Shown: piece after piece, positions 1 through 64,000 of the stretch
Layout: every line of letters begins with the position of its first letter
Numbering within the stretch: the first letter of the stretch is position 1
DNA from: Nakamurella multipartita DSM 44233
GTDB taxonomy: Bacteria > Actinomycetota > Actinomycetes > Mycobacteriales > Nakamurellaceae
Length of the DNA: 64,000 nt
Assembly: GCF_000024365.1 (NCBI RefSeq)
Contig: NC_013235.1
Span: 3,782,001 to 3,846,000 of the forward strand
Direction of reading: 5' to 3'
The notes under the pieces: model-generated
Told to the model about the DNA's origin: nothing
Database searches by the model: none
Seen by the model: only the letters and a program-made list of their open reading frames with translations
Position numbers and translations under genes: made by a program

Positions 1-1
1 C

Positions 2-832
2 GGCTACGACGAGATCGCCGAGGACGCGATCCGGTGCTGGGAGGCCGGGGCCGGCGCGATCCACGCCCACAACACCAGCTTCGACCTGCTGGGCGAGAAC
101 GCGTTCAAGGACTACATGCGCACGTGGGAGAAGGTGCTGGACAAGCACCCGGACATCACCTGGTATCCGACCACCTGCAACAACCTGCGGCTGATCGGCG
201 ACGAGCACGGGCTGGAGCACGTGGCCCTGCTCAACGAGCACGCGCACGCCGAGATCGCCTGCGTGGATACCGGTCTGACCCTGTTCGCGACCCACACCGA
301 CGACGAGGGGTACCTGGTCGGGCCCGAGTTCGGGTTCAACTACGCCCGGGTCGGCCGGCAGTGGCGGATGCTGCGCGAACGCAATGTGCCGATGGTCTAC
401 GGCGTCTACGAGCCCGGTCACCTGCGGCACGCGATGTACTACGTCAACCAGGGCATGTCCACGCCCGGCTCGATGTGGGACTTCTACCTGATCGGCGACT
501 ACGGCCTGACCGCCACCGAGCCGATCGGCACCAACGGCATGAAGCCGAGCCTGGAGAGCCTGTACTACTACCTGCACATGATCGAGGAGGCGAAAGTCAA
601 GCACCCCTGGTACATCTCGATCTGGGGCCAGGGCGCGCTGGACGACACGCACATCCTGCGCCGGGCGATCGAGCTGGGCGGGCACATCAAGACCGGCCTG
701 GAACTGTTCTACGACCCGGCCCGCAATCCGACCAACCTGGAGCTGCTGCAGCAGGCCCAGGAGATCGCCCGCGAGGTGGGCCGGCCGATCGCCACCCACG
801 AGCAGGCCCGCGCCCTGTACCAGCTCCGCTGA
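2..832 (+). CDS. Beta-keto acid cleavage enzyme (BKACE, former DUF849), 5' end missing
   Basis: The reading frame is already open at base 2, so the N-terminus lies outside the window. The visible 276 residues look like the BKACE family (3-keto-5-aminohexanoate cleavage-like). These zinc TIM-barrel enzymes condense a beta-keto acid with acetyl-CoA to give acetoacetate and a CoA ester. An early AGAGAIHAHN segment supplies the paired metal-binding histidines, and a late IKTGLE segment followed by a helix-rich tail (NLELLQQAQEIAREVGRP) matches the end of family members. The substrate cannot be told from sequence. The gene is convergent with the HIT gene, and a long palindrome lies between their stops. 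Confidence 0.8.
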   Translation, partial: GYDEIAEDAIRCWEAGAGAIHAHNTSFDLLGENAFKDYMRTWEKVLDKHPDITWYPTTCNNLRLIGDEHGLEHVALLNEHAHAEIACVDTGLTLFATHTDDEGYLVGPEFGFNYARVGRQWRMLRERNVPMVYGVYEPGHLRHAMYYVNQGMSTPGSMWDFYLIGDYGLTATEPIGTNGMKPSLESLYYYLHMIEEAKVKHPWYISIWGQGALDDTHILRRAIELGGHIKTGLELFYDPARNPTNLELLQQAQEIAREVGRPIATHEQARALYQLR

Positions 833-887
833 CCCCGGCCCCGCACACCACCCACCCGCGCCCCCACCCGCGCCCGCCTACCCCCGT

Positions 888-943
888 CGAGTGTGCAGAA
901 ACGGCCCTTATTCCCGGGAATAAGGGCCGTTTCTGCACACTCG
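888..943. repeat. 56-bp perfect palindrome between convergent genes (terminator-like)
   Basis: The sequence is a perfect inverted repeat centred at 915/916 (TTCCCGGGAA), with 28-base arms beginning CGAGTGTGCAGAAACGG. It lies between the stop of the BKACE gene and the stop of the HIT gene, where a bidirectional terminator is expected. There is no loop in the DNA palindrome; an RNA hairpin would need a few central bases unpaired. The outer 13 bases recur at 61627–61639, which suggests a dispersed element. Confidence 0.8.
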
Positions 944-972
944 GCGCCCTTGGGGGCGGGGGCGGGCGGGGT

Positions 973-1521
973 TTACCAGGCTGCGGCGAGCAGGCCCCGG
1001 GTGTCGGCCAGCAGCTGCGGCAGCACCTTGGTCTGCCCGATGACGGGCATGAAGTTGGCGTCGCCGCCCCACCGAGGCACCAGGTGCTGGTGCAGGTGCG
1101 GGGCGATGCCGGCCCCGCCGGCCGCGCCGGCGTTGATGCCGATGTTGAAGCCGTGCGGGGCGCTGACCGTCCGGATCACCGTGAGGGCGTGCCGGGTGAA
1201 CTCGCTGAACTCGGCCAGCTCGGCCGGATCCAGGTCGGTGTAGTCCGGGATGTGCCGGTAGGGCACCACCATCAGGTGGCCCGGGTTGTACGGGTACAGG
1301 TTCAGCACCGCGTACACCCGCTCGCCGCGGTCCACGATCAGCCCGTCCTCGTCGGACAGCGACGGGATGTGGCAGAACGGGCAGCCGGGGTCGGCCGGCT
1401 TGGGCGCCCCGGAACCGCCGCTGACGTAGGCCATCCGGTGCGGCGTCCACAGCCGGGCGAGCTGGTCGGGCACGCCGACACCGGCCTGCTCGACCAGCTC
1501 GGGCCCGCCGGTCTCAGCCAT
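973..1521 (-). CDS. HIT-family nucleotide phosphorylase/hydrolase (AP4A phosphorylase-like)
   Basis: A 182-residue histidine-triad protein. The triad HLHQHLVP lies near the C-terminus, and a CPFC zinc-type pair sits about 45 residues from the start. An [14 protein letters not shown] segment is typical of the branch that includes mycobacterial Rv2613c, an AP4A phosphorylase. That protein also follows thrS, so gene order supports the assignment. ATG at 1521 overlaps the end of thrS by eight bases, implying coupled translation. An upstream in-frame start at 1689 would add arginine-rich sequence that is only the shadow of thrS, so I rejected it. Likely substrates are dinucleoside polyphosphates, made as side products by aminoacyl-tRNA synthetases. 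Confidence 0.87.
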
Positions 1522-3613
1522 CCGCGCCGTCGGCCGGCGCGGCCGGGGCCGGCCGCAGCGCCTCGAATGCGGCGGCGGTCGGCGCGTCGTTGCGCCGCTG
1601 GCCGACCCAGTCCACGATGGCCTGCACCGCGGCCGCGGCCGGCACCCCGTTGATCTGGGTGCCGTCCCGGAACCGGAACGAGACCGCACCGGCGGCCACG
1701 TCCTTCTCCCCGGCCAGCAGCAGGAACGGGACCTTGGCGGTGGTGTGGGTGCGGATCTTCTTCTGCATCCGGTCGTCGGAATGGTCGGCTTCGGCCCGGA
1801 TCCCGCGGGCCACCAGCTGGTCGACCACGTCCTGCAGGTAATCGCCGAACGCGTCGGCGACCGGGATGCCGACCACCTGCACCGGCGAGAGCCAGGCCGG
1901 GAAGGCGCCCGCGTAGTGCTCGGTGAGCACGCCGAAGAACCGTTCCACCGAGCCGAACAGCGCCCGGTGGATCATCACCGGCCGCTGCTTGCTGCCGTCC
2001 GGCCCGGTGTATTCCAGCTCGAACCGCTCCGGCAGGTTGAAATCGAGCTGGATGGTGGACATCTGCCAGGTCCGGCCGAGCGCATCCCGGGCCTGCACCG
2101 AGATCTTGGGCCCGTAGAACGCGGCCCCGCCCGGGTCGTCGACCAGGTCCAGACCGGACTCCCGAGCGACCTCGGCGAGGGTCTCGGTAGCCACCGCCCA
2201 GTTCTCGTCGGTGCCGACGTACTTGTCCTCGTTGCGGGTGGACAGCTCCAGGTAGTAGTCGTCCAGCCCGTAGTCGGCCAGCAGCTCCAGCACGAACCGC
2301 AGCAGGCTGGTCAGCTCGTCGCGCATCTGCTCGCGGGTGCAGAAGATGTGCGCGTCGTCCTGGGTCATCCCCCGCACCCGGGTCAGACCGTGGATGACGC
2401 CGGACTTCTCGTACCGGTAGACGGCGCCGAACTCGAACATCCGCAGCGGCAGCTCCCGGTAGGAGCGCCCGCGCGAGCGGAAGATCAGGTCGTGCATCGG
2501 GCAGTTCATCGGCTTGAGGTAGTAGTCCTGGCCGGGCTTGCGGACCTCACCGTCCGGGCCGAGCTCGGCATCCAGGTGCATCGCCGGGAACATGCCGTCG
2601 GCGTACCAGTCCAGGTGCCCGGAGATCTCGTACAGCTTGGCCTTGGTGATGTGCGGGGTGTAGACGAACGAGTACCCGGCGGCGATGTGCTTGGCCCGCG
2701 AGTAGTCCTCGAGCTCCTTGCGGATGATGCCGCCCTTGGGGTGGAACACCGGTAGCCCCGAGCCGAGCTCGTCCGGGAACGAGAACAGGTCCAGCTCGAC
2801 GCCCAACTTGCGGTGGTCTCGGCGCTCGGCCTCGGCGTGCCACTGCTGGTAGGCCTCCAGCGCCTCCGCCGATTCCCAGGCGGTGCCGTAGATGCGCTGC
2901 AGCTGCGGGTTCTTCTCGCTGCCCCGCCAGTAGGCGGCGGCGCTGCGCAGCAGCTGGAAAGCCGGGATGGCCCGGGTGGTCGGCACGTGCGGACCGCGAC
3001 ACAGATCGCCCCACACCCGGTCCCCGGTGTGCGCGTGCAGGTTGTCGTAGATGGTCAGCTCGCCGGCGCCGACCTCGACCGCCTCGTCGGCCGAACCATC
3101 AACCGCGGCATCGGATTTCAGATCGATCAGCTCGAGCTTGTAGGGCTCGGCGGCCAGTTCGGCGCGGGCCGCCGCGGGCGAGTCGACCACCCGCCGGGCG
3201 AACCGCTGCCCGGACTTGATGATCTTGCGCATCCGCTTTTCCAGGTCGGCCAGATCGTCCGGGGTGAACGGCCGGTCGACGTCGAAGTCGTAGTAGAAGC
3301 CGTCCTTGATGGGCGGGCCGATGCCCAGCTTGGCGTCCGGGAACTTGTCCTGGACGGCCTGGGCCAGCACGTGGGCGGCCGAGTGCCGGATGACCGAGCG
3401 GCCGTCCTCGGTGTCGGCGCCAACCGGCTCGACGTCGACGTCCCCGTCGGGGCTCCAGGACAGGTCGCGCAGCCGGCCGTCGGCGTCCCGGACCACGACC
3501 ACCGCCTGCGGCCCGGAGCTGGGCAGGCCGGCCGCGCGGACCGCCGAGCCGGCAGTCGTGCCCGCCGGGACCCTCACGCTCGGGGCGGGTGGGGCGGTGG
3601 GTGCGCTGGACAC
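1514..3613 (-). CDS. thrS: Threonyl-tRNA synthetase
   Basis: The 699-residue cytoplasmic enzyme charges tRNA-Thr with threonine. Domain order fits ThrRS: an N-terminal TGS-like domain (about 10–65), an editing domain with HSAAH at 77–81, a class II catalytic core, and a C-terminal anticodon-binding domain. The core has motif 2 ([10 protein letters not shown], then the [15 protein letters not shown] loop), the zinc-binding Cys in MNCPMHD, and motif 3 ([13 protein letters not shown]). The N-terminus carries an alanine/proline-rich extension before the TGS domain. It leads a probable two-gene operon with the HIT gene, with which it overlaps. I see no convincing T-box leader in the 120 bases upstream. 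Confidence 0.98.
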
Positions 3614-3735
3614 GGTGGCTCCTGGGTGGGGCTGACGGCCGAGGCCGGGATGAACACGGGCACCGCGATGCTAGCCCGCGGCGCCGCGGCCCCTCGCCCG
3701 GATATCCCGCGGGCCGGCCGGGATGGGGCCGGCGG

Positions 3736-5070
3736 CTACCGGCCCAGCGCCAGCGCGACCAGCCGCTGCCAGTCGATCGGCTCCGGCGAGACCGGCACCC
3801 CGGGCCGAACCCGCGGGATCCGCACCCGCAGGGCCTTGGGCCGGATCGAGCACCGGACCGGGGCGGGCACGGTCAGCGCCTCGCCGTCCACCCCCACCGG
3901 GATCTCCGCGACCGCCGGCGTCCCGTCCGAACGGTCGACGTCGATGACCACGTCGCCGTCACCGACGAGCGTGGTGACCGTGCGGTACTGCGACCGGCGC
4001 AGCAGGGCCGCGGCCTCGGCGGCACTGGCCACGTGCCCGGCGACCACGCCGAGCTCGCCCTGGTCGATCCGCTCCCGCCGGCCCAGGTCGCGCAGCCGGC
4101 CCGAACCGTAGGGGTTGTTGCTGACCAGCACGGCCTGCTGGTCGGTGATCGTCCGCGCGCCGGTCCGGACGGTCAGCCGGCTGCCCTGGGTGGGATCGAG
4201 CAGGTCCGGCAGCATGGCCAGGATGGTGCGGTTCTTGTTGTCGCGGTACTCGGGGCTCTGCACGATCTGCGCGTAGGCGCCGAAGGATGCGTTGTTGACG
4301 AACGGCCGGTCGGCGATCATGCCCAGGTCGACCTTGACCTCCTCGCCGTCGGTCAGCGCGGCCAGGCACGTCGACGGGTCGTCCCGGTCCAGGCCCAGGT
4401 CGAGCGCGAAGTGGTTGCGGGTGCCGGCACTGATCACCAGCAGCGGGACGTCATGCTCGGCGCAGATCCCGGCGACCAGCGCCTGGGTGCCGTCACCGCC
4501 GGCGACGCCGAGCAGGTCGGCGCCCCGGTCGACGGCGTCGCGCACGATCGCGGCGACGTCCACGTGACCCGGCCCCTCCAGCAGCACCACCTCGGCGCCC
4601 ATCGCCTGCGCCTTGCGCTGGAGGTCGAACTTGACGACCTTGCCACCGCCCGAGCGCGGGTTCATCACGATGAACGGCCGGCGCGGCGGCGGGGTGCGCA
4701 CGCTCGGCATCCACGGCGGGATCCGGGTGCGCAGGGCCGCGTGGGCGGCCGCGCCGCCGACGACCAGCAGGGCGATGGCGATGAGCGCGACGACAATCGC
4801 GTTCTGCCGGATGAAGACGACCAGCACGGCGACGACCGTGGCCATGGCCAGGAACATGCCCAGCCCGCGCAGCAGGCCGCGCCGGGCCAGGAACAGGTAC
4901 CCGCCGACGATCACCAGCAGCGAGCCGAGCAGCCCGATCACCAGCAGGGTCAGCCCGATCGCGCCCTCGGTGGCGATGAGCACGATCAGCGCGGCGATCC
5001 AGGCGGCGAAGGCCCCCCGGGCCTGCCACCGCTGGGCGGGGGTCGAACGGCTGGGCGAGTGGTCTGGCAT
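3736..5070 (-). CDS. Membrane-anchored diacylglycerol kinase-like lipid kinase
   Basis: A 444-residue protein with four hydrophobic segments in the first 110 residues, followed by a DAGK catalytic domain. The nucleotide-binding signatures are NPRSGGGK at 137–144 and GGDGT at 191–195. Family members phosphorylate diacylglycerol, sphingoid bases or related lipids; the substrate here is unknown. The fused membrane domain would hold the kinase at the inner face of the membrane. I chose ATG at 5070 because GGAGAACGA precedes it; in-frame starts further upstream would overlap the promoter of the divergent SulP gene. It is a single gene between thrS and that transporter. Confidence 0.88.
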   Translation of the reverse strand: MPDHSPSRSTPAQRWQARGAFAAWIAALIVLIATEGAIGLTLLVIGLLGSLLVIVGGYLFLARRGLLRGLGMFLAMATVVAVLVVFIRQNAIVVALIAIALLVVGGAAAHAALRTRIPPWMPSVRTPPPRRPFIVMNPRSGGGKVVKFDLQRKAQAMGAEVVLLEGPGHVDVAAIVRDAVDRGADLLGVAGGDGTQALVAGICAEHDVPLLVISAGTRNHFALDLGLDRDDPSTCLAALTDGEEVKVDLGMIADRPFVNNASFGAYAQIVQSPEYRDNKNRTILAMLPDLLDPTQGSRLTVRTGARTITDQQAVLVSNNPYGSGRLRDLGRRERIDQGELGVVAGHVASAAEAAALLRRSQYRTVTTLVGDGDVVIDVDRSDGTPAVAEIPVGVDGEALTVPAPVRCSIRPKALRVRIPRVRPGVPVSPEPIDWQRLVALALGR

Positions 5071-5284
5071 TCGTTCTCCGTCGAGGCGGTCAGGCGAGGG
5101 GACGAACCGCACCCCGCTGCCGGCATCGGCCGGCGTCCGGTTCGCGCCCGTCATCATGCTGCCTGCGGACACGGTCGCCGGCATCACCCGGCTCGAATGA
5201 CCGGTGCACGCCATCCGATCCGGATGATCCACGCCGCGCCACCCTGTGGCAGGCTGCCCGCGACCGTCGGGAATGGAGTGTGCC

Positions 5285-7012
5285 GTGGGCGCCGTCACTG
5301 CCATCGAACGCGCCGTCCCCGGCGTCGGGATGTTGCGCACCTACCGGCCGGCCTGGCTGGGCAAGGACGTCACCGCCGGCCTGGTGCTCACCGCGCTGCT
5401 GGTGCCGCAGGGCATGGCCTACGCCGAACTGGCTGGGCTGCCGCCGATCACCGGCCTATACACGACCGTGCTGTGCCTGCTCGGGTACGCGGCGTTCGGC
5501 CCGTCCAAGGTGCTGGTGCTCGGGCCCGATTCCTCGCTGGGGCCGATGATCGCGGCCACCGTCATCCCGCTGGTCACGGCCAACGGCGACCCCGGCAAGG
5601 CGGTGGCCTACGCCTCGATGCTGGCCCTGATGGTCGGCGCGATCACCATCGCCGCGGGCGCCTTCCGGCTCGGCTTCATCGCCGACCTGCTGTCCAAGCC
5701 GACGCAGGTCGGGTACATGAACGGCCTGGCCCTGACCATCGTCATCGGGCAGCTCCCCAAGCTGTTCGGCTTCTCGGTGGATGGGGACGGGCTGATCGAG
5801 GAGGCGACCGAGTTCGTCCGCGGGGTCGCCGATGGGCGGACCGTGCCGGCCGCGCTGGCCATCGGGGTGGGCTCGCTGGCGGTCATCCTGCTGCTCAACC
5901 GGTTCCTGCCGCGCATCCCCGGGGTGCTGGTCGCGGTGGTGCTGGCGATCGCCGCGGTGGCCGTGTTCGACCTGGCCGCGCGCGGGGTCAAGCTCGTCGG
6001 CACGCTGCCCGAAGGCTTCCCGCCGCTGACCATCCCGACGGTGCCGCTGACCGATCTGGGGCTGCTGTTCGCCGGGGCACTGGGCATCGCGCTGGTCTCG
6101 CTGACCGACACCATCTCCACGGCCAGCGCGTTCGCCGGCCGGCGCGGCGAGGACGTCAACGGCAACCGGGAGATGATCGGCATCGGCGCCGCCAACATCG
6201 CGGCCGGCCTGTTCCAGGGGTTCCCGGTGTCCACCAGCGGCTCGCGGACCGCGGTGGCCGAGCAGAACGGGGCCCGCTCGCAGGTCACCGGCCTGGTCGG
6301 CGCGGGGGCGGTGACGCTGATGCTGGTGTTCTTCCCCGGGCTGCTGCGCAACCTGCCGCAGCCCACCCTGGCCGCCATCGTCATCGCCGCGTCGATCTCA
6401 CTGGCCGACCTGCCGGCCCTGCGCCGGCTGTGGCGGCAGCGCAAGTCGGACTTCGCGCTGGCCATGGCCGCGTTCCTGGGGGTGGCACTGCTCGGCGTGC
6501 TGCCCGGCATCGCGATCGCCGTGGCCCTGTCGGTGCTCAACGTGTTCAGCCGGGTCTGGCGTCCCTACCGGACCATGCTGGGCAAGGTCGAGGACCTCAA
6601 GGGCTACCACGACATCCGGCGCTACCCCGCCGCGGATGCGCTGCCCGGGCTGGTGCTGTACCGGTTCGACGGGCCGCTCATCTTCGCCAACGCCAACACC
6701 TTCCGCGACGACCTGCGCCGGTTCGCCGAGGCGACTCCCCCGCCGCGGTGGATCGTGGTGACCGCCGAGCCGATCACCGACGTGGACACCACCGCCGCGG
6801 ACATGCTGGTCGAGCTGGACCTGTGGCTCAACGCGCGCGGGATCAACCTGGTGTTCGCCGAGATGAAGGACCCCGTGAAGACCAAGATCGAGCGCTACGA
6901 GCTGACCGACACGATCGACCCGAACCACTTCTTCCCGACGATCGGGTCGGCCGTGCGCGCGTACCGGGACATAACCGGCCTGGACTGGCCGGACCGCGAT
7001 CTGCCCGACTGA
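5285..7012 (+). CDS. SulP-family anion transporter with STAS domain
   Basis: A 575-residue inner-membrane transporter of the SulP (SLC26) family. About a dozen hydrophobic segments follow the family entry LVPQGMAYAELAGLPPITGLYT, with the conserved NREMIGIGAANI/FQGFPVSTSGSRT region in the middle. A STAS domain occupies roughly the last 130 residues (RFDGPLIFANANTFRDDL onward). Known relatives carry sulfate, bicarbonate or C4-dicarboxylates; the substrate cannot be fixed here. GTG at 5285 has GGAG six bases upstream; ATG codons at 5246 and 5273 are alternatives adding up to 13 residues. The next gene begins 28 bases after its stop. Confidence 0.92.
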   Translation: MGAVTAIERAVPGVGMLRTYRPAWLGKDVTAGLVLTALLVPQGMAYAELAGLPPITGLYTTVLCLLGYAAFGPSKVLVLGPDSSLGPMIAATVIPLVTANGDPGKAVAYASMLALMVGAITIAAGAFRLGFIADLLSKPTQVGYMNGLALTIVIGQLPKLFGFSVDGDGLIEEATEFVRGVADGRTVPAALAIGVGSLAVILLLNRFLPRIPGVLVAVVLAIAAVAVFDLAARGVKLVGTLPEGFPPLTIPTVPLTDLGLLFAGALGIALVSLTDTISTASAFAGRRGEDVNGNREMIGIGAANIAAGLFQGFPVSTSGSRTAVAEQNGARSQVTGLVGAGAVTLMLVFFPGLLRNLPQPTLAAIVIAASISLADLPALRRLWRQRKSDFALAMAAFLGVALLGVLPGIAIAVALSVLNVFSRVWRPYRTMLGKVEDLKGYHDIRRYPAADALPGLVLYRFDGPLIFANANTFRDDLRRFAEATPPPRWIVVTAEPITDVDTTAADMLVELDLWLNARGINLVFAEMKDPVKTKIERYELTDTIDPNHFFPTIGSAVRAYRDITGLDWPDRDLPD

Positions 7013-7040
7013 GCCCTTCCGGTCCGGCCACACTGGTCCG

Positions 7041-7856
7041 GTGAGCCTCGCCGACCCCGCCCCGACCGAGCCCGACTGGCCGGCCGGGTTGCCCCGCCCG
7101 GTGCGCGAGCGGGCCCTGCCGGGCGGGTTCATCGGCCGCACCGCGCAGGCCGAGCTGGCCGACGGCCGGACGGTGGTGATCAAGCGCTGCCCCTACCCGG
7201 CGGCCCAGGAGGCCGACGGGCTGCGGGCACTGGCGCAGGCCGGGGTTCCGGTGCCGGCGGTGCTGGGGGTCGGTGAACGGGTACTGGTGCTCGACCGGGT
7301 GCAGGGTGAGCCGGACTGGGCGGGCCTGGGCCGGGCGGTGGCCCGGATGCATCGCTGCACCGCCGACCGGTTCGGCTGGCCGATCGAGAACTTCCACGGC
7401 CGCTTCCCGCAGGACAACACGTGGACGACGCACTGGCCCACGTTCTACGTGCGGCACCGGGTGGCGCCGCAGCTGGCCCGCGCCGACCTGCCGGGGCAGC
7501 TGCGGGAGCGGATCGAGCGGGCCTGCGCCGGACCGTTGCCGGACTTGCTGCGACCGGATCCGCCCGCGTCGCTGACCCACGGCGACCTGTGGCCGGGCAA
7601 CATGATCGACGGCCGGTGGCTGGTCGACCCGGCCGTCAGCTACGCCGACCGCGAGCTGGATCTGGCCTACCTGAGCCTGTCCAGCGAGGTGCCGGCGGAG
7701 TTCACCGCCGCCTACCGGGCCGAGTACCCGCCCGACCCCGGCTTCGAGGAGCGCCGCCCGGCGTTGCTGCTGCACAAGCATCTGGTCAACGTGCGGCACT
7801 TCGGCGACCGCGCCCTGCCCCGGTTGTGGTCGCTGCTGGAGCACTACGACTGGTAG
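7041..7856 (+). CDS. Fructosamine kinase / aminoglycoside phosphotransferase-fold kinase
   Basis: A 271-residue kinase of the fructosamine-3-kinase type. A VVIK lysine strand is near residue 48, the catalytic-loop signature THGDLWPGN is near 185, and the metal-binding DPAVSYADRELDLA segment follows. These are characteristic of fructosamine/ketosamine kinases (PF03881) rather than antibiotic kinases. Family members phosphorylate ketosamines on glycated proteins or free amino sugars so that the adduct falls off. It starts with GTG 28 bases after the SulP stop and may be cotranscribed with it. A tandem 84-bp repeat follows its stop. Confidence 0.85.
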   Translation: MSLADPAPTEPDWPAGLPRPVRERALPGGFIGRTAQAELADGRTVVIKRCPYPAAQEADGLRALAQAGVPVPAVLGVGERVLVLDRVQGEPDWAGLGRAVARMHRCTADRFGWPIENFHGRFPQDNTWTTHWPTFYVRHRVAPQLARADLPGQLRERIERACAGPLPDLLRPDPPASLTHGDLWPGNMIDGRWLVDPAVSYADRELDLAYLSLSSEVPAEFTAAYRAEYPPDPGFEERRPALLLHKHLVNVRHFGDRALPRLWSLLEHYDW

Positions 7857-7910
7857 GCCCGGCCGGACGTGCGGCGGGGCCGGCGGTTGGCCGCGGTTCG
7901 GCAGGAAGGG

Positions 7911-8066
7911 GCGGTTCGCGGACGAAACCCGCGCGGAACCGGACAAACCGCCGGCCCCGGCGCGGGAAAGATCAGCGAACCCCGTCGGGCAAAGGCGGTT
8001 CGCGGACGAAACCCGCGCGGAACCGGACGATCCGCCCGCCCCGGCGCGGGAAAGATCAGCGAACCC
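7911..8066. repeat. Tandem 84-bp repeat (two copies)
   Basis: Two near-identical units spaced exactly 84 bases apart, starting at 7911 and 7995. Each holds GCGGTTCGCGGACGAAACCC and an 18-base core GGCGCGGGAAAGATCAGC (7959–7976 and 8043–8060). The core recurs in reverse orientation at about 20.2–20.4 kb with the same 84-base period, so this is a dispersed family. It sits between the convergent stops of the kinase and the SRPBCC gene. No coding function is supported. Confidence 0.85.
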
Positions 8067-8082
8067 GAGCGGGCGGCGGCGG

Positions 8083-8511
8083 TCAGTGGGCGGACAGGGC
8101 CCGGGTGATGCCGGAACGCACGGTGCGCTCCCCGAGCAGCGGGATCATCGCGCCGACCAGGTGGCCGAGCAGGCCCTTGGCGTGCCGCTCGAGCCGGACC
8201 TGGACCTCGGTGCCGGTGCCGGCCGGGGTGAGCCGGTAGTCCCACCGGGAGCCGGCCGCCCACAGGTTCGAGTCGGTCGTCACGGCGGTGATGGTGCCGG
8301 CCTGGGCGTCCCATTCGTAGCGTTCGCGTTCCCAGCCGAGCTTGTTGCCCTCGGTGACGTCGGCCCAGGTGTCACCGACCTCGTGCACGATCAGCGTCGA
8401 CTGGTCGACGTTGGGGAAGGCCTCCGCCCGCCCTGGACCGAAGTCGGTGAGGATCCGCAGCACGTCGGCCGGGGCGAGGTCGGTGGTCACGCTGGTGGTG
8501 ATGACAGGCAT
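8083..8511 (-). CDS. SRPBCC (START/Bet v 1-like) domain protein
   Basis: A 142-residue protein that fits the SRPBCC helix-grip fold of the polyketide cyclase/dehydrase and lipid-transport type. An N-terminal strand plus helix (SVTTDLAPADVLRILTDF) leads into alternating strands and a long C-terminal amphipathic helix. Such proteins bind small hydrophobic ligands in a cavity. No catalytic residues can be named, so no substrate is proposed. The start ATG is at 8511. The gene is followed at its 3' end by the 84-bp repeats and is transcribed away from the small basic protein gene at 8540–8722. Confidence 0.75.
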   Translation of the reverse strand: MPVITTSVTTDLAPADVLRILTDFGPGRAEAFPNVDQSTLIVHEVGDTWADVTEGNKLGWERERYEWDAQAGTITAVTTDSNLWAAGSRWDYRLTPAGTGTEVQVRLERHAKGLLGHLVGAMIPLLGERTVRSGITRALSAH

Positions 8512-8539
8512 GGTTCGACGGTACGGATACCGGCCGCGG

Positions 8540-8722
8540 TCAGCGACGCTTACGCCGCCGGCGGGTGGCGCCGCCGGTCATCATGTCGGTCCAGGCGTTC
8601 ATCATGCTGGTCTGCTCACGCTTGGCCGCGCGCTTGACCTCGTTGGTCGCCTTGCCGCGGGCGGTGTTGGCCACCCGGTTCGCCGCGCTCAGATAAGCGC
8701 TCATGAACGGATTCTTGGCCAT
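8540..8722 (-). CDS. Small basic protein of unknown function
   Basis: A 60-residue reading frame that begins MAKNPFMSAYLSAANRV and ends in a run of arginine and lysine (TRRRRKRR). GGAG lies eight bases upstream of the ATG, and codon use resembles neighbouring genes. The protein is strongly basic and predicted helical, with no signal peptide or membrane segment. It may bind nucleic acid, but that is only suggested by charge. It lies 28 bases upstream of the SRPBCC gene on the same strand and may be cotranscribed. Confidence 0.6.
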   Translation of the reverse strand: MAKNPFMSAYLSAANRVANTARGKATNEVKRAAKREQTSMMNAWTDMMTGGATRRRRKRR

Positions 8723-8862
8723 GCCGGTCTCCTGTCGTGTCGGTGGCGGCGGTCGACCGTCGGGTCGATCACCGTGGTGCCAACCCCGTCACCATCGTCG
8801 GGACCTCGGACTGGGAGTTCCCCAAGCCCGAGGTCCCGACGCAAACCGTGGTGTGCCGCAGG

Positions 8863-9945
8863 TCACGTCCCCGCAGGCGGTGCGGTTCGGACCGGTTCAC
8901 CCGGAGCCGCCGAGCGCGACGCCTCGGCCGGGACCGGTTCGCCCGCCTCGATCGAGCCGTGGCCGGTGGCCGGCTCGGCCGACACCAGCTCGCCCGACTC
9001 GTCGTCGGACTCCGGCGGCAGTGGCCGCAGCAGCGACATCACGATCGCGACGGTCAGGGCCACCACGATGACGCCCAGCGAGACCAGCGACGGGATCTCC
9101 GGGATGGCCGGGTTGATGACCTTGTGACCGGCCTGCAGGAACAGCTTCACGCCGATGAAGGCGAGGATGAACGCCAGACCCTTGCCCAGGTAGTGGAACT
9201 TCTTGAGCATGCCGGCGAGCAGGAAGTACAGGGCGCGCAGGCCCAGGATGGCGAACGCGTTGCTGGAGTAGATGATGAAGGTGTTGTCGCTGACCGCCAG
9301 CACGGCCGGCACGCTGTCCACCGCGAAGATCAGGTCGGCGGCCTCGATGGCGACGACCACGGCCAGCAGCGGGGTGGCGATGCGCTTGCCCGCCTCCTTG
9401 TAGAAGAACTTGGTGCCGCGGTACTCGTCGGAGACCGGCACCAGCTTGCGCAGCAACCGCACGGCGAAGCTCTTGCCCGGGTCGATGCTCTCGTCGTCAT
9501 CCTTGAGCAGCTTGATGGCGCTGTAGATCAGGATGGCGCCGAAGACGAACAGCACGGCGGTGAAGGTGGAGACGATCGCGACGCCCAGGGCCAGGAAGAT
9601 GCCGCGGAAGACCAGCGCACCGATGACGCCGTAGAACAGCACCCGGTGCTGGTACTCACGAGGCACCTTGAAGTAGGCGAAGATCAGCGCGAAGACGAAC
9701 AGGTTGTCGACGCTGAGGGACTTCTCGAGCAACCAGGCGGTGGTGAAGTCGACGGCGGGGTCGGCGCCCAGGGTGAAGAAGATGACGACCGCGAAGATCA
9801 GTGAGAGGCCGACCCAGACGGCGCTCCAGATCGCGGCTTCCTTGAACTTGATGATGTGCGCGCCTCGATGGGCGAGCAGATCGATAGTGAGCATGATCAG
9901 GACCACGGCGCCGAAGGCGGCCCAGCCCCAAAGCGGAACGGTCAC
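8863..9945 (-). CDS. TerC/Alx-family integral membrane protein
   Basis: A 360-residue protein with about nine transmembrane segments and TerC-family motifs. SVDNLFVFALIF carries the conserved acidic residue in a membrane helix, and the partner segment EAADLIFAVDSVPAVLAV follows later. The family includes tellurite-resistance TerC and the pH-responsive manganese-linked Alx proteins; export of Mn2+ is a known role for some members, and the role here is inferred. I chose GTG at 9945 because GGAG lies seven bases upstream. An upstream in-frame start at 10059 would add uncharacteristic sequence. The C-terminus is an acidic/proline-rich cytoplasmic tail of about 50 residues. Confidence 0.92.
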   Translation of the reverse strand: MTVPLWGWAAFGAVVLIMLTIDLLAHRGAHIIKFKEAAIWSAVWVGLSLIFAVVIFFTLGADPAVDFTTAWLLEKSLSVDNLFVFALIFAYFKVPREYQHRVLFYGVIGALVFRGIFLALGVAIVSTFTAVLFVFGAILIYSAIKLLKDDDESIDPGKSFAVRLLRKLVPVSDEYRGTKFFYKEAGKRIATPLLAVVVAIEAADLIFAVDSVPAVLAVSDNTFIIYSSNAFAILGLRALYFLLAGMLKKFHYLGKGLAFILAFIGVKLFLQAGHKVINPAIPEIPSLVSLGVIVVALTVAIVMSLLRPLPPESDDESGELVSAEPATGHGSIEAGEPVPAEASRSAAPGEPVRTAPPAGT

Positions 9946-10092
9946 GGCAGGACTCCGATCGGAAGGGTGGATGGCGGCGGTGGGTGCCGACCTGTCCAGC
10001 CTGCCGTGCGAAAGATTGCCGTGCCACGGCAAAATCTCGCCAAGACATGGCGCCTTCACTGCCGAATATCGGCAATCAAAACGGTCAAGACG

Positions 10093-11289
10093 TCATGTTC
10101 CGGTCATCCCGAGCAGACGCGCCCCGACCAGGGCGGTCTGCAGCTCCAGCCGGTGCCGGGGGTCGACCGGGTCGCGCCCGGTCAGATCGGCGATCTTGGC
10201 CAGCCGGTAGGTCAGGGCCCGCACCGACAGGTGCAACGAGCGCGCGGCCAGGGTCGCGTTGCCGCCGGCGCCGAAGTAGGCGTCCAGAGTCTGCAGCAGC
10301 GGCTCGGCCCCGCCGCGGGCCCCGACCAGCGGGGCCAGCACGGCGTCGACGAGTTCCCGCATGGCCGCCTCGTCACGCACCAGCACCCGGTACAGCAACA
10401 GGTCGGCGGCGTCGACCACCGGTTCCGGCAGGCCCAGCCGCTGACCCAGGGCCAGCGCGTCGATCGCCTCGGCGTAGGACTGGCCGACCCCGGCCGGCCC
10501 CGGGTGGGCGCGGCCGACGCCCATTCGCCAGGCGCCGACGGCGGCCACCCGGTGCAGCCGGACACCGGCCTCGGCCTCGGGCGCCGGCAGGTTGGCGGTC
10601 AGGGCGCTCACCACCTGGTCGACCGCGGCCCGGTCGGGCGCGGCGAACACCACGACCAGGGCATCGTCCTTGGTGGTGACCAGCGCGTCGGCGTCGGCTT
10701 TGGCGCCCATCAGGGATCGCTCCAGCATCGAGGTCAGCGGCGAGGACTCGACGAACGGCCGCTGCGCCCGGACGACGACGACCGCGTGCGGACCGGCCAG
10801 ATTCAGCCCGAACTCGCCGGCCCGTTCGGCCAGCCCGACGGCGGCCTGGGCGCCGCCGAGCAGCAGGTCGTCGACGAACTCCCGGCGGGCCGCGGCCTGC
10901 TCGGCCACCACCTGACGCCGGGCCAGCTGGTAGCCCTCGGTCAGCGCGGCGACCGCGTCGTCGATGGCCCGCAGCATCACCTCGCCGGCCCGGACGACCG
11001 ACTGCACGGGGTCCTGCGGATCGTCGGCCGGGGCGACGTGCCGCCAGAGCCGCCAGGCGACCGACAGGTGCAGATCCAGCAGCGCCCGCAGCGGCACCCC
11101 GGAGACCGCGGCCCGCCGGCCGCTGTCCGCGCACCGGCGCCGGGCCGCCCGGGGCAGCCGTTCACCGGCGGCCACGGTGGCCGCCAGGGTGGCGATGAAG
11201 TCCCCGAGCAGCTCCTCGTCGGCCACCCCGGCATCGCGCACCGCGGCCGCGGCGATGGCCCGCCTGGGGTCGGGCGACGTCGTCGGCAT
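10093..11289 (-). CDS. PucR/CdaR-family transcriptional regulator
   Basis: A 398-residue regulator of the PucR type. A mostly helical N-terminal half resembles the RsbT co-antagonist/PucR sensory region, a GGDEF-like middle follows (about 165–290), and a C-terminal helix-turn-helix covers the last 60 residues. The HTH shows the family pattern LDAYFGAGGNATLAARSLHLSVRALTYRLAKI. Family members control purine, sugar-acid or alcohol catabolism; the target here is not evident. Its gene is followed (in transcription sense) by terC 148 bases downstream, which is probably a separate unit. Confidence 0.9.
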   Translation of the reverse strand: MPTTSPDPRRAIAAAAVRDAGVADEELLGDFIATLAATVAAGERLPRAARRRCADSGRRAAVSGVPLRALLDLHLSVAWRLWRHVAPADDPQDPVQSVVRAGEVMLRAIDDAVAALTEGYQLARRQVVAEQAAARREFVDDLLLGGAQAAVGLAERAGEFGLNLAGPHAVVVVRAQRPFVESSPLTSMLERSLMGAKADADALVTTKDDALVVVFAAPDRAAVDQVVSALTANLPAPEAEAGVRLHRVAAVGAWRMGVGRAHPGPAGVGQSYAEAIDALALGQRLGLPEPVVDAADLLLYRVLVRDEAAMRELVDAVLAPLVGARGGAEPLLQTLDAYFGAGGNATLAARSLHLSVRALTYRLAKIADLTGRDPVDPRHRLELQTALVGARLLGMTGT

Positions 11290-11325
11290 CCCCGCAGGCT
11301 AGGGCACGGGCCCGGTGGACCCGGT

Positions 11326-11796
11326 TCAGTGCAGGGCCGCGACCAGGGGCGAGTCGCCGGTGGCCGGCCGGTCCAGGTCGGGCCGGACGGGCCGGTAGTC
11401 GCCGCCCAGCAGCGGGGAGGAGATCAACATGTCCGCGGTGGCCGTGTTGGTGGCGACCGGGATGTTCCACAGGGCGGCCAGCCGGAGCAGCGCCTTGACG
11501 TCGGGATCGTGCGGCTGCGGCTCGAGCGGGTCCCAGAAGAAGATCAGCATGTCGATCTGCCCCTCGGCGATCTTGGCGCCGATCTGCTGGTCGCCGCCGA
11601 GCGGGCCGGACAGGTACCGGTGCACCCGCAGGCCCAGCTCGTACTCCAGCAGCGTGCCGGTGGTCCCGGTGGCGAACAGCTCGTGCCGGGCCAGGGTGAG
11701 CCGGTTGAACTCGGCCCAGCGCAGCAGGTCGACCTTCTTGTTGTCGTGGGCGACCATGGCGATCCGTCGCACGATCGGGGTGGTGATGACGCTCAT
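11326..11796 (-). CDS. mgsA: Methylglyoxal synthase
   Basis: A 156-residue enzyme that converts dihydroxyacetone phosphate to methylglyoxal and phosphate, a bypass of lower glycolysis. The family order is visible: the N-terminal MVAHDNKK phosphate-site segment, the ATGTTG loop, the catalytic GPLGGDQQIGAKI aspartates, and FFWDPLEPQPHDPDV with VATNTATAD near the end. Length matches characterised enzymes. ATG at 11796 begins MSVITTPIV; upstream in-frame codons back to 11859 add nothing family-like. It appears monocistronic, between pucR-type and epimerase genes. Confidence 0.95.
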   Translation of the reverse strand: MSVITTPIVRRIAMVAHDNKKVDLLRWAEFNRLTLARHELFATGTTGTLLEYELGLRVHRYLSGPLGGDQQIGAKIAEGQIDMLIFFWDPLEPQPHDPDVKALLRLAALWNIPVATNTATADMLISSPLLGGDYRPVRPDLDRPATGDSPLVAALH

Positions 11797-11962
11797 GGAG
11801 CACTCGCTTCCGTCCGGGATGACTGATCGGTCACCCGGACAGACGTACCGGCGACCCATCCGTGGGCCGGCCGCGGCGGCTCACAGCCGATGCACACGGA
11901 GGGTCCGCGCTCCGGCCGCCCGTGCCGGACGCGCACGACGCGCGCCGGCCGGACCGGCCGGC

Positions 11963-12904
11963 TCAGGCCCGGGCCGGCTCCGACGACCCGGTGACCGTCC
12001 GCCGGCACACCTGCGCCCACGGGGTCGGCGCCAGGGCGAGCACCTGCTGGGTGTGCGCGGAGTCCATGACGTACGGCCGGGTGAAGATGTAGGACAGCTG
12101 CGCCAGCTCGCGCATCAGCGGCGAGAACAGGCCGGCCGCGCGCAGCGCCGGCGCCGGCACCCCGTGCACCGGAACCGGCCCGTGGCCGGCCGCGGCCAGC
12201 ACCTCGGTCAGGGCCTGCCGCTGGCTGCGCGGCTCGTTGCTGGGCGCGTGCCACACCTGACCCCAGACGTCCGGCCGGTCGGCCACCGCGACCAGGGTCC
12301 GGGCCATGTCGGCCACGTCGGTCCAGGTGTGCGGCACGTCCGTCCGGCCGATCATCCAGGCCGCCCGGCCGGCCAGCGCGCCCGGCACCTGCCGCGGCAC
12401 GTGCCCGTTGGCCCCGACACCCTCGCCCACGTAGTCCGACCCGCGGACCTCCACGGCGTGCAGCCGGCCGGCCTCGTGCCGGGCCCTGGCCTGCGCCCAC
12501 ATGCCGGCCCGCAGCCGCCCCTTGTGATCGGTCGCCCGGTCCGGCTGCCCCTCGACCATCGGGCCGTCAACCGGTCCGTAGCCGTAGAGGCTGGACGCGG
12601 TGACCAGGGTCGCGCCGGTGCGCTCGGCCGCCTGCAACAGGCTCTCGGCCAGCGGCGGCCAGACCTGGTCCCAGGTCGTGTAGTCGGCCGGGTTGGCGCA
12701 GTTGAACAGCGCGCGGGCCCCGGCGGTCAGCCCGGTCAGCGCTTCGGCGTCGGACGCGTCGGCGGCCACCCGGCGCACCCCGTCGAGCTCCGGCCCACGG
12801 CCGGAACGGGTCACCACGACCACCTCGTCGCCCCGCTCGGCCAGCAGCTGGGCGGTGTGCCGGCCGACCGGGCCGGCCCCGACGATCACCATCGTTGCGG
12901 TCAT
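11963..12904 (-). CDS. NAD(P)-dependent epimerase/dehydratase-like oxidoreductase
   Basis: A 313-residue Rossmann-fold protein of the extended SDR type. The nucleotide-binding motif VGAGPVGRHTAQLL is at the N-terminus, and TASSLYGYGPVDG supplies the active-site serine and tyrosine, although the usual YxxxK lysine is not obvious. NAD-dependent epimerase and NmrA-like reductases share this layout. ATG at 12904 gives the correct Rossmann start. It is divergent from the TetR gene at 13035, with two identical palindromes in the 130-base gap, so it is probably the regulator's target. Confidence 0.82.
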   Translation of the reverse strand: MTATMVIVGAGPVGRHTAQLLAERGDEVVVVTRSGRGPELDGVRRVAADASDAEALTGLTAGARALFNCANPADYTTWDQVWPPLAESLLQAAERTGATLVTASSLYGYGPVDGPMVEGQPDRATDHKGRLRAGMWAQARARHEAGRLHAVEVRGSDYVGEGVGANGHVPRQVPGALAGRAAWMIGRTDVPHTWTDVADMARTLVAVADRPDVWGQVWHAPSNEPRSQRQALTEVLAAAGHGPVPVHGVPAPALRAAGLFSPLMRELAQLSYIFTRPYVMDSAHTQQVLALAPTPWAQVCRRTVTGSSEPARA

Positions 12905-12928
12905 TGTGCGTCTCCTGTTCTCCGTTGC

Positions 12929-12992
12929 GAGCACTGCTCTCGTTCTGGATTCAGCATGGCACCGGGGTCGCCACTTTGCAAGAGCACTGCTC
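12929..12992. promoter_or_regulatory. Two identical palindromes, probable TetR operators
   Basis: GAGCACTGCTC occurs at 12929–12939 and again at 12982–12992, 53 bases apart, close to five helical turns. Each is an 11-base palindrome with a central odd base. They lie in the intergenic region between the divergent epimerase gene and the TetR-family gene, where a TetR protein normally binds. A weaker half-like AGCGCTCTCGG follows at about 13005. Assignment to the adjacent regulator is inference from position. Confidence 0.7.
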
Positions 12993-13034
12993 ACTTCTGT
13001 TGTCAGCGCTCTCGGTTGCTGGCACACTCGGCCC

Positions 13035-13718
13035 ATGACGTCCGCACCGCTGACCGCCCGGGCCGTGGCCCGCCGCGAGCTGACCCAGGCCATCGTCGAC
13101 GGCGCCCGGGGGCAGCTCGCGCAGGTCGGACCGGCTCAGCTGTCGGTGCGCGCGGTGGCCCGCGAGCTGGGCATGGCCTCCTCGGCCGTCTACCGCTATT
13201 TCCCCAGCCGGGACGAGCTGCTGACCGAGCTGCTGGTGGTGATCTACGGCGAGCTGGCCGACCGGCTGACGGCGGCCGACGCCGCCGTGGACCGCGCCGA
13301 CCTGTCCGGACGCTGGCGCACGCTGGCCCGCACGCTGCGATCCTGGGCCCGGGCCGCGCCGCACGAGTACGGGCTGCTCTACGGCTCACCGGTCCCCGGG
13401 TACGCCGCCCCGCAGGCCACCGTCGCCCCGGCCGCCCGGGTCACCCTGGTGCTGCTCACCCTGATGCGGGTCACCGACGTGCACGGACCGCTGACCCCGC
13501 GGCGGCCGCTGCCGGCGGGCACCCACGAGCAGCTGGCCGACTTCCGGGCGGCCGCGGGGCTGGAGCTCTCCGACGAGGCGACCCTGCGCGGCCTGACCGC
13601 GTGGGGCGGCCTGCTCGGCGCGCTCACGCTGGAGCTGTTCGGCCACCTGCACCGGGCGGTCACCGACTACGACGCCCACTTCGAGCTGATCATCGATCGA
13701 CTCGACCCGACCGTCTGA
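13035..13718 (+). CDS. TetR-family transcriptional regulator
   Basis: A 227-residue regulator. The N-terminal TetR DNA-binding domain shows LSVRAVARELGMASSAVYRY followed by FPSRDELL, the recognition-helix pattern of the family. The ligand-binding part resembles the WHG-type TetR C-terminal domain. The ATG is at 13035; longer in-frame openings run antisense through the epimerase gene. Divergent orientation with the epimerase gene and the paired palindromes in the gap suggest that it represses both genes. The inducer is unknown. Confidence 0.92.
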   Translation: MTSAPLTARAVARRELTQAIVDGARGQLAQVGPAQLSVRAVARELGMASSAVYRYFPSRDELLTELLVVIYGELADRLTAADAAVDRADLSGRWRTLARTLRSWARAAPHEYGLLYGSPVPGYAAPQATVAPAARVTLVLLTLMRVTDVHGPLTPRRPLPAGTHEQLADFRAAAGLELSDEATLRGLTAWGGLLGALTLELFGHLHRAVTDYDAHFELIIDRLDPTV

Positions 13719-13822
13719 GCTGTGCGCCGGCCGTGACCGCCGGGCCGGAGTTCACCGGGCGTTCGCCGGCGTCAGGCACCATGGAACGAGCGTGACCGTT
13801 TCGTGATCTTGGTCGGGAGGCC

Positions 13823-14128
13823 ATGGTGTCGCTGTCCGAGGATGAGAAGAGCCGCCTGGGCGAGATCGAGGCCCATGTCCGGGCGACCGACCCGGGCTTC
13901 GTCCGGCGCCTGGACCTGGCGCTGGCCCACCGCCGGCAGGGCCGCACCATCGTCATCCTGTGGTGCCTGCTGTTCCTCGGGGTGTCGATGCTGGCCAACG
14001 GCCTGACCGCGGCCCAGGGTGTGATCTCGCTGGGCATGCTGGTGGCGATCATCGGCGGCGGGCTGACCATCTGGTCGACCGTGATGGTGATTCGCTGCCG
14101 GGCCTGGCGCAGCCGCCCGCCGCACTGA
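13823..14128 (+). CDS. DUF3040 small membrane protein
   Basis: A 101-residue protein with the DUF3040 signature LSEDEKSRLGEIEAHVRATD at the N-terminus and two adjacent transmembrane segments in the middle. The family is widespread in actinobacteria and its function is not known. A strong GGGAGG lies just upstream of the ATG. The RND exporter starts 28 bases after its stop, so the two may form an operon. Confidence 0.85.
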   Translation: MVSLSEDEKSRLGEIEAHVRATDPGFVRRLDLALAHRRQGRTIVILWCLLFLGVSMLANGLTAAQGVISLGMLVAIIGGGLTIWSTVMVIRCRAWRSRPPH

Positions 14129-14156
14129 CCGGCGGGGCGCGGACCATACTCACCGG

Positions 14157-17100
14157 GTGTCCGCGCTCGCGAAGCTCAGCCTGAGGAACCGGGCGCTGGT
14201 CGCCCTGGTGACCATCGTCATCGCCGTGTTCGGGCTGGTCGCCATGCGCGGCCTGCAGCAGGAACTGGCGCCCTCGATCTCGTTCCCGCAGGCCGCCGTC
14301 GTCACCTCCTACCCCGGAGCGGCCCCGGCGGTGGTGGCCAACGACGTGTCCAACCCGATCGAGGCGGCCATCCAGTCGGTCCCCGGCCTGGAGCAGACCT
14401 CGTCGACGTCGAACACGAACTCCTCGGTAGTCACCGCGCAGTTCACCTACGGCACCGACATGGCCGCGGCCGAGCAGAAGATGTCGCAGGCGATCAACCG
14501 GATCAAGAGCACCCTGCCGGACGGGGTCGATCCGCAGGTCGTCACCGGCTCGTTCGACGACCTGCCGATCATCCAGTTCGCGGTGACCACCACCGACCCC
14601 AGCCCGGGGCTGACCGACGCCGTGCGCACCACCGTGCTGCCCGAACTGACCAAGTTGCCCGGCGTGCGGGACGCCAGCCTGGTCGGCGCGGTCGGGCAGC
14701 GGGTGACGATCACCCCCGACCCGGTGGCCCTGGCTCAGGCCGGACTGCCGGCCAGCGCCATCCGAACGGCGTTGGCGCAGAACGGAATCCTGCTGCCCGG
14801 CGGGGAGATCACCCAGGACGAGCAGACGCTGACGGTGAGCACCGGCAGCAAGCTGGCCTCGACCCAGGACATCGAGGCGCTGCCCCTGCTGCCGGCGACC
14901 GGCACCGGGGGCACCGGCTCGACGGCCGGCCCGACCGCCGGACCGACCGCCGGCCAAACGACGACCGGCGCCACCGCCGCGCCGGCGGCCGTGCGCACGA
15001 TCGGCGACGTGGCCACCGTCGAGCTGGCCGACAACCCGGTCACCTCGATCTCCTACGTCAACGGCGAGCCGGCCCTGACCGTGGCGGTGACCAAGCTCCC
15101 GGACGCCAACACCGTCGACGTCTCCACCGCGGTCCGGGATGCGCTGCCCGCCCTGCAGGCCACCCTGTCCGGCACCGTCGGAGAGCCGGTCACCTTCACC
15201 ACCGTGTTCGACCAGGCCCCGTTCATCACCCAGTCGATCGAGTCCCTGGCCACCGAGGGCCTGCTCGGGCTGGTGTTCGCGGTGCTGGTCATCCTGGTGT
15301 TCCTGCTGTCGGTGCGGGCCACCCTGGTCACCGCCATCTCCATCCCGACGTCGGTGCTGATCACCTTCATCGGGTTGCAGGTGGCCGACTACAGCCTGAA
15401 CATCCTGACCCTGGGCGCGTTGACCATTGCCATCGGGCGGGTGGTGGACGACTCGATCGTGGTCATCGAGAACATCAAGCGGCACCTGGACACCGGGCAG
15501 GACAAGAACACGGCGGTGCTGGCCGGGGTCAAGGAGGTGGCCGGCGCGGTGACCGCGTCGACCATCACCACGGTGGCGGTGTTCCTGCCGATCGCCTTCG
15601 TCGGCGGGATCGCCGGCGAGCTGTTCCGGCCGTTCGCGCTGACCGTCACCATCGCCCTGCTGGCCTCGCTGCTGGTGGCGCTGACCATCATCCCGGTGCT
15701 GGCCTACTGGTTTCTGCGGCCCCAGCAGCGACGCGGCCGGCACGAACAGAACGCGCCGGCGGCCGCGCCGGCGACCGGCACCGAGGACCAGGACGGGCCG
15801 CCGACCGCGCTGCAGCGCGGCTACCTGCCGATCATCGGCTGGACCCTGCGGCATTCGGTGGTCACGCTGGTGCTGGCCGGCCTGGTGCTGATCGGCACGT
15901 TCGCGCTGGCCCCGCTGATGAAGACCAACTTCCTGGGTCAGAGCGGGCAGAACACGTTCACCGTCACCCAGCAGGTGGCCGACGGGTTGAGCCTGGACGC
16001 GCAGCGGGACATCGGGCTGCGCTCCAGCTCGGCGATCGCCGGGGTGCCCGGGGTGCAGACGGTGCAGATGTCGGCGGGCCGTTCGGGCAACGCGCTGCAG
16101 GCGGCGTTCCTGGGTGGCGGCGGGGCCACCACGATCCGGTATTCGGTCACCACCGACGAGGCCGCCGACCAGGACGCGGTGCATCAGCAGGTCCGCGACG
16201 AGCTGGCCACGATCAGCGACCCGGACGGGATCACCATCGGCGCGGGCGGCGGGTTCGGCGGGAACACGGCGATCGCGGTGAACATCAAGTCGGGCAGCGA
16301 GCAGGACCTGGCCGCGGCCAACGACACGATCGTCGCGGCGCTGACCGCCCTGCCGCAGGCCGCCCAGGTCTCCAGCAACCTGTCCGCGTCGCAGCCCTAC
16401 ATCGCCGTCACCGTCGACCGGGACAAGGCCGCCCAGGCCGGGTTGTCCGAGGTCGCGGTCGGCACCCTGGTCGGCGCGGCGATCCAGCCGACCGCCATCG
16501 GCACCGTGGCCATCGACGACCAGACCGTGACGATCTACCAGGCGGTGGCCGATCCCCCGGCGACCGTCGACGAGCTGTCCCAGCTGCCCGTCCCGACCGC
16601 CCGCGGCACCGTGCCGCTGTCCGAGCTGGCCACCGTCGCGCAGGCCCAGGGCCCGGTGTCGGTGACCGCCGAACGCGGGCAACGGACGGCGACGATCACC
16701 GTCACCCCGGCCGGGGACAACCTGGGGGCCGCCAACACTGCGGTGCAGGGGGCGCTGGACGGGGCCACGCTGCCGTCCGGAGTGACCGCGGACCTGGGCG
16801 GGGTCAGTGCCGACCAGGCGGAGGCGTTCTCCCAGCTCGGCCTGGCCCTGCTGGTGGCCATCCTGGTGGTCTACGTGGTGATGGTGGCGACGTTCCGCTC
16901 GCTGCTGCAACCGTTGCTGCTGCTGGTGTCGATCCCGTTCGCGGCGACCGGCGCGATCCTGCTGCAGATCGTGACCGGGGTGCCGTTGGGGGTGCCGTCG
17001 CTGATCGGCGTGCTGATGCTGATCGGCATCGTGGTGACCAACGCGATCGTGCTGGTCGACCTGATCAACCAGTACCGCGAGGGTGGGCAAACGGTGCGAG

Positions 17101-17426
17101 ACGCCGTGACCCACGGCGCGTCCCGCCGGCTGCGGCCGATCCTGATGACCGCGCTGGCCACCATCTTCGCGCTGCTGCCGATGGCGCTGGGCATCACCGG
17201 CCACGGCGGGTTCATCTCGCAGCCGCTGGCCATCGTGGTGATCGGCGGCCTGCTGTCCTCGACGGTGCTGACCCTGGTGGTGCTGCCGACGCTCTACCAC
17301 CTGGTCGAGCAGCGCCGGGAGCGCCGGCGGGAGCGCCGCCGGGCCCAGGCCGACCGCCCCGTCCTCCAGCCGGCGCCCCAATCGGCGCCCCAATCGGCGC
17401 CCCAATCTGCAGAGCCGGTCGGCTGA
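14157..17426 (+). CDS. RND-family efflux transporter permease (HAE1/AcrB-like)
   Basis: A 1089-residue inner-membrane proton-driven exporter. One membrane segment precedes a large periplasm-equivalent porter loop, then a six-helix bundle, and the arrangement repeats. TM4 carries the proton-relay acidic pair in GRVVDDSIVVIENIKRH, and the second half ends in FRSLLQPLLLLVSIPFA and LIGIVVTNAIVLVDLINQYR. Two low-complexity insertions stand out: a Gly/Thr/Ala stretch around residues 245–285 (GPTAGPTAGQTTTG) and an Ala/Gln-rich linker after TM6. The C-terminus holds a 12-base tandem repeat (17371–17406) that encodes repeated APQS. GTG at 14157 is the start. No membrane-fusion partner is adjacent; the substrate is unknown. 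Confidence 0.93.
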   Translation: MSALAKLSLRNRALVALVTIVIAVFGLVAMRGLQQELAPSISFPQAAVVTSYPGAAPAVVANDVSNPIEAAIQSVPGLEQTSSTSNTNSSVVTAQFTYGTDMAAAEQKMSQAINRIKSTLPDGVDPQVVTGSFDDLPIIQFAVTTTDPSPGLTDAVRTTVLPELTKLPGVRDASLVGAVGQRVTITPDPVALAQAGLPASAIRTALAQNGILLPGGEITQDEQTLTVSTGSKLASTQDIEALPLLPATGTGGTGSTAGPTAGPTAGQTTTGATAAPAAVRTIGDVATVELADNPVTSISYVNGEPALTVAVTKLPDANTVDVSTAVRDALPALQATLSGTVGEPVTFTTVFDQAPFITQSIESLATEGLLGLVFAVLVILVFLLSVRATLVTAISIPTSVLITFIGLQVADYSLNILTLGALTIAIGRVVDDSIVVIENIKRHLDTGQDKNTAVLAGVKEVAGAVTASTITTVAVFLPIAFVGGIAGELFRPFALTVTIALLASLLVALTIIPVLAYWFLRPQQRRGRHEQNAPAAAPATGTEDQDGPPTALQRGYLPIIGWTLRHSVVTLVLAGLVLIGTFALAPLMKTNFLGQSGQNTFTVTQQVADGLSLDAQRDIGLRSSSAIAGVPGVQTVQMSAGRSGNALQAAFLGGGGATTIRYSVTTDEAADQDAVHQQVRDELATISDPDGITIGAGGGFGGNTAIAVNIKSGSEQDLAAANDTIVAALTALPQAAQVSSNLSASQPYIAVTVDRDKAAQAGLSEVAVGTLVGAAIQPTAIGTVAIDDQTVTIYQAVADPPATVDELSQLPVPTARGTVPLSELATVAQAQGPVSVTAERGQRTATITVTPAGDNLGAANTAVQGALDGATLPSGVTADLGGVSADQAEAFSQLGLALLVAILVVYVVMVATFRSLLQPLLLLVSIPFAATGAILLQIVTGVPLGVPSLIGVLMLIGIVVTNAIVLVDLINQYREGGQTVRDAVTHGASRRLRPILMTALATIFALLPMALGITGHGGFISQPLAIVVIGGLLSSTVLTLVVLPTLYHLVEQRRERRRERRRAQADRPVLQPAPQSAPQSAPQSAEPVG

Positions 17427-17435
17427 GCCGGCGGG

Positions 17436-17981
17436 TCACTCCCCGGTTAGGCCGTCGATCGACTCGCGCAGCAGGTCGGCGTGACCGTTGTGCCGGGCGT
17501 ACTCCTCGATCATGTGCACCAGGATCCAGCGCAGGCTCGGCGTGGTGCCGTCCGGCCAGGGCACCCGGGCCAGGAAGTCCAGACCGCCGAGCGAGATGGC
17601 CTCGGACACCGCCGCCCGGGACCGGTCCTTGGCCTGCGCCCACAGCTCGTGCAGGTCCTGCGGGACCGCGTCGTCGGCCAGCCGCCAGTCCCAGTCCGGG
17701 TCGGCGTCCCAGTCCACGCCCGACCAGGGCCGCGGCATGGGCCGGTCCAGCAGCCGGCGGCCGAACCAGTAGTCCTCCACCCAGGCCAGGTGGGTGAGCA
17801 TGCCGCCGAGCGTCATCGTCGAGGTCGGGATCCGGGCCTGCATCGCCGCGGCGTCCAGCCCGGCGCACTTCCAGGCCAGCGTGGACCGCTGGTACTCCAG
17901 AAATCCCAGCAGGGTGGCGATCTCCCCCGCCGCCACCGGTGGTTCGGGCCGGCCGTGCTCGTCGATCACGCTCATGATCAC
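17436..17981 (-). CDS. DinB-family (DUF664) protein
   Basis: A 181-residue four-helix-bundle protein of the DinB/DUF664 group. Metal-binding histidines are visible in GGMLTHLAWVEDYW and in LVHMIEEYARHNGHADLLRE, at the spacing usual for the family. Many members act as mycothiol- or bacillithiol-dependent transferases in thiol detoxification; that role is inferred, though mycothiol is expected in actinobacteria. It is convergent with the RND gene, nine bases between stops. Confidence 0.88.
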   Translation of the reverse strand: MIMSVIDEHGRPEPPVAAGEIATLLGFLEYQRSTLAWKCAGLDAAAMQARIPTSTMTLGGMLTHLAWVEDYWFGRRLLDRPMPRPWSGVDWDADPDWDWRLADDAVPQDLHELWAQAKDRSRAAVSEAISLGGLDFLARVPWPDGTTPSLRWILVHMIEEYARHNGHADLLRESIDGLTGE

Positions 17982-18137
17982 CGAATCTACGGTCCTTCAG
18001 TCCTTACGGAATGCTGACAGGCGGAATCCCCACTCGCGTCATCGTGTTGTGATCGATGGCGCACCGAAGGCAGCCACGCTGCCCCGCGCCGCGGACCGCA
18101 CCACCAGCGCACCAACGACAGACCGGAGGAGCCCACC

Positions 18138-18659
18138 ATGGCCTCGGCACAGACGGCGACCCAGACCGCGATCCTCGCCGGCGGATGTTTCTGGGGAATG
18201 CAGGACCTGATCCGCCGCCAGCCCGGCGTGATCAGCACTCGGGTCGGCTATTCGGGCGGCGAGGTGCCCAACGCCACCTACTACAACCACGGTTCGCACG
18301 CCGAGGCGGTCGAGATTGTCTTCGACCCGTCGGTCACGAGCTTTCGCAACCTGCTGGAGTTCTTCTTCCAGATCCACGACCCGACCACCCGCAACCGGCA
18401 GGGCAACGACATCGGCATGAGCTACCGGTCGGCCATCTTCTACCTCGACGACGAGCAGCAGCGGGTCGCTCAGGACACCATCGCCGACGTGGAGGCTTCG
18501 GGTCTGTGGCCGGGCAAGGTGGTCACCGAGGTGAGTCCGGCCGGGCCGTTCTGGGAGGCCGAGCCGGAGCACCAGGACTACCTGCTGCGCTACCCGAACG
18601 GCTACACCTGCCACTTCCCGCGTCCGGGCTGGAAGCTGCCCCGGCGGGCGACCGTCTGA
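18138..18659 (+). CDS. msrA: Peptide methionine sulfoxide reductase A
   Basis: A 173-residue enzyme that reduces methionine-S-sulfoxide in proteins, part of oxidative damage repair. The catalytic Cys lies in GGCFWG (Cys17), followed by [12 protein letters not shown] and the conserved [11 protein letters not shown] and [10 protein letters not shown] segments. GGAGG precedes the ATG. The C-terminus has one Cys, in NGYTCHF. The neighbouring minus-strand gene for a flavin-binding stress protein may belong to the same stress theme but is convergent with it. Confidence 0.97.
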
Positions 18660-18695
18660 TCGGTTCGATCGACCGACGCCCGACCGGGGTCCGGG

Positions 18696-19196
18696 TCAGA
18701 GCTCGACGCGCTCGTTCTCGCCGCCGTCGTAGCGCTGACCGGTCACCTTGGACTTGACCAGGCTGATCACGGAGGCGATGCGGCCGCCGGGGGTGTCCCA
18801 GTACTCGGCGGAGTTGCCGGTCACCTTGATCAGCACGACGGAGCTGTCGTCGGGGCCTTGCGGAAGCCAGGCCTCGACCCAGCTGTTCCACAGATCGTGC
18901 TTCTTGGCGTTGTCGTCGACGATTTCGGCGGTGCCGTCGATCGAGATCCAGGTCGATCCCGAGCTCAGGGTGACGCCGACGTGCGAGTTGGCCTGGATGT
19001 GGCGCACCTTGCGCGAGTCCCGCTCGGCGAAATACCACATGTCGCCGTCGAACTCGAACTCCTGCTGACCCATCGGGCGGCTGGTGTAGGTGCCGTCCGC
19101 CTCGGTGGTGGTCAGCATGCCGATGCGGATGTCCTTGACCAGTTCGGCCACCTTGCGGACGTCGTCGCCGACGACATCGTTGTCTGCTTTGGTCAT
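18696..19196 (-). CDS. Pyridoxamine 5'-phosphate oxidase-like flavin/stress protein
   Basis: A 166-residue protein with the split-barrel fold of the PNPOx-like superfamily, closest in pattern to general stress protein 26. RIGMLTTTEADGTYTSRPM is the first strand pair, and DMWYFAERDSRKVRHI is the cofactor-proximal strand and helix. Members bind FMN, F420 or heme; the cofactor cannot be fixed. The ATG at 19196 begins MTKADNDVVGDDV. It is convergent with msrA. Confidence 0.85.
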   Translation of the reverse strand: MTKADNDVVGDDVRKVAELVKDIRIGMLTTTEADGTYTSRPMGQQEFEFDGDMWYFAERDSRKVRHIQANSHVGVTLSSGSTWISIDGTAEIVDDNAKKHDLWNSWVEAWLPQGPDDSSVVLIKVTGNSAEYWDTPGGRIASVISLVKSKVTGQRYDGGENERVEL

Positions 19197-19333
19197 TGAT
19201 GCATCCTTCCTGCCGTAGGCGGCGCGTCGCGCGCCGCCAGCAGGCAGGTACCCGCAGACATCAGGGCCGACACACCCTTGGTGAAACCGCTTTGCCGTGC
19301 GGCGATTCCAGCGGGGTTCCGGCCGGCGTTCGA

Positions 19334-20026
19334 TCAGTGCTGGGCACCGCCGGTGACGACATCGCCGACCAGTTGATCCAGCAACTCCCCCAGCTCGGCC
19401 GGGGTGTCCACGCTCCAGCGGGCGCCGGCCCGCTCCTGCGGGGTGCCGTAGCCCCAGCTGACCAGGACGGTCGGGATGCCGTACCGGGCCGCCCCCTCGA
19501 CGTCGTGCTTGCGGTCGCCGACCAGCAGCACGCCCAGGGTGCCGCCGTCCTCGGCCCGGTGCACCGGCAGGCCCAGTCCACCCAGGCTGTGCACGATGAC
19601 GTCGGCCTTTTCGATCCGGGTGTCGTCGTCGCTGGCCCCGCCGATGAACGCGAACGGCTCGGCCAGCCCGAAATGACGCAGGATGTGCCGGGCCATCCGC
19701 TCGTTCTTCGAGGTCGCCACGCCCAGCGGGATCCCGCTGCGGCCCAGGCGTTCCAGCAGCTCGGCCATCCCCGGGAAGACGGAATTCTCGGCCCAACCCC
19801 GCTCGTCGTAGCGGGCCCGGTACGCGGCCCGCGCGGTCCGGATCTGTTCCTGGTCCATCCCCAGCCGCTCGAAGGTGTGCACGATCGGCGGGCCGACCAC
19901 CCCGCGCAGCACATCCTGGTCCGCCGGCGGGAAGCCCACCGCGGCCAGCGCATGCTGGAAGCAGTCGATGATGCCGGGCGCGGAGTCGGTGATGGTGCCG
20001 TCGAGGTCGAACAGGATCGCGTTCAC
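19334..20026 (-). CDS. HAD-superfamily phosphatase (phosphoglycolate phosphatase-like)
   Basis: A 230-residue HAD hydrolase. Motif I is FDLDGTITDS near the N-terminus, motif II the VATSKN segment, and motif IV LLVGDRKHDVEGAARYGIPT. A helical cap of the PGP/Gph type lies between motifs I and II. Likely a small phosphate-ester phosphatase; phosphoglycolate or pyrophosphate is possible. GTG at 20026 places motif I at residues 4–13, as is usual. Open frame upstream runs into the 84-bp repeats and is not coding. About 465 bases upstream are taken up by those repeats. Confidence 0.88.
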   Translation of the reverse strand: MNAILFDLDGTITDSAPGIIDCFQHALAAVGFPPADQDVLRGVVGPPIVHTFERLGMDQEQIRTARAAYRARYDERGWAENSVFPGMAELLERLGRSGIPLGVATSKNERMARHILRHFGLAEPFAFIGGASDDDTRIEKADVIVHSLGGLGLPVHRAEDGGTLGVLLVGDRKHDVEGAARYGIPTVLVSWGYGTPQERAGARWSVDTPAELGELLDQLVGDVVTGGAQH

Positions 20027-20122
20027 CCGCCGACGGTAACCGGGGCGCGCGCATCCCTCGTGCTCGCGCCGCCGCGGCTGTGACGCAGCCAACCTCCGCC
20101 GGCTCCTCCCCGGCTCCGCTGC

Positions 20123-20435
20123 TGGTTCCCGCCGGTTCCGCCGGTTCGCTGGTTCCGCCGGTTCGCTGGTTCCGCCGGTTCGCTGATTCCGCCGGTTCGC
20201 TGATCTTTCCCGCGCCGAACCGGATATCCACCGGCCCCACTCGCGGCTTTGATCAGCGAACCCACCGGGCCCCAGCAGGTCCGCTGATCTTTCCCGCGCC
20301 GAACCGGACATCCACCACCCCCACCCGCGGCTTTGATCAGCGAACCCACCCGGCCCCAGCAGCTCCGCTGATCTTTCCCGCGCCGAACCGGACACCCACC
20401 ACCCCCACCCGCGGCTTTGATCAGCGAACCCCGCC
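20123..20435. repeat. Short tandem repeats and three 84-bp repeat units
   Basis: From 20123 to about 20198 a 17-base unit like GGTTCGCTGGTTCCGCC is reiterated. Three units of an 84-bp repeat follow, with cores GCTGATCTTTCCCGCGCC starting at 20199, 20283 and 20367. Each unit also carries GGCTTTGATCAGCGAACCC, so GCTGATC and GATCAGC form an inverted pair within the unit. The same core occurs in reverse at 7.96–8.06 kb with the same period. The stretch lies between the HAD gene start and the LAL regulator stop and holds no gene. Confidence 0.88.
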
Positions 20436-20490
20436 GGCCCGAGCCCCGCCGGCCCGAGCCCGGCCGAACCCAGCCGTGCGAGCGGCGAAC

Positions 20491-23196
20491 TCAGACCGGC
20501 AGGCCCTCACGCCGGGCGATGGCGGTGGCCTCGGTGCGGTTGGTGGCGCCGAGCTTGGTGTAGATGTTCTTGAGGTACCACTTGACGGTGTTCACGGTGA
20601 CCGTCAGCGACGTGGCGATCTGCTGGTTGGTGCGGCCGCTGCCCACCATCCGCAGGATGTCGAGCTCGCGCGCGGTCAGGCCGCTGCTCGGCGTCTCGGG
20701 GTCGTCGCCGGCCTGCGCGACCAGAGCGGCCAACCAGTCCCGCGGCACGTCGGGATGGGCCCTGGCCCAGGCGCGGGTGCCGGCCTGGGCGAGCAGCCGG
20801 TCGAGCACGGTCACGATGTCGGGTCCGCCGTCGAGCACGGTGCGGCGCAGCCCGGTGGCCACGACCTGCCCCAGCAGGTCGGCCAGGGCACGTTCGGCGG
20901 CCATCCGGTGGGCGGCCTGTTCGAGCACGACGACGCGCTGCACGGCGGCGGCCAGCCGGGCCCGGAACTGGCCGCGGCGCTGCAGGTCGTCGATCAGTTC
21001 GTCCAGCAGGGCCACCGCGCCGTCCCGGTCGCCCTCCGCGGACATGACGGCGGCCAGGGCCCCGGTGCGGATCTGGTCGATGGTGATCCCCAGGCCGCCC
21101 TCGGTGCTCGACCCGTCCGGCATGGCCTCGGCGACGCGGCGGGCCTCGGCGATCCGGCGGGCCAGCAGCAGCTGCCGGATCCGTTCGCTGGCCACCGCCG
21201 CGTGCAGCCGGGGCAGGGCCAGCCGCTCGGCCACCTTGACCCCCTCGGCCAGCAGCTCGGCGGCGTCGACGGCGGCGCCCCGGTTGGCCCGGATCCGGGC
21301 CAGCACGGCGTAGCTGGCGATCATGAAGTCGACCACCCCGCTCTCCGCGCCGAGCTCCCGGCTCTCTTCGAGAAGGCGCTCGGCCTGGTCGATCTCGCCC
21401 AGCTCGTAGAGCAGCTCGCCCAGCAGCGCGCTGGCCAGCTGAGCCGCGTGCGAGCGCCGGCCGGCCGAGGTCCGGGCCAGTTCGACGGCGCCGGCCAGGT
21501 GCCCCTGGGCGGCCGGCAGGTCGAGCTGGGCGAAGGCGGCGATGCCGGCGAAGCACCGCCCGTAGACGGCGGCGAACGGGCCGACGGTGCGCTGGTGGAT
21601 GCGCGCGGCCCAGCGCTGGCGGGCCAGCGCCGTCTCGAACCGCATGGAGTGGATGTCGCAGAAGCTCTGGATGTTGGCGGCGACGGCGACCACCCACGGC
21701 CGGTACACGTCGCGGCGTTGCAGGCTCAGCGCGACCAGGCCCTCGGCCCGGTCGATGCGGTCGCCGTAGATGTCGATGCACGCCTGCACGACGTCGGCCT
21801 CGCTGTGCATGTCCTGCTGCTCGGGGGCGGGCGGCAGCACCCGGCGCAGGTCCTCCAGGGCCAGCTCGGCCGCGGTCGAGCGTTGCAGCAGGCAGTTCGC
21901 CCAGGCCAGGGCCATCAGCAGGCGCGGTCGCTCGCTGACCGCGGCGGCCGGCAGCCGCCCGATCAGGCCGAGCAGGCTGACCATCCGGCTGTGCTCGACC
22001 TGGGCCATGGCGTGCCGTTCGACCAGGTCGGTGGCCATGGCGACGTCGCCGGCGGCCAGCGCGTGGCTGACCGCCTCGGACACCAGGTCGTGCGCGGCGA
22101 ACCACTGGGCGGCCCGCCGGTGCAGCCCGGCCACCCGGTCCCGCTGGTCGCGCTCGAGCCGGCGGCGCAGGTAGTCGGCGAACAGGTGGTGGTAGCGGAA
22201 CCACTGCCGCTCGGGGTCCAGCGGGCGCAGGAACAGATCGCGCCGCTCCAGTTCCTCCAGCATCGCCTGGCCGTCGGTGCGCCCGCTCAGCGCGTCGGCC
22301 AGCTCGCCGCAGAGCCGGTCCCCCACGCAGGTGTCGAGCAGGAAGGCCAGGATGTCGCCGGGCAGCGCGTCGAGCACGTTCTCGGCCAGGTACTCGCCGA
22401 TCGAGTGGTCCCGCCCGGAGAAGCCGCCGATCAGGTCGGTCGGATCGGCGCAGTCCCGCAGGGACAACGAGACCAGTTGCAGCGCCGCGACCCAGCCGTC
22501 GGTACTGACCGAGACCCGGGCGATGTCCTCGGGCTCGAGCCGCAGCCCGTTCAAATCGACCAGGAAGGAACGGGTTTCGGCCAGATCGAAACGCAAGGTG
22601 TCGGCGTCGATCTCGATCAACTGGCCGCGCACCCGCAGCCGGCTCAGCGGCAGCCGCGGCCGGACCCGGCTGGTCAGCACGACCGAGAGGTTGGGCGGGG
22701 CGAAGTCGAGCAGGTGCACCAGGGCGCGGTGCACCTGGGCGTCCTCGATCAGGTGCCAGTCGTCGAAGGTCAGCACCAGCCGCCCGTCGTGCCGGCCGAT
22801 CTGTTCCAGCAGCACCGACAGGGCGTAGGTCTGGGTGTCCTCGACGTTCTGCTCCAACAGGTCCCGCAGGTCGCCCAGGACGTCCCCGGCGGCCGGCACG
22901 GCCCGGCGCACGGCCTCCAGCAGGTGGAAAAGGAACCAGTGCGGGTCGTTGTCGTCCCGGTGCAGACCCAGCCAGGCCGGCACCGCGCCGCCGTCGGCCA
23001 GCACCCGCAACCACTGCACGGCCAGTGTGGTCTTGCCGTAGCCGGCCGGGGCGTGGATGACCACCAGGGCCCGGCCACCCCCCTCGCCCAGCGCGTCGAG
23101 CAGCCGCTCGCGCTCGATCACGTTGCGCACGTAGGTGGGCGCGCGGAATCGGGTGGAGGCGTGCAGCGACCCGGACGGTGCGGAGGTGGACGGCAT
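20491..23196 (-). CDS. LuxR-family LAL (MalT-like) ATP-dependent transcriptional regulator
   Basis: A 901-residue regulator. Walker A PAGYGKTT lies at about 50–57 and a Walker B-like LVLTFDDWH some 80 residues later. A long helical TPR-like middle follows, and the C-terminal 65 residues form a LuxR/GerE helix-turn-helix (LTARELDILRMVGSGRTNQQIA, then TVNTVKWYLKNIYTKLGATN). LAL proteins bind inducer and ATP and activate catabolic operons. ATG at 23196 has GGAAGG upstream. It lies next to the alcohol/ketone genes. The palindrome at 23287 lies in its promoter region, and copies of its core lie in the divergent ADH–BVMO promoter, which together suggest it controls them. Confidence 0.92.
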   Translation of the reverse strand: MPSTSAPSGSLHASTRFRAPTYVRNVIERERLLDALGEGGGRALVVIHAPAGYGKTTLAVQWLRVLADGGAVPAWLGLHRDDNDPHWFLFHLLEAVRRAVPAAGDVLGDLRDLLEQNVEDTQTYALSVLLEQIGRHDGRLVLTFDDWHLIEDAQVHRALVHLLDFAPPNLSVVLTSRVRPRLPLSRLRVRGQLIEIDADTLRFDLAETRSFLVDLNGLRLEPEDIARVSVSTDGWVAALQLVSLSLRDCADPTDLIGGFSGRDHSIGEYLAENVLDALPGDILAFLLDTCVGDRLCGELADALSGRTDGQAMLEELERRDLFLRPLDPERQWFRYHHLFADYLRRRLERDQRDRVAGLHRRAAQWFAAHDLVSEAVSHALAAGDVAMATDLVERHAMAQVEHSRMVSLLGLIGRLPAAAVSERPRLLMALAWANCLLQRSTAAELALEDLRRVLPPAPEQQDMHSEADVVQACIDIYGDRIDRAEGLVALSLQRRDVYRPWVVAVAANIQSFCDIHSMRFETALARQRWAARIHQRTVGPFAAVYGRCFAGIAAFAQLDLPAAQGHLAGAVELARTSAGRRSHAAQLASALLGELLYELGEIDQAERLLEESRELGAESGVVDFMIASYAVLARIRANRGAAVDAAELLAEGVKVAERLALPRLHAAVASERIRQLLLARRIAEARRVAEAMPDGSSTEGGLGITIDQIRTGALAAVMSAEGDRDGAVALLDELIDDLQRRGQFRARLAAAVQRVVVLEQAAHRMAAERALADLLGQVVATGLRRTVLDGGPDIVTVLDRLLAQAGTRAWARAHPDVPRDWLAALVAQAGDDPETPSSGLTARELDILRMVGSGRTNQQIATSLTVTVNTVKWYLKNIYTKLGATNRTEATAIARREGLPV

Positions 23197-23286
23197 CGTC
23201 GGCCTTCCGTCGAGCGGTGGCGCAGGCAGCGGGATCGCGACCGCGCCGCGGTCGCGATCCCAGGATCTGCTTGTCGGCCGCCGGTC

Positions 23287-23306
23287 CACTACCCGTTCGG
23301 GTAGTG
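23287..23306. promoter_or_regulatory. 20-bp palindrome upstream of the LAL regulator gene
   Basis: CACTACCCGTTCGGGTAGTG is a perfect palindrome between the alcohol dehydrogenase stop (23317) and the LAL regulator start (23196). Its centre ACCCGTTCGGGT matches ACCCGAATGGGT and ACCCGCCCGGGT in the divergent promoter of the alcohol dehydrogenase and monooxygenase genes. It could be the operator of an autoregulated LAL protein, or a terminator for the dehydrogenase gene. Confidence 0.65.
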
Positions 23307-23316
23307 AATCACCGAC

Positions 23317-24381
23317 TCAGAAGGTGATCAAGGGCTTGATGATGTTGTCCTGCTTGGTCGTCATCAGGTCGAAGGCCAACTCGATCTCATCGAAGCCGAA
23401 GGTGTGGGTGGTCATCGGGGTCGGGTCGACCCGGCCGGACTGCATCAGCCGCAGCAGGCGCGCCATCCGTTCGCTGCCGCCCGGGCACAGACCGGTGTGG
23501 ATGGCCTTGTCGTTCATGCCCAGGCCGAACGCGTCCAGCGGCAGTTGCAGCGGGTTGGGGTTCTCTCCGTGGTAACCGATGTTGGAGACCCGGCCGCCCG
23601 CCTTGGTGACCCGGACGCAGGCCTCGAACGTCTGCGGGAAGCCGAACGCCTCGATGGCCGCGTCCACGCCGACCCCGTCGGTCAGGTCCATGATCTGCTC
23701 GACCGGGTCGCCCTGGGTGAAGTCGACGATCAGGTCGGCCCCGAACTGCTTGGCCAGGGCCTGCCGTTCCGGCCGCGACTCCACCGCGATCACCTGCCCG
23801 GCGCCCATCAGGTGCGCGCCGATGGTCGCGGACAGCCCGACCGGGCCCTGCGCGAAGATCGCCACCGTCTCGCCGAACTGCAGGTAGGAGTGCTCGACGC
23901 CCATGAAGCCGGTGGAGAGCATGTCGCAGGCGTAGACGGCCTTGGCATCGGGCACGTCGTCGGGGATCGGGGTGAGGTTGGCGGCGGCGGCCGGCACCAC
24001 GAAGTACTCGGCCATGTTGCCGTCCATCTGGGTCGTGTACTTATAGCCGCCCAGCGCGCCGCCGCACTGGCTGGTGAAGCCGCGCTGACAGTAGGTGCAG
24101 CGGTAGCAGGGGGTCACCGCCCCGACCAGCACCCGCTGGCCCTCGGTGAACCCGGTGACCGCGGAGCCGAGCCGGTGCACCACCCCGACCGACTCGTGGC
24201 CCAGGGTGCGGCCACCGGGGACGGGCAGGGCGCCCTTGACGGTGTGCACGTCCGAGGTGCAGATCAGGGCGGCCGTGGTGCGCACGATCGCCTCTTCCGG
24301 CCCGGGCTCGGGGATGGGCTTGTCGACAACTGCGGTGCGGCCGACCTCTTCGATCACGAAGGCGCGCATCGACTCACTCAT
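23317..24381 (-). CDS. Zinc-dependent secondary alcohol dehydrogenase
   Basis: A 354-residue medium-chain dehydrogenase, nearest in pattern to the NADP-dependent isopropanol/secondary alcohol dehydrogenases of the Thermoanaerobacter type. Catalytic zinc ligands are visible as Cys41, His62-Glu63 (GHES) and Asp153 (ACDMLSTGF). A cysteine-rich lobe CYRCTYCQRGFTSQC is present, and the Rossmann segment reads FAQGPVGLSATIGAHLMGAG. Likely reaction: 2-alcohol to ketone. It diverges from a Baeyer–Villiger monooxygenase gene across a 280-base promoter region with shared palindromes, so the ketone product is the probable substrate of its neighbour. Confidence 0.9.
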   Translation of the reverse strand: MSESMRAFVIEEVGRTAVVDKPIPEPGPEEAIVRTTAALICTSDVHTVKGALPVPGGRTLGHESVGVVHRLGSAVTGFTEGQRVLVGAVTPCYRCTYCQRGFTSQCGGALGGYKYTTQMDGNMAEYFVVPAAAANLTPIPDDVPDAKAVYACDMLSTGFMGVEHSYLQFGETVAIFAQGPVGLSATIGAHLMGAGQVIAVESRPERQALAKQFGADLIVDFTQGDPVEQIMDLTDGVGVDAAIEAFGFPQTFEACVRVTKAGGRVSNIGYHGENPNPLQLPLDAFGLGMNDKAIHTGLCPGGSERMARLLRLMQSGRVDPTPMTTHTFGFDEIELAFDLMTTKQDNIIKPLITF

Positions 24382-24649
24382 GGCTCACTCCATTGTTCGC
24401 CGTGGGGTGCTGCTGGTCGTCTCCCATGGTTCGCGGCCGCGCGGGGCGGGCCACCACCCGAATGGGTGGGGGAACTGACCGGGCCGACCGGCCGGTCACG
24501 CCCGATCTGCGGGGTCGGCGCACTGCCCGCACCGACCACCCGCCCGGGTGGGCGGGTGGTGGCTGGCCCGTCCGCACGATGTGAGCACCCCCACACCCGG
24601 CCCGGGCCCGCTGGCCGCCGGGTGTCCCTCCCCCGATCGATGTGAAGGA
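24382..24649. promoter_or_regulatory. Divergent promoter region with two ACCCGNNYGGGT sites and a hairpin
   Basis: The gap between the alcohol dehydrogenase and monooxygenase genes contains CCACCCGAATGGGTGG at 24454–24469 and, 82 bases away, CCACCCGCCC…GGGCGGGTGG at 24536–24559. The inner 12 bases of these (24456–24467 and 24538–24549) match the core of the palindrome upstream of the LAL regulator gene. Neither gene has another obvious regulator nearby. I could not assign −10/−35 boxes. Confidence 0.65.
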
Positions 24650-24664
24650 ATGGTGGTCACAACC

Positions 24665-26311
24665 ATGACGTCGACCCTGCCCGCAGCTTCCGACCAGGCC
24701 GAGACCGACCGCGGCCCAGACGAATTCGACGCGGTGATCCTGGGCGCCGGGGTGGCCGGGCTGTACCAGCTGCACCAGTTGCGCGCCCAGGGACTTCGGG
24801 TCCGGGTGATCGACCAGGCCACCGACGTCGGCGGCACCTGGTTCTGGAATCGTTACCCGGGCGCACGTTTCGACAGCGAGGCGTACATCTACCAGTACCT
24901 GTTCGACGAGGACCTGTACAAGGACTGGAGCTGGAGCGAGAAGTTCCCCGGGCAGCCGGAGATCGAGCGCTGGATGCACTACGTGGCCGACCGGCTCGAC
25001 CTGCGCCGCGACATCCAGTTCGGAACCGCCATCACCAGCGCGCATTTCGACGAAGATCGGGACCGCTGGACGATCCGCACCGACCGCGGGGACACCCTGG
25101 ACGCCCAGTTCTTCATCAGCTGCGCGGGCATGCTCTCGGCGCCGTTGGCCGACATGTTTCCCGGCCAGGGCGATTTCCGCGGCCAGCTGTTCCACACCTC
25201 GCGGTGGCCGGCGTCGGGAGTCGACCTGGCCGGAAAGCGGGTCGGCGTCATCGGGGTCGGCGCCACCGGCATCCAGGTGATCCAGACCATCGCCGATCAG
25301 GTCGCCCACCTGACCGTGTTCGCCCGCACCCCGCAGTACGTGCTGCCGATGAAGAGCCCGCAGTACGGCCCGGCCGAGCAAGCCGCCTACAAGGCCCGGT
25401 TCGAGGAGCTGCGGGCGACCCTGCCGCACACCTTCACCGGGTTCGAGTACGACTTCGAGCACGTGTGGGCCGACTGCTCCCCCGAGCGCCGGCGGGAGCT
25501 GCTGGAGGAGATCTACCAGGACGGTTCGCTCAAGCTGTGGCTGGCCGGGTTCGGCGAGATGTTCTTCGACCAGGCGGTCAGCGACGAGATCTCCGAGTTC
25601 GTCCGGGAGAAGATGCGGGCCCGGCTGCGCGACCAGCGGCTGATCGACATCCTGGTGCCGACCGACTACGGCTTCGGCACCCACCGGGTGCCGTTGGAGC
25701 GCGGCTACCTGGAGGTCTACCACCGCGACAACGTCGAGCTGGTCGGGGTGCGGGACAACCCGATCGCCCGGATCGTGCCCGAGGGCATCGAGCTGGCCGA
25801 CGGCACCGTGCACGAGCTCGACATCATCGTCATGGCCACCGGTTTCGACGCCGGCACGGGGTCGCTGACCCGGATCGACGTGCGCGGCCGGGACGGCCGG
25901 CGGCTGGCGCAGGACTGGGGCAACGACATCCGCAGCATGATGGGTCTGCAGGTGTACGGGTACCCGAACCTGCTGACCACGGCGATCCCGCTGGCCCCGT
26001 CGGCCGCCCTGTGCAACATGGCGACCTGCCTGCAGCAGCAGACCGAGTGGATCACCGACGCCATCGCCGCGGTGCGCGCCCGCGGAGCGTCGACGATCGA
26101 GCCGACCGCCGCCGGCGAGCAGGCCTGGGTCGATCACCACGAGGAGGTGGTGAGCACCAACCTGATCTCCAAGACCTCCGGCTGGTACCTGGGCACCAAC
26201 GTGCCCGGCAAGCCGCGCCGGGTGCTGTCCTACACCGGCGGGGTGGGCACGTATCGGCAGAAGTGTGCCGACGAGGCCGCCGCCGACTACCCCGGCTTCC
26301 TGATCAAGTGA
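24665..26311 (+). CDS. Baeyer–Villiger (FAD/NADPH) monooxygenase
   Basis: A flavoprotein of about 548 residues that inserts oxygen next to a ketone carbonyl to give an ester. The FAD motif ILGAGVAGLYQLHQL is near the N-terminus, followed by GGTWFWNRYPGARFDSE. The type I BVMO fingerprint FxGxxxHxxxWP appears as FRGQLFHTSRWP, then the NADPH-binding GVIGVGATGIQ. Start choice is uncertain: ATG at 24665 is 15 bases after AAGGA, while ATG at 24650 directly abuts it. It heads a two-gene operon with the serine hydrolase 61 bases downstream and resembles acetone, cyclohexanone or phenylacetone monooxygenases; small ketones are the inferred substrates. Confidence 0.93.
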   Translation: MTSTLPAASDQAETDRGPDEFDAVILGAGVAGLYQLHQLRAQGLRVRVIDQATDVGGTWFWNRYPGARFDSEAYIYQYLFDEDLYKDWSWSEKFPGQPEIERWMHYVADRLDLRRDIQFGTAITSAHFDEDRDRWTIRTDRGDTLDAQFFISCAGMLSAPLADMFPGQGDFRGQLFHTSRWPASGVDLAGKRVGVIGVGATGIQVIQTIADQVAHLTVFARTPQYVLPMKSPQYGPAEQAAYKARFEELRATLPHTFTGFEYDFEHVWADCSPERRRELLEEIYQDGSLKLWLAGFGEMFFDQAVSDEISEFVREKMRARLRDQRLIDILVPTDYGFGTHRVPLERGYLEVYHRDNVELVGVRDNPIARIVPEGIELADGTVHELDIIVMATGFDAGTGSLTRIDVRGRDGRRLAQDWGNDIRSMMGLQVYGYPNLLTTAIPLAPSAALCNMATCLQQQTEWITDAIAAVRARGASTIEPTAAGEQAWVDHHEEVVSTNLISKTSGWYLGTNVPGKPRRVLSYTGGVGTYRQKCADEAAADYPGFLIK

Positions 26312-26372
26312 CGACCCCGACTCGCGAGGTCGCCGTCCCGACCCGTTCCGCCCGACCAATGGAGGTCACTCG

Positions 26373-27593
26373 GTGAGTACTCAGCTCGACGGCACCAGGA
26401 TCGACAGCACCACGATCGACACCGCTTCGATCGACGCAGCTTCGATCGACAAGGTGTTGCAGGACGCGGTCAGTTCCGGCGCGGTGCCGCACGTCGCGGC
26501 GATCGCGGCCGACCGCGACGGCATCATCTACGAGGGCGGCGCGGGGGTGCGCATCGCCGGGGAAAGTCAGGACCCGGTGACGACCAGCACCCAGTTCCGG
26601 CTGATGTCGATGACCAAGATGGTCTGCACGACGGTCGCTCTGCAGCAGCTGGAACGGGGCGAGCTGGACCTGGACGCACCGGTGGACAGCTACGTGCCGG
26701 CGTTCGCCGACGTGGCCGTGCTCGAAGGGTTCGACGGCGAGACCCCGCGGCTGCGGCCGCCGGCCAGCCGGGCGACCGTGCGGCAGTTGCTCACCCACAC
26801 CACCGGGCTGGGCTACTGGTTCTGGAGCCCGGAGCTGCGGGAGTTCGAGCGGGTGACCGGGGTGCCCAACGTGGTGCCCGGGTCGGCGGAGGCGTTCCAG
26901 GCGCCGATGCTGTTCGACCCGGGGGCCCGGTTCAACTACGGCATCAACACCGACTGGCTGGGCCGGGTGGTGGAGGCGATCGCCGGCACCACCCTGGACG
27001 TGGTGATCCGGGACGGGGTGACCGGGCCGCTGGGCATGGCCGACACGATGTTCCGGCTCGACCCGCCGCGGACCGCGAACTGCGTCACCGTGCACGTCAA
27101 GGGCGAGGACTCGGCCTGGGTGTCGGCCGGCGAGATCCTCAACCAGGAGCCCGACTGGTGGGCCGGCGGGCACGGCCTGTACTCGACGCCCCGGGACTAC
27201 ATCCGGTTCGAGCGGGCGCTGCTGCGCAGCGGCGAGCTGGACGGGGTGCGCATCTTGCGGCCGGAGACGGTGGACGCGGCGTTCACCAACCAGATCGGCG
27301 AGCTGGACGTGCCGGCGGACATCCCCACCGCCGACCCGCCGATCAGCGACGACATCCACTTCGGCCCCGGCTGGAAGTGGGGCTTCGGGTTGCTGCTGAA
27401 CACCGATGACGTCCCCGGCGGCCGCCGAGCTGGCACCGGGGCCTGGGCCGGGCTGTTCAACACGCACTTCTTCATCGACCGGACGACGGGCATCTGCGCG
27501 TCGATCTACACCAACTCGCTGCCGTTCGCGTCCCGGCACGAGGCGTGGCAGACCTACGCCGATTTCGAGGCCGCCCTGTACGCGGCACTCTGA
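26373..27593 (+). CDS. Serine hydrolase/esterase of class C beta-lactamase fold
   Basis: A 406-residue esterase-like protein. The nucleophile motif SMTK (SxxK) lies near residue 78 and the YGIN (YxN) tyrosine motif near residue 189, with AGTGAWAG in the position of the third motif. Such enzymes often hydrolyse short esters. After a Baeyer–Villiger enzyme, an esterase is needed to split the ester to acid and alcohol, so that role is likely. GTG at 26373 has GGAGG seven bases upstream. The first 25 residues carry a repeated (S/T)ID pattern encoded by four ATCGAC copies every 15 bases (26400–26450), an unusual N-terminus. Confidence 0.87.
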   Translation: MSTQLDGTRIDSTTIDTASIDAASIDKVLQDAVSSGAVPHVAAIAADRDGIIYEGGAGVRIAGESQDPVTTSTQFRLMSMTKMVCTTVALQQLERGELDLDAPVDSYVPAFADVAVLEGFDGETPRLRPPASRATVRQLLTHTTGLGYWFWSPELREFERVTGVPNVVPGSAEAFQAPMLFDPGARFNYGINTDWLGRVVEAIAGTTLDVVIRDGVTGPLGMADTMFRLDPPRTANCVTVHVKGEDSAWVSAGEILNQEPDWWAGGHGLYSTPRDYIRFERALLRSGELDGVRILRPETVDAAFTNQIGELDVPADIPTADPPISDDIHFGPGWKWGFGLLLNTDDVPGGRRAGTGAWAGLFNTHFFIDRTTGICASIYTNSLPFASRHEAWQTYADFEAALYAAL

Positions 27594-27701
27594 GTCCGTC
27601 GCTGGGCGGCTCGACCCGGGCGCTCGCGGTGCAACCATCCGCGGCGCCCGGGCCGTCCTGCTGTCGAGGGCAGGATGGGCGACCGAGCGAGAGGGGCGAA
27701 C

Positions 27702-28472
27702 GTGACCGGGCAGCGGATGCGGGTGGGCGTGGCGGCGGCGGCCCTGGCGGCGGTGGGCATCGTCGGGGTGACGGCCTGCGGGTCACCGGCCGCCTCGGCG
27801 CCCGGGTCCACGACCGCGGGGGGCTCGGCCAGCTCGGTGGCCGCCAGCGCCGGCGTCCCGGCGGACGGCGATCCCAATGCCGCCGGCCGGAACGCGGCGG
27901 CGGCCACCCGGTCGGCGTCGGCTCCCCCGCCGGACGCCGGTTCGGCGGGCGCGGCGATCTGCGCGAACGAGACGCTGGCCGATTCGATGGCCCGCGCCGT
28001 CCAGGCGGGCAGTTCGGTCGTGCTAGCCACGGGTGGGTTCACCGGCAGCACGTTCGTCGGTGACGGCGAGATCGGTGTGCCGTTCAGCGAGGTGGCGCTC
28101 ACGGTCGAGGACACCCTGGCCGGACCCGACCAGCCGTCGACCTTGTCCGGCTGGGTCTACGGCGACCTGGGCGCCGACGGGCAGACCGCCGTCACCGGGG
28201 AGGCCTCATCGTTGTGGGCCCGCGGCGGGCGGATGATCGCCGTTGTCGACGGCAGCGGTGCGGCCGGGCTACCCGGCCCGGTGCTGCGGGTCGCCCCGGT
28301 GATCGGCGACGATGTGATCTTCAGCTGGGTGGGCTGCTGGTCGACCAACGGGGTCGCATCGCGGGACTACGAGGGATCCGTCGACATCTTCGACGACCGC
28401 GGGCTGCATCCGGCCGACCTGCAGTTGCAGGCGGTGCGCCTGGCGGATTTCCGGGCGCAACTGCCGGGATAA
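27702..28472 (+). CDS. Putative lipoprotein of unknown function
   Basis: A 256-residue protein with a lipoprotein signal: a positively charged start, a hydrophobic core and lipobox VTAC. An Ala/Ser/Gly-rich linker of about 60 residues precedes a globular C-terminal part that begins near NETLADSMARAVQAGSS. I do not recognise the domain; a β-rich fold is plausible. GTG at 27702 is preceded by GAGAGG at suitable spacing. It is probably exported and anchored on the outer face of the membrane. Confidence 0.72.
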   Translation: MTGQRMRVGVAAAALAAVGIVGVTACGSPAASAPGSTTAGGSASSVAASAGVPADGDPNAAGRNAAAATRSASAPPPDAGSAGAAICANETLADSMARAVQAGSSVVLATGGFTGSTFVGDGEIGVPFSEVALTVEDTLAGPDQPSTLSGWVYGDLGADGQTAVTGEASSLWARGGRMIAVVDGSGAAGLPGPVLRVAPVIGDDVIFSWVGCWSTNGVASRDYEGSVDIFDDRGLHPADLQLQAVRLADFRAQLPG

Positions 28473-28695
28473 GGGGTGAAGCTGATTGTGGTTCCTTCTG
28501 CGGGTACGGGGTTCATCCGGCCGACCCGGCCGCATCACGCGGATTTCAGTTCGACGGGTGCGGCGAGTGGCTGACTGCGAATTTCAGCCTCGACTGGCGG
28601 CCGTCACCCAATTAGCTCACACTCACGCGAGGGGGAACTGACGGGGCGGATCTCACCTGGTTGCAGCTCAATGCCGAGCAGTCCTGGGGGGACCA

Positions 28696-29436
28696 ATGAG
28701 ATTTCGCGCTACCGTCATCACGCTGTTTGGGTCAGCACTCCTAATTGCGGGTTGCGGTTCGCAGCAGCAGGCAGGCGCCCCGACGCCGGGGACCACAACG
28801 TCGTCGACATCCAGCTCGCCCACCTCGAGTTCGTCGTCGACGGTGACGAGCACGACGACGCGTACTACTGCGACGACGACCAGTCCTTCGAGGACATCGA
28901 CCAGATCGTCGGCCCCGACCACCACGTCCGCTGCGTACGAACCGATCGCCAGCCAGCACTTTGAGGGCGCAGGCGACGACGTCGTGGTCGTCACCAAGCC
29001 AGCCGACAAGGCAGCACTGCTGACGTTTAGCTGTTCCGACTGCCAACACAACGTCGCGGTCAAGACCGACTACGACCTTCTCGTCAACGAGATTGGCTCC
29101 TACTCCGGGACGCACCTGATCGATATCCACAACGACGAGAACACCACGACGGTGGAAGTCACGGCCGATGGCTCTTGGACGATTGACATCACCGATATCA
29201 CCAACGCCCCGGAAGCCACATCTGGGACCGGCGACAGCGTTATTTGGGTGAACAGCGGCAACAAGGTGGCCATCACCCACGACGGTGAACACAATTTTGC
29301 GATCATCGCGGCCAGTTCGTCCGGGATCGATCTGTTGGTCAACGAGATCGGCTCCTATACCGGGACGAAAGCGATCGACACACCCGCGATCTTGGACATC
29401 GACGCGGACGGCAACTGGACCATCACACCGTCATGA
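28696..29436 (+). CDS. Putative lipoprotein with two repeated β-domain segments
   Basis: A 246-residue protein with lipobox LIAGC and a Ser/Thr-rich linker of about 55 residues, likely a wall-spanning or glycosylated stalk. The globular part contains two copies of LLVNEIGSYxGT, each followed by an IDxxxxDxxxxGxWTI strand pattern, so it is an internal duplication. Base composition is less GC-rich than the first 28 kb, which may mean transfer. No function is assigned. It ends 53 bases before the first IS256 terminal repeat. Confidence 0.75.
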   Translation: MRFRATVITLFGSALLIAGCGSQQQAGAPTPGTTTSSTSSSPTSSSSSTVTSTTTRTTATTTSPSRTSTRSSAPTTTSAAYEPIASQHFEGAGDDVVVVTKPADKAALLTFSCSDCQHNVAVKTDYDLLVNEIGSYSGTHLIDIHNDENTTTVEVTADGSWTIDITDITNAPEATSGTGDSVIWVNSGNKVAITHDGEHNFAIIAASSSGIDLLVNEIGSYTGTKAIDTPAILDIDADGNWTITPS

Positions 29437-31330
29437 GCAGGGACCACCGATGACAGACACGCACCTCCTGCTTCGACGAAGTCCCAGAGGGGTCTATCGC
29501 ATGAACGGTGTTTCCGGCGGTTTCCATTAGTAGGTCTCTGCTGCTGGGAATCGGTCGCTGAAGGTGATCGCGAAGGCGTTCAGGGCCGGTTTCCACCGCA
29601 TCGTCCATCGTGCCCGGCCGGCGCCGGTGGGGTCCAGTGATCTGGTGACCAGGTACAGGCACTTCATCGCTGCTTGTTCGGACGGGAAGTGTCCGCGGGC
29701 CTTGATCGCTCGCCGGTAGCGGGGGTTCAAGCTCTCGATCGCGTTGGTGCTGCACAGCACCTTGCGGATCTCGACGTCGTAGTCCAAGAACGGGATGAAC
29801 TCGGCCCAGGCGTTGTCCCACAGCCGGATCACCGCCGGGTACAGGGCACCCCATTTTTCGGTCAGGTCATCGAACGCAGCCCGCGCCGCCGTGGCATTCA
29901 CCGCGGCGTAGATCGGTGTGACGTCGCGTTTGAGCTCATCCCAGTACCTGCGGGAAGTCAGCCGGAACGTGTTGCGGATCAGATGGATGATGCACGTCTG
30001 CACGATGGCCTGGGGCCAGACGTTGGTCACCACCTCGGGCAGTCCCTTGAGCCCGTCGCAGACTACGAAGAAGGTGTCTTTCACACCCCGGTTCCGCAGA
30101 TCGGTGAGCACGCTCATCCAGAACTTGGCGCCCTCACCGCCGGTCCCGGCCCACAACCCCAGGATGTCCCGTTCCCCGTCCAGGCTGACCCCGATCGCGG
30201 CGTAGAACGGGCGGTTCCCGACCTGCCCGTCCCGAACCTTGACCACGATGGCGTCGATGAACACCGCGGCGTAGATCTCGTCCAGGGGCCGCACCGCCCA
30301 TTCGTTCATCTCCTCGATGACCTTGTCGGTGATCCGGCTGATGGTCTCTTTGGACACCGACGCCCCGTAGATCTCGGCGAAGTGGGCGCTGATCTCCCCG
30401 GTGGTCAAACCCTTGGCGTACAACGACAACACCACCTCATCGACACCGGACAACCGGCGCTGTCGCTTGCGCACGATCTGCGGCTCGAACGTGCCGGCCC
30501 GATCGCACGGCACGTCGATCTCAACCGTGCCGACGGCCTCGGTCAGGACCGTCTTGGCCCGGGTTCCGTTGCGGATGTTGCCCGACCCGGCACCGGCCGG
30601 GTCGTGCTTTTCATACCCGAGGTGCTCGGTCATCTCCTCGTTCAGAGCGGTCTGCAGGACCGCCTTGGTCAGCTGCTTGAGCAACCCGTCCGGGCCCGTC
30701 AACGACAAACCCTGTTCCTTGGCCAGCCGCACCAGCTCCGCAGCCGCCCGCTGTTCGGCCGACTCCTTGTCATCAGTCACGAAATTCCCCAGGGCTGCTG
30801 TCACGTAATTCCCCAGGTCGGCCCTGCTGGTCTGGTTCTACCGGTCGGCGGGCGGTGGTGTCGAGTCGGCTCGCCCGGGCCGCTTGCGGGGCCGGTAGGA
30901 CGGTCCGTCCATGAGGACCTGGTGGCTGGTGTTGATCAGTCGGTCGAGCAGGCTCTCGGCGACGACGGGGTTCGGGAACAGCGGGTACCAGTCGATTGGC
31001 TTGCGGTTGCTGGTCAGCACCAGCGGCCGGTGGTGCACGGCCCGCTCCGAGATGAGCTCGTAGAGGTCGTCGGCCTGGGCGGCGGTGTGCTCCCGGAGGG
31101 CGAAGTCGTCCAGGATCAGGACGGCGGGTCGGGTGTACTCGCGGACCCGGGCACCCCAGGTGCGGTCTGCGTGCCCGCCGGCGAGGTCGGCCAGCACCCG
31201 GCTGGTCTTGGCGAAGCGGACCTCGCCGCCCCGCCGGGCGACGAGGTGCCCGAGGGCTTGGGCGACGTGGGTCTTGCCGACCCCGACCGTTATCGACGGT
31301 TTGGGCTCCTGCGAGCGACATTTGCGCTGG

Positions 31331-31786
31331 TCATGACGTTTCTGCGATCGATGCAACGTGAGCGGTGTGGTGCCGGGCGCAGCTGCCCTTGCGGGCGAGT
31401 TCGCGGCGAAGTTCAAGGTTCTCCCCGTGGGCTTGCGCGAGCGCGTCTTTGAGGGTCTGGATCTCTTGCCGGTGCCGCTTCTTGAGCTGGGTGATCTGGG
31501 CGGTCAGGCTCAGGACGAGCGTGCTTTCCGAGTCCGGTGGGTTGGCTGGCGTCGGTCCCGGGCGGCCGCGGGAACGTAGGTGCTCGATCCGCGCGCGGAG
31601 GTCCGGGCTGCCGTAGAGGAAGGCGTGCGAGACGCCGGCTTCCCGTTGAACGGCCTGGAAGGTGACGGACTCGCCCCGTTTGACCAGCGCGCGGATGCCT
31701 TGCTCGGCGGCCTGGGTCTTCGCGGCTGATTTCGCTTTGGCTGCGGCGGTCAGCGTCGCGGCGCGTTTCGCGTTCGCGTCGGTCAT
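31331..31786 (-). CDS. TnpC-like accessory protein of the Tn554-like element
   Basis: A 151-residue, highly charged protein in the tnpC position. It has an N-terminal Ala/Lys-rich helix, a segment SVTFQAVQREAGVSHAFLYG that looks like a helix-turn-helix, and a C-terminal coiled coil (LSLTAQITQLKKRHRQEIQT). It appears related to the recombinase-associated DUF6262-type proteins. TnpC of Tn554 affects orientation and frequency of insertion; a like role is inferred. Its ATG overlaps the stop of the upstream recombinase (ATGA). Confidence 0.75.
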   Translation of the reverse strand: MTDANAKRAATLTAAAKAKSAAKTQAAEQGIRALVKRGESVTFQAVQREAGVSHAFLYGSPDLRARIEHLRSRGRPGPTPANPPDSESTLVLSLTAQITQLKKRHRQEIQTLKDALAQAHGENLELRRELARKGSCARHHTAHVASIAETS

Positions 31787-33942
31787 GGCCGGGTCCTGCG
31801 CCTGGGTCCGGTGAGTGCCAGGGGCACCGGGCCTGTCGGAGGTGCGCCGCATCCGCCTCCTTGCACCGCCCGTTCGGGGTGGTCGGCCATCGTGTCCAAC
31901 AGCCGGGTGAGCGCCGCTTGCTCGGCTCGACGCTGCGCGAGCCAAACATTGTCCTCGGGCATGGCGCGACCGTGCTTCTCCCGAAACGCGTTGGTTGTGC
32001 GTGTGATCAACGCTTCGGTCTCGGCCTGTTGGCGTCGTAGTGTCGGCTCGTGGGTCGCGTCGGTGACGAAGACCGAGCAGCTCAAACATGCGTTGCCCTT
32101 GTCGCAGGATTGGAGCGGGGGCAGCAGGCACCAGCCGTTGGGCAGGAACCGGTCGGCCCGGTCGAGCAGGTGCAGGCCGTCGTGGTCCTCACGGGAGAAC
32201 TGGACCCGGCTGCCGTCGGCCCGCAGCTTGACGGTGGCCAGGAACGCCTGCTCGGCGTGTTCCTCGCGCTGCGCCACGTAGTGCATCGACATGGTCGGTG
32301 TGGCGTGCCCGGCGTACCGCTGCAGGACGTGGATGGGCAGGCCGAGTTCGGCGAGCCGAGTGAGCTTGGTGTGTCGGAACCGGTGCGTGTTGCTCAGTTG
32401 CAGTTGCCGGCCCTGGCCGTCGGTGATCCGCGCGACGTTGCTGAGCTCCCGGAGCATCCAGTTGTAGGTTCCCGGCGGGTAGGGCTTGTCGCCGTTGCGG
32501 TTCCCGGTCCGCTGCACGAACAGATGCCGCGGTTCGAACTCCGGCAGGTGTTCGCGGACCCAACGCTGCTGCTCCTCGATGACCGCGGAGACCTCGCGGT
32601 CGACCAGGATGGTGTCCGGCGCGGTGTCGATCTTGCTTTGGGCGTAGCGGAACCGGACGACTTCCTGGTCCTGCCCGGACTGCACCGAGATATCGGGAGC
32701 CGGTGACAGGCAATCGAACTCGCACGTGCGGATCTCGCTGGACCGACGCCCGGTCAGGATCTGCAGCAGGATCATCCGCATCGCCTGCGGATCGTCGAAG
32801 CCGGCGGCGAGAACCTGGGTGCCGTCGCCCCGGGTGATCGTCATCTGTTGGTCCCGGGGCAAGCCCAGCAACGGCAGCGCACCCGGAATCTGGGCGAGCG
32901 CGTGGTCGTCGACGTAGTGCCGGTCGTTCAGGGTGGGTGTCCGCGGGATGCGGGAGACCTGGCGGAACCATCCGGCCACGTGGGTGTCGGTGACCCGATC
33001 CCAGACGGCGTATCCGGTGACGATGTGGGCCCGGTCTCGGTTGGCCACCATGAAGGTGAACAGATCTGCCACTGCCCGGATGTCGTCGTTGATCAGGCGC
33101 GGGTGGGCCGGCTTCGGGGGCGTCCGACGGTCGAACGTGCCGGTCTTCCGGTGGCCCGGTTCCATGGCCCAACGTCGATATCTGTCCGCCTGCCCGGCGG
33201 CCGCCGCTGGATCGCCGAGCACCTCGATGGGATCGTCCAGGCAACTGGTCAGCCAGACGTCGAACCGGCGCAGGCAATTCATCCGGTCCTGGCTCACGGT
33301 CGTCCAGCGCAGCGCCCCGGACTCCAGTTGGGTCCCCAGGTACCACTTGACGGCTTCCCGGAGCCAGGGCTGGGTGATCTGCCCGGGCGAGCACCCGTAG
33401 TTGGCCTGTGGTTCCCGGGTCGACAGCGGTATCCGCGGATCACAACGTGGATGCCACTCGTCGAGCGTCCACCACGGGCCATCGTGGCAGCGGGCGATCA
33501 ACGCCTGCCGGGCGAACCGGAACAGCACCCGCAGCCGGCTACGGCTGTCCTTGGGTGGGAGCCGCCCCCAGCGGTGCGCGTAGAACCACCCCTGCAACGC
33601 CGAGGCCGTCTCCCAGTCCAAGGCCAGCATCGAGGTGGGGAACGGGTGCCCCTCGCGGATGGCGCGGCGCAGGATGTTGGCCAGCTGGTTCATCGCCAGC
33701 ACCGTCGATCGGGTCCCGTCGACGGACTGCCAGTGCGCCATCCACGCGAGTTCGGCCGGGAACGGGTCAGGCAGCCCAGTCAGATCGATTCGCCTGTCGC
33801 CGTTTTCGGTGATCCGGTCCCAGTTCGCGATGCCGGGTCCGATCACCGGACCCCGCCACTGCTCGGGCAGCTCCAGCCAGAGCCGATGAACGGGATCCAG
33901 GTCCTCGGCGGGCCGAAGGCCCCCGCCCGGTTCACGGCGCAT
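31783..33942 (-). CDS. TnpB-like tyrosine recombinase
   Basis: A 719-residue tyrosine recombinase, the long partner in the Tn554-like pair. Catalytic residues are visible in the C-terminal third: Arg in GRRSSEIRTCEFDC, HRFRHTKLTRLAE (HxxR), and YAGHATPTMSMHYV (His and nucleophile Tyr). A cysteine pair CDKGNACLSC near the C-terminus may bind zinc. Length is near that of Tn554 TnpB (about 630) with an N-terminal extension. Its start overlaps the end of the tnpA-like gene by 11 bases. Confidence 0.9.
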   Translation of the reverse strand: MRREPGGGLRPAEDLDPVHRLWLELPEQWRGPVIGPGIANWDRITENGDRRIDLTGLPDPFPAELAWMAHWQSVDGTRSTVLAMNQLANILRRAIREGHPFPTSMLALDWETASALQGWFYAHRWGRLPPKDSRSRLRVLFRFARQALIARCHDGPWWTLDEWHPRCDPRIPLSTREPQANYGCSPGQITQPWLREAVKWYLGTQLESGALRWTTVSQDRMNCLRRFDVWLTSCLDDPIEVLGDPAAAAGQADRYRRWAMEPGHRKTGTFDRRTPPKPAHPRLINDDIRAVADLFTFMVANRDRAHIVTGYAVWDRVTDTHVAGWFRQVSRIPRTPTLNDRHYVDDHALAQIPGALPLLGLPRDQQMTITRGDGTQVLAAGFDDPQAMRMILLQILTGRRSSEIRTCEFDCLSPAPDISVQSGQDQEVVRFRYAQSKIDTAPDTILVDREVSAVIEEQQRWVREHLPEFEPRHLFVQRTGNRNGDKPYPPGTYNWMLRELSNVARITDGQGRQLQLSNTHRFRHTKLTRLAELGLPIHVLQRYAGHATPTMSMHYVAQREEHAEQAFLATVKLRADGSRVQFSREDHDGLHLLDRADRFLPNGWCLLPPLQSCDKGNACLSCSVFVTDATHEPTLRRQQAETEALITRTTNAFREKHGRAMPEDNVWLAQRRAEQAALTRLLDTMADHPERAVQGGGCGAPPTGPVPLALTGPRRRTRP

Positions 33943-35113
33943 CGGTCACCCGCCAATTGGACGCGTACGACGTCCAGTTCGCCGCCGCCCGCAGCGCCTC
34001 GTCCTCGCGGACCCAGCCGTAGAGGTCCAGCGTGGTCTGGACGTGGGCGTGCCCCAGCCGACGGGACACCACCCACTCCGCCGTGCCGGCCAGCAGCAAC
34101 GCGGTCGCGTGGCTATGCCTGAACCAGTGCGGGGTCCACCCGGGCGGGCCGATCCCCTTCTTCCGCAGCGCGGCCGTCTTGTCGCGGACGGTGCCCTCGT
34201 GCAGCGCAGCCAGCAGCGGCGGCCGTTGCAGGTTGACCAGCAGCGGCGAGTCCGCCGCCACCGCGATGCCCATATCGGCTGCTGTGCAGGCCAGGAGGGT
34301 CAGGTAGTCGGCGAACAGCCGCTCGAGATCGGCGCCGACGTAGACCCGGCGGGGACGCATCATCTTCACCCGCGCCCCATTGGTGTTGTCCGCGCGAGGC
34401 ACGATCTCGATGAACGGGGTGCCGCCGCGACCCATCACGAAGTCGCTGATCCGCAAACCCAACGCCTCGCCGATCCGCATGCCGCTCTCCGCAAGAACGG
34501 CGAAAAGCAGCCGGTCACGCAGGTTTCCGACCCATTCACCGGTGTCTGGATCGTAGGTGGCGCAGCCATCCAGGATCGCCTGGATCTGCTGGGGCATCAG
34601 CAACGGCGGACGATGCCGCCGGCTGCGGCGCACCCGGACCAGCGACGTCGGAGCGGGCCCCGAGCGGGCATCCAGATGGGACAGCAGCCCCCGGGCCACT
34701 GCCCGCCGCGGCGCTCCACGCATCAACCGGCCGGCCACCGGAACGCCGGACACGGCTTCGTGCCACGTGTAGAAGGAGATGACCGCGGCCAGCCGCGCCT
34801 GCATCGTCTCCGGCGACGGCCCGTCCTCCGGCACCAGGGAACGCTCGACCCGGCGCCCGTTGCGCATCCAGGACACGAACGCCGACACCGTCGGCACGCC
34901 GATCTCGTTCCACCGCCCGGACTCGGCCCGCTGTTCAAGGAACGTCCACCACTGGCTCAGCGCGGTCGCGTACCCGCGGACCGTGTTCGGCGACCAAAGA
35001 TGCCGGTGGGCCTCCAGCCACTCCTCGACCGGTCCGACCGTCCGGTATCCCTGATCGATCACCGTCCACGTGCGAGGCCCGCCGTCGGGTCGGGCCATCA
35101 CGCTCTGCGCCAT
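33932..35113 (-). CDS. TnpA-like tyrosine recombinase
   Basis: A 393-residue tyrosine recombinase, first gene of the three. An N-terminal SAM-like core-binding domain (about 30–130) precedes a catalytic domain with Arg in ESGMRIGEALGLR, HWFRHSHATALLLAG (HxxR), and LGHAHVQTTLDLYGWV (His and Tyr). Length fits Tn554 TnpA (361 residues). The three genes overlap and are probably one transcript that starts just inside the right end of the element, about 120 bases from the junction. Confidence 0.9.
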   Translation of the reverse strand: MAQSVMARPDGGPRTWTVIDQGYRTVGPVEEWLEAHRHLWSPNTVRGYATALSQWWTFLEQRAESGRWNEIGVPTVSAFVSWMRNGRRVERSLVPEDGPSPETMQARLAAVISFYTWHEAVSGVPVAGRLMRGAPRRAVARGLLSHLDARSGPAPTSLVRVRRSRRHRPPLLMPQQIQAILDGCATYDPDTGEWVGNLRDRLLFAVLAESGMRIGEALGLRISDFVMGRGGTPFIEIVPRADNTNGARVKMMRPRRVYVGADLERLFADYLTLLACTAADMGIAVAADSPLLVNLQRPPLLAALHEGTVRDKTAALRKKGIGPPGWTPHWFRHSHATALLLAGTAEWVVSRRLGHAHVQTTLDLYGWVREDEALRAAANWTSYASNWRVTDAP

Positions 35114-37183
35114 CGTTGCCGTTCCATCTCGTCGAAGAAGACCCGCTGATTGCGAGGAAACGACGATGGCAGGACGTCAGGACAGGGCTCGGTGATGACA
35201 GTGATGAGGGCGCGTCAGGAACCGGGGATAACGACCGGGCCGAACAGGATGACCGATTCGCCGGCGCCCAGCCAGCGTAGGGCGGCCAGGCCCCGGATCT
35301 GCGGGGCGGGGATCTTCGGGTTCGCGGCGAAGTCAAAGCCTTCGAGGGTGACCTGTTCTTCGAACCGGGCGCGGCGGACGCGGCGGGCCAGGGCAGCGGT
35401 CTCCCGGCGGGCGATCTCGTCCTCGCACAGGACCTGCAGGAACTCCAGGTGGCCCAGGGTGCCGTCGCGGGTCTGGGTCAGCCGGGCGTCCAGGGTCTGC
35501 AGCATCCCGGTGAGCTTGAGGGTGCGTAACGCGTCCCGCAGCGATGGGTCCAGGATCGTCATTGTGTGGTGTTTCCTCTCGATGAGAGTAGAAGGAAGAC
35601 AAAGGAAACGAAGTCCGGTGAGCGTGGGGCGGGCCAACCGCCGAAGCTGGCCCGGGGCTGGACCGGCCACCCGAGCGGGGCCCGTCGGAGCGGAGTTAGC
35701 CGAGGAGTTGCTCGGGTCCGCGCAGGAACGCGGGTGTGTCCGCGGCAGCGCCGGCGGTGGGTTCGGCCGGTGGGGCTTCGGCGTGCACCGCGAGGATCCC
35801 CTTGATCGTCCGGTAGCGGGGATCGCCGACGGCCAACGCGCGGGCGCAAGCCGCTTCCAGCCGGTCCGGGCCGATGCCGGGACGGCCGGCCAGGCCGATG
35901 ATGCCTTGGGCCGAGCGGAGCCGGTGGATCGCGGTGTGCTCCATCAGCTCGTCGATGACGGCGGCGGTCGCCGGACCGATCTTGCTTGCCTCGTTGCGGC
36001 ACCAGGTCGGGTTGCGCATGTGGAACGCGATCTTCTCCGGCGGGTAGTGCTCGAAGTCGGTCGCCCGTCCCCTGGGCAGCCTGATGTGGGTGGCCACGAC
36101 CTTGTTCTCGTGCAGGATCTGCACCGTGCCGCCGGCCGTCCGAGCGTGCAACTGCTGTCCGATCAGCCGCCACGGCACCGAGTAGAGAGCGGGGCCTACT
36201 TTGAGGTGGCAATCAACCCCTACTTTGCCGACCGACCAGGTCGCGAGGACGAACTCGTTGCGCGGCAACGGTTGCAGAGCCGGGGCCTCGACGGCGTCGA
36301 AGACCGACCGGGGCGTTGCGCCGTCCAGGCTGCGGTGTTTGCGGACGTTCGCGACCTCGTCACACCAGACCACGGCGGCCTGCTGGATCTGTTGCAGGCT
36401 GGTGAAAGTGCGGCCCCGCCAGAACGAGTCACGCACGTAAGGCATGGCCCGTTCTACCCGGGCCTTGTCCTTGGGCTTTCGGACCCGCGCCGGGTCGGGC
36501 AGCACACCGTAATGGCTGGCCAGCTCGGCGTAGGCCCGGTTCATCCTCGGGTCGTACAGGTCCGGCCGGTCGACTCCGGTCTTCAGATTGTCCGGCACCA
36601 GCCGGGCCACGCAACCCTGGAAGTACTCGAACGCGAGCACATGGCTTGCACACCAGGATGTCTGGTCCAACCGGAGCACCGGGTGCACGAACATCAGCCG
36701 GGAACATGCCAGCACCATCACGAACGCCCACAACGTCCGCCGCCGGTCGGTGGCCGGGTCGACCCACGACCCCAGAGCGCCGTAGTCGATCTGTGCTTCG
36801 CTGCCCGGTTCCACCGGCGGCCGCGGCGGCGACGCCCGGTGACGGGCGACCTGCTCGGTCAGGTTCGCGTTCATCCATCGCCGCACCGACGACTCCGACG
36901 CGATCAGCCCATGCTCATCGGTCAGCCGCTGGCTGATCGTCGCCACCGTCACGCCCTCGCCGAGTTGCTCGACGATGTAATCCCGATGCGCCTCAATCTG
37001 CGGCCAAGTCACCTGCCGCAACCTTCGGTCGACCACCTGAGGAAACCACTGCGCGATCCGCTGCTCCCATACCTGCTCGCCGACCGGCGGGCCGCCGGGC
37101 ACCAGGCCCTGGCTATGTCAACTTGAGCTGGCCCCGGGGTGACGGTTTGATCTGGCCCCGTTCGGATTGGTTGCTCGGCCGTG

Positions 37184-37963
37184 CTACTTGCTCTTTGCGG
37201 CTCGGGCGTGGGCGAGCCGGTAGCTGGTGGTCCCGGTTTCGATGATTTGACCGGCGAAGGTGAGTCGGTCGACGATGGCGGCGCAGAGCCGGGGGTCGGT
37301 GAAGGTCTTCGTCCAACCTGAGAATGCTTCGTTGGAGGCGATGGCGATGGCGGACTTCTCTTCTCGTTCGGTGAGGACCTGGAACAGCAGTTCGGCGCCG
37401 CGGCGGTCGAGTTCCATGTAGCCAAGTTCGTCGATGCAGAGGAGGTCGACTCGGCCGTAGCGGGCGATCGTCTTCGACAGTTGTTTCTCGTCGGCAGCTT
37501 CGACGAGTTCGTTCACGAGCTTGGACGCCAGGGTGTAGCGGACCCGGTAGCCCTTCTCGGCGGCGGCGGTGCCGAGCGCGATCAGCAGGTGGGTTTTGCC
37601 GGTGCCGGAGTCGCCGATCAGGCACAGCGGTTGACCGGTCTTGACCCATGCGCAGGTCGCGAGCTGGTTGATGACCGCCGGCGTGATGGAGGTGTTGGCG
37701 GCGAAGTCGAACTCCTCGATCCGTTTCGGGCGAGGGAATCCGGCCGCGGTGATCTGCCGGATGGATCGTCGTTTGTCCCGGTCATCGCACTCGGCCATGA
37801 CCAGTTCGGCGAGGAATCCGAGGTAGGTCAGTTGTTCTCGTTCCGCCGCGGATGCGATCTCGCCGAACCGGGACCGGATCGTCGGCAATCGCAGCAGCCG
37901 GCAGGCGGAATCGACCGCAGCGACGGCGGCTTCCTCGGTGACGCCCCGTCGGGTCGCGGTCAT
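37184..37963 (-). CDS. istB: IstB-like ATPase of IS21-B
   Basis: A 259-residue AAA+ transposition helper. Walker A is GDSGTGKTHLLIALG and Walker B VDLLCIDELGYMELDRRGAE, followed by sensor-type SAIAIASNEAFSGW. ATG at 37963 overlaps the stop of istA (ATGA), the usual coupling. The gene is intact although its istA is interrupted. The protein shares the family fold but little sequence with the IS21-A IstB. Confidence 0.94.
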   Translation of the reverse strand: MTATRRGVTEEAAVAAVDSACRLLRLPTIRSRFGEIASAAEREQLTYLGFLAELVMAECDDRDKRRSIRQITAAGFPRPKRIEEFDFAANTSITPAVINQLATCAWVKTGQPLCLIGDSGTGKTHLLIALGTAAAEKGYRVRYTLASKLVNELVEAADEKQLSKTIARYGRVDLLCIDELGYMELDRRGAELLFQVLTEREEKSAIAIASNEAFSGWTKTFTDPRLCAAIVDRLTFAGQIIETGTTSYRLAHARAAKSK

Positions 37964-38756
37964 GACGATTCCCTGGTCAGCAGCTCGTCGTACTGCGACA
38001 CCGACGGCAACGGGCGCGAGTCGGCGGGCAGCTCCGCCAGGCGCCGCTCGGTCAGGCTGACCACCCGATCCCCGGCCGGTGTGGTGTTCGGTGATGCGAT
38101 CACTGCGTCTGCGCTGCACTGGTGCGCGGTTTTGCGGGCCTGGACAGCGACGACGTCCGGGCTGACCGAGCCCACCGTGAGAGCGGCGGTGATCCCCGCG
38201 ATCACATCGGAGGCGGCCAGGTGCCGGTGCAGCAGCAGCACCTCGATCAACGCTCGGGTGCCGCCGGAGTCACCATGAGCCTTGCGGGCGGCGGCCCAGA
38301 ACGCCTCATGCGCCGCGGTGAACATTCCGGACGCGCGGGCCTGCACCAACGCGGTCGCGTTGGGCAGTGCGCCGGGTTTGCGTTGCAGCACCTCGAGGTA
38401 GTGGTCCAGGACCAGGGACTGGCCGCCCTTGAGCATGACCCGTTCATGGGTGGCGATGACGGTGCGACCGTCGAACGCGGTCACCGATGAAGCGCCGAGC
38501 TGCACCCGGACCCGGCGGCCGATGAACCGGGCCGGCACCGAGTAGTGCCGTTGCCGGACGGTCACCCGGGCATACCGGTCAACCCTGGGGGTCAGAGTCA
38601 GCCAGGTCGGGAACACCTCGGACGGCAACGGCCGCAGCGTGTCCCGTTCGAACGCCCAGTCCTGGGCGACGGTGTTGGTGCGGCTCGCGATCCGCCGGTA
38701 GTTATCCTTCGCGTCCGCCGCGACGAGCAGCTCATTGAGCTGCTCGATGGAGTCCA

Positions 38757-40270
38757 GAGGCTGTCAAGTTTTCTGTGTAAGTCGCGATGTTGATCTTGGG
38801 TTGGGGTTGGTCAGCTGATCCTGGGGGTGATGCGGTCGGGGTATTGGATGGCCAGTGCACCGAGCGCGGGTTTCCAACCGGTGGTGACCTGGCCCTCGAC
38901 GAGCCGGCCCTCGGCGGTGCGTCCGACTCGTTTGCCCTTCTCCGCGGCCCGGTCCCGGGCGCGTTTGTCCTCGATATCGCGGATGGCCAGCCACAGCAGC
39001 TTGACCACTGCGTCGTCGTTGGGGAAGTGCCCGCGGTTCTTGATGATCTTGCGGAGCTGGTAGTTCAACGACTCGATCGCGTTCGTGGTGTAGATGATCT
39101 TGCGGACCGGCCATGGGAACGCCAGGAACGGGATGAACCGGTCCCAGGCGTCCTGCCAGGTCCGCAGGCAGGCCGGGTAGCGGCGGGCCAGATCGGTCTC
39201 GGCGAACGTCAACAGCGCCGTCTCGGCGGCGTCCACGGTCGGGGCGGTGTAGATCGTCTTGAGCTGGGCCACGACAGCCCGCCGGTCGGTGTAGGACACG
39301 AACCGCATCGAGGCCCGGATCAGGTGGACCACACACGTTTGGACGGTCGTCCGCGGCCAGGTCGCCTCGATCGCCTCGGGTAGCCCGGTCAGCCCGTCGC
39401 AACACACGATCAGCACGTCCTTGACGCCCCGGTTGGCCAGCTCGGCGCAGACCCCGGCCCAGAACTTGGCGCCCTCGGTGGACTGCACCCAGATCCCCAG
39501 CACGTGCTTGATCCCGGCCATATCGACGCCGACGGCGATGTACGCGCTCTTGTTCCGAACCTGGTGCCCGTCGCGGACCTTCACCACGATCGCGTCCAGG
39601 TACATGATCGGGTAGAGCTCTTCCAACGGCCGGGACTGCCAGGCCTTGACCTCTTCCAGGACCGCGTCGGTGATCTTGCTGATCGTGTCGTGGGACAGCT
39701 CGGTGCCCAGTGTCCGGGCCAGATGGGCCTGGATATCGCGGACGGTCATGCCGCCGGCGTAGAGGCTGATGATCTGCTCGTCCAACCCGCCCAGGCGGCG
39801 TTGGCCCTTGGGCACCAGCCGCGGCTCGAACGTCGACTTGCGGTCCCGCGGCACGCTCAACGGAACCGGACCGACCTCGGTCGAGAGCGTTTTCGGGGTG
39901 TGCCCGTTCCGACTGTTCGGCGAGCCCCGACCAGCCGGGTCGCCCGCTTCGTAGCCCAGGTGCCCGGTCAATTCCGCGGCCAGGCCTCGTTCGAGCACAG
40001 CCTTGATCATCTCCGGCAAGAACCCGCCCTCGCCGGTCAACCTGACCCCGCCGGCCTCGGCGCGGTCGATCAACTCATCCAGCCACACGTCGTCGGCCAG
40101 CAACTCCCGCAGCTGCCGACCAGTCGACCGGGCCGGACCCGGCACCTCATCATCGACCGGCGACGACGGCACCGATGAGGACTGCTCGGTCATGGTCATG
40201 ATCCGCTCCTTCGCGAGGCACCCGCCTCAGCATCCGATCGCGGTTCCTACACAGACCATCTGACACGCCC
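38757..40270 (-). mobile_element. IS256-B: innermost, intact IS256-family element
   Basis: A 1514-bp element flanked by 8-bp duplications GGAGTCCA (38749–38756 and 40271–40278). Inverted ends share TGTCA followed five bases later by TCTGTGTA. It holds one intact transposase gene and is the latest arrival in the nest. Its ends differ from those of IS256-A, so the two did not arise from one another locally. Confidence 0.93.
38811..40199 (-). CDS. IS256-family transposase (IS256-B)
   Basis: A 462-residue mutator-type DDE transposase. Catalytic Asp residues lie in IMYLDAIVVKVRDGHQ and VLIVCCDGLTGLPEA, with the Glu in YTTNAIESLNYQLRKI. The N-terminal third shows the usual FLPEMIKAVLERGLAAELTGHLGY segment. 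The frame is complete from ATG at 40199 and the element ends are present, so the enzyme is probably functional and could act on related ends. Confidence 0.95.
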   Translation of the reverse strand: MTMTEQSSSVPSSPVDDEVPGPARSTGRQLRELLADDVWLDELIDRAEAGGVRLTGEGGFLPEMIKAVLERGLAAELTGHLGYEAGDPAGRGSPNSRNGHTPKTLSTEVGPVPLSVPRDRKSTFEPRLVPKGQRRLGGLDEQIISLYAGGMTVRDIQAHLARTLGTELSHDTISKITDAVLEEVKAWQSRPLEELYPIMYLDAIVVKVRDGHQVRNKSAYIAVGVDMAGIKHVLGIWVQSTEGAKFWAGVCAELANRGVKDVLIVCCDGLTGLPEAIEATWPRTTVQTCVVHLIRASMRFVSYTDRRAVVAQLKTIYTAPTVDAAETALLTFAETDLARRYPACLRTWQDAWDRFIPFLAFPWPVRKIIYTTNAIESLNYQLRKIIKNRGHFPNDDAVVKLLWLAIRDIEDKRARDRAAEKGKRVGRTAEGRLVEGQVTTGWKPALGALAIQYPDRITPRIS

Positions 40271-41967
40271 GGAGTCCACGACCGGCATCGGGACGCAGTG
40301 GTTGCGGCGGAACCGGCCGCCCTCGCCTTCGACGCCGCCCTTCTCGTGGGCACCTTCCTGCCCGGGGTGGCAGTAGAACGCATCGAACCCGAAATGGGAT
40401 CGGAACGCCACCCACCGGCCGGATTCCTCCCGGCCACGACCGAACAGCACCCGGGACACCGCGGCTTTGAGGTTGTCGTAGCGGATCTTGTCGATCGGGG
40501 TGCCGCCCAGTTCGGTGAACGCGTGCACATGACCTTCCAGGAACGCCTCCTGGCCCTGGGTGGCGAACGCCCGGTGCACCGCCTTCCCGGAATACGACAG
40601 GCGCAGGGTGAACAGGAACGTCTTGGTCTTCACCCCGCGCAGCACGACCCACAGATCGGCAAAGTCGACCTCGGCCTCACCACCCGGCTCATGGGTCTGC
40701 GGGACGAAACCCTGCGACAAGGTCCGGCCGGCCGCGGCGGCGATCTCCGGGCGTCGCCGGGCGACGTAATCCCGCACCGTCGAGTACGACACATCGGCGG
40801 CGCCGTGTTCGTCGAGGAGCCGGTCCAGCACCCGCTTCGCGGTGTGGCGTTGCTTCCTCGGCGCGTCCAGGTCCGCCCGCAGCCAGTCGTCGATCGTGAC
40901 CTTGAACGGTTCGAGCTTCCGGGAGACCCGCACCGGTGTCTTCCGCGGCGGCGGTAACGCACTGGCCATCGCCTGCCGAACGGTTCTGCGGTGCACGTGA
41001 TGCCGATCAGCGAGCTCGCGGATCGACAATCCCTCGACCCGGGCGTCGCGCCGGATGACAGCGAACAACTCCACCCTCGACCCCATCCCTGCCCCTTCAC
41101 CCGAGAACACCGAACAACTCGGATTCACCGTCGGGGTGGGGCCAGATCAAACCGTCACAACGCGCCCGGCGTGTCGAAGGTGGGGCCACTTCAAACCGTC
41201 ACGCCTCGACCTGCCGACACCGGTGGTGGGGCCAAGTCGAACCGCCAACCCGGGGCCAGATCAGACTGTCAGGGCCAAGGCCCCGCTGCACCAGCGGCGC
41301 CGTGTACTTGCGCACTGTCTTCCGATCGAGGTTGAGGCTGTCCGCGATCTGCGACTGAGACCGGCCCGCCTCCCAGTGCGTGAACAACTCCAGCAGATCC
41401 ACCACGTCGAAGCTCCTCCTGCCCATCACCGCTCCCGTCCGGGCCACCTGACGGCCGGCGGTGAGCGTGAACTGCGAGCAGGACCCACCAGCCGACGGCA
41501 CGCCGTCGTCCCCATGGGGAATTACGTGACGCACCAGGGTGGGGAATTACGTGACGGACACCCACCCCGACCTGGGGAATTTCATGACCGCTGACAACTC
41601 CTCGACCGGCTTCTTCCTAGGCACACCATTGAGTGTCGCGGTCATCACGGCACCTTCCCCGCCGAGCAACGCCCAGCGTGTCAGGCCAGAAACACCGTTT
41701 GTGGGACAGTCCCTCCCAGAGAGCGCAGCGGCGGCTGACGAGTCGCAGTCGGCGGTACTCGCCCGCCGCGGGTGGCACGTCGGTGACTAGAAGCCTGGAA
41801 GCGAGCCCCGGAGGACGTCCAGTCGTCCCTGGTTGCCGAATCGCCGACGCAGCCACTGCGCCCTTGAAGGGCAGCCGCACAGCGGCAAGGCAACCGTCGA
41901 CCTGCGTGACGACCCCCGGGGACGATCGAACGGCTCTAGCAATGAGGAGGTCGTCATCACGAGGAGC

Positions 41968-42294
41968 ATGCGGTCGGCGCGCAGGTCCGCTGTGGTGCTC
42001 CTGCTGGGCCTAGTGGCCTGCGGGAGCAACGGTGATGCCACGGTCGAACGGACTTCCTTCAATGGCGAATGGCCGCTCACCGTCGATTCCGCGATCGTGA
42101 CGTGCGGCAGCAAGAACAAGCAGTCCGTGGGTGTCATCGTGAACGGCACCACCTACGCGCTGAACGGCACAGCCAGGACATCAGAGAACTGGCCCGCGCT
42201 CGATCCGGTCTGGGCACCGAACCCGGCGACCGGGGCGAGTGTCAGCGTCGGGGACCTCATCGAATACGCACATCAGCACTGTGCATCGAAGTAG
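41968..42294 (+). CDS. DUF2511-like lipoprotein
   Basis: A 108-residue protein with lipobox LVAC and a small domain that fits DUF2511: EWPLTVDSAIVTCGS, then VNGTTYALNGTA, and a closing IEYAHQHC. The two cysteines probably form a disulfide. It is a secreted, membrane-anchored protein of unknown role. The ATG at 41968 follows GAGGAG closely; a GAGGAGG farther upstream (41944) suggests the true initiation may be unusual. It stands 246 bases after the IS256-A target duplication. Confidence 0.75.
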   Translation: MRSARRSAVVLLLGLVACGSNGDATVERTSFNGEWPLTVDSAIVTCGSKNKQSVGVIVNGTTYALNGTARTSENWPALDPVWAPNPATGASVSVGDLIEYAHQHCASK

Positions 42295-42412
42295 CCTCGC
42301 CGCCGCTGGCCGGCGGGATCCTCAGAGAAACCGTTGAGTTGGATTCCGGGGCTGGCTTGGCTTCTAGCGAGTATGACCAAAACCCCATCAACCCGAAATG
42401 GGAAGGAAAGTG

Positions 42413-42484
42413 TGGGCGATACAGGGATTGAACCTGTGACCTCTTCCGTGTCAGGGAAGCGCTCTCCCGCTGAGCTAATCGCCC
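42413..42484 (-). tRNA. tRNA-Val (GAC)
   Basis: A cloverleaf is readable on the minus strand: acceptor GGGCGAT pairs with ATCGCCC, and the anticodon stem CTTCC/GGAAG holds loop CTGACAC with anticodon GAC. The T-arm reads CAGGTTCAATCCCTG. Discriminator is A, and CCA is not encoded. It is the last gene of the Gly–Cys–Val cluster. Confidence 0.97.
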
Positions 42485-42510
42485 GGGACCGTCTGGGGAC
42501 GGGTTGTACG

Positions 42511-42581
42511 AGGTGGGAACGGGATTCGAACCCGTGTACACGGCTTTGCAGGCCGTTGCCTCGCCTCTCGGCCATCCCACC
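42511..42581 (-). tRNA. tRNA-Cys (GCA)
   Basis: On the minus strand acceptor GGTGGGA pairs with TCCCACC. The anticodon arm ACGGC/GCCGT holds loop CTGCAAA with anticodon GCA. The discriminator base is T (U73), the expected identity element of tRNA-Cys. It sits between tRNA-Gly and tRNA-Val(GAC), the usual actinobacterial order. Confidence 0.97.
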
Positions 42582-42619
42582 GCGGAGGCGGTCCGAGTTA
42601 CTGCCCGGCACCTCTTCCG

Positions 42620-42692
42620 AGCGGACGACGGGATTCGAACCCGCGACCCTCACCTTGGCAAGGTGATGCGCTACCAACTGCGCTACGTCCGC
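42620..42692 (-). tRNA. tRNA-Gly (GCC)
   Basis: On the minus strand acceptor GCGGACG pairs with CGTCCGC. The anticodon stem TCACC/GGTGA encloses TTGCCAA with anticodon GCC, and the T-arm contains GGGTTCGAATCCC. It is first in the Gly–Cys–Val tRNA cluster. The 250 bases upstream (42693–42946) show no gene. Confidence 0.97.
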
Positions 42693-42946
42693 ACTCACTC
42701 TCGCTTCCGTTCCCGGCTGCGCGAGCCCGGCAACTCTATCCGACGTAGTGCGCCCAATCCAAACCAGGCACCACTCCTGTGTTGTCGACACCACGTCGGA
42801 CCGGTCAACCGCCCGCGCCGAGCCATCCCCATGGCTGCCCAACCCCTCGGTGGGCCCGGTCCGAAACGGCTCTCGCCCATCGGGTCCGGCTGGCGCAGGC
42901 GGTTACGGCCTGCTCGCTCCGACCAGGGATCGGAGCCGGTGGTGGC

Positions 42947-43378
42947 TCACGCCTCGAAGGCGTCGTGGATCGGCAGGTCCCGCAGATCCGCCTCGATCTC
43001 GAAGTAGGCCGACTCGGATCCGGACGGCACGATCTCGATGCTGTGGTCCAGGAAGGCCGCCAGGTCCTGGGTGTGGGCCAGCAGGCTGGCCACCTGCTCG
43101 CCCGAGCGCAGCTCGATGACCGTGCCGTCGAGCACCGGGAAGACCTGCACGTCGCCGATGCCGGCCGGCGCCTGCACACCCTCGACCAGCAGGTCGCGGC
43201 CGAACACCCAGGTGATGGCCGGGCTCTGGTCGATGGACAGCAGCAGCTGGACCGCGAACGGGTCGTCGCTGCGATAGCGAAGCTCGGCGTGCACCGGGGG
43301 CATCGTCGGGTCCGAGATGAGAACCATCTCGGTCACCGTGGCCGTCATCCGGTACTCCACCGTGTTGAAGTCGTACAT
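42947..43378 (-). CDS. SsgA-like sporulation/cell-division regulator
   Basis: A 143-residue SsgA-like protein (SALP). The family layout is visible: PPVHAELRYRSDDPFAVQLLL, then ITWVFGRDLLVEGVQAPAGIGDVQV, and an FLDHSIEIVP C-terminal helix. SALPs bind at future septa and guide FtsZ placement or peptidoglycan processing in morphologically complex actinobacteria. The ATG is at 43378. The gene lies between the tRNA cluster and tRNA-Val(CAC). The 270 bases upstream are non-coding and must include its promoter. Confidence 0.93.
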   Translation of the reverse strand: MYDFNTVEYRMTATVTEMVLISDPTMPPVHAELRYRSDDPFAVQLLLSIDQSPAITWVFGRDLLVEGVQAPAGIGDVQVFPVLDGTVIELRSGEQVASLLAHTQDLAAFLDHSIEIVPSGSESAYFEIEADLRDLPIHDAFEA

Positions 43379-43652
43379 CTTTGTCGTCCCCGCCGTCCGG
43401 TGGCCTGTGCTCAGGAGTGCTTTCCCTTGCAGTGGTGTCCAGGCCGTTCCTCTCGCAAGGGGGACGGGGCTCCCCCGGGCCCATCACGCGGACTTTTCAA
43501 GTTCACCCATTCGGCCCAACAAGACTTCAGAACGCCCGGTTTGGGCGGCCTCCACACTCGACCTCCTTGCGCCGAACGTGGACCGGAGGGGTGGTCACCG
43601 CGAGCCTCAGGATCGGGTACAGTCTTCCCTGCTCGTCACGCACGAGATTCCC

Positions 43653-43727
43653 GGGCGATTAGCTCAGCGGGAGAGCGCTTCGTTCACACCGAAGAGGTCA
43701 CTGGTTCGATCCCAGTATCGCCCACCA
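43653..43727 (+). tRNA. tRNA-Val (CAC), integration site
   Basis: Acceptor GGGCGAT pairs with ATCGCCC. The anticodon stem CTTCG/CGAAG encloses TTCACAC with anticodon CAC. Discriminator A is followed by an encoded CCA (43725–43727). The T-arm half (43696–43716) is repeated at 61528, so the gene's 3' end is the attachment site of the adjacent integrative element. The tRNA remains intact. Confidence 0.97.
43696..43716. other. attL core repeat (in tRNA-Val)
   Basis: The 21 bases, starting GGTCACTGGTTCGATCCCAG, form the T-arm half of tRNA-Val(CAC) and are repeated exactly at 61528–61548. Integration into the tRNA 3' part leaves a complete tRNA at this end. Confidence 0.88.
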
Positions 43728-43774
43728 GCATTACCGCAGGTCAGAGCAGGTATTCAGACACTTTCCAAGATCAA

Positions 43775-43795
43775 GTGTCGGATACGTGTCGGATC
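43775..43795. promoter_or_regulatory. Arm-type direct repeat near attL
   Basis: A 21-bp sequence made of two tandem copies of GTGTCGGAT separated by two bases, followed by C, lies 59 bases inside attL. The identical sequence in the same orientation is at 61396–61416 inside attR. Pairs of short direct repeats flanking the core are the expected arm-binding sites of a tyrosine integrase. Confidence 0.75.
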
Positions 43796-43843
43796 TCAAG
43801 GCGACGGTTCTCATGGCGCAGACCCCAACGAAGGGGAGTGCCC

Positions 43844-44290
43844 GTGACCATCACATCCACCGTCCCATCCATCACCCCGTGCCCGGTCAACTGGTGCCCG
43901 ACCGACGGCTCCCACCAGTGGGTGGCGGATCGCCCCGAGATCGGGATCGAGCGGTGGCACACCCTGAGCGTCCAGGACTTCACCAGCATTGACGGGGATG
44001 TCACTTCGGAGGTCGCCGTCGAATGCTTCGAGACGTCGGACGGTGTGCAGCAGACGACCGTGGAGTTGTTCAGCGGGCGGGCCCAGCTCCTCAACCGTGC
44101 CGAGGCCAACGAGCTGATGGATTCGATCCGTCGGGCGGCTGACCTGGCGTTCGACCCCCAGCCGGATGCCGACCTCGACGAGTTCGAGGCGGCCACGGCC
44201 GAGCTGGTGCAGCGGGCCGCGAACCCGGCGGACGTGAACAGGCTGGTCGCGGCGGCGATCCGGTTCCGCAACGCCTACCTGGGAGCGTGA
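43844..44290 (+). CDS. DUF6907-like protein
   Basis: A 148-residue protein whose N-terminus has CPVNWCPTDGSHQW, the Cys/His zinc-like motif of DUF6907-type actinobacterial proteins, followed by a small β domain and a C-terminal helical region. Function is unknown. GTG at 43844 has GGGGAG upstream. It begins a three-gene operon with overlapping GTGA and ATGA junctions, transcribed against the rest of the element, and is therefore a candidate cargo gene. Confidence 0.75.
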   Translation: MTITSTVPSITPCPVNWCPTDGSHQWVADRPEIGIERWHTLSVQDFTSIDGDVTSEVAVECFETSDGVQQTTVELFSGRAQLLNRAEANELMDSIRRAADLAFDPQPDADLDEFEAATAELVQRAANPADVNRLVAAAIRFRNAYLGA

Positions 44291-44634
44291 CGACGATGAC
44301 CACCACTATCCCGACGCCGATCGCACTGGACGCCCACTGCCCGGCCTGGTGTACCGAGCACACCCGGGTGGCACCGGACGAAGTCCGCCATCAGGCGCCG
44401 GCACTCTTGGACTACGCCCTGGCCGCCGAGATCCCGGGCCGGCGGCGTCGAGTCTTCGTGACGCCGGAGCAGTACGTTCGCGCGGACGGCTCCATCGAGC
44501 GCAACGTCTACCTCCAGGATGAGACCGAAGGCATCCTCAACAGTGCCACGGAGGTCGCGCAACTGGTCGACGCGCTAATGCGAGCCGCTCATCAGGCATT
44601 CGGAGACGGCGCGGTCGCCGACAAGGGCCGATGA
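44287..44634 (+). CDS. DUF6907-like protein, second copy
   Basis: A 115-residue paralogue of the preceding gene with the same CPAWCTEHT motif near residue 20 and a similar β-rich body (FVTPEQYVRADGSIERNVY). The GTG at 44287 overlaps the upstream stop; ATG at 44296 is an alternative start. Its own stop overlaps the next start (ATGA). Function is unknown; the pair may bind a metal or act in gene control. Confidence 0.72.
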   Translation: MTTMTTTIPTPIALDAHCPAWCTEHTRVAPDEVRHQAPALLDYALAAEIPGRRRRVFVTPEQYVRADGSIERNVYLQDETEGILNSATEVAQLVDALMRAAHQAFGDGAVADKGR

Positions 44635-44792
44635 AGCGACACCGTCGCGTGACCCGCCGTGCCCTGCGGCGGGAGGTGAACCGGGTGTTGGCCGAGCTGG
44701 ATCAGGCCAACCCCGGCACCCTGGATCGGCGGGACCGGGAACGCTGGACACCGGACGCGCTCGATCGGCTGTGGAGGGAGCTGGAGAGCTGA
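44631..44792 (+). CDS. Small basic helical protein
   Basis: A 53-residue frame, MKRHRRVTRRALRREVNRVL and so on, ending WRELES. Its ATG overlaps the stop of the preceding gene by ATGA, and a strong hairpin starts immediately after its stop, so it is very likely the last gene of the operon. It is highly charged with an arginine-rich N-terminus. Function is unknown. Confidence 0.65.
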   Translation: MKRHRRVTRRALRREVNRVLAELDQANPGTLDRRDRERWTPDALDRLWRELES

Positions 44793-44832
44793 GATCCTCG
44801 GCAGGTGATCAGTTGATCACTTGCCGAGGATC
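44793..44832. terminator. Hairpin terminator after the DUF6907 operon
   Basis: GATCCTCGGCAGGTGATCA is followed after a short loop by its near-perfect complement TGATCACTTGCCGAGGATC, a 19-bp stem with one G·U pair. It separates the plus-strand operon from the minus-strand genes and may work in both directions. Confidence 0.8.
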
Positions 44833-44876
44833 GTCCACCGCACGGAAACTTTGCGCTCCTACCGACCGCCTGAGAA

Positions 44877-45095
44877 CTAGGTTGCCCCGCCAGAGCGAGG
44901 AGCCTTCGCGTCAGCGATGGCCTTGATTGAATCTGCCAGGGACACGTTGACCGTGAGCGGTTCCCCAGGCCTTTCCCCCACGAGAGCAGTGGTGTAGACC
45001 AAAGCCTTATCTGCGCCAAAGCCGGTCACTGCAACGATGTGATCGAGGTTGATGTAGAAATCGCCAATCTTCGCGAACCTCGGCACTTCACTCAT
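44877..45095 (-). CDS. Small hypothetical protein
   Basis: A 72-residue frame starting MSEVPRFAKIGDFYINLDHI, with a compact β-rich pattern and an alanine-rich helical end. It shows no signal or membrane segment. It is the last minus-strand gene of the element, after the tape measure gene and one other hypothetical, 36 bases from the latter. No family is recognised. Confidence 0.55.
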   Translation of the reverse strand: MSEVPRFAKIGDFYINLDHIVAVTGFGADKALVYTTALVGERPGEPLTVNVSLADSIKAIADAKAPRSGGAT

Positions 45096-45131
45096 CTATT
45101 CACTCTCGACTCCCCCTGCGGATCCCACATC

Positions 45132-45599
45132 TCAGGACTCCTCATCCTGGTCGAGGATCTCGATGATCCGATTTGTATCGACCGACGTTGTGCCAACGTC
45201 AGAGACAGCCCATGCTTTCCAGATACCGCCACGCTTGACCATGACCAGCAGTCGGTAGTTGCTCAAGGTCGCCTCGGCGTAGGCCCTGACGGCCGGCGCA
45301 GATATGGGCAACAACTTCACGTATGCGATTCGGTCCGGATAGTTCGACTCGATAACCTCCGAAGCGATTCCCCAGGAGTAGATCGCAGGCGCGACGTCAT
45401 CCAACTGCCACAGATCGGGTCTGTAGGTGAGGCGTAGCACCTCCTGGCGGTTACCGTCTGGGGAACACAGTTCGCGCTTCCAGATAAAGGCCGAGCCGAG
45501 TGGATCGTGGTCGGTGGGTCCGTCCGGGAATACCTGCCGCATCATGTCATCGATTGATGTTTCAACCACGGGCAACTGCGGATCCGGTTCTAGGGTCAC
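45132..45599 (-). CDS. Hypothetical protein
   Basis: A 155-residue soluble protein, mixed α/β, beginning MTLEPDPQLPVVETSIDDM and ending in an acidic tail IIEILDQDEES. I recognise no domain. It lies 91 bases downstream of the tape measure stop on the same strand. In tailed phages this place often holds a tail or accessory gene, but nothing in the sequence confirms that. Confidence 0.6.
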   Translation of the reverse strand: MTLEPDPQLPVVETSIDDMMRQVFPDGPTDHDPLGSAFIWKRELCSPDGNRQEVLRLTYRPDLWQLDDVAPAIYSWGIASEVIESNYPDRIAYVKLLPISAPAVRAYAEATLSNYRLLVMVKRGGIWKAWAVSDVGTTSVDTNRIIEILDQDEES

Positions 45600-48054
45600 A
45601 TAAGGATTGTCTCACCAGAATCGAAAGTGGACTATGGATTGATCCTTCTTCACCCGATCGTGTCCCCGCTGGTCGTTGAAATCGACACTGTCATCGACGC
45701 ATACCCGCTTCCTCAAGCTCGACGGTGGCGCGTTCGAGGCTGTTCTCAATCATCTGACCAACAGCAACCTGCAACGGATCCGACGAATCCAGGTTGATGA
45801 CCAGCGTCGGTGCCTGCCCGGAGTAGCCAGCCTGCACAGCCTTCGCGTGGGTGATGTACGCATCCGACTGCGCCGGCGTCAGTACAGCTTCCGGCTTGTT
45901 CAGCAGGTTCACACCCTGCCCGCCCGGCTGAAGCCATCCACCCTGGTCATACGCCACCCCACGCCACGCCTTGTCAAGGCTGCCGTACGTGGCCAGGCTG
46001 TACCGGATCGAGGCTATGATGTTGGACAGCGGATCGAAGATGTCCTTGTTCCAGGGCGCAATGGCGTACTGGCGGAACGTCGGGTCGATGACCTGCATCA
46101 GGCCCTTGGACCCGCCGTACAGCGGGAAGTTGCGGTCCCAGGTGTTCACGGCCCGCTCGTTGCCGCTGGACTCTGAGTCCATCTGCATCAGGCCCCGGTC
46201 GGCGTAGGACGCCGGCTGACCGGTGATGCCCAGCGCCCGGAGCATGGTGCTGCGCCAACGCTCGACCCCGCTGCCGCCGGTCACGGGGGTGATCCCGCCG
46301 ACCTTGGCCATGAACCCAGAGGTCAGCGCCGAGGCCAAGCTACCCAGGAGGCCCGTGGGCTTATCGTCGGCCGCGACCGGTGCCCCGCCGGAGAACTGCC
46401 CGGTGCCCGTGAGGAAGCTCAGGTGGACGTGGTCCCGGTGTTGCAGGGTGTCGTTGCTGCCGGACGGATGCTGATACGGGGCCCACGAGCCGCCCTGGTT
46501 GATCCGATCCCGCCAGATCACGTACTTGGTACCGAAGGCGTTCGGGTTGCCCACGAACCAGTCGGCGACGCTGGTGCCTTGGGCGATGCCGGCCGCGGAC
46601 AGGTAGTTCGCGATCATCACGTCCAGGGCCTTGCCGATGGGGTGATCGGATCCTGGCACCGAGCCGCCGTAGACCCCGCCGATGTCGGTGATGCCCCACT
46701 TCTGCGTGATGAACGCCTTGGCCGCCGCGGTGTTCGCCGCGAGGCTGGATCCGTCGGTGGCCGGACCCCACTGCCCGTTCCCGATGAACGCACTGCCGGC
46801 TGCCGCGTTGGCCGTGCTGTCGGCCACCCGTTCGGTCAGGCTCGGCAGGATCGCCTTGACCAGAGAGGCACCGAGCAGCATGCCCATGCTGCCGATCAGG
46901 CCGCCGTTGGCGAACCCGGGGAGCCGGCCGAAGAAGTCCGCCGGGTTGCCGCCGGCGTTGATGTGCCACAGCAGCGGCAGGTTCTGTGCGGTGGCCTTCT
47001 CGTTGACCATGAACTCGTTGCGGGATCCTCGGATCAGGACGTCGTCGGCGGTGCCGTGGGTGCCGACCGCGATCTGGCCCCCCGTACGTCCGTCGTACGG
47101 ACCGAACAGGCCACCGGTGGCCCGTCCCGGCACCAGGCTTAGACCGGCCGAGAGCGCAGCGTTCGCGGCGTTGCGGCTGAAGCTCAGGCTCGACAGGTAG
47201 TCGTTGATGTTCTTGTCCACGTCGACGCCGGTCAGGTCGATCAGGCCGCCCAGCCCGGGCACGACAGCCTCCGCTGCCTTGATCAGGGTTCGCGACAGCT
47301 CGGCGGCGATGTACGGATCAGATCCGGAGATCCCGTCGATGATGTACTTGATCAGTTGGCCGCCCCATTGCGTGGCCGTAGACCAGGCGCCCTGGATCGC
47401 CCCCCACAGGGCCGATGGCAGGTTCAGGAACCACTGCTGGACCTCGCCGAACTTGGCCGTGATCCCGTCCCAGATCCACTGGATGAAGTCCTTGCCTCGG
47501 TCGACCAACCACCCGGCGCCGGCCTGCACCTGTTCCCACAGCGAACCTGGCAGGGCCGTGAACCACGTCCAGACCTCCACGGCCTTGGTGGTGATGCCGT
47601 CCCAGATCCACTGGAGGAACTGCGCTCCCTTCTCCACCAGGAAGCTGCCGAAGGCGGAGATCTTCTCCCACGCCCACGGGGCGAGCTGACCAAGCCAGTC
47701 CAGGATCCTGCCGCCGATCCCGGTCACGACATCCCAGGCCGCCGACACGATGTTCTGGATCTGGTCCCAGATCCCCGAGAAGATGGTCTTGATCCCGTCC
47801 CAGGCCCGGGACCAGTCGCCGGTGAACACACCCGCCAGGAAGTCGATCACCCCGCCCAGGACCGTGAACAGGTTCCCGAAGGTGTTGGAGATGAACTCGC
47901 CCACCCGCTGGATCGTCGGGAGAAGGTTCTCCTCGAACCACGCCCAAGCCTGCTGACCGGCCGGCACCAACACGTCGGTGAAGAACGCCGCCACCTTCTG
48001 GATTGAATCCCCCCGGCGTGTCCGGAGACTCCAGAGCTTGGGAAGGTTGGAGTC

Positions 48055-48381
48055 ATGCCGGGAGATTCAACGAGGCGGTACCCGCTGGAGCTGAAGCAGC
48101 GGGCTGTACGGATGGTCGCGGAGATCGCGGGTGAGCACGAGTCCGAATGGGCGGCGATGAGCCGCGTGGCTGAGCTGCTCGGCGTCGGTACTGCCGAGAC
48201 GGTCCGTAAGTGGGTGCGGCAGGCCGAGGTCGACACCGGGACCCGGGTCGGCACCTCCTCGGAGGAGTCGGCCGAGCTGCGCCGGCTGCGTCGGGAGAAC
48301 GCAGAACTCAAGCGCGCCAACGCCATTCTGAAGGCAGCTTCGGCTTTCTTCGCGGCCGAGCTCGACCGGCCTTCCCACTGA
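48055..48381 (+). CDS. IS3 OrfA (transposase N-terminal part)
   Basis: A 108-residue HTH_Tnp_1 protein: YPLELKQRAVRMVAEIAGEH, recognition helix region ETVRKWVRQAE, and a leucine-zipper-like end (LRRLRRENAELKRANAILKA). In IS3 elements it binds the ends and is fused to OrfB by −1 frameshifting; the OrfB frame overlaps its 3' end. Confidence 0.92.
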   Translation: MPGDSTRRYPLELKQRAVRMVAEIAGEHESEWAAMSRVAELLGVGTAETVRKWVRQAEVDTGTRVGTSSEESAELRRLRRENAELKRANAILKAASAFFAAELDRPSH

Positions 48382-49334
48382 TCGCGGAGTTCATCCGCCG
48401 CCACGCAGGCCGCCGGGAGGCCGGCGGTCTGCGGTGGGGAGTCGAGCCGATCTGCAAGGTCCTGTCCGAGCACCTGGGTCTGCGGATCGCCCCGTCCACC
48501 TACTACGAGCACGCCGCCCGGCCCGCCCAGACGCGGCCGGCCGCGGTGCGGGATGCGGCCCTGCTCGAGCAGATCCGCCGGGTCCACACAGAGAACAACC
48601 ACGGCACCTATGGTGCCCGGAAGGTGTGGCTGCAGCTGAACCGGGAAGGCGTCTCGGTGGCCCGGTGCACCGTGGAACGGCTGATGCGCTCCGCCGGCCT
48701 GGTCGGTGTCCGCCGGGGCAAGATCAAGCGGACGACGGTCGCCGATCCGGGTGCGCAGCGGCCCGCTGACCTGGTGCAACGACGGTTCGGCGCGCTCGTG
48801 CCGGATCGTTTGTGGGTGGCCGACATCACCTACGTGAGTACCTGGTCGGGATGGGTGTACGTGGCGTTGGTGACCGATGCCTACGCCCGCCGCATCCTGG
48901 GCTGGCGGGTCGCGACCACGATGACCACACAGCTCGTCCTGGACGCGTTGGAGCAGGCCATCTGGACCCGTCAACGGGCCGACCGGACTGTGGAACACGT
49001 CGTGGCGCACAGCGACCGCGGGTCCCAGTACACATCCATCCGGTACTCCGAACGCCTCGCCGAGGTCGGCATCGCAGCATCGGTCGGCAGCGTCGGCGAC
49101 TCCTACGACAACGCCCTGGCCGAAACAATCAACGGCCTGTACAAGGCCGAAGTGATCCGTCACCGCGGCCCCTGGCGCAGCATCGACTCCGTCGAATTCG
49201 CCACCGCCGAATGGATCGACTGGTACAACCACCGACGCCTGCACGAGTACTGCGGCGACATCCCACCAGCCGAACTCGAGGACGCGTTCTACGCTCACCA
49301 CCGAGCCCAGCAAACCGCCGGACTCACCGTTTGA
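48378..49334 (+). CDS. IS3 OrfB (DDE transposase catalytic part)
   Basis: About 318 residues in the frame −1 to OrfA, beginning around LIAEFIRRHAG. The rve catalytic triad is in ADITYVSTW, AHSDRGSQYTS and DNALAETINGLYKAE. It has no own good start, so it is expected to be made as an OrfAB fusion. All catalytic residues are present. Confidence 0.92.
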   Translation: MIAEFIRRHAGRREAGGLRWGVEPICKVLSEHLGLRIAPSTYYEHAARPAQTRPAAVRDAALLEQIRRVHTENNHGTYGARKVWLQLNREGVSVARCTVERLMRSAGLVGVRRGKIKRTTVADPGAQRPADLVQRRFGALVPDRLWVADITYVSTWSGWVYVALVTDAYARRILGWRVATTMTTQLVLDALEQAIWTRQRADRTVEHVVAHSDRGSQYTSIRYSERLAEVGIAASVGSVGDSYDNALAETINGLYKAEVIRHRGPWRSIDSVEFATAEWIDWYNHRRLHEYCGDIPPAELEDAFYAHHRAQQTAGLTV

Positions 49335-50671
49335 GACAGCCTCCGGACACGCCGGGGGGATTCAGATCACCGGTCCGAGGTGCTCGCCCAGCCAGGCGAC
49401 AACCTCACTGATGACCGGCGTCAACTTCTCCGCGAGCCATGACGTGAACTCGCTGACCGCGGGGATCACTTGATCGGTGATGAACCCGACGAGGTTCGAT
49501 TTCAGGTTCCGCCACAGCAGCTCGATCCCGCTGGTGGTCGAACCCATTGCCTGGTCCATGGCGTCGGCGGCACCCGCGGCGTCGCCCATCCCGCCCGACA
49601 TGCCCTTGAGGCCCTTGAGGAACTCCGGGATGTCCTGCACGTTCATGTCTTCCAGCGGCGTCCCGAACAGGGCCAGCGCGGCCTGAGACTGCGCGGCCGG
49701 GTCCTGGATCGCCAAGATCCCGTCGGTGATCTGGTCGAACGCACCCTTCGCGTCGTCCCCACCGGCGAGGATCTTGTTCGCCATGGTCTGCGCGTCCAGG
49801 CCGATCGCCTGGAATGCACCGACCGACGATGCGCTCATGTCGGTGGATCGGATCGTGAATTCCTTGATCGCGTCGCCGGTCTTGTCAATTCCGAAAGTGC
49901 CCTTGTCGGCGCCCTTCACCAGGGCGTCGAAAGCCTGATCCCCGGAAAAACCTAAGGTGCGGAAGAACTGCGAGTACTCATCGGAGGCGTCGGAGATATC
50001 ACCCCGCAGCGCAGCCGGCACCTTCTGGGAGGACTTGGTCAACAGGTCGAACGCCTCGTCTGCACTCTTGACCAGACCGGAACCGAGCAGGGTGTTCACG
50101 TTCTGCGACACGGTCTCGACGTCGCCGCCGAACGCCTGCGAGAACGACAGTGCTTTCCCGGTCAGTCGCTCCAACTGGGAGTCGGGAAGCTTGAGGTTCT
50201 GGAACGCCGATTGCACCGAGGCGACCGAGTCGGTCAGCTCACTGATCGAGTCGCCGTACCCCTGCGCGTACAGATTGCCCGCCGACTTCCCCAGGTTCTT
50301 CGCCTGATCCGCCGTCAACCCAAGCGAGGCTTGAGCTTTCGCCTGCATCTTCCGCACGTCCAGGGCCTCGGTGTACGAGTCCACGAACGCCGCACCGACC
50401 GCAGCCGCAATGCCGGCAATGCCAGCCATCGCGGCGCCCTTGAATCCACCGAGGAAGGATCCGCCGGAATCCGAGCCGGACTGATCCGAGGCCTTGTTCA
50501 GCGGCTTGAACAGTTGCTTGTCCATCGCCGCGTCGAAGCCCTTGAGCGACGGAATGATGCTCAGAACGCCTACACCGACTTCGTACGCCATGAACTACCT
50601 CTTCAGGTCCAGTGCGGAGGGACCAATTTGAAGAAGGTGTAGTCGCCTATACCAATTCTAGTTCATCACTA

Positions 50672-50875
50672 CTATTTCAGGGAGCCGCTGTGTGGACAGC
50701 TACCCAATATCTGTTTGTGCACACGGCATTTCAGCCACGGCTCAAGAATTTGCATTCCCCACTGGTCGAAGAAGAATCCACATCCACTGCACCAACCCCG
50801 AGGGCGAGCAACCAGACCCCTGTTCGTGAGATCGGGTCCGCAACGTCCACAGCGTTCCTGAGCGCCAGTGGTCAC
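50672..50875 (-). CDS. Small zinc-ribbon protein after terminase
   Basis: A 67-residue protein with two CxxC pairs (CGRCG at 9–13 and CSGCG near 29–33), so a probable zinc ribbon, and further cysteines toward the end. GTG at 50875 overlaps the terminase stop as GTGA, which supports real, coupled translation. Its role is unknown. It fills the position where a portal gene would be expected, but it is far too small to be one. Confidence 0.65.
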   Translation of the reverse strand: MTTGAQERCGRCGPDLTNRGLVARPRGWCSGCGFFFDQWGMQILEPWLKCRVHKQILGSCPHSGSLK

Positions 50876-52311
50876 TGGACCCCACCTAGACCGCCGCGAC
50901 GGCCCGCGCTGACCCGGCGCGGCTCCCCGGGCTGCTTCCGCCGAGGCTTACGAACCTCACCATCCACACCCCAGACCGCCAGGGACGCAGCCAGCAACGC
51001 CGATGAGCCGGGTGCCTTCCGATCCCACCCGAAGCCTTGTCCACCGGCCATCGGCCGCTGAACCGCACCGAGAATGCCGCGGGTCAACTCGACCTGGCCA
51101 CGGTGCCGCGCCTTCCCATCGCTGACCGCGTCGAACAGGGCACCCGCCGCCGCGACAACCTCCCGGGTTCCGATCAGCGTCGGTCGCACACCGGCCAACG
51201 CCCAATCCAGTTCGGCACACGGATTCCGTGAATCCACCACCACTGCGCGCACCTGCGGGTTCAGTCTGGCTGCCACCCACTCGGGCAGCCATCCCAATCC
51301 GCTCGCGGTCTCGTACCACTCGATGTGCAGTCGATCATCTGCCCGGCGGCCGGCAATGCAGACCGTCACCGCATCCCGCGACGGCGGCGCATCCACACCT
51401 ATCGAGATGTCCCGCAGCGGAGCAGAACCCTCGTCCGTCAGCTCGTCCCACCGCCTCGGGTCGAACACCACAGGCCCCGATGAGCGCGGCAGGAACATCG
51501 ACAACCGCTCCGCTCGGAACTGATCCGGTGGGAGGATGGACCGGTCGTCCTGGATCGCCTGCAACGGCACCCGACCCGATGCCACCGCAGGGTTGACCCG
51601 CACCCACAGCTTCTGGTCGTCGATGTCATCACCCCACTGGGCGCACCACTCCCACCACGCCAACCGAGGATTCAGGCCATGATGCGCGGCGCGGCGCATC
51701 GTCGTGAACGCCTCGGCGTCATGCATCGGACCAGGCGCCGTCCCCACGTACAGGGACTGAGCACGGGGCCGCGCGAACACCGTCGGCGCCAACGCACCCA
51801 CCTCGGCCGCCGGCAGATCCTCGGCCTCGTCCACCACCAGCCGGTCGATCGACAACCCGCGGCCCGCCGATGCCGACCTTGTCGTGAATGACACCCGCGA
51901 GCCTGAGGCCAACTCCAGGAACTCTTGGCCCACTTGATGACTCCGACGACGCACCAGGCGGGTCAGATCGTCGTGCCCGTCGACCACCGCGACCAGGCGC
52001 CGGAACGCGTCGCTGGAGGTCTTGACCGCGTGCGCCGTGTGCAACACCGATTCCCGCAGCAGCAACAACCCCGCCAGTTCCAGCGCCAGCAGAATCTGAC
52101 CCTTGCCGTTCTGTCGGCCCACCACCAGGCCGGCCTGCGACGCTGACCAGCCACTGCCCGATTCCCGCAGCACTCCGCAGATCACGGCGGCCTGCCATTC
52201 GTCCAACCCGACCCCGTAGCGCCGAGCCAGCTCGACTGCCTCCCGGCCCGTCGTGTCATCACCATCAGGCACCCGGCTGAAGGTCGGGTCCGTAGCCAAG
52301 ACAGTCATCAC
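50872..52311 (-). CDS. Phage terminase large subunit
   Basis: A 479-residue terminase. The ATPase has Walker A-like VVGRQNGKGQ and Walker B RLVVDEAEDLP; a motif like VFARPRAQSLYVGTA follows. The nuclease half has acidic residues in ISIGVDAPPSRDAVTV and VRAVVVDSRNPCAEL. It would cut and pump DNA into a procapsid. It overlaps terS by four bases upstream (ATGA-type) and the zinc-ribbon gene downstream. Satellite elements can carry their own terminase to package DNA into helper capsids. Confidence 0.93.
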   Translation of the reverse strand: MMTVLATDPTFSRVPDGDDTTGREAVELARRYGVGLDEWQAAVICGVLRESGSGWSASQAGLVVGRQNGKGQILLALELAGLLLLRESVLHTAHAVKTSSDAFRRLVAVVDGHDDLTRLVRRRSHQVGQEFLELASGSRVSFTTRSASAGRGLSIDRLVVDEAEDLPAAEVGALAPTVFARPRAQSLYVGTAPGPMHDAEAFTTMRRAAHHGLNPRLAWWEWCAQWGDDIDDQKLWVRVNPAVASGRVPLQAIQDDRSILPPDQFRAERLSMFLPRSSGPVVFDPRRWDELTDEGSAPLRDISIGVDAPPSRDAVTVCIAGRRADDRLHIEWYETASGLGWLPEWVAARLNPQVRAVVVDSRNPCAELDWALAGVRPTLIGTREVVAAAGALFDAVSDGKARHRGQVELTRGILGAVQRPMAGGQGFGWDRKAPGSSALLAASLAVWGVDGEVRKPRRKQPGEPRRVSAGRRGGLGGVQ

Positions 52312-52511
52312 GACGCGCCACGCTTCCGACGCCGGGCCGTGATCTCGTCCAGCGGGGACCCTTCGGCCGCCGGAGTCAGCTCCGCGATCGCTGAGAGGGT
52401 CTGCCGGTACTCCCGGGAGACAGAGGCTAGGTCGCGCGGGGAGGTGTCCGGGTCGGCCAGTACGTCCTCTAGCCGGCCGCGCAGGACTTCGAGACGAGAT
52501 AGGTCAGACAC
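52308..52511 (-). CDS. Probable terminase small subunit or linker protein
   Basis: A 67-residue helical protein (start SDLSRLEVLRGRLEDVLAD, end EITARRRKRGAS) directly upstream of the terminase large subunit, with which it overlaps by four bases. Position and length fit short actinophage TerS-like proteins; sequence alone does not prove it. GTG at 52511 overlaps the end of the HNH frame. Confidence 0.6.
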   Translation of the reverse strand: MSDLSRLEVLRGRLEDVLADPDTSPRDLASVSREYRQTLSAIAELTPAAEGSPLDEITARRRKRGAS

Positions 52512-52788
52512 TGCGACCGCCCCCTGCCCCTCGGGGAATTGGGGCCCCAGATGTACGCCTATGCCGCCGAGCGGCTGCCCCTGGGTACCCCCAGGGGGTA
52601 GGTGCCCAGGGGTCAAGCGCTCCCGAGTTCGTACCCACAGTGCCATCGGGCAGGTTGCCCCGTTGCCGGTTGCAACTGTTATGGGCGGGCCGATAGTTCT
52701 CGATGGTGTCGGTCCCGCCCAGGCTGGTCGGGATGCTGTGATCGACCACTGACGTGTGTCTGACTTAATGACGCATTTCGGCGTTTGA

Positions 52789-53883
52789 TTAGCCAACATC
52801 GTCGGGCTCCGGGGCGGGTGGTTGGTGTTGGTCGTTCCGGTGCTCGCGGTGCCAGGTTAGCCGTCGTTGGCGGGCGGTTTCCAGGCCGGCCTGGCGGGCC
52901 TTGCGGATCTGGGCTCCTCGTCCTTGGTGTTCGTCGTTGGGACAGACGTAGCCGATGCCCTGGTGCAGCCGGACCCCGTTATAGTGCGCCCGCACCTGGT
53001 CCAGTTCGGCACGCAGCGTAGCCGGGTCGCGGATGGCCAGGAGGTGCGGGTACTCGGCCTTGAGGTGCCCGTTGAGGCTCTCGATCCACGCCTGGTCGGT
53101 CGGTGTGCCGGGCCGGCCGAAGTGCTGGGCGATCGCGCACAACGCCATGAACTCGCGGGTCGACCCGGAGGTCATCTGCGGGCCGTTGTCCGAGATCGCC
53201 AGCAGGATCGGCCGGTGCTCGTCGTCGACGCCCAGGTCGACGCGGCCGTCGTCGTGCCGGGCGTCGACCAGCTGTAGCAGCCCCTCGGCGTGCAGGGCGC
53301 GGGTGAAGCCGACCTGCACCTGCGTCGAGGTCTCCTCGGCCGACACGACCGTGCTCAGCCACTTGCGGGAGACCAGGTCCTCCACGATCAGCACCGCCAT
53401 CCCGGCCCTGGTGAAGTGCGTTGTGTCGTAGATCCACAGACTGTTCGGCTTGTACTCGGCCCATTCCGGGAACGGCCGCTTGGAGCTGCGGCCGGGCTTG
53501 GGCAGCGGCCGGAAGTGCTTGTCCGCCAGGAACAACACTCGCCGCACCGTTGATGGTGACACCCATACCCGGCCCAGGTAGGAGCCCCGGTGGGCCAGCT
53601 TGCGATGACTGCGGTCGGTCTCGCCCCACTCGTCGAACAAGGCCAGGACCGCGGCCACCTCATCGTCGAGCAGGCCGTGCATCGGCGACCCGCCCGGCGG
53701 CGAGTCGGCCAACCGTCCCTCGGCTCGGCGGTCCAACCAGCGGTACGCGCGTCGCTCGGGCAGCTCCAGTACGCCGCACGCGTCGCGTAGGGACCAGCCG
53801 GCGTCCAGCGCCTGGTCCAGCAGCGTGAGCAGCTGATCCTTGATGGCCGCCTCGACGCGGCGCGGGACCCGGCCATCTAGGCC
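52789..53883 (-). CDS. DDE transposase catalytic part (OrfB)
   Basis: About 364 residues from the frameshift point, starting near RRLGLDGRVPRRVEAAIKDQ. The rve triad is in LWIYDTTHF, LAISDNGPQMTS and AWIESLNGHLKAEYP. A helix-turn-helix (GVLELPERRAYRWLDRR) precedes it. It is expected to be produced as a fusion with OrfA by −1 frameshifting. Confidence 0.88.
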   Translation of the reverse strand, partial: GLDGRVPRRVEAAIKDQLLTLLDQALDAGWSLRDACGVLELPERRAYRWLDRRAEGRLADSPPGGSPMHGLLDDEVAAVLALFDEWGETDRSHRKLAHRGSYLGRVWVSPSTVRRVLFLADKHFRPLPKPGRSSKRPFPEWAEYKPNSLWIYDTTHFTRAGMAVLIVEDLVSRKWLSTVVSAEETSTQVQVGFTRALHAEGLLQLVDARHDDGRVDLGVDDEHRPILLAISDNGPQMTSGSTREFMALCAIAQHFGRPGTPTDQAWIESLNGHLKAEYPHLLAIRDPATLRAELDQVRAHYNGVRLHQGIGYVCPNDEHQGRGAQIRKARQAGLETARQRRLTWHREHRNDQHQPPAPEPDDVG

Positions 53884-54221
53884 CAGCCGCCTTTTCCCTC
53901 GACCAGGGTGAGCTTGACCGCCATCTGCTTGACCGCCTCGGACAGCCGGGCGATCTCGGCTTTCGCGGCCTCCATCTCGTAGTCCCGCTGCGCCGCCGCG
54001 ACGCCGGGCTTGGACGCAGCGAGCGCGGCCAACGCACCCTCCTTGGCGACGGTGCGTATCCGCATGATCGTTGATCGGTCGACCTGCTGCTGCTCGGCGG
54101 CCTCGGCGATCGTCACCTCCTGCCGGACCAGTTGCAGCCAGATCTCGTACTTCTCCGAGGGCGTCAGGAACCGCTTGGTGCGCCGGCCGGCACGGTCCTT
54201 GCCACGATCGGGTTGGGTCAT
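53877..54221 (-). CDS. Transposase OrfA (DNA-binding part)
   Basis: A 114-residue protein with a helix-turn-helix (FLTPSEKYEIWLQLVRQEVT, EAAEQQQVDRSTIMRIRTVA) and a C-terminal coiled coil ending VEGKGGWA. It overlaps OrfB, and the shared GGAAAAGG sequence is a plausible −1 slippage site. Confidence 0.85.
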   Translation of the reverse strand: MTQPDRGKDRAGRRTKRFLTPSEKYEIWLQLVRQEVTIAEAAEQQQVDRSTIMRIRTVAKEGALAALAASKPGVAAAQRDYEMEAAKAEIARLSEAVKQMAVKLTLVEGKGGWA

Positions 54222-54454
54222 CTTCGGATCCTCCGAGACGGGTCGAAGGAGTCGTCGGATGTTGGCTGATCAACACGCCGATCTCTGACACGAAGTCAGA
54301 AGCAAAACACCACGAAGGCCATCGGGTCCGGGTACTTGATCGACAACTCGATCGGTCGCCCGCAGAACACGCAGCCCTCGCCGGCCCGAACGCGTTGGGC
54401 GACACGGCGTCGGGCGCGGGCGCGGATGCTGCTGCTGGCGAACGGCACGGCGGC

Positions 54455-55186
54455 TCAGCCAATCGGGCCGGAGTTGTAGGTGAAGCTGTACGGGTTGGCT
54501 GTTGGCTCTGTCGGTTGCGCGGGCTGGGGTTCGGTGGCCTCAGCGGCACGCTCAAGCTCGTGTAGTGAGGCGCCGAGCAGTTCGGCGGGGCGCAGAGCGG
54601 CGAGCTGCATCTCCAAGTCGAACGATTCGGTGTCGGCCCGGTTGGCGTTCCACAGGCGTTCCACCGCACTGTCGAGCTGGGGGCGGGTAGCCAGAAACTG
54701 GTGGAGGGGGGCGGGTTCCTGGATGTCCAAGGCGCGGGCGGCGATGGCTCGGGCAAGCACTTCGTCTCCGGTTCGGTCTGCGCGGCGCAGTAGGTCGTTC
54801 AGCTCGCCAGCATTGTTGATCTCGGCCACCCGGTCGGTGGCGTCGCGCATGGAGATGGCCAGGCTGGCGGGGTCACCCTTGAGCCCGTAGACGCCCAGGA
54901 CACTGCTGGCGTCGCTACGATCCTGCTGGGCGCAGGTGTCCGCAAGACGCTGGAGTTCACGCTCAACGCGATCCCGCCGACCGAGGTAGGAGCTGGCGAG
55001 TTGGCGGCGGCGTCCGATGTCGCTCAGGGTGTCGTTGCCTTCGATCGCCTTGTAGGCGCGTGCGGCATCCTCGTCTTCCTTGGCCAGCAGCGCCCGGACA
55101 TCAGACCGCTTGCCCGCAGCGAGCAGGGTCTTGATCGCGTCCAGCGTCGGGTTGTCCTTCTGTCGTGCCACTTCGCTCTCCTTCAC
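54455..55186 (-). CDS. Hypothetical helical phage protein
   Basis: A 243-residue mostly helical, charged protein (GRRRQLASSYLGRRDRVERE is a likely coiled coil) with a Pro/Thr/Gln-rich tail of about 35 residues ending FTYNSGPIG. No family is recognised. Its start overlaps the stop of the upstream HTH gene, and the HNH start follows its stop by six bases, so it belongs to the long operon. Confidence 0.65.
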   Translation of the reverse strand: MKESEVARQKDNPTLDAIKTLLAAGKRSDVRALLAKEDEDAARAYKAIEGNDTLSDIGRRRQLASSYLGRRDRVERELQRLADTCAQQDRSDASSVLGVYGLKGDPASLAISMRDATDRVAEINNAGELNDLLRRADRTGDEVLARAIAARALDIQEPAPLHQFLATRPQLDSAVERLWNANRADTESFDLEMQLAALRPAELLGASLHELERAAEATEPQPAQPTEPTANPYSFTYNSGPIG

Positions 55187-55575
55187 GCGGCCCGGTTGGC
55201 CCGGGCCCGCTCGACATCGTTGCGGTTGATGCGGTACCGACCATCGACTTGTGTTGCTTCCAATCGACCTTCGGCGATCGCCTTGCGGACTGCGCGATCA
55301 CTGATGCCGAGAATGCTTGCGGCGGTTGCGGTGCTGACCGTCTCACTTGACTGTTGCATCGGTTCCGCTTGTGGTGCAACGCTAGTTCCGCTCCCGGACT
55401 CGGCCCAGCGCAATCCGGCGTAGCTGATCGCCTGGAGGATCTGATCCAACTGAGGGTCCGCCCCCCGAACCTTGGGCCGGATCGAGTCGAGGCAGCTCCG
55501 CTTGAGCCAGTACGCGTACCGAGCCGGGATGATGACCTGATCGCCGTGGATGAATTCTGTGAATTGACGGATCAT
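55183..55575 (-). CDS. Protein with excisionase-type helix-turn-helix
   Basis: A 130-residue protein. The C-terminal 50 residues (TVSTATAASILGISDRAVRK, then AIAEGRLEATQVDGRYRI) form a MerR/excisionase-type winged helix-turn-helix. The N-terminal 75 residues are unrecognised, and a flexible linker (SGSGTSVAPQAEPMQQ) lies between. It may regulate the element. It is coupled by overlaps with both neighbours. Confidence 0.72.
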   Translation of the reverse strand: MIRQFTEFIHGDQVIIPARYAYWLKRSCLDSIRPKVRGADPQLDQILQAISYAGLRWAESGSGTSVAPQAEPMQQSSETVSTATAASILGISDRAVRKAIAEGRLEATQVDGRYRINRNDVERARANRAA

Positions 55576-55856
55576 TTCAGCCCCAAAGAGTCGATCAGGC
55601 CGTCATTCATGCCGTCTCGGAATTCGACCCGAAACCCGGGGGCGAACAGGTCGATCGAACCGACCGCTTGGCCCAGCTTGGTTGCCAGTTCCACAAGTGC
55701 TGCGTCAAGAGCAAGGACCTGTTGATCCTTCGGAACCAGCCGCAGGGCGGCCTGGATCCTGCGGGTGAACGTCTCCGGGTCGGATTCGTTCACCGCCAGC
55801 ACCGCCAGGGATCGCCCCATAGCGATGCCGGCATTGCGCGCGGACTGCTTGCTCAT
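55572..55856 (-). CDS. Hypothetical protein
   Basis: A 94-residue α-helical protein (MSKQSARNAGIAMGRSLAVL start; FRDGMNDGLIDSLGL end). It overlaps the downstream HTH gene and the upstream zinc-ribbon gene by four bases each. No family is recognised; its place in the operon is the only clue. Confidence 0.6.
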   Translation of the reverse strand: MSKQSARNAGIAMGRSLAVLAVNESDPETFTRRIQAALRLVPKDQQVLALDAALVELATKLGQAVGSIDLFAPGFRVEFRDGMNDGLIDSLGLK

Positions 55857-56041
55857 GCCGCGTCACCCCCACGGGTGCGGATCCGCCGAGACGGCTCCTG
55901 ACTTCCGCGGTGGATGGCCACGGCACCGCACCCGCGGCACCGGCCACGCTGGGGCAGTCCGTCGAGGATGGGTGCCTGCCATTCGAACCCGGGTTGGGTG
56001 CAGTGCGGGCTGTGCTCGGTTGCTGACAGGGGACGGCTCAT
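55853..56041 (-). CDS. Small cysteine-rich protein
   Basis: A 62-residue protein with Cys/His in HSPHCTQPGFEWQ and RCRGCGAVAIHRG, a likely single zinc site. ATG at 56041 overlaps the upstream stop (ATGA), and its own stop overlaps the next start. Such mini zinc-finger genes are frequent in actinophage early operons; function is unknown. Confidence 0.6.
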   Translation of the reverse strand: MSRPLSATEHSPHCTQPGFEWQAPILDGLPQRGRCRGCGAVAIHRGSQEPSRRIRTRGGDAA

Positions 56042-56253
56042 GACATCTCCAGGTAGGTGCTGGCGACGATCTCCACGTCGCTGAGGTGGTGGATCCCGGC
56101 CCGGCGGGCGTCGATCAGGGCATCGAGGTGGACATGAAGGAGGAGGCCGTGGTGGTGGCCTTGGCACTGACAGGTGCAGCGCTTGGCGGTGGTCGCGGCG
56201 AGCAGGCACCGAGGGCCGCACGCTGAGGCGCGGATCAGTTCGGCGGGGGTCAT
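56038..56253 (-). CDS. Small Cys/His-rich protein
   Basis: A 71-residue protein containing CGPRCLLAATTAKRCTCQCQ followed by GHHHG, a dense metal-binding pattern, then a helical end. ATG at 56253 overlaps the stop of the RepA-like ATPase gene. Position in the replication operon suggests a DNA-related role, but there is no direct evidence. Confidence 0.6.
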   Translation of the reverse strand: MTPAELIRASACGPRCLLAATTAKRCTCQCQGHHHGLLLHVHLDALIDARRAGIHHLSDVEIVASTYLEMS

Positions 56254-57464
56254 GACGCGGTCCGCTGTGCCGAGATCCGGTCTGCGATGCAGATGCCGCA
56301 CTTGCCGTTGGCGGAGAGCGGGCCGTGACCGCAGGCCTTCAGTACCCCGGTTACGGGTGTTACGGGTGTTACGCCGAGGCTGTGACCTGCGGATACCGGC
56401 GGCGGCGCCGTAACAGTGGGCGTAACACCTACGTCAGCGGGTGTTACGCCTAGCCTAGGGCCCTGACCTGCGTCGTTGTCCCCCGCCGTAACAGTCGTAA
56501 CACCCGTAACTGGGGTGTAGAGGCCCGTGCTCGGCTTCAAGATGCGACCGGACTTCTCCAGCCGCTGGAGGTAGGGCCGGACCTTGTCCTGGTCGATCGC
56601 CAGGTGGTCGGCCACCGCAGCAGCCCGGACGCCATCCGGGTGCTGGGCGATGAAGTCGATGATCTCCGTGGAGCGATCTCCGAGGCCGATCGTGATCTCG
56701 GCTCGTCTGGCGGCGGCCTGCGCTTCAGCCAGACCATTGCCGTCGAGATCCCACCGCCCGGCATCAGGACGCCAGATCATGGCGTACTTGGTCTCTTCTA
56801 CATCGCGGCCGGTGATGTCCAGCTCGCCGTGAACCTCACCGCGGGTTCGGCTCAGGACGATGGTGCAGTCGGCCGCACCCGCGATGCCGTTGGTTCCGGA
56901 GACCTGCTCAAGGAAGTCGGCGGAGGCCATCTTCCGGACGTGCGTGACCACCAGGACTGCTACGCCGTGCTTGTCCGCGACCATCTTCAACTGGTTCATG
57001 ACCGCGTAGTCCTCGGCGTACTGGTTGCCGTTCGCGGAGCTGATTCCACGGATCTTCGCGAGCACGTCAACCACGACCAGGCGAGCTGCTGGATGATCGC
57101 GGAGCCACCGATCGAGCTGATCCGCACCTCCGTCCTGGAGGCCCGGCCATTCGGTTGCGATGTGCAGGTTCTCGGGCGCCGGATGCTCACCCAGCACCTT
57201 CCGCAACCGGCCCTGGAGGCGACGGGCCGTGTCCTCCAACGCCAGGTACAGAACATCCCCCTGCTGGACGTCGATGCCGCCGAGGGCGACTCCGAGGTCC
57301 GACGCGACATCCACCGCGAGGTTCAGGGCCAACCACGACTTGCCGACCTTGGGCGGGCCGGCGAGCAGGGTGACGCCCTCGGCAATGACCCCGGAGACCG
57401 CCCACTTCGGGATCGGCAGAACGGTCGCGAGCAATTCGGCCGCGTTCCAATAGTTCTTGGTCAT
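56250..57464 (-). CDS. RepA/DnaB-like RecA-fold ATPase (replication)
   Basis: A 404-residue AAA_25/RepA-type ATPase. Walker A is AGPPKVGKSWLAL (about 35–48), Walker B LVVVDVLAKIRG, and the later VLVVTHVRKM and ADCTIVLSRTRGEVHG match the hexameric helicase/RepA group. A winged-helix region follows (about 270–310), then a Val/Thr/Pro-rich tail encoded by many GTTACG repeats, and a C-terminal CGHGPLSANGKCGIC zinc pair. It is likely the replication helicase of the element. Overlaps couple it to the DnaB-N-like gene. Confidence 0.82.
   Translation of the reverse strand: MTKNYWNAAELLATVLPIPKWAVSGVIAEGVTLLAGPPKVGKSWLALNLAVDVASDLGVALGGIDVQQGDVLYLALEDTARRLQGRLRKVLGEHPAPENLHIATEWPGLQDGGADQLDRWLRDHPAARLVVVDVLAKIRGISSANGNQYAEDYAVMNQLKMVADKHGVAVLVVTHVRKMASADFLEQVSGTNGIAGAADCTIVLSRTRGEVHGELDITGRDVEETKYAMIWRPDAGRWDLDGNGLAEAQAAARRAEITIGLGDRSTEIIDFIAQHPDGVRAAAVADHLAIDQDKVRPYLQRLEKSGRILKPSTGLYTPVTGVTTVTAGDNDAGQGPRLGVTPADVGVTPTVTAPPPVSAGHSLGVTPVTPVTGVLKACGHGPLSANGKCGICIADRISAQRTAS
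56350..56510. repeat. Nine GTTACG/CGTAAC hexamers inside the RepA-like gene
   Basis: GTTACG occurs at 56350, 56359, 56368 and 56443, and its complement CGTAAC at 56409, 56421, 56487, 56496 and 56505. GGCGTAACACC (56419–56429) and GGTGTTACGCC (56440–56450) form an 11-bp inverted repeat. Most are 9 bases apart within clusters, as iterons may be. The repeats also encode repeated VT residues, so protein constraint could explain them. Confidence 0.55.
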
Positions 57465-58051
57465 CCGGACACCACCGGCGAGATCAGCGGCAGGAGGTGC
57501 TCTGCGGCGGCGTCAACGTCGTCTTGATCCAGGTGCGGATCCCGAGCTGCGCGGGCCAGCACATCCGCTGCGTGGGCGACGGCCCGGCGATGACCGGTCC
57601 CGCTGTACTGAAGCGCCAGCACCATCGCGCCGTGCTCTCCGAGCGGTATTGCGTCTCTGAACGCGGTGGCCAACCAGACCTTCGGCCCGCCCGGATACTG
57701 CGCCGTCAGTCGATCCCCCGGGCAATGGTTGCGCCGGCGATCAGCTACCCGGTCGGCGAACTGCTCGCAGAGGTCGGCGCGATGGGTCACTCCGTCGGCA
57801 TGGAGAGACCGGAGGATTTCGAGCGCATCGGCCGCAACCGGAGTGTCCAGATCATCTGGGGCGAGGACCCGGAACAGTCGATCCCGAACGTCGGCAGGGG
57901 CGCAGATGATGGAGCCGACCAGTTGTCGGTGATCGTCCACAAGCTGATCCGGGTTGATAGAATCGGACGCAGACCCGCCGCCCAGCAGGTTGTTGTTTGA
58001 CGAGGCCGCCCACATGCCGGGGCGGCCTTTGTCATCTCGGTCAGGCTGCAT
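57461..58051 (-). CDS. DnaB N-terminal-like replication protein
   Basis: A 196-residue protein whose middle resembles the DnaB helicase N-terminal domain (DDHRQLVGSIICAPADVRDR, then DTPVAADALEILRSLHADG), but without the ATPase half. The RecA-fold domain is supplied by the next gene, with which it overlaps (ATGA), so the two may work as a split helicase. ATG at 58051 lies within the 3' end of the xis-like gene; a GTG at 58060 is an alternative. Confidence 0.7.
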   Translation of the reverse strand: MQPDRDDKGRPGMWAASSNNNLLGGGSASDSINPDQLVDDHRQLVGSIICAPADVRDRLFRVLAPDDLDTPVAADALEILRSLHADGVTHRADLCEQFADRVADRRRNHCPGDRLTAQYPGGPKVWLATAFRDAIPLGEHGAMVLALQYSGTGHRRAVAHAADVLARAARDPHLDQDDVDAAAEHLLPLISPVVSG

Positions 58052-58235
58052 GACCACCACCGGTGGCGATCGGCCGGAGTAGCTTGTTTTCGACCTCGTT
58101 CAGGTCGACTCGCAAGATCCGCGGCCCAACCCTGTAGGCAGTGATGGTGCCGTCAGAGATGCGCCGCCGAATTGTCCGCGGGTTGACCGCTGCGAACTCG
58201 GCGGCGGCAGCGATAGTTACCAGATGGCGCGCCAC
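58041..58235 (-). CDS. Excisionase-like HTH protein
   Basis: A 64-residue MerR/AlpA-type winged helix-turn-helix: TIAAAAEFAAVNPRTIRRRI followed by SDGTITAYRVGPRILRVDL. This is the typical small excisionase/regulator of actinobacterial integrative elements. It starts the early operon. The 264 bases upstream to the IS edge contain TCAGGCCCAAGCCTGA (58304–58319), a possible operator. Confidence 0.8.
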   Translation of the reverse strand: MARHLVTIAAAAEFAAVNPRTIRRRISDGTITAYRVGPRILRVDLNEVENKLLRPIATGGGHAA

Positions 58236-58303
58236 AGGAAGCCCTTTCTTGTGCTTCCCGGGGCGGAGTGTTGCTTCCCAGCAGGGATTCTATGAAACCC
58301 TGT

Positions 58304-58319
58304 TCAGGCCCAAGCCTGA
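58304..58319. promoter_or_regulatory. Palindrome upstream of the element's early operon
   Basis: TCAGGC, four bases, GCCTGA. It is about 70 bases upstream of the excisionase-like gene, in the non-coding stretch 58236–58499. It may be an operator for an element-encoded repressor. No repressor gene is now visible; it could have been lost with the nearby IS insertion. Confidence 0.45.
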
Positions 58320-58541
58320 CCGCTCTAATGGGTCTACTGTACACCAGCGCGGACACAACGTGACAGCAGTGCAGCAGGTCATCGTCCAGGAAGCCTGAAG
58401 TCCTGAACCTTCGTCGCGCCATTCATGTATCGAATCCAGGCACGATCGGCGAACTTCCTCAGTGCCCTGCCTTGCGCTGTTTGTCTCCCATGGGAGCCGG
58501 GGTCTGCCCCCGGTCTGGTTGACACTCGGGGTTTGCAGTAG

Positions 58542-59423
58542 TCAGGCCGCTTCTGCGGCCTTGTAGATCATCTCAAACTCGACCGGGGTGAGCTTGCCGA
58601 GGGCCCGCTGGCGGCGTCGTCGGTTGTACTTGGTTTCGATCCAGGTGACGATCGCGAGGCGGAGGTCGTCGCGGGTGTCCCAACGGCGGGTGTTCAGGAC
58701 GTTCTTCTGCAGCAGGGAAAAGAAGCTCTCCATGCTGGCGTTGTCGCCGGCGCCGTGGGAGCGGCCCATCGACCCCACCAGGTCGTTGTTCGCCAGCAGC
58801 CGCTGGGTCCGCTTGGCACGAAACTGACCGCCTCGGTCGGAGTGACAGACTGTCCCGGCCGGGCTGCGGAGCGCGATCGCGTTGCGCATCGCGGCCCGCG
58901 CCAGGGACGACTTCATCCGGGAGTCGATGGAGTAGCCCACGATCTTGTTCGACCACACGTCCTTGATCGCGCAGATGTAGAGCTTGCCTTCGCGGGTGGG
59001 GTGCTCGGAAATGTCCCACAGCCACACCTTGTTCGGGGCGTCGGCGAGGAACTCGTGACGTACGACGCCGTGCTCGTCGACGACCGCGAGGAGGTCGTCG
59101 TGTGGCGCGGGGCCGGTCGAGCCGGTCTTGGAGCGCTTCTTGTGGTGGCTGGCAGTGATGCCGGCGATGCGGCACAGGCGGTGCACCCGGTTCTCCCCGA
59201 CCTGGATGCCGTGCTCGTCTTCGAGTTCGTCGGTGAGGAACCTGTAGCCCAACGTCGCATCGTCGCCATGGAGGTCGTAGAGCTTGTCGATGAGGTGGGC
59301 GTCGTCGTAGTCCCGCTGGCATACGGGGTCGCTGAGCCACTTGTAGTACCCGGCCCGCGAAAGGCCGAGCACCCGCAACGTCACCGCGACCGGCACCCTG
59401 ATCGGGGCGCCGGTCGCAGCCAT
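58542..59423 (-). CDS. IS3-family transposase OrfB
   Basis: A 293-residue rve transposase. Catalytic residues lie in WLWDISEHP, VCHSDRGGQF and NASMESFFSLLQKN. The N-terminal HTH_21 region (HLIDKLYDLHGDDATLGYRF) is present. It is in a different frame from OrfA, 20 bases downstream, and is probably expressed by frameshifting. Confidence 0.93.
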   Translation of the reverse strand: MAATGAPIRVPVAVTLRVLGLSRAGYYKWLSDPVCQRDYDDAHLIDKLYDLHGDDATLGYRFLTDELEDEHGIQVGENRVHRLCRIAGITASHHKKRSKTGSTGPAPHDDLLAVVDEHGVVRHEFLADAPNKVWLWDISEHPTREGKLYICAIKDVWSNKIVGYSIDSRMKSSLARAAMRNAIALRSPAGTVCHSDRGGQFRAKRTQRLLANNDLVGSMGRSHGAGDNASMESFFSLLQKNVLNTRRWDTRDDLRLAIVTWIETKYNRRRRQRALGKLTPVEFEMIYKAAEAA

Positions 59424-59443
59424 CTCTCGGACGAGCGGGAAGA

Positions 59444-59740
59444 CTATTTTCCCGGCAGGTTCGCCTGCGACAGGTAGGCCGCTGCCCTACGCAGGACCTC
59501 GTTCTCCTGCTCGAGGAGGCGGTTGCGCTTCTTCAACTCGCGAAGCTCAGCACGGTCGACGTCGGTGAGACCGGGACGGCGACCGTCCTTGATGTCGGCC
59601 TGCTTCATCCAGTTCGCGAGCGAGCCTTCGGAGATGCCGAAGTCCTTCGCGATCTGCGTCAGCGTCGCCTGGCCCTTGCGGGCCACGGCCACGACGTCGT
59701 CGCGGAACTCCTTGGGATAGGGCTTAGCCACGAAAGACAT
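59444..59740 (-). CDS. IS3-family transposase OrfA
   Basis: A 98-residue HTH_Tnp_1 protein: PYPKEFRDDVVAVARKGQ, the recognition helix region ISEGSLANWMKQADIKDG, and a leucine-zipper end (RELKKRNRLLEQENEVLRRA). It pairs with the OrfB at 58542–59423. Confidence 0.93.
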   Translation of the reverse strand: MSFVAKPYPKEFRDDVVAVARKGQATLTQIAKDFGISEGSLANWMKQADIKDGRRPGLTDVDRAELRELKKRNRLLEQENEVLRRAAAYLSQANLPGK

Positions 59741-59762
59741 CCTTCCGTCTGAGGCCGAAACC

Positions 59763-60278
59763 TCAGAGGTCAGGTGTCAACTGAACTCGGGGCAGACCCA
59801 CGCAGTCCATCTGCATCTCTTGATCGGTCAGTAACTCCTGCTGGACGTTCATGACGACCGGACGTTGGTCAAGGTCACCTACCCTCTGGAGGGCGAGATA
59901 GAACATCGGTACTTCTTGGCGATGACGCCGGTCACTGGCCCAGATCTGTGCCAGAACCCGATCAGACACGCTGGATTGATGTCCAATGCAACCGCACAGA
60001 ACACGGCCTATCTTGACCTGCGGGTCGCCCTGGTTCGCCTCCGTTTGCGTCCGGATCGACAGAAGGCCGTTAATTGACAGGCCCGGTACAAGCCGGGGAT
60101 CACCTGTCGACGTCTCAAGATCATGTTCATATGGACGCGAAGCTTCGGCGGCTGCCCGCTCGGCATCTAGCTGCCGCTGTACCGCCTCTGCCCACCGCTG
60201 CGGGAACTCATCCACCGGGACGCCACCACGGCCGAGCGTGATCGGCTGCACTGTGCGGTCTGCCTTGCGTGTCATCAA
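59763..60278 (-). pseudogene. Hypothetical element protein, 3' end replaced by IS3 sequence
   Basis: The 171-codon frame begins MMTRKADRTVQPITLGRGGV, and its start overlaps the integrase stop?side neighbour by four bases: its ATG lies at 60278 and the integrase stop begins at 60275. The last ten or so codons lie inside the IS terminal repeat, so the native C-terminus is missing. It contains an Arg/Ala-rich helix and no recognised domain. Its downstream remainder was not found on the far side of the IS. Confidence 0.65.
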
Positions 60279-61381
60279 TTCACCTCTACGAGTTGGCTTA
60301 GCCTGCGGGCGATCTCAGCATCCCGGCCCTGCGCGGCATGTTGGTATCTGAGGGCCGCACCGGGTGTTGAATGTCCGAGTCGACCCATGAGTTCGGCCAG
60401 GCTGGCGCCGGTCGCTGCGGCGAGAACTGCGCCAGTGTGCCGCAGGTCGTGCCAGCGCAGGTCCGGGCGTCCGGCCTTCTTCCGCGCGGGGTAGAACACC
60501 CGGTACAGGCTTGATGGGGCAAGGTGAGAAACACCATCGGCGGCGGGGAATAGGAGTCCGTCGCGACCGTTCACGTTGGCCTTGAGGTAGTCGCGGACCG
60601 CGGGCAGCAGATGCGGCGGGATGTTGACGTCCCTGTGTCCAGCAGCAGACTTCGGGGTGCCCACGATCACCTCGCCGTCGGTGCGGACGACACCGCGGCG
60701 CACGTGGATCACGCCGTTCTTCGCGTCTATGTCGGATCGCCGAAGCTCCGTGAGTTCGCCGAATCGGAGCCCGCACCAAGCAGCCAACAGGGTCATCAAC
60801 TGGTACTTCGCGTCCGGCATCGCACCGACGAGGACACCCAACTCCGCCAGCGATGCGGGTTTGATCTTGTGGACGCGCTTGGCGTTGCCGGCGCCCCGGA
60901 TGTGCGCCGGGTTGGCCGGGATGATTCCGTCGTGGACAGCGTCCGTGAGGATCGCCCGCAGCAGGCTGTAGGCGTGCGCTCGCAGGGTAGGAGTCGAGTC
61001 ACCGAGTCGGGTGTGCCAAGCCCGGACCTGATCGGGGGTAATCGTCTTGAGTGGTGAGGACTCGAATCCGGGCAGGATCAACTTGTCCAGCAGCATGGCG
61101 TAATGGGATCGGGTCCGCGGCTTGATCGGTCGGGCGGTGAGCCAGTCAGTGGCGTAGTCGCCAAAGGTCCGGTGCTCGATCGTCTTGGTCCGGTGCGCGG
61201 GCGGCGCCCAGGTCCCGGCGGCGATCAACCGGCGTTCATCGGTGAGCCATGCCTCGGCGTCTTCCCGGGTCTCGAAGGTGGATGGGGCGTTGTGTAGCTG
61301 AGTATCCGGGCCGGTGTACCGGGCGCGATACCGCTTCGAGGGGAGCCGAAGGATCTGCCCGAAGCCCCGTTTCTTGGCCAC
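60275..61381 (-). CDS. int: Tyrosine integrase of the tRNA-Val element
   Basis: A 368-residue phage-type integrase. An N-terminal arm-binding domain (about 10–60) is followed by a SAM-like core-binding domain (TFGDYATDWLTARPIKPRT…) and the catalytic domain with Arg in AAWCGLRFGELTEL, HDLRHTGAVLAAATG (HxxR), and LGHSTPGAALRYQHAA (His and Tyr). ATG at 61381 lies 15 bases from the arm-type repeat at 61396–61416, so integrase binding there may repress its own promoter. It is adjacent to attR. Confidence 0.95.
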   Translation of the reverse strand: MAKKRGFGQILRLPSKRYRARYTGPDTQLHNAPSTFETREDAEAWLTDERRLIAAGTWAPPAHRTKTIEHRTFGDYATDWLTARPIKPRTRSHYAMLLDKLILPGFESSPLKTITPDQVRAWHTRLGDSTPTLRAHAYSLLRAILTDAVHDGIIPANPAHIRGAGNAKRVHKIKPASLAELGVLVGAMPDAKYQLMTLLAAWCGLRFGELTELRRSDIDAKNGVIHVRRGVVRTDGEVIVGTPKSAAGHRDVNIPPHLLPAVRDYLKANVNGRDGLLFPAADGVSHLAPSSLYRVFYPARKKAGRPDLRWHDLRHTGAVLAAATGASLAELMGRLGHSTPGAALRYQHAAQGRDAEIARRLSQLVEVN

Positions 61382-61395
61382 TAATGCTCCCGATC

Positions 61396-61416
61396 GTGTC
61401 GGATACGTGTCGGATC
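61396..61416. promoter_or_regulatory. Arm-type direct repeat near attR, upstream of int
   Basis: Identical to the 21-bp repeat at 43775–43795, with two GTGTCGGAT units. It lies 111 bases inside the attR core and immediately upstream of the integrase start, where it could serve both in recombination and in autoregulation. Confidence 0.75.
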
Positions 61417-61527
61417 AGAGTCTACCGATGTCCTCTTGTGTCCGCGCCTGTCCCGCGCTACTGTTGACTGTATCAGCAGGTCAGCGCCATGAACACCGAG
61501 GTAGAGGCCAGTATCAAGATCAGGCTT

Positions 61528-61548
61528 GGTCACTGGTTCGATCCCAGT
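61528..61548. other. attR core repeat
   Basis: An exact copy of the 21-base T-arm half of tRNA-Val(CAC), at the end opposite the tRNA. The flanking bases differ on both sides from the tRNA, which fixes the repeat length. Confidence 0.88.
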
Positions 61549-61967
61549 TTTGTCAACGCAGTTAATAGGCCCTGATTCGAACATCGGGCCAGGGCGTTTG
61601 GCACAGGTGACAGCGGTCCCGGCCGTCGAGTGTGCAGAAGGTGCCTTCACCTTTGCGAGATGAGCAGAGCTGGCTCGTGCTTCGAACAACATTCACACTC
61701 AAGCAGCCAGAAGCGCCGCCCCAGTTGATCTTGTCCTCGTCGCAGGTCCGATTCACTTCATCCGGGTCACTGCGGATTGGCACCTACGTCGCAGGGTCGC
61801 CTTCGGCGTGATCCTGGGCATGGGCCGCGTCGTGGTGATGACCAGCCGGAAGGGTGCCGTCTGATTGGCGACGGAGGATCTTCTGACCGCATATCGCCTC
61901 GTGAGCGGAGTACTGCTGGCGGCAAACGACGATGGTTCATGCGTGACGAACGGCGGCGCGCGGTCGG
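61549..61967. other. Non-coding stretch right of attR
   Basis: No convincing gene. The stretch holds CGAGTGTGCAGAA at 61627–61639, equal to the first 13 bases of the palindrome arm at 888, followed by a short GGTGCCTTCACC hairpin instead of the full palindrome. Short open frames here lack ribosome sites and family resemblance. Confidence 0.6.
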
Positions 61968-62364
61968 TTAGGTGGTGAACCCCTCGCGAGCGGTGACCGT
62001 GGTGACCGGAATCTTGAACTTGCGCTGGATGCGATGCGGAACGTCCTGGAGCAACCAGCGGGACACGGTCTTCGGGAGCGTCGAGACGATGATCTCCTCG
62101 TAGGTCCCGGCGGCAAGGCAGTGGCCGACAGCCTTGACCGGGTCCTGCACGCCGATGTCGCCGTCTACCGAGGCACCCAACTCCGATAGGGCCTGGATGC
62201 CGGCACTCAAGCGATGAACGGCCTGGATGCGGGCCGATTCGTAGGTCGTGGAGGGCAGCCCCCAATGCGCCCCAATGTCAGCAGCAGCCTCGACCGCACC
62301 GACTTTCCCGATGACATCGCCCGCGTCTAGCCTGCCGCTTTCATCGTAATTCTGATCGGCAGAG
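61968..62364 (-). pseudogene. Universal stress protein remnant, N-terminus missing
   Basis: The last ~100 codons read like the C-terminal half of an actinobacterial UspA-type protein: DPVKAVGHCLAAGTYEEIIV, then STLPKTVSRWLLQDVPHRI and a final strand IPVTTVTA. The first half, with the ATP-binding N-terminal strand, is absent. The open frame runs upstream into the left end of the IS1380 element without a start, so the gene was probably truncated by it or with it. Confidence 0.7.
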
Positions 62365-63952
62365 TGTTGATCATGAGGAAAGGTGCTCTGACCTGGGAAG
62401 ATAGGTCTTGCTGAGGGACCAATCGAACCAGAACCAGGAGCACCTTTCCGATGCGGAAGTCTACCGGGCTGTACCCGTCGCTCCGAGTCGATGCCACCGG
62501 CAAGCGGGTGGTGTCCCACGGCGGGTCGGTGCTGCTGGCCTTGGCCGCGGACAGGGTCGGTTTGGGTCGTGGGTTGTCGGCGGCGTTGAGGCCGTGGCGC
62601 AAGCCGATGGCGGTGCACGACCCGGGCAAGATCCTGCTCGACCTGGCGATCTCGCTGGCGATCGGCGGTGACTGCCTGGCCGACATCGCCCAACTGCGGG
62701 CCGAGCCCGCCGTGTTCGGTCATGTGGCGTCCGACCCGACTGTGTCCCGGCTGATCGACACCCTCGCCTCGGACGCGACGGCAGCGCTGAAGGCGATCGA
62801 CACCGCGCGGGCGGCAGCCCGCGCCCGGGCGTGGAAGCTGGCCGGACCCGCCGCACCGAACCATGACCGGTCGGCGAAGGCGCCGCTGGTCGTCGACGTG
62901 GACGCCACCCTGGTCACCGCGCACTCCGAAAAGCAGCTGGCAGCAGCAACATTCAAGAAGGGCTTCGGGTTCCACCCGATCGGCGCGTGGGCCGACCACG
63001 GCCCGGACGGCACCGGTGAACCCCTGGCGATGCTGCTGAGGCCGGGCAACGCCGGCTCCAACACCGCAGCCGACCACATCAGCGTGGTCAAGGCCGCGCT
63101 CGCGCAACTGCCCTGCACCACGGCGGACCGACGGCCCGGCCGCGGTGTGCTGGTCCGCACCGACGGGGCCGGCGGAACCCACGAGTTCGTGGACTGGATG
63201 GCCCGGCAACGGGTCCAGTACTCGGTCGGGTTCACCCTGACCACCGACATCACCGCCAAGGTCGACGCCCTGCCGGAGGCGGCGTGGACACCCGCGTACA
63301 ACGCCGACCAGGAGCCCCGGGACGGGGCCTGGGTGGCCGAACTGACCGGGGTCCTCAAGCTCAAGGGCTGGCCCAAGGACATGCGGGTCATCGTCCGCGC
63401 CGAACGACCCCATCCCGGTGCCCAGCTGAAGTTCACCGACTCGAACGGCAACCGGCTCACCGCGTTCGCCACGAACACCAAAGGCGGACAGCTCGCGGAT
63501 CTGGAACTGCGGCATCGGCGCCGCGCCCGCTGCGAGGACCGGATCCGCAACTCGAAGGACACCGGCCTGAACAACCTGCCCCTCAACGACTTTGCCCAGA
63601 ATCAAGTGTGGATCGCGGTCGTGCAACTGGCCACCGAACTGACCGCATGGATGCAGATGCTCGCCTTCACCGGCACCCCGGCGCGGACCTGGGAGCCCAA
63701 GAAGCTGCGGCACCGACTGTTCAGCGTCGCCGCCCGGATCGGCCGCAAAGCCCGCCGTACCTGGCTCCGCCTGTCCGCGCACGCACCCCACCGCGACCTC
63801 CTCCTGCACGGCCTGGCCCGGCTGCGGAACCTGCCGCAACTGACCTGACCCACCGACCCGACCACCATCTCCGACCAAGGACCCGAACCGGGCAGTGGAA
63901 CCCGGCGCCCACCCAGGCGACCACGGGTTCAGCAGCCAACCCATGATCAACA
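62365..63952 (+). mobile_element. IS1380-family element
   Basis: About 1.59 kb with inverted ends TGTTGATCATG (left, 62365–62375) and CATGATCAACA (right, 63942–63952). AGAG precedes the left end, and AGAG lies at or next to the right end, consistent with the 4-bp duplication of this family, although the exact edge is ambiguous by one base. The single transposase gene is intact. Confidence 0.85.
62451..63848 (+). CDS. IS1380-family transposase
   Basis: A 465-residue DDE transposase of the IS1380 (Tnp_1) type. The N-terminus KSTGLYPSLRVDATGKRVVS is family-like; catalytic Asp residues fall in LVVDVDATLVTAHSEK and VLVRTDGAGGTHEFVDW, with the Glu in CEDRIRNSKDTGLNNLPL. ATG at 62451 begins just after a CCTTTCCG stretch. 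The frame is complete and probably functional. Confidence 0.94.
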   Translation: MRKSTGLYPSLRVDATGKRVVSHGGSVLLALAADRVGLGRGLSAALRPWRKPMAVHDPGKILLDLAISLAIGGDCLADIAQLRAEPAVFGHVASDPTVSRLIDTLASDATAALKAIDTARAAARARAWKLAGPAAPNHDRSAKAPLVVDVDATLVTAHSEKQLAAATFKKGFGFHPIGAWADHGPDGTGEPLAMLLRPGNAGSNTAADHISVVKAALAQLPCTTADRRPGRGVLVRTDGAGGTHEFVDWMARQRVQYSVGFTLTTDITAKVDALPEAAWTPAYNADQEPRDGAWVAELTGVLKLKGWPKDMRVIVRAERPHPGAQLKFTDSNGNRLTAFATNTKGGQLADLELRHRRRARCEDRIRNSKDTGLNNLPLNDFAQNQVWIAVVQLATELTAWMQMLAFTGTPARTWEPKKLRHRLFSVAARIGRKARRTWLRLSAHAPHRDLLLHGLARLRNLPQLT

Positions 63953-63965
63953 GAGGAGGACAAAA

Positions 63966-64000
63966 ATGATCATGAGGAACGGCTACGAGGCCGCCCGACC
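63966..64000 (+). CDS. Start of an unidentified gene, cut by the window edge
   Basis: ATG at 63966 is preceded six bases upstream by AGGAGG (63954–63959), an excellent ribosome site. Eleven codons (MIMRNGYEAAR) are visible, too few to identify. The ribosome site touches the right end of the IS1380 element, so the natural promoter has probably been displaced. Confidence 0.5.
   Translation, partial: MIMRNGYEAAR

Follow-up and report, generated by a model that had tools for sequence, protein, structure and literature searches.

What does a short operon do when it sits between a host tRNA gene and the body of an integrated element, and runs away from the integrase? The case examined here lies in a 64,000-nucleotide stretch (the window) of the Nakamurella multipartita DSM 44233 genome, a single contig of 6,060,298 bp. 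Within the window, att repeats bound a 17.8-kb element, and three small genes are found just inside its left end. The features on which the argument draws are as follows.

43653 to 43727, plus strand: host tRNA-Val(CAC), located by ARAGORN; its 3′ part is attL
43696 to 43716, plus strand: attL core GGTCACTGGTTCGATCCCAGT, a 21-bp exact repeat with 61528 to 61548
43775 to 43795, plus strand: left copy of the arm-type site GTGTCGGATACGTGTCGGATC, 48 bp past the tRNA, with an exact repeat at 61396 to 61416
43844 to 44290, plus strand: gene 1, 148 aa, CPVNWC...H...H motif, no family match over a curated cutoff
44287 to 44634, plus strand: gene 2, 115 aa, DUF6907, CPAWC...H motif
44631 to 44792, plus strand: gene 3, 53 aa, N terminus rich in arginine
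44793 to 44832, plus strand: hairpin closing the operon, 18-bp stem, between convergent ORFs
45691 to 47994, minus strand: tape measure protein, C-terminal part with an SLT domain (PHROGs, Pfam)
48055 to 49334, plus strand: IS3-type insertion inside the tape measure gene, transposase read from ORF translations
49362 to 50591, minus strand: tape measure protein, N-terminal part (PhageMin_Tail, PHROGs)
50872 to 52311, minus strand: terminase large subunit (phrog_9, E 3.5e-45)
52308 to 52799, minus strand: terminase small subunit (phrog_1459, E 6e-6)
52789 to 54221, minus strand: IS with an rve transposase (Pfam, ORFs)
55183 to 55575, minus strand: HTH_17/excisionase-like protein (profile match)
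56250 to 57464, minus strand: AAA_25 ATPase, replication type, with a relative in element G571 (39% over 206 aa)
58542 to 59740, minus strand: IS3-family insertion (profile match)
60275 to 61381, minus strand: tyrosine integrase (Phage_integrase; phrog_1, E 4.5e-66)
61396 to 61416, plus strand: right copy of the arm-type site, an exact repeat of 43775 to 43795
61528 to 61548, plus strand: attR core, an exact repeat of the attL core

A sequence-only reading of this DNA had described three overlapping plus-strand genes close to attL that end in a strong hairpin, and all of this was confirmed. Both junctions are 4-bp overlaps, and the operon starts 116 bp beyond tRNA-Val(CAC), inside the element, with GGGGAG upstream of gene 1. 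The hairpin (−39.2 kcal/mol, z −5.5) occurs once in the genome; it lacks a U-tract and is thus not a canonical intrinsic terminator. Gene 2 encodes 115 residues from its GTG start or 112 from the ATG at 44296, and GC3 is 0.91, 0.82, and 0.85 for genes 1, 2, and 3, respectively. The operon points in the same direction as the tRNA gene, away from the integrase/phage block. It had been said to oppose every other gene of the element, which is true of the phage-type genes, on the minus strand, but not of the transposase genes of the IS3-type insertion. We found no intrinsic terminator between tRNA-Val and gene 1. The same interval holds an inverted repeat, GACACTT-AAGTGTC, at 43757 to 43779, overlapping the left arm site, which might influence read-through or the binding of integrase.

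Both larger proteins had been assigned to the DUF6907 type and taken for paralogues sharing a C-P-x-W-C motif. Gene 2 belongs to the family, scoring 28 bits against a Pfam gathering cutoff of 26 for PF21848. Gene 1, in contrast, matches neither PF21848 in Pfam nor a custom DUF6907 HMM of 35 sequences; hhalign pairs it with the family at a probability of 21.6%, over the motif only, and this motif, C-P-V-N-W-C, is one residue longer than that of gene 2. The paralogy itself fared better: the local alignment score of the two proteins is 54, against 28.5 ± 5.0 for shuffled sequences, and a score of 54 was reached by 3 of 2,000 shuffles and by none of 295 proteins of similar size. Since this similarity exceeds chance, "paralogue" is a reasonable term, while membership of DUF6907 is not established for gene 1, which looks from its sequence like a diverged paralogue of gene 2. 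An assignment of gene 1 to VG15 was rejected (19.8 bits, below the cutoff of 26), as were, on inspection, three weak matches to gene 2 within the order (L086, L087, and L088) as DUF6907 genes. No relatives of gene 3 were found in Pfam and sequence searches, and the searches made of viral contigs, phage and plasmid records, and GTDB contigs turned up no close relative of any of the three genes.

The family alignment has an invariant P, W, C, and later H; the first Cys of the motif is replaced by Glu in many members. The predicted DUF6907 model (pLDDT 91, pTM 0.75) combines beta strands with a long helix at the C terminus. The two DUF6907-type proteins of the operon are probably small metal-binding (C-C-H-H) proteins with a beta-sheet and a C-terminal helix. 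In the literature searched, we found no described function for DUF6907 and no paper that names the family.

The surrounding element is phage-like and damaged. Pfam and PHROGs revealed no head genes in it, and no capsid or portal gene was found between terminase and tape measure genes, indicating a decayed phage-like element; its three ISs are a further mark of decay. Two minus-strand ORFs, 44877 to 45095 (72 aa) and 45132 to 45599 (155 aa), separate the operon from the tape measure gene; they lie in or beside the kilobase of lowest GC content (0.58) and have no match in Pfam, PHROGs, NCBIfam, or PADLOC.

The sequence-only reading had proposed surveying the corresponding position of related elements. 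We gathered relatives of the integrase from the order and examined their flanks for tRNA att sites. Eleven relatives (41 to 67% identity) have such a site, at tRNA-Val-GAC, Val-CAC, Arg, or His, and define elements of 7.6 to 18.3 kb with arm repeats at +47 to +59. The six of these elements that were compared with PHROGs or read from sequence encode HK97-type head proteins, a head protease, terminase, and/or tape measure proteins, which marks them as PICI/phiRv2-like. Counting the window element, 9 of 12 have first genes inside attL that share the direction of the tRNA and oppose the integrase block, beginning 88 to 294 bp past the tRNA; the other three have no tRNA-sense gene at this slot. Among 149 element proteins, the six with the best DUF6907-HMM scores all lie at the slot (hypergeometric P = 3e-6; P = 2e-5 with the window element excluded). 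Slot proteins of the other elements score a weak 9 to 14 bits, and the claim for the slot therefore rests on rank and position. Two elements, G607 and L177, repeat the three-gene arrangement with −4/−4 coupling seen in the window. Thus, the suggestion that the operon occupies a cargo slot of an integrative element was supported, both by this recurrence in other genera and by the absence of its genes from congeneric genomes (see below).

Two of the related loci merit separate mention. In the G016 region (L129), a near-identical second DUF6907-like gene lies immediately outside attR, which would fit a tandem relic element or successive integrations at tRNA-Val. In the G571 element (L138), the tRNA-proximal gene encodes 299 aa, of which the N-terminal part is weakly DUF6907-like and is followed, as judged by eye, by an HTH-like segment; this could be a domain fusion, possibly hinting at a regulatory role.

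A search of 16 further congeneric genomes returned no relative of gene 1 or gene 2 at E ≤ 0.001. Sampling across the phylum recovered DUF6907 from 5 of 296 genomes, as opposed to 60 of 199 genomes of one genus, which we take to be Streptomyces (mostly 7 to 11 Mb), and tandem copies are frequent. The neighbors of DUF6907 include GntR-UTRA regulators, DUF2637-like proteins (a label given from sequence), DUF6257, FtsK, RepSA, SSB, resolvase, integrase, and excisionase, i.e., the gene set of the actinomycete integrative and conjugative elements (AICEs) of the pSAM2 type. Of 40 DUF6907 loci, 21 have mobile-element markers within ∼10 kb, against none of 20 control stretches taken from the genomes of these loci (Fisher P = 2e-5). 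The HMMs for the markers had been built from the very loci tested, a bias that favors the former figure. DUF6907 was not found in the phage or plasmid records searched but is present in 24 IMG/VR contigs. The finding named beforehand as one that would speak against cargo, the same genes as housekeeping loci away from mobile elements, was not observed: DUF6907 is patchy, is linked to mobile-element genes, and lacks the behavior of a housekeeping gene, with the reservation that 19 of 40 loci have no marker within ∼10 kb.

Taken together, these results make it fairly probable that the three genes are an accessory operon at the attL slot of a decayed, PICI/phiRv2-like, phage-like element integrated at tRNA-Val, and that they are expressed while the element is integrated. 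The position of the operon, its orientation, its 4-bp coupling, and its recurrence at the slot can be read directly from the DNA. Expression in the integrated state would depend either on a promoter within the 116 bp ahead of gene 1 or on transcription that continues from the tRNA-Val promoter; no intrinsic terminator was found in between. Excision would then switch the operon or part it from its source of expression. The two DUF6907-type proteins may serve the element as accessory factors. Because DUF6907 is found in both AICEs and phage-like elements, its function should be one that both kinds need: control of the element, or dealings with the host or competing elements, and presumably neither virion assembly nor conjugation as such. 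As a general rule for DUF6907 genes, read-through from a tRNA was rejected: at two loci (L055 and L059), DUF6907 lies beside tRNA-Lys with no element marker and points toward the tRNA.

What the accessory proteins might do is a matter of competing proposals. The one that survives best, which we regard as possible but somewhat doubtful, is that they are element-control proteins, i.e., accessory factors of transcription, replication, or transfer, possibly binding nucleic acid. It is suggested by the AICE linkage and the HTH partners of DUF6907: in Streptomyces, DUF6907 is often the first gene of operons that lead into DUF2637-like, DUF6257, and FtsK/TraB genes and lies near GntR-UTRA regulators; at L053, an HTH protein adjoins it; and the apparent fusion in G571 would join the two. 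Fold comparisons gave an ambiguous signal. A search of the DUF6907 model against the PDB and viral models returned nothing significant; VIA-align detected weak similarity to PUR-repeat/YdbC-type single-stranded DNA-binding folds (best Z, 4.3, for a PUR repeat), but this is below the level that parts relatives from common arrangements and was not reproduced with the AlphaFold model of gene 2 (P0002; pLDDT 80), so we treat it only as a lead. Furthermore, the phage-like elements keep the operon apart from their replication/excision block, which does not favor a control function.

A role in phage interference or superinfection exclusion, in which the three proteins would protect the host or the element from other phages, had been suggested for this operon at the outset, as had a benefit to the host; neither was supported, and we consider phage interference unlikely. 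The operon lies where integrative elements carry the cargo that they express in lysogeny, and prophages and candidate PICIs of Mycobacterium abscessus do carry PEST toxin cassettes, expressed in lysogens, beside their integration functions (PMC10654092), which keeps phage interference in contention; the slot proteins also differ strongly among elements, and the genes are patchy. On the other hand, PADLOC found no credible match for the three proteins (a single subcredible one, to gene 1, at 14 bits and E 0.0035), scattered single defense matches in DUF6907 neighborhoods form no consistent family, no enzymatic or toxin motif was seen in the operon proteins, and in Streptomyces, DUF6907 travels with AICE core genes for replication, transfer, and regulation. 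Least likely of the three is that the operon is a nonfunctional relic, as might be expected of an element that has lost its head genes, carries three ISs, and has one of them splitting its tape measure gene: none of the three ORFs is disrupted, their GC3 is high, both 4-bp overlaps have been kept, and the integrase ORF, att sites, and arm sites are likewise intact.

We thus return to the accessory operon at the attL slot and to what it offers. The positional rule finds DUF6907-like genes that are barely detectable by sequence search alone. Since DUF6907 occurs in two unrelated kinds of mobile elements and, in one, at a fixed tRNA-side slot, its role becomes testable and more members can be found even though their sequences are very dissimilar. 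Should this be a cargo slot driven by its host tRNA context, what it holds is a natural source of candidates for accessory or competition functions in actinobacteria. A bolder version, improbable in our estimation, would hold that actinobacterial phage-like elements share a tRNA-cotranscribed attL slot, dedicated to cargo and often occupied by a coupled three-gene operon, and that its fast-evolving, DUF6907-type metal-binding proteins form a class for element competition or superinfection control that is also present in AICEs.

Among known systems, the phiRv2-like elements and candidate mycobacterial PICIs (PMC10654092) are similarly small and have a tyrosine integrase at a tRNA gene, packaging or structural genes, and a replication-type ATPase. 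The window element likewise has a tyrosine integrase and an att site at a tRNA gene. That study recognizes such elements by an integrase together with a major capsid gene; the latter was not found among the ORFs scanned in the window element, although related elements do have a capsid. Instead, the window element has terminase and tape measure genes and is IS damaged. Capsid-forming PICIs depend on a helper phage for tails (PMC10690885, which also describes Streptomyces satellites), and some relatives of our integrase resemble these PICIs and satellites in encoding an HK97-type capsid, head protease, or terminase within 8 to 18 kb. In a difference from them, 4 of the 12 elements encode a tape measure protein of their own (the window element at 45691 to 50591, L138 at 7299 to 10160, L136 at 9375 to 12266, and L172 at 6524 to 9184), which deserves attention given the reliance of capsid-forming PICIs on helper tails; some of these genes lie next to one for a capsid or terminase, but a complete tail module is not evident. 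With respect to AICEs, neither the FtsK/TraB-type translocase nor the RepSA-type or primase replication gene that characterizes them was found among the ORFs scanned in the window element; what the two share is DUF6907, which in AICEs stands in operons with RepSA, FtsK, GntR, and excisionase. Within the DUF6907 family (PF21848) itself, gene 1 is unmatched and the products of genes 1 and 2 are orphans among the genomes sampled, whereas gene 2 passes the cutoff, the C-P-x-W-C motif and downstream H are held in common, and tandem paralogues are found in Streptomyces as well.
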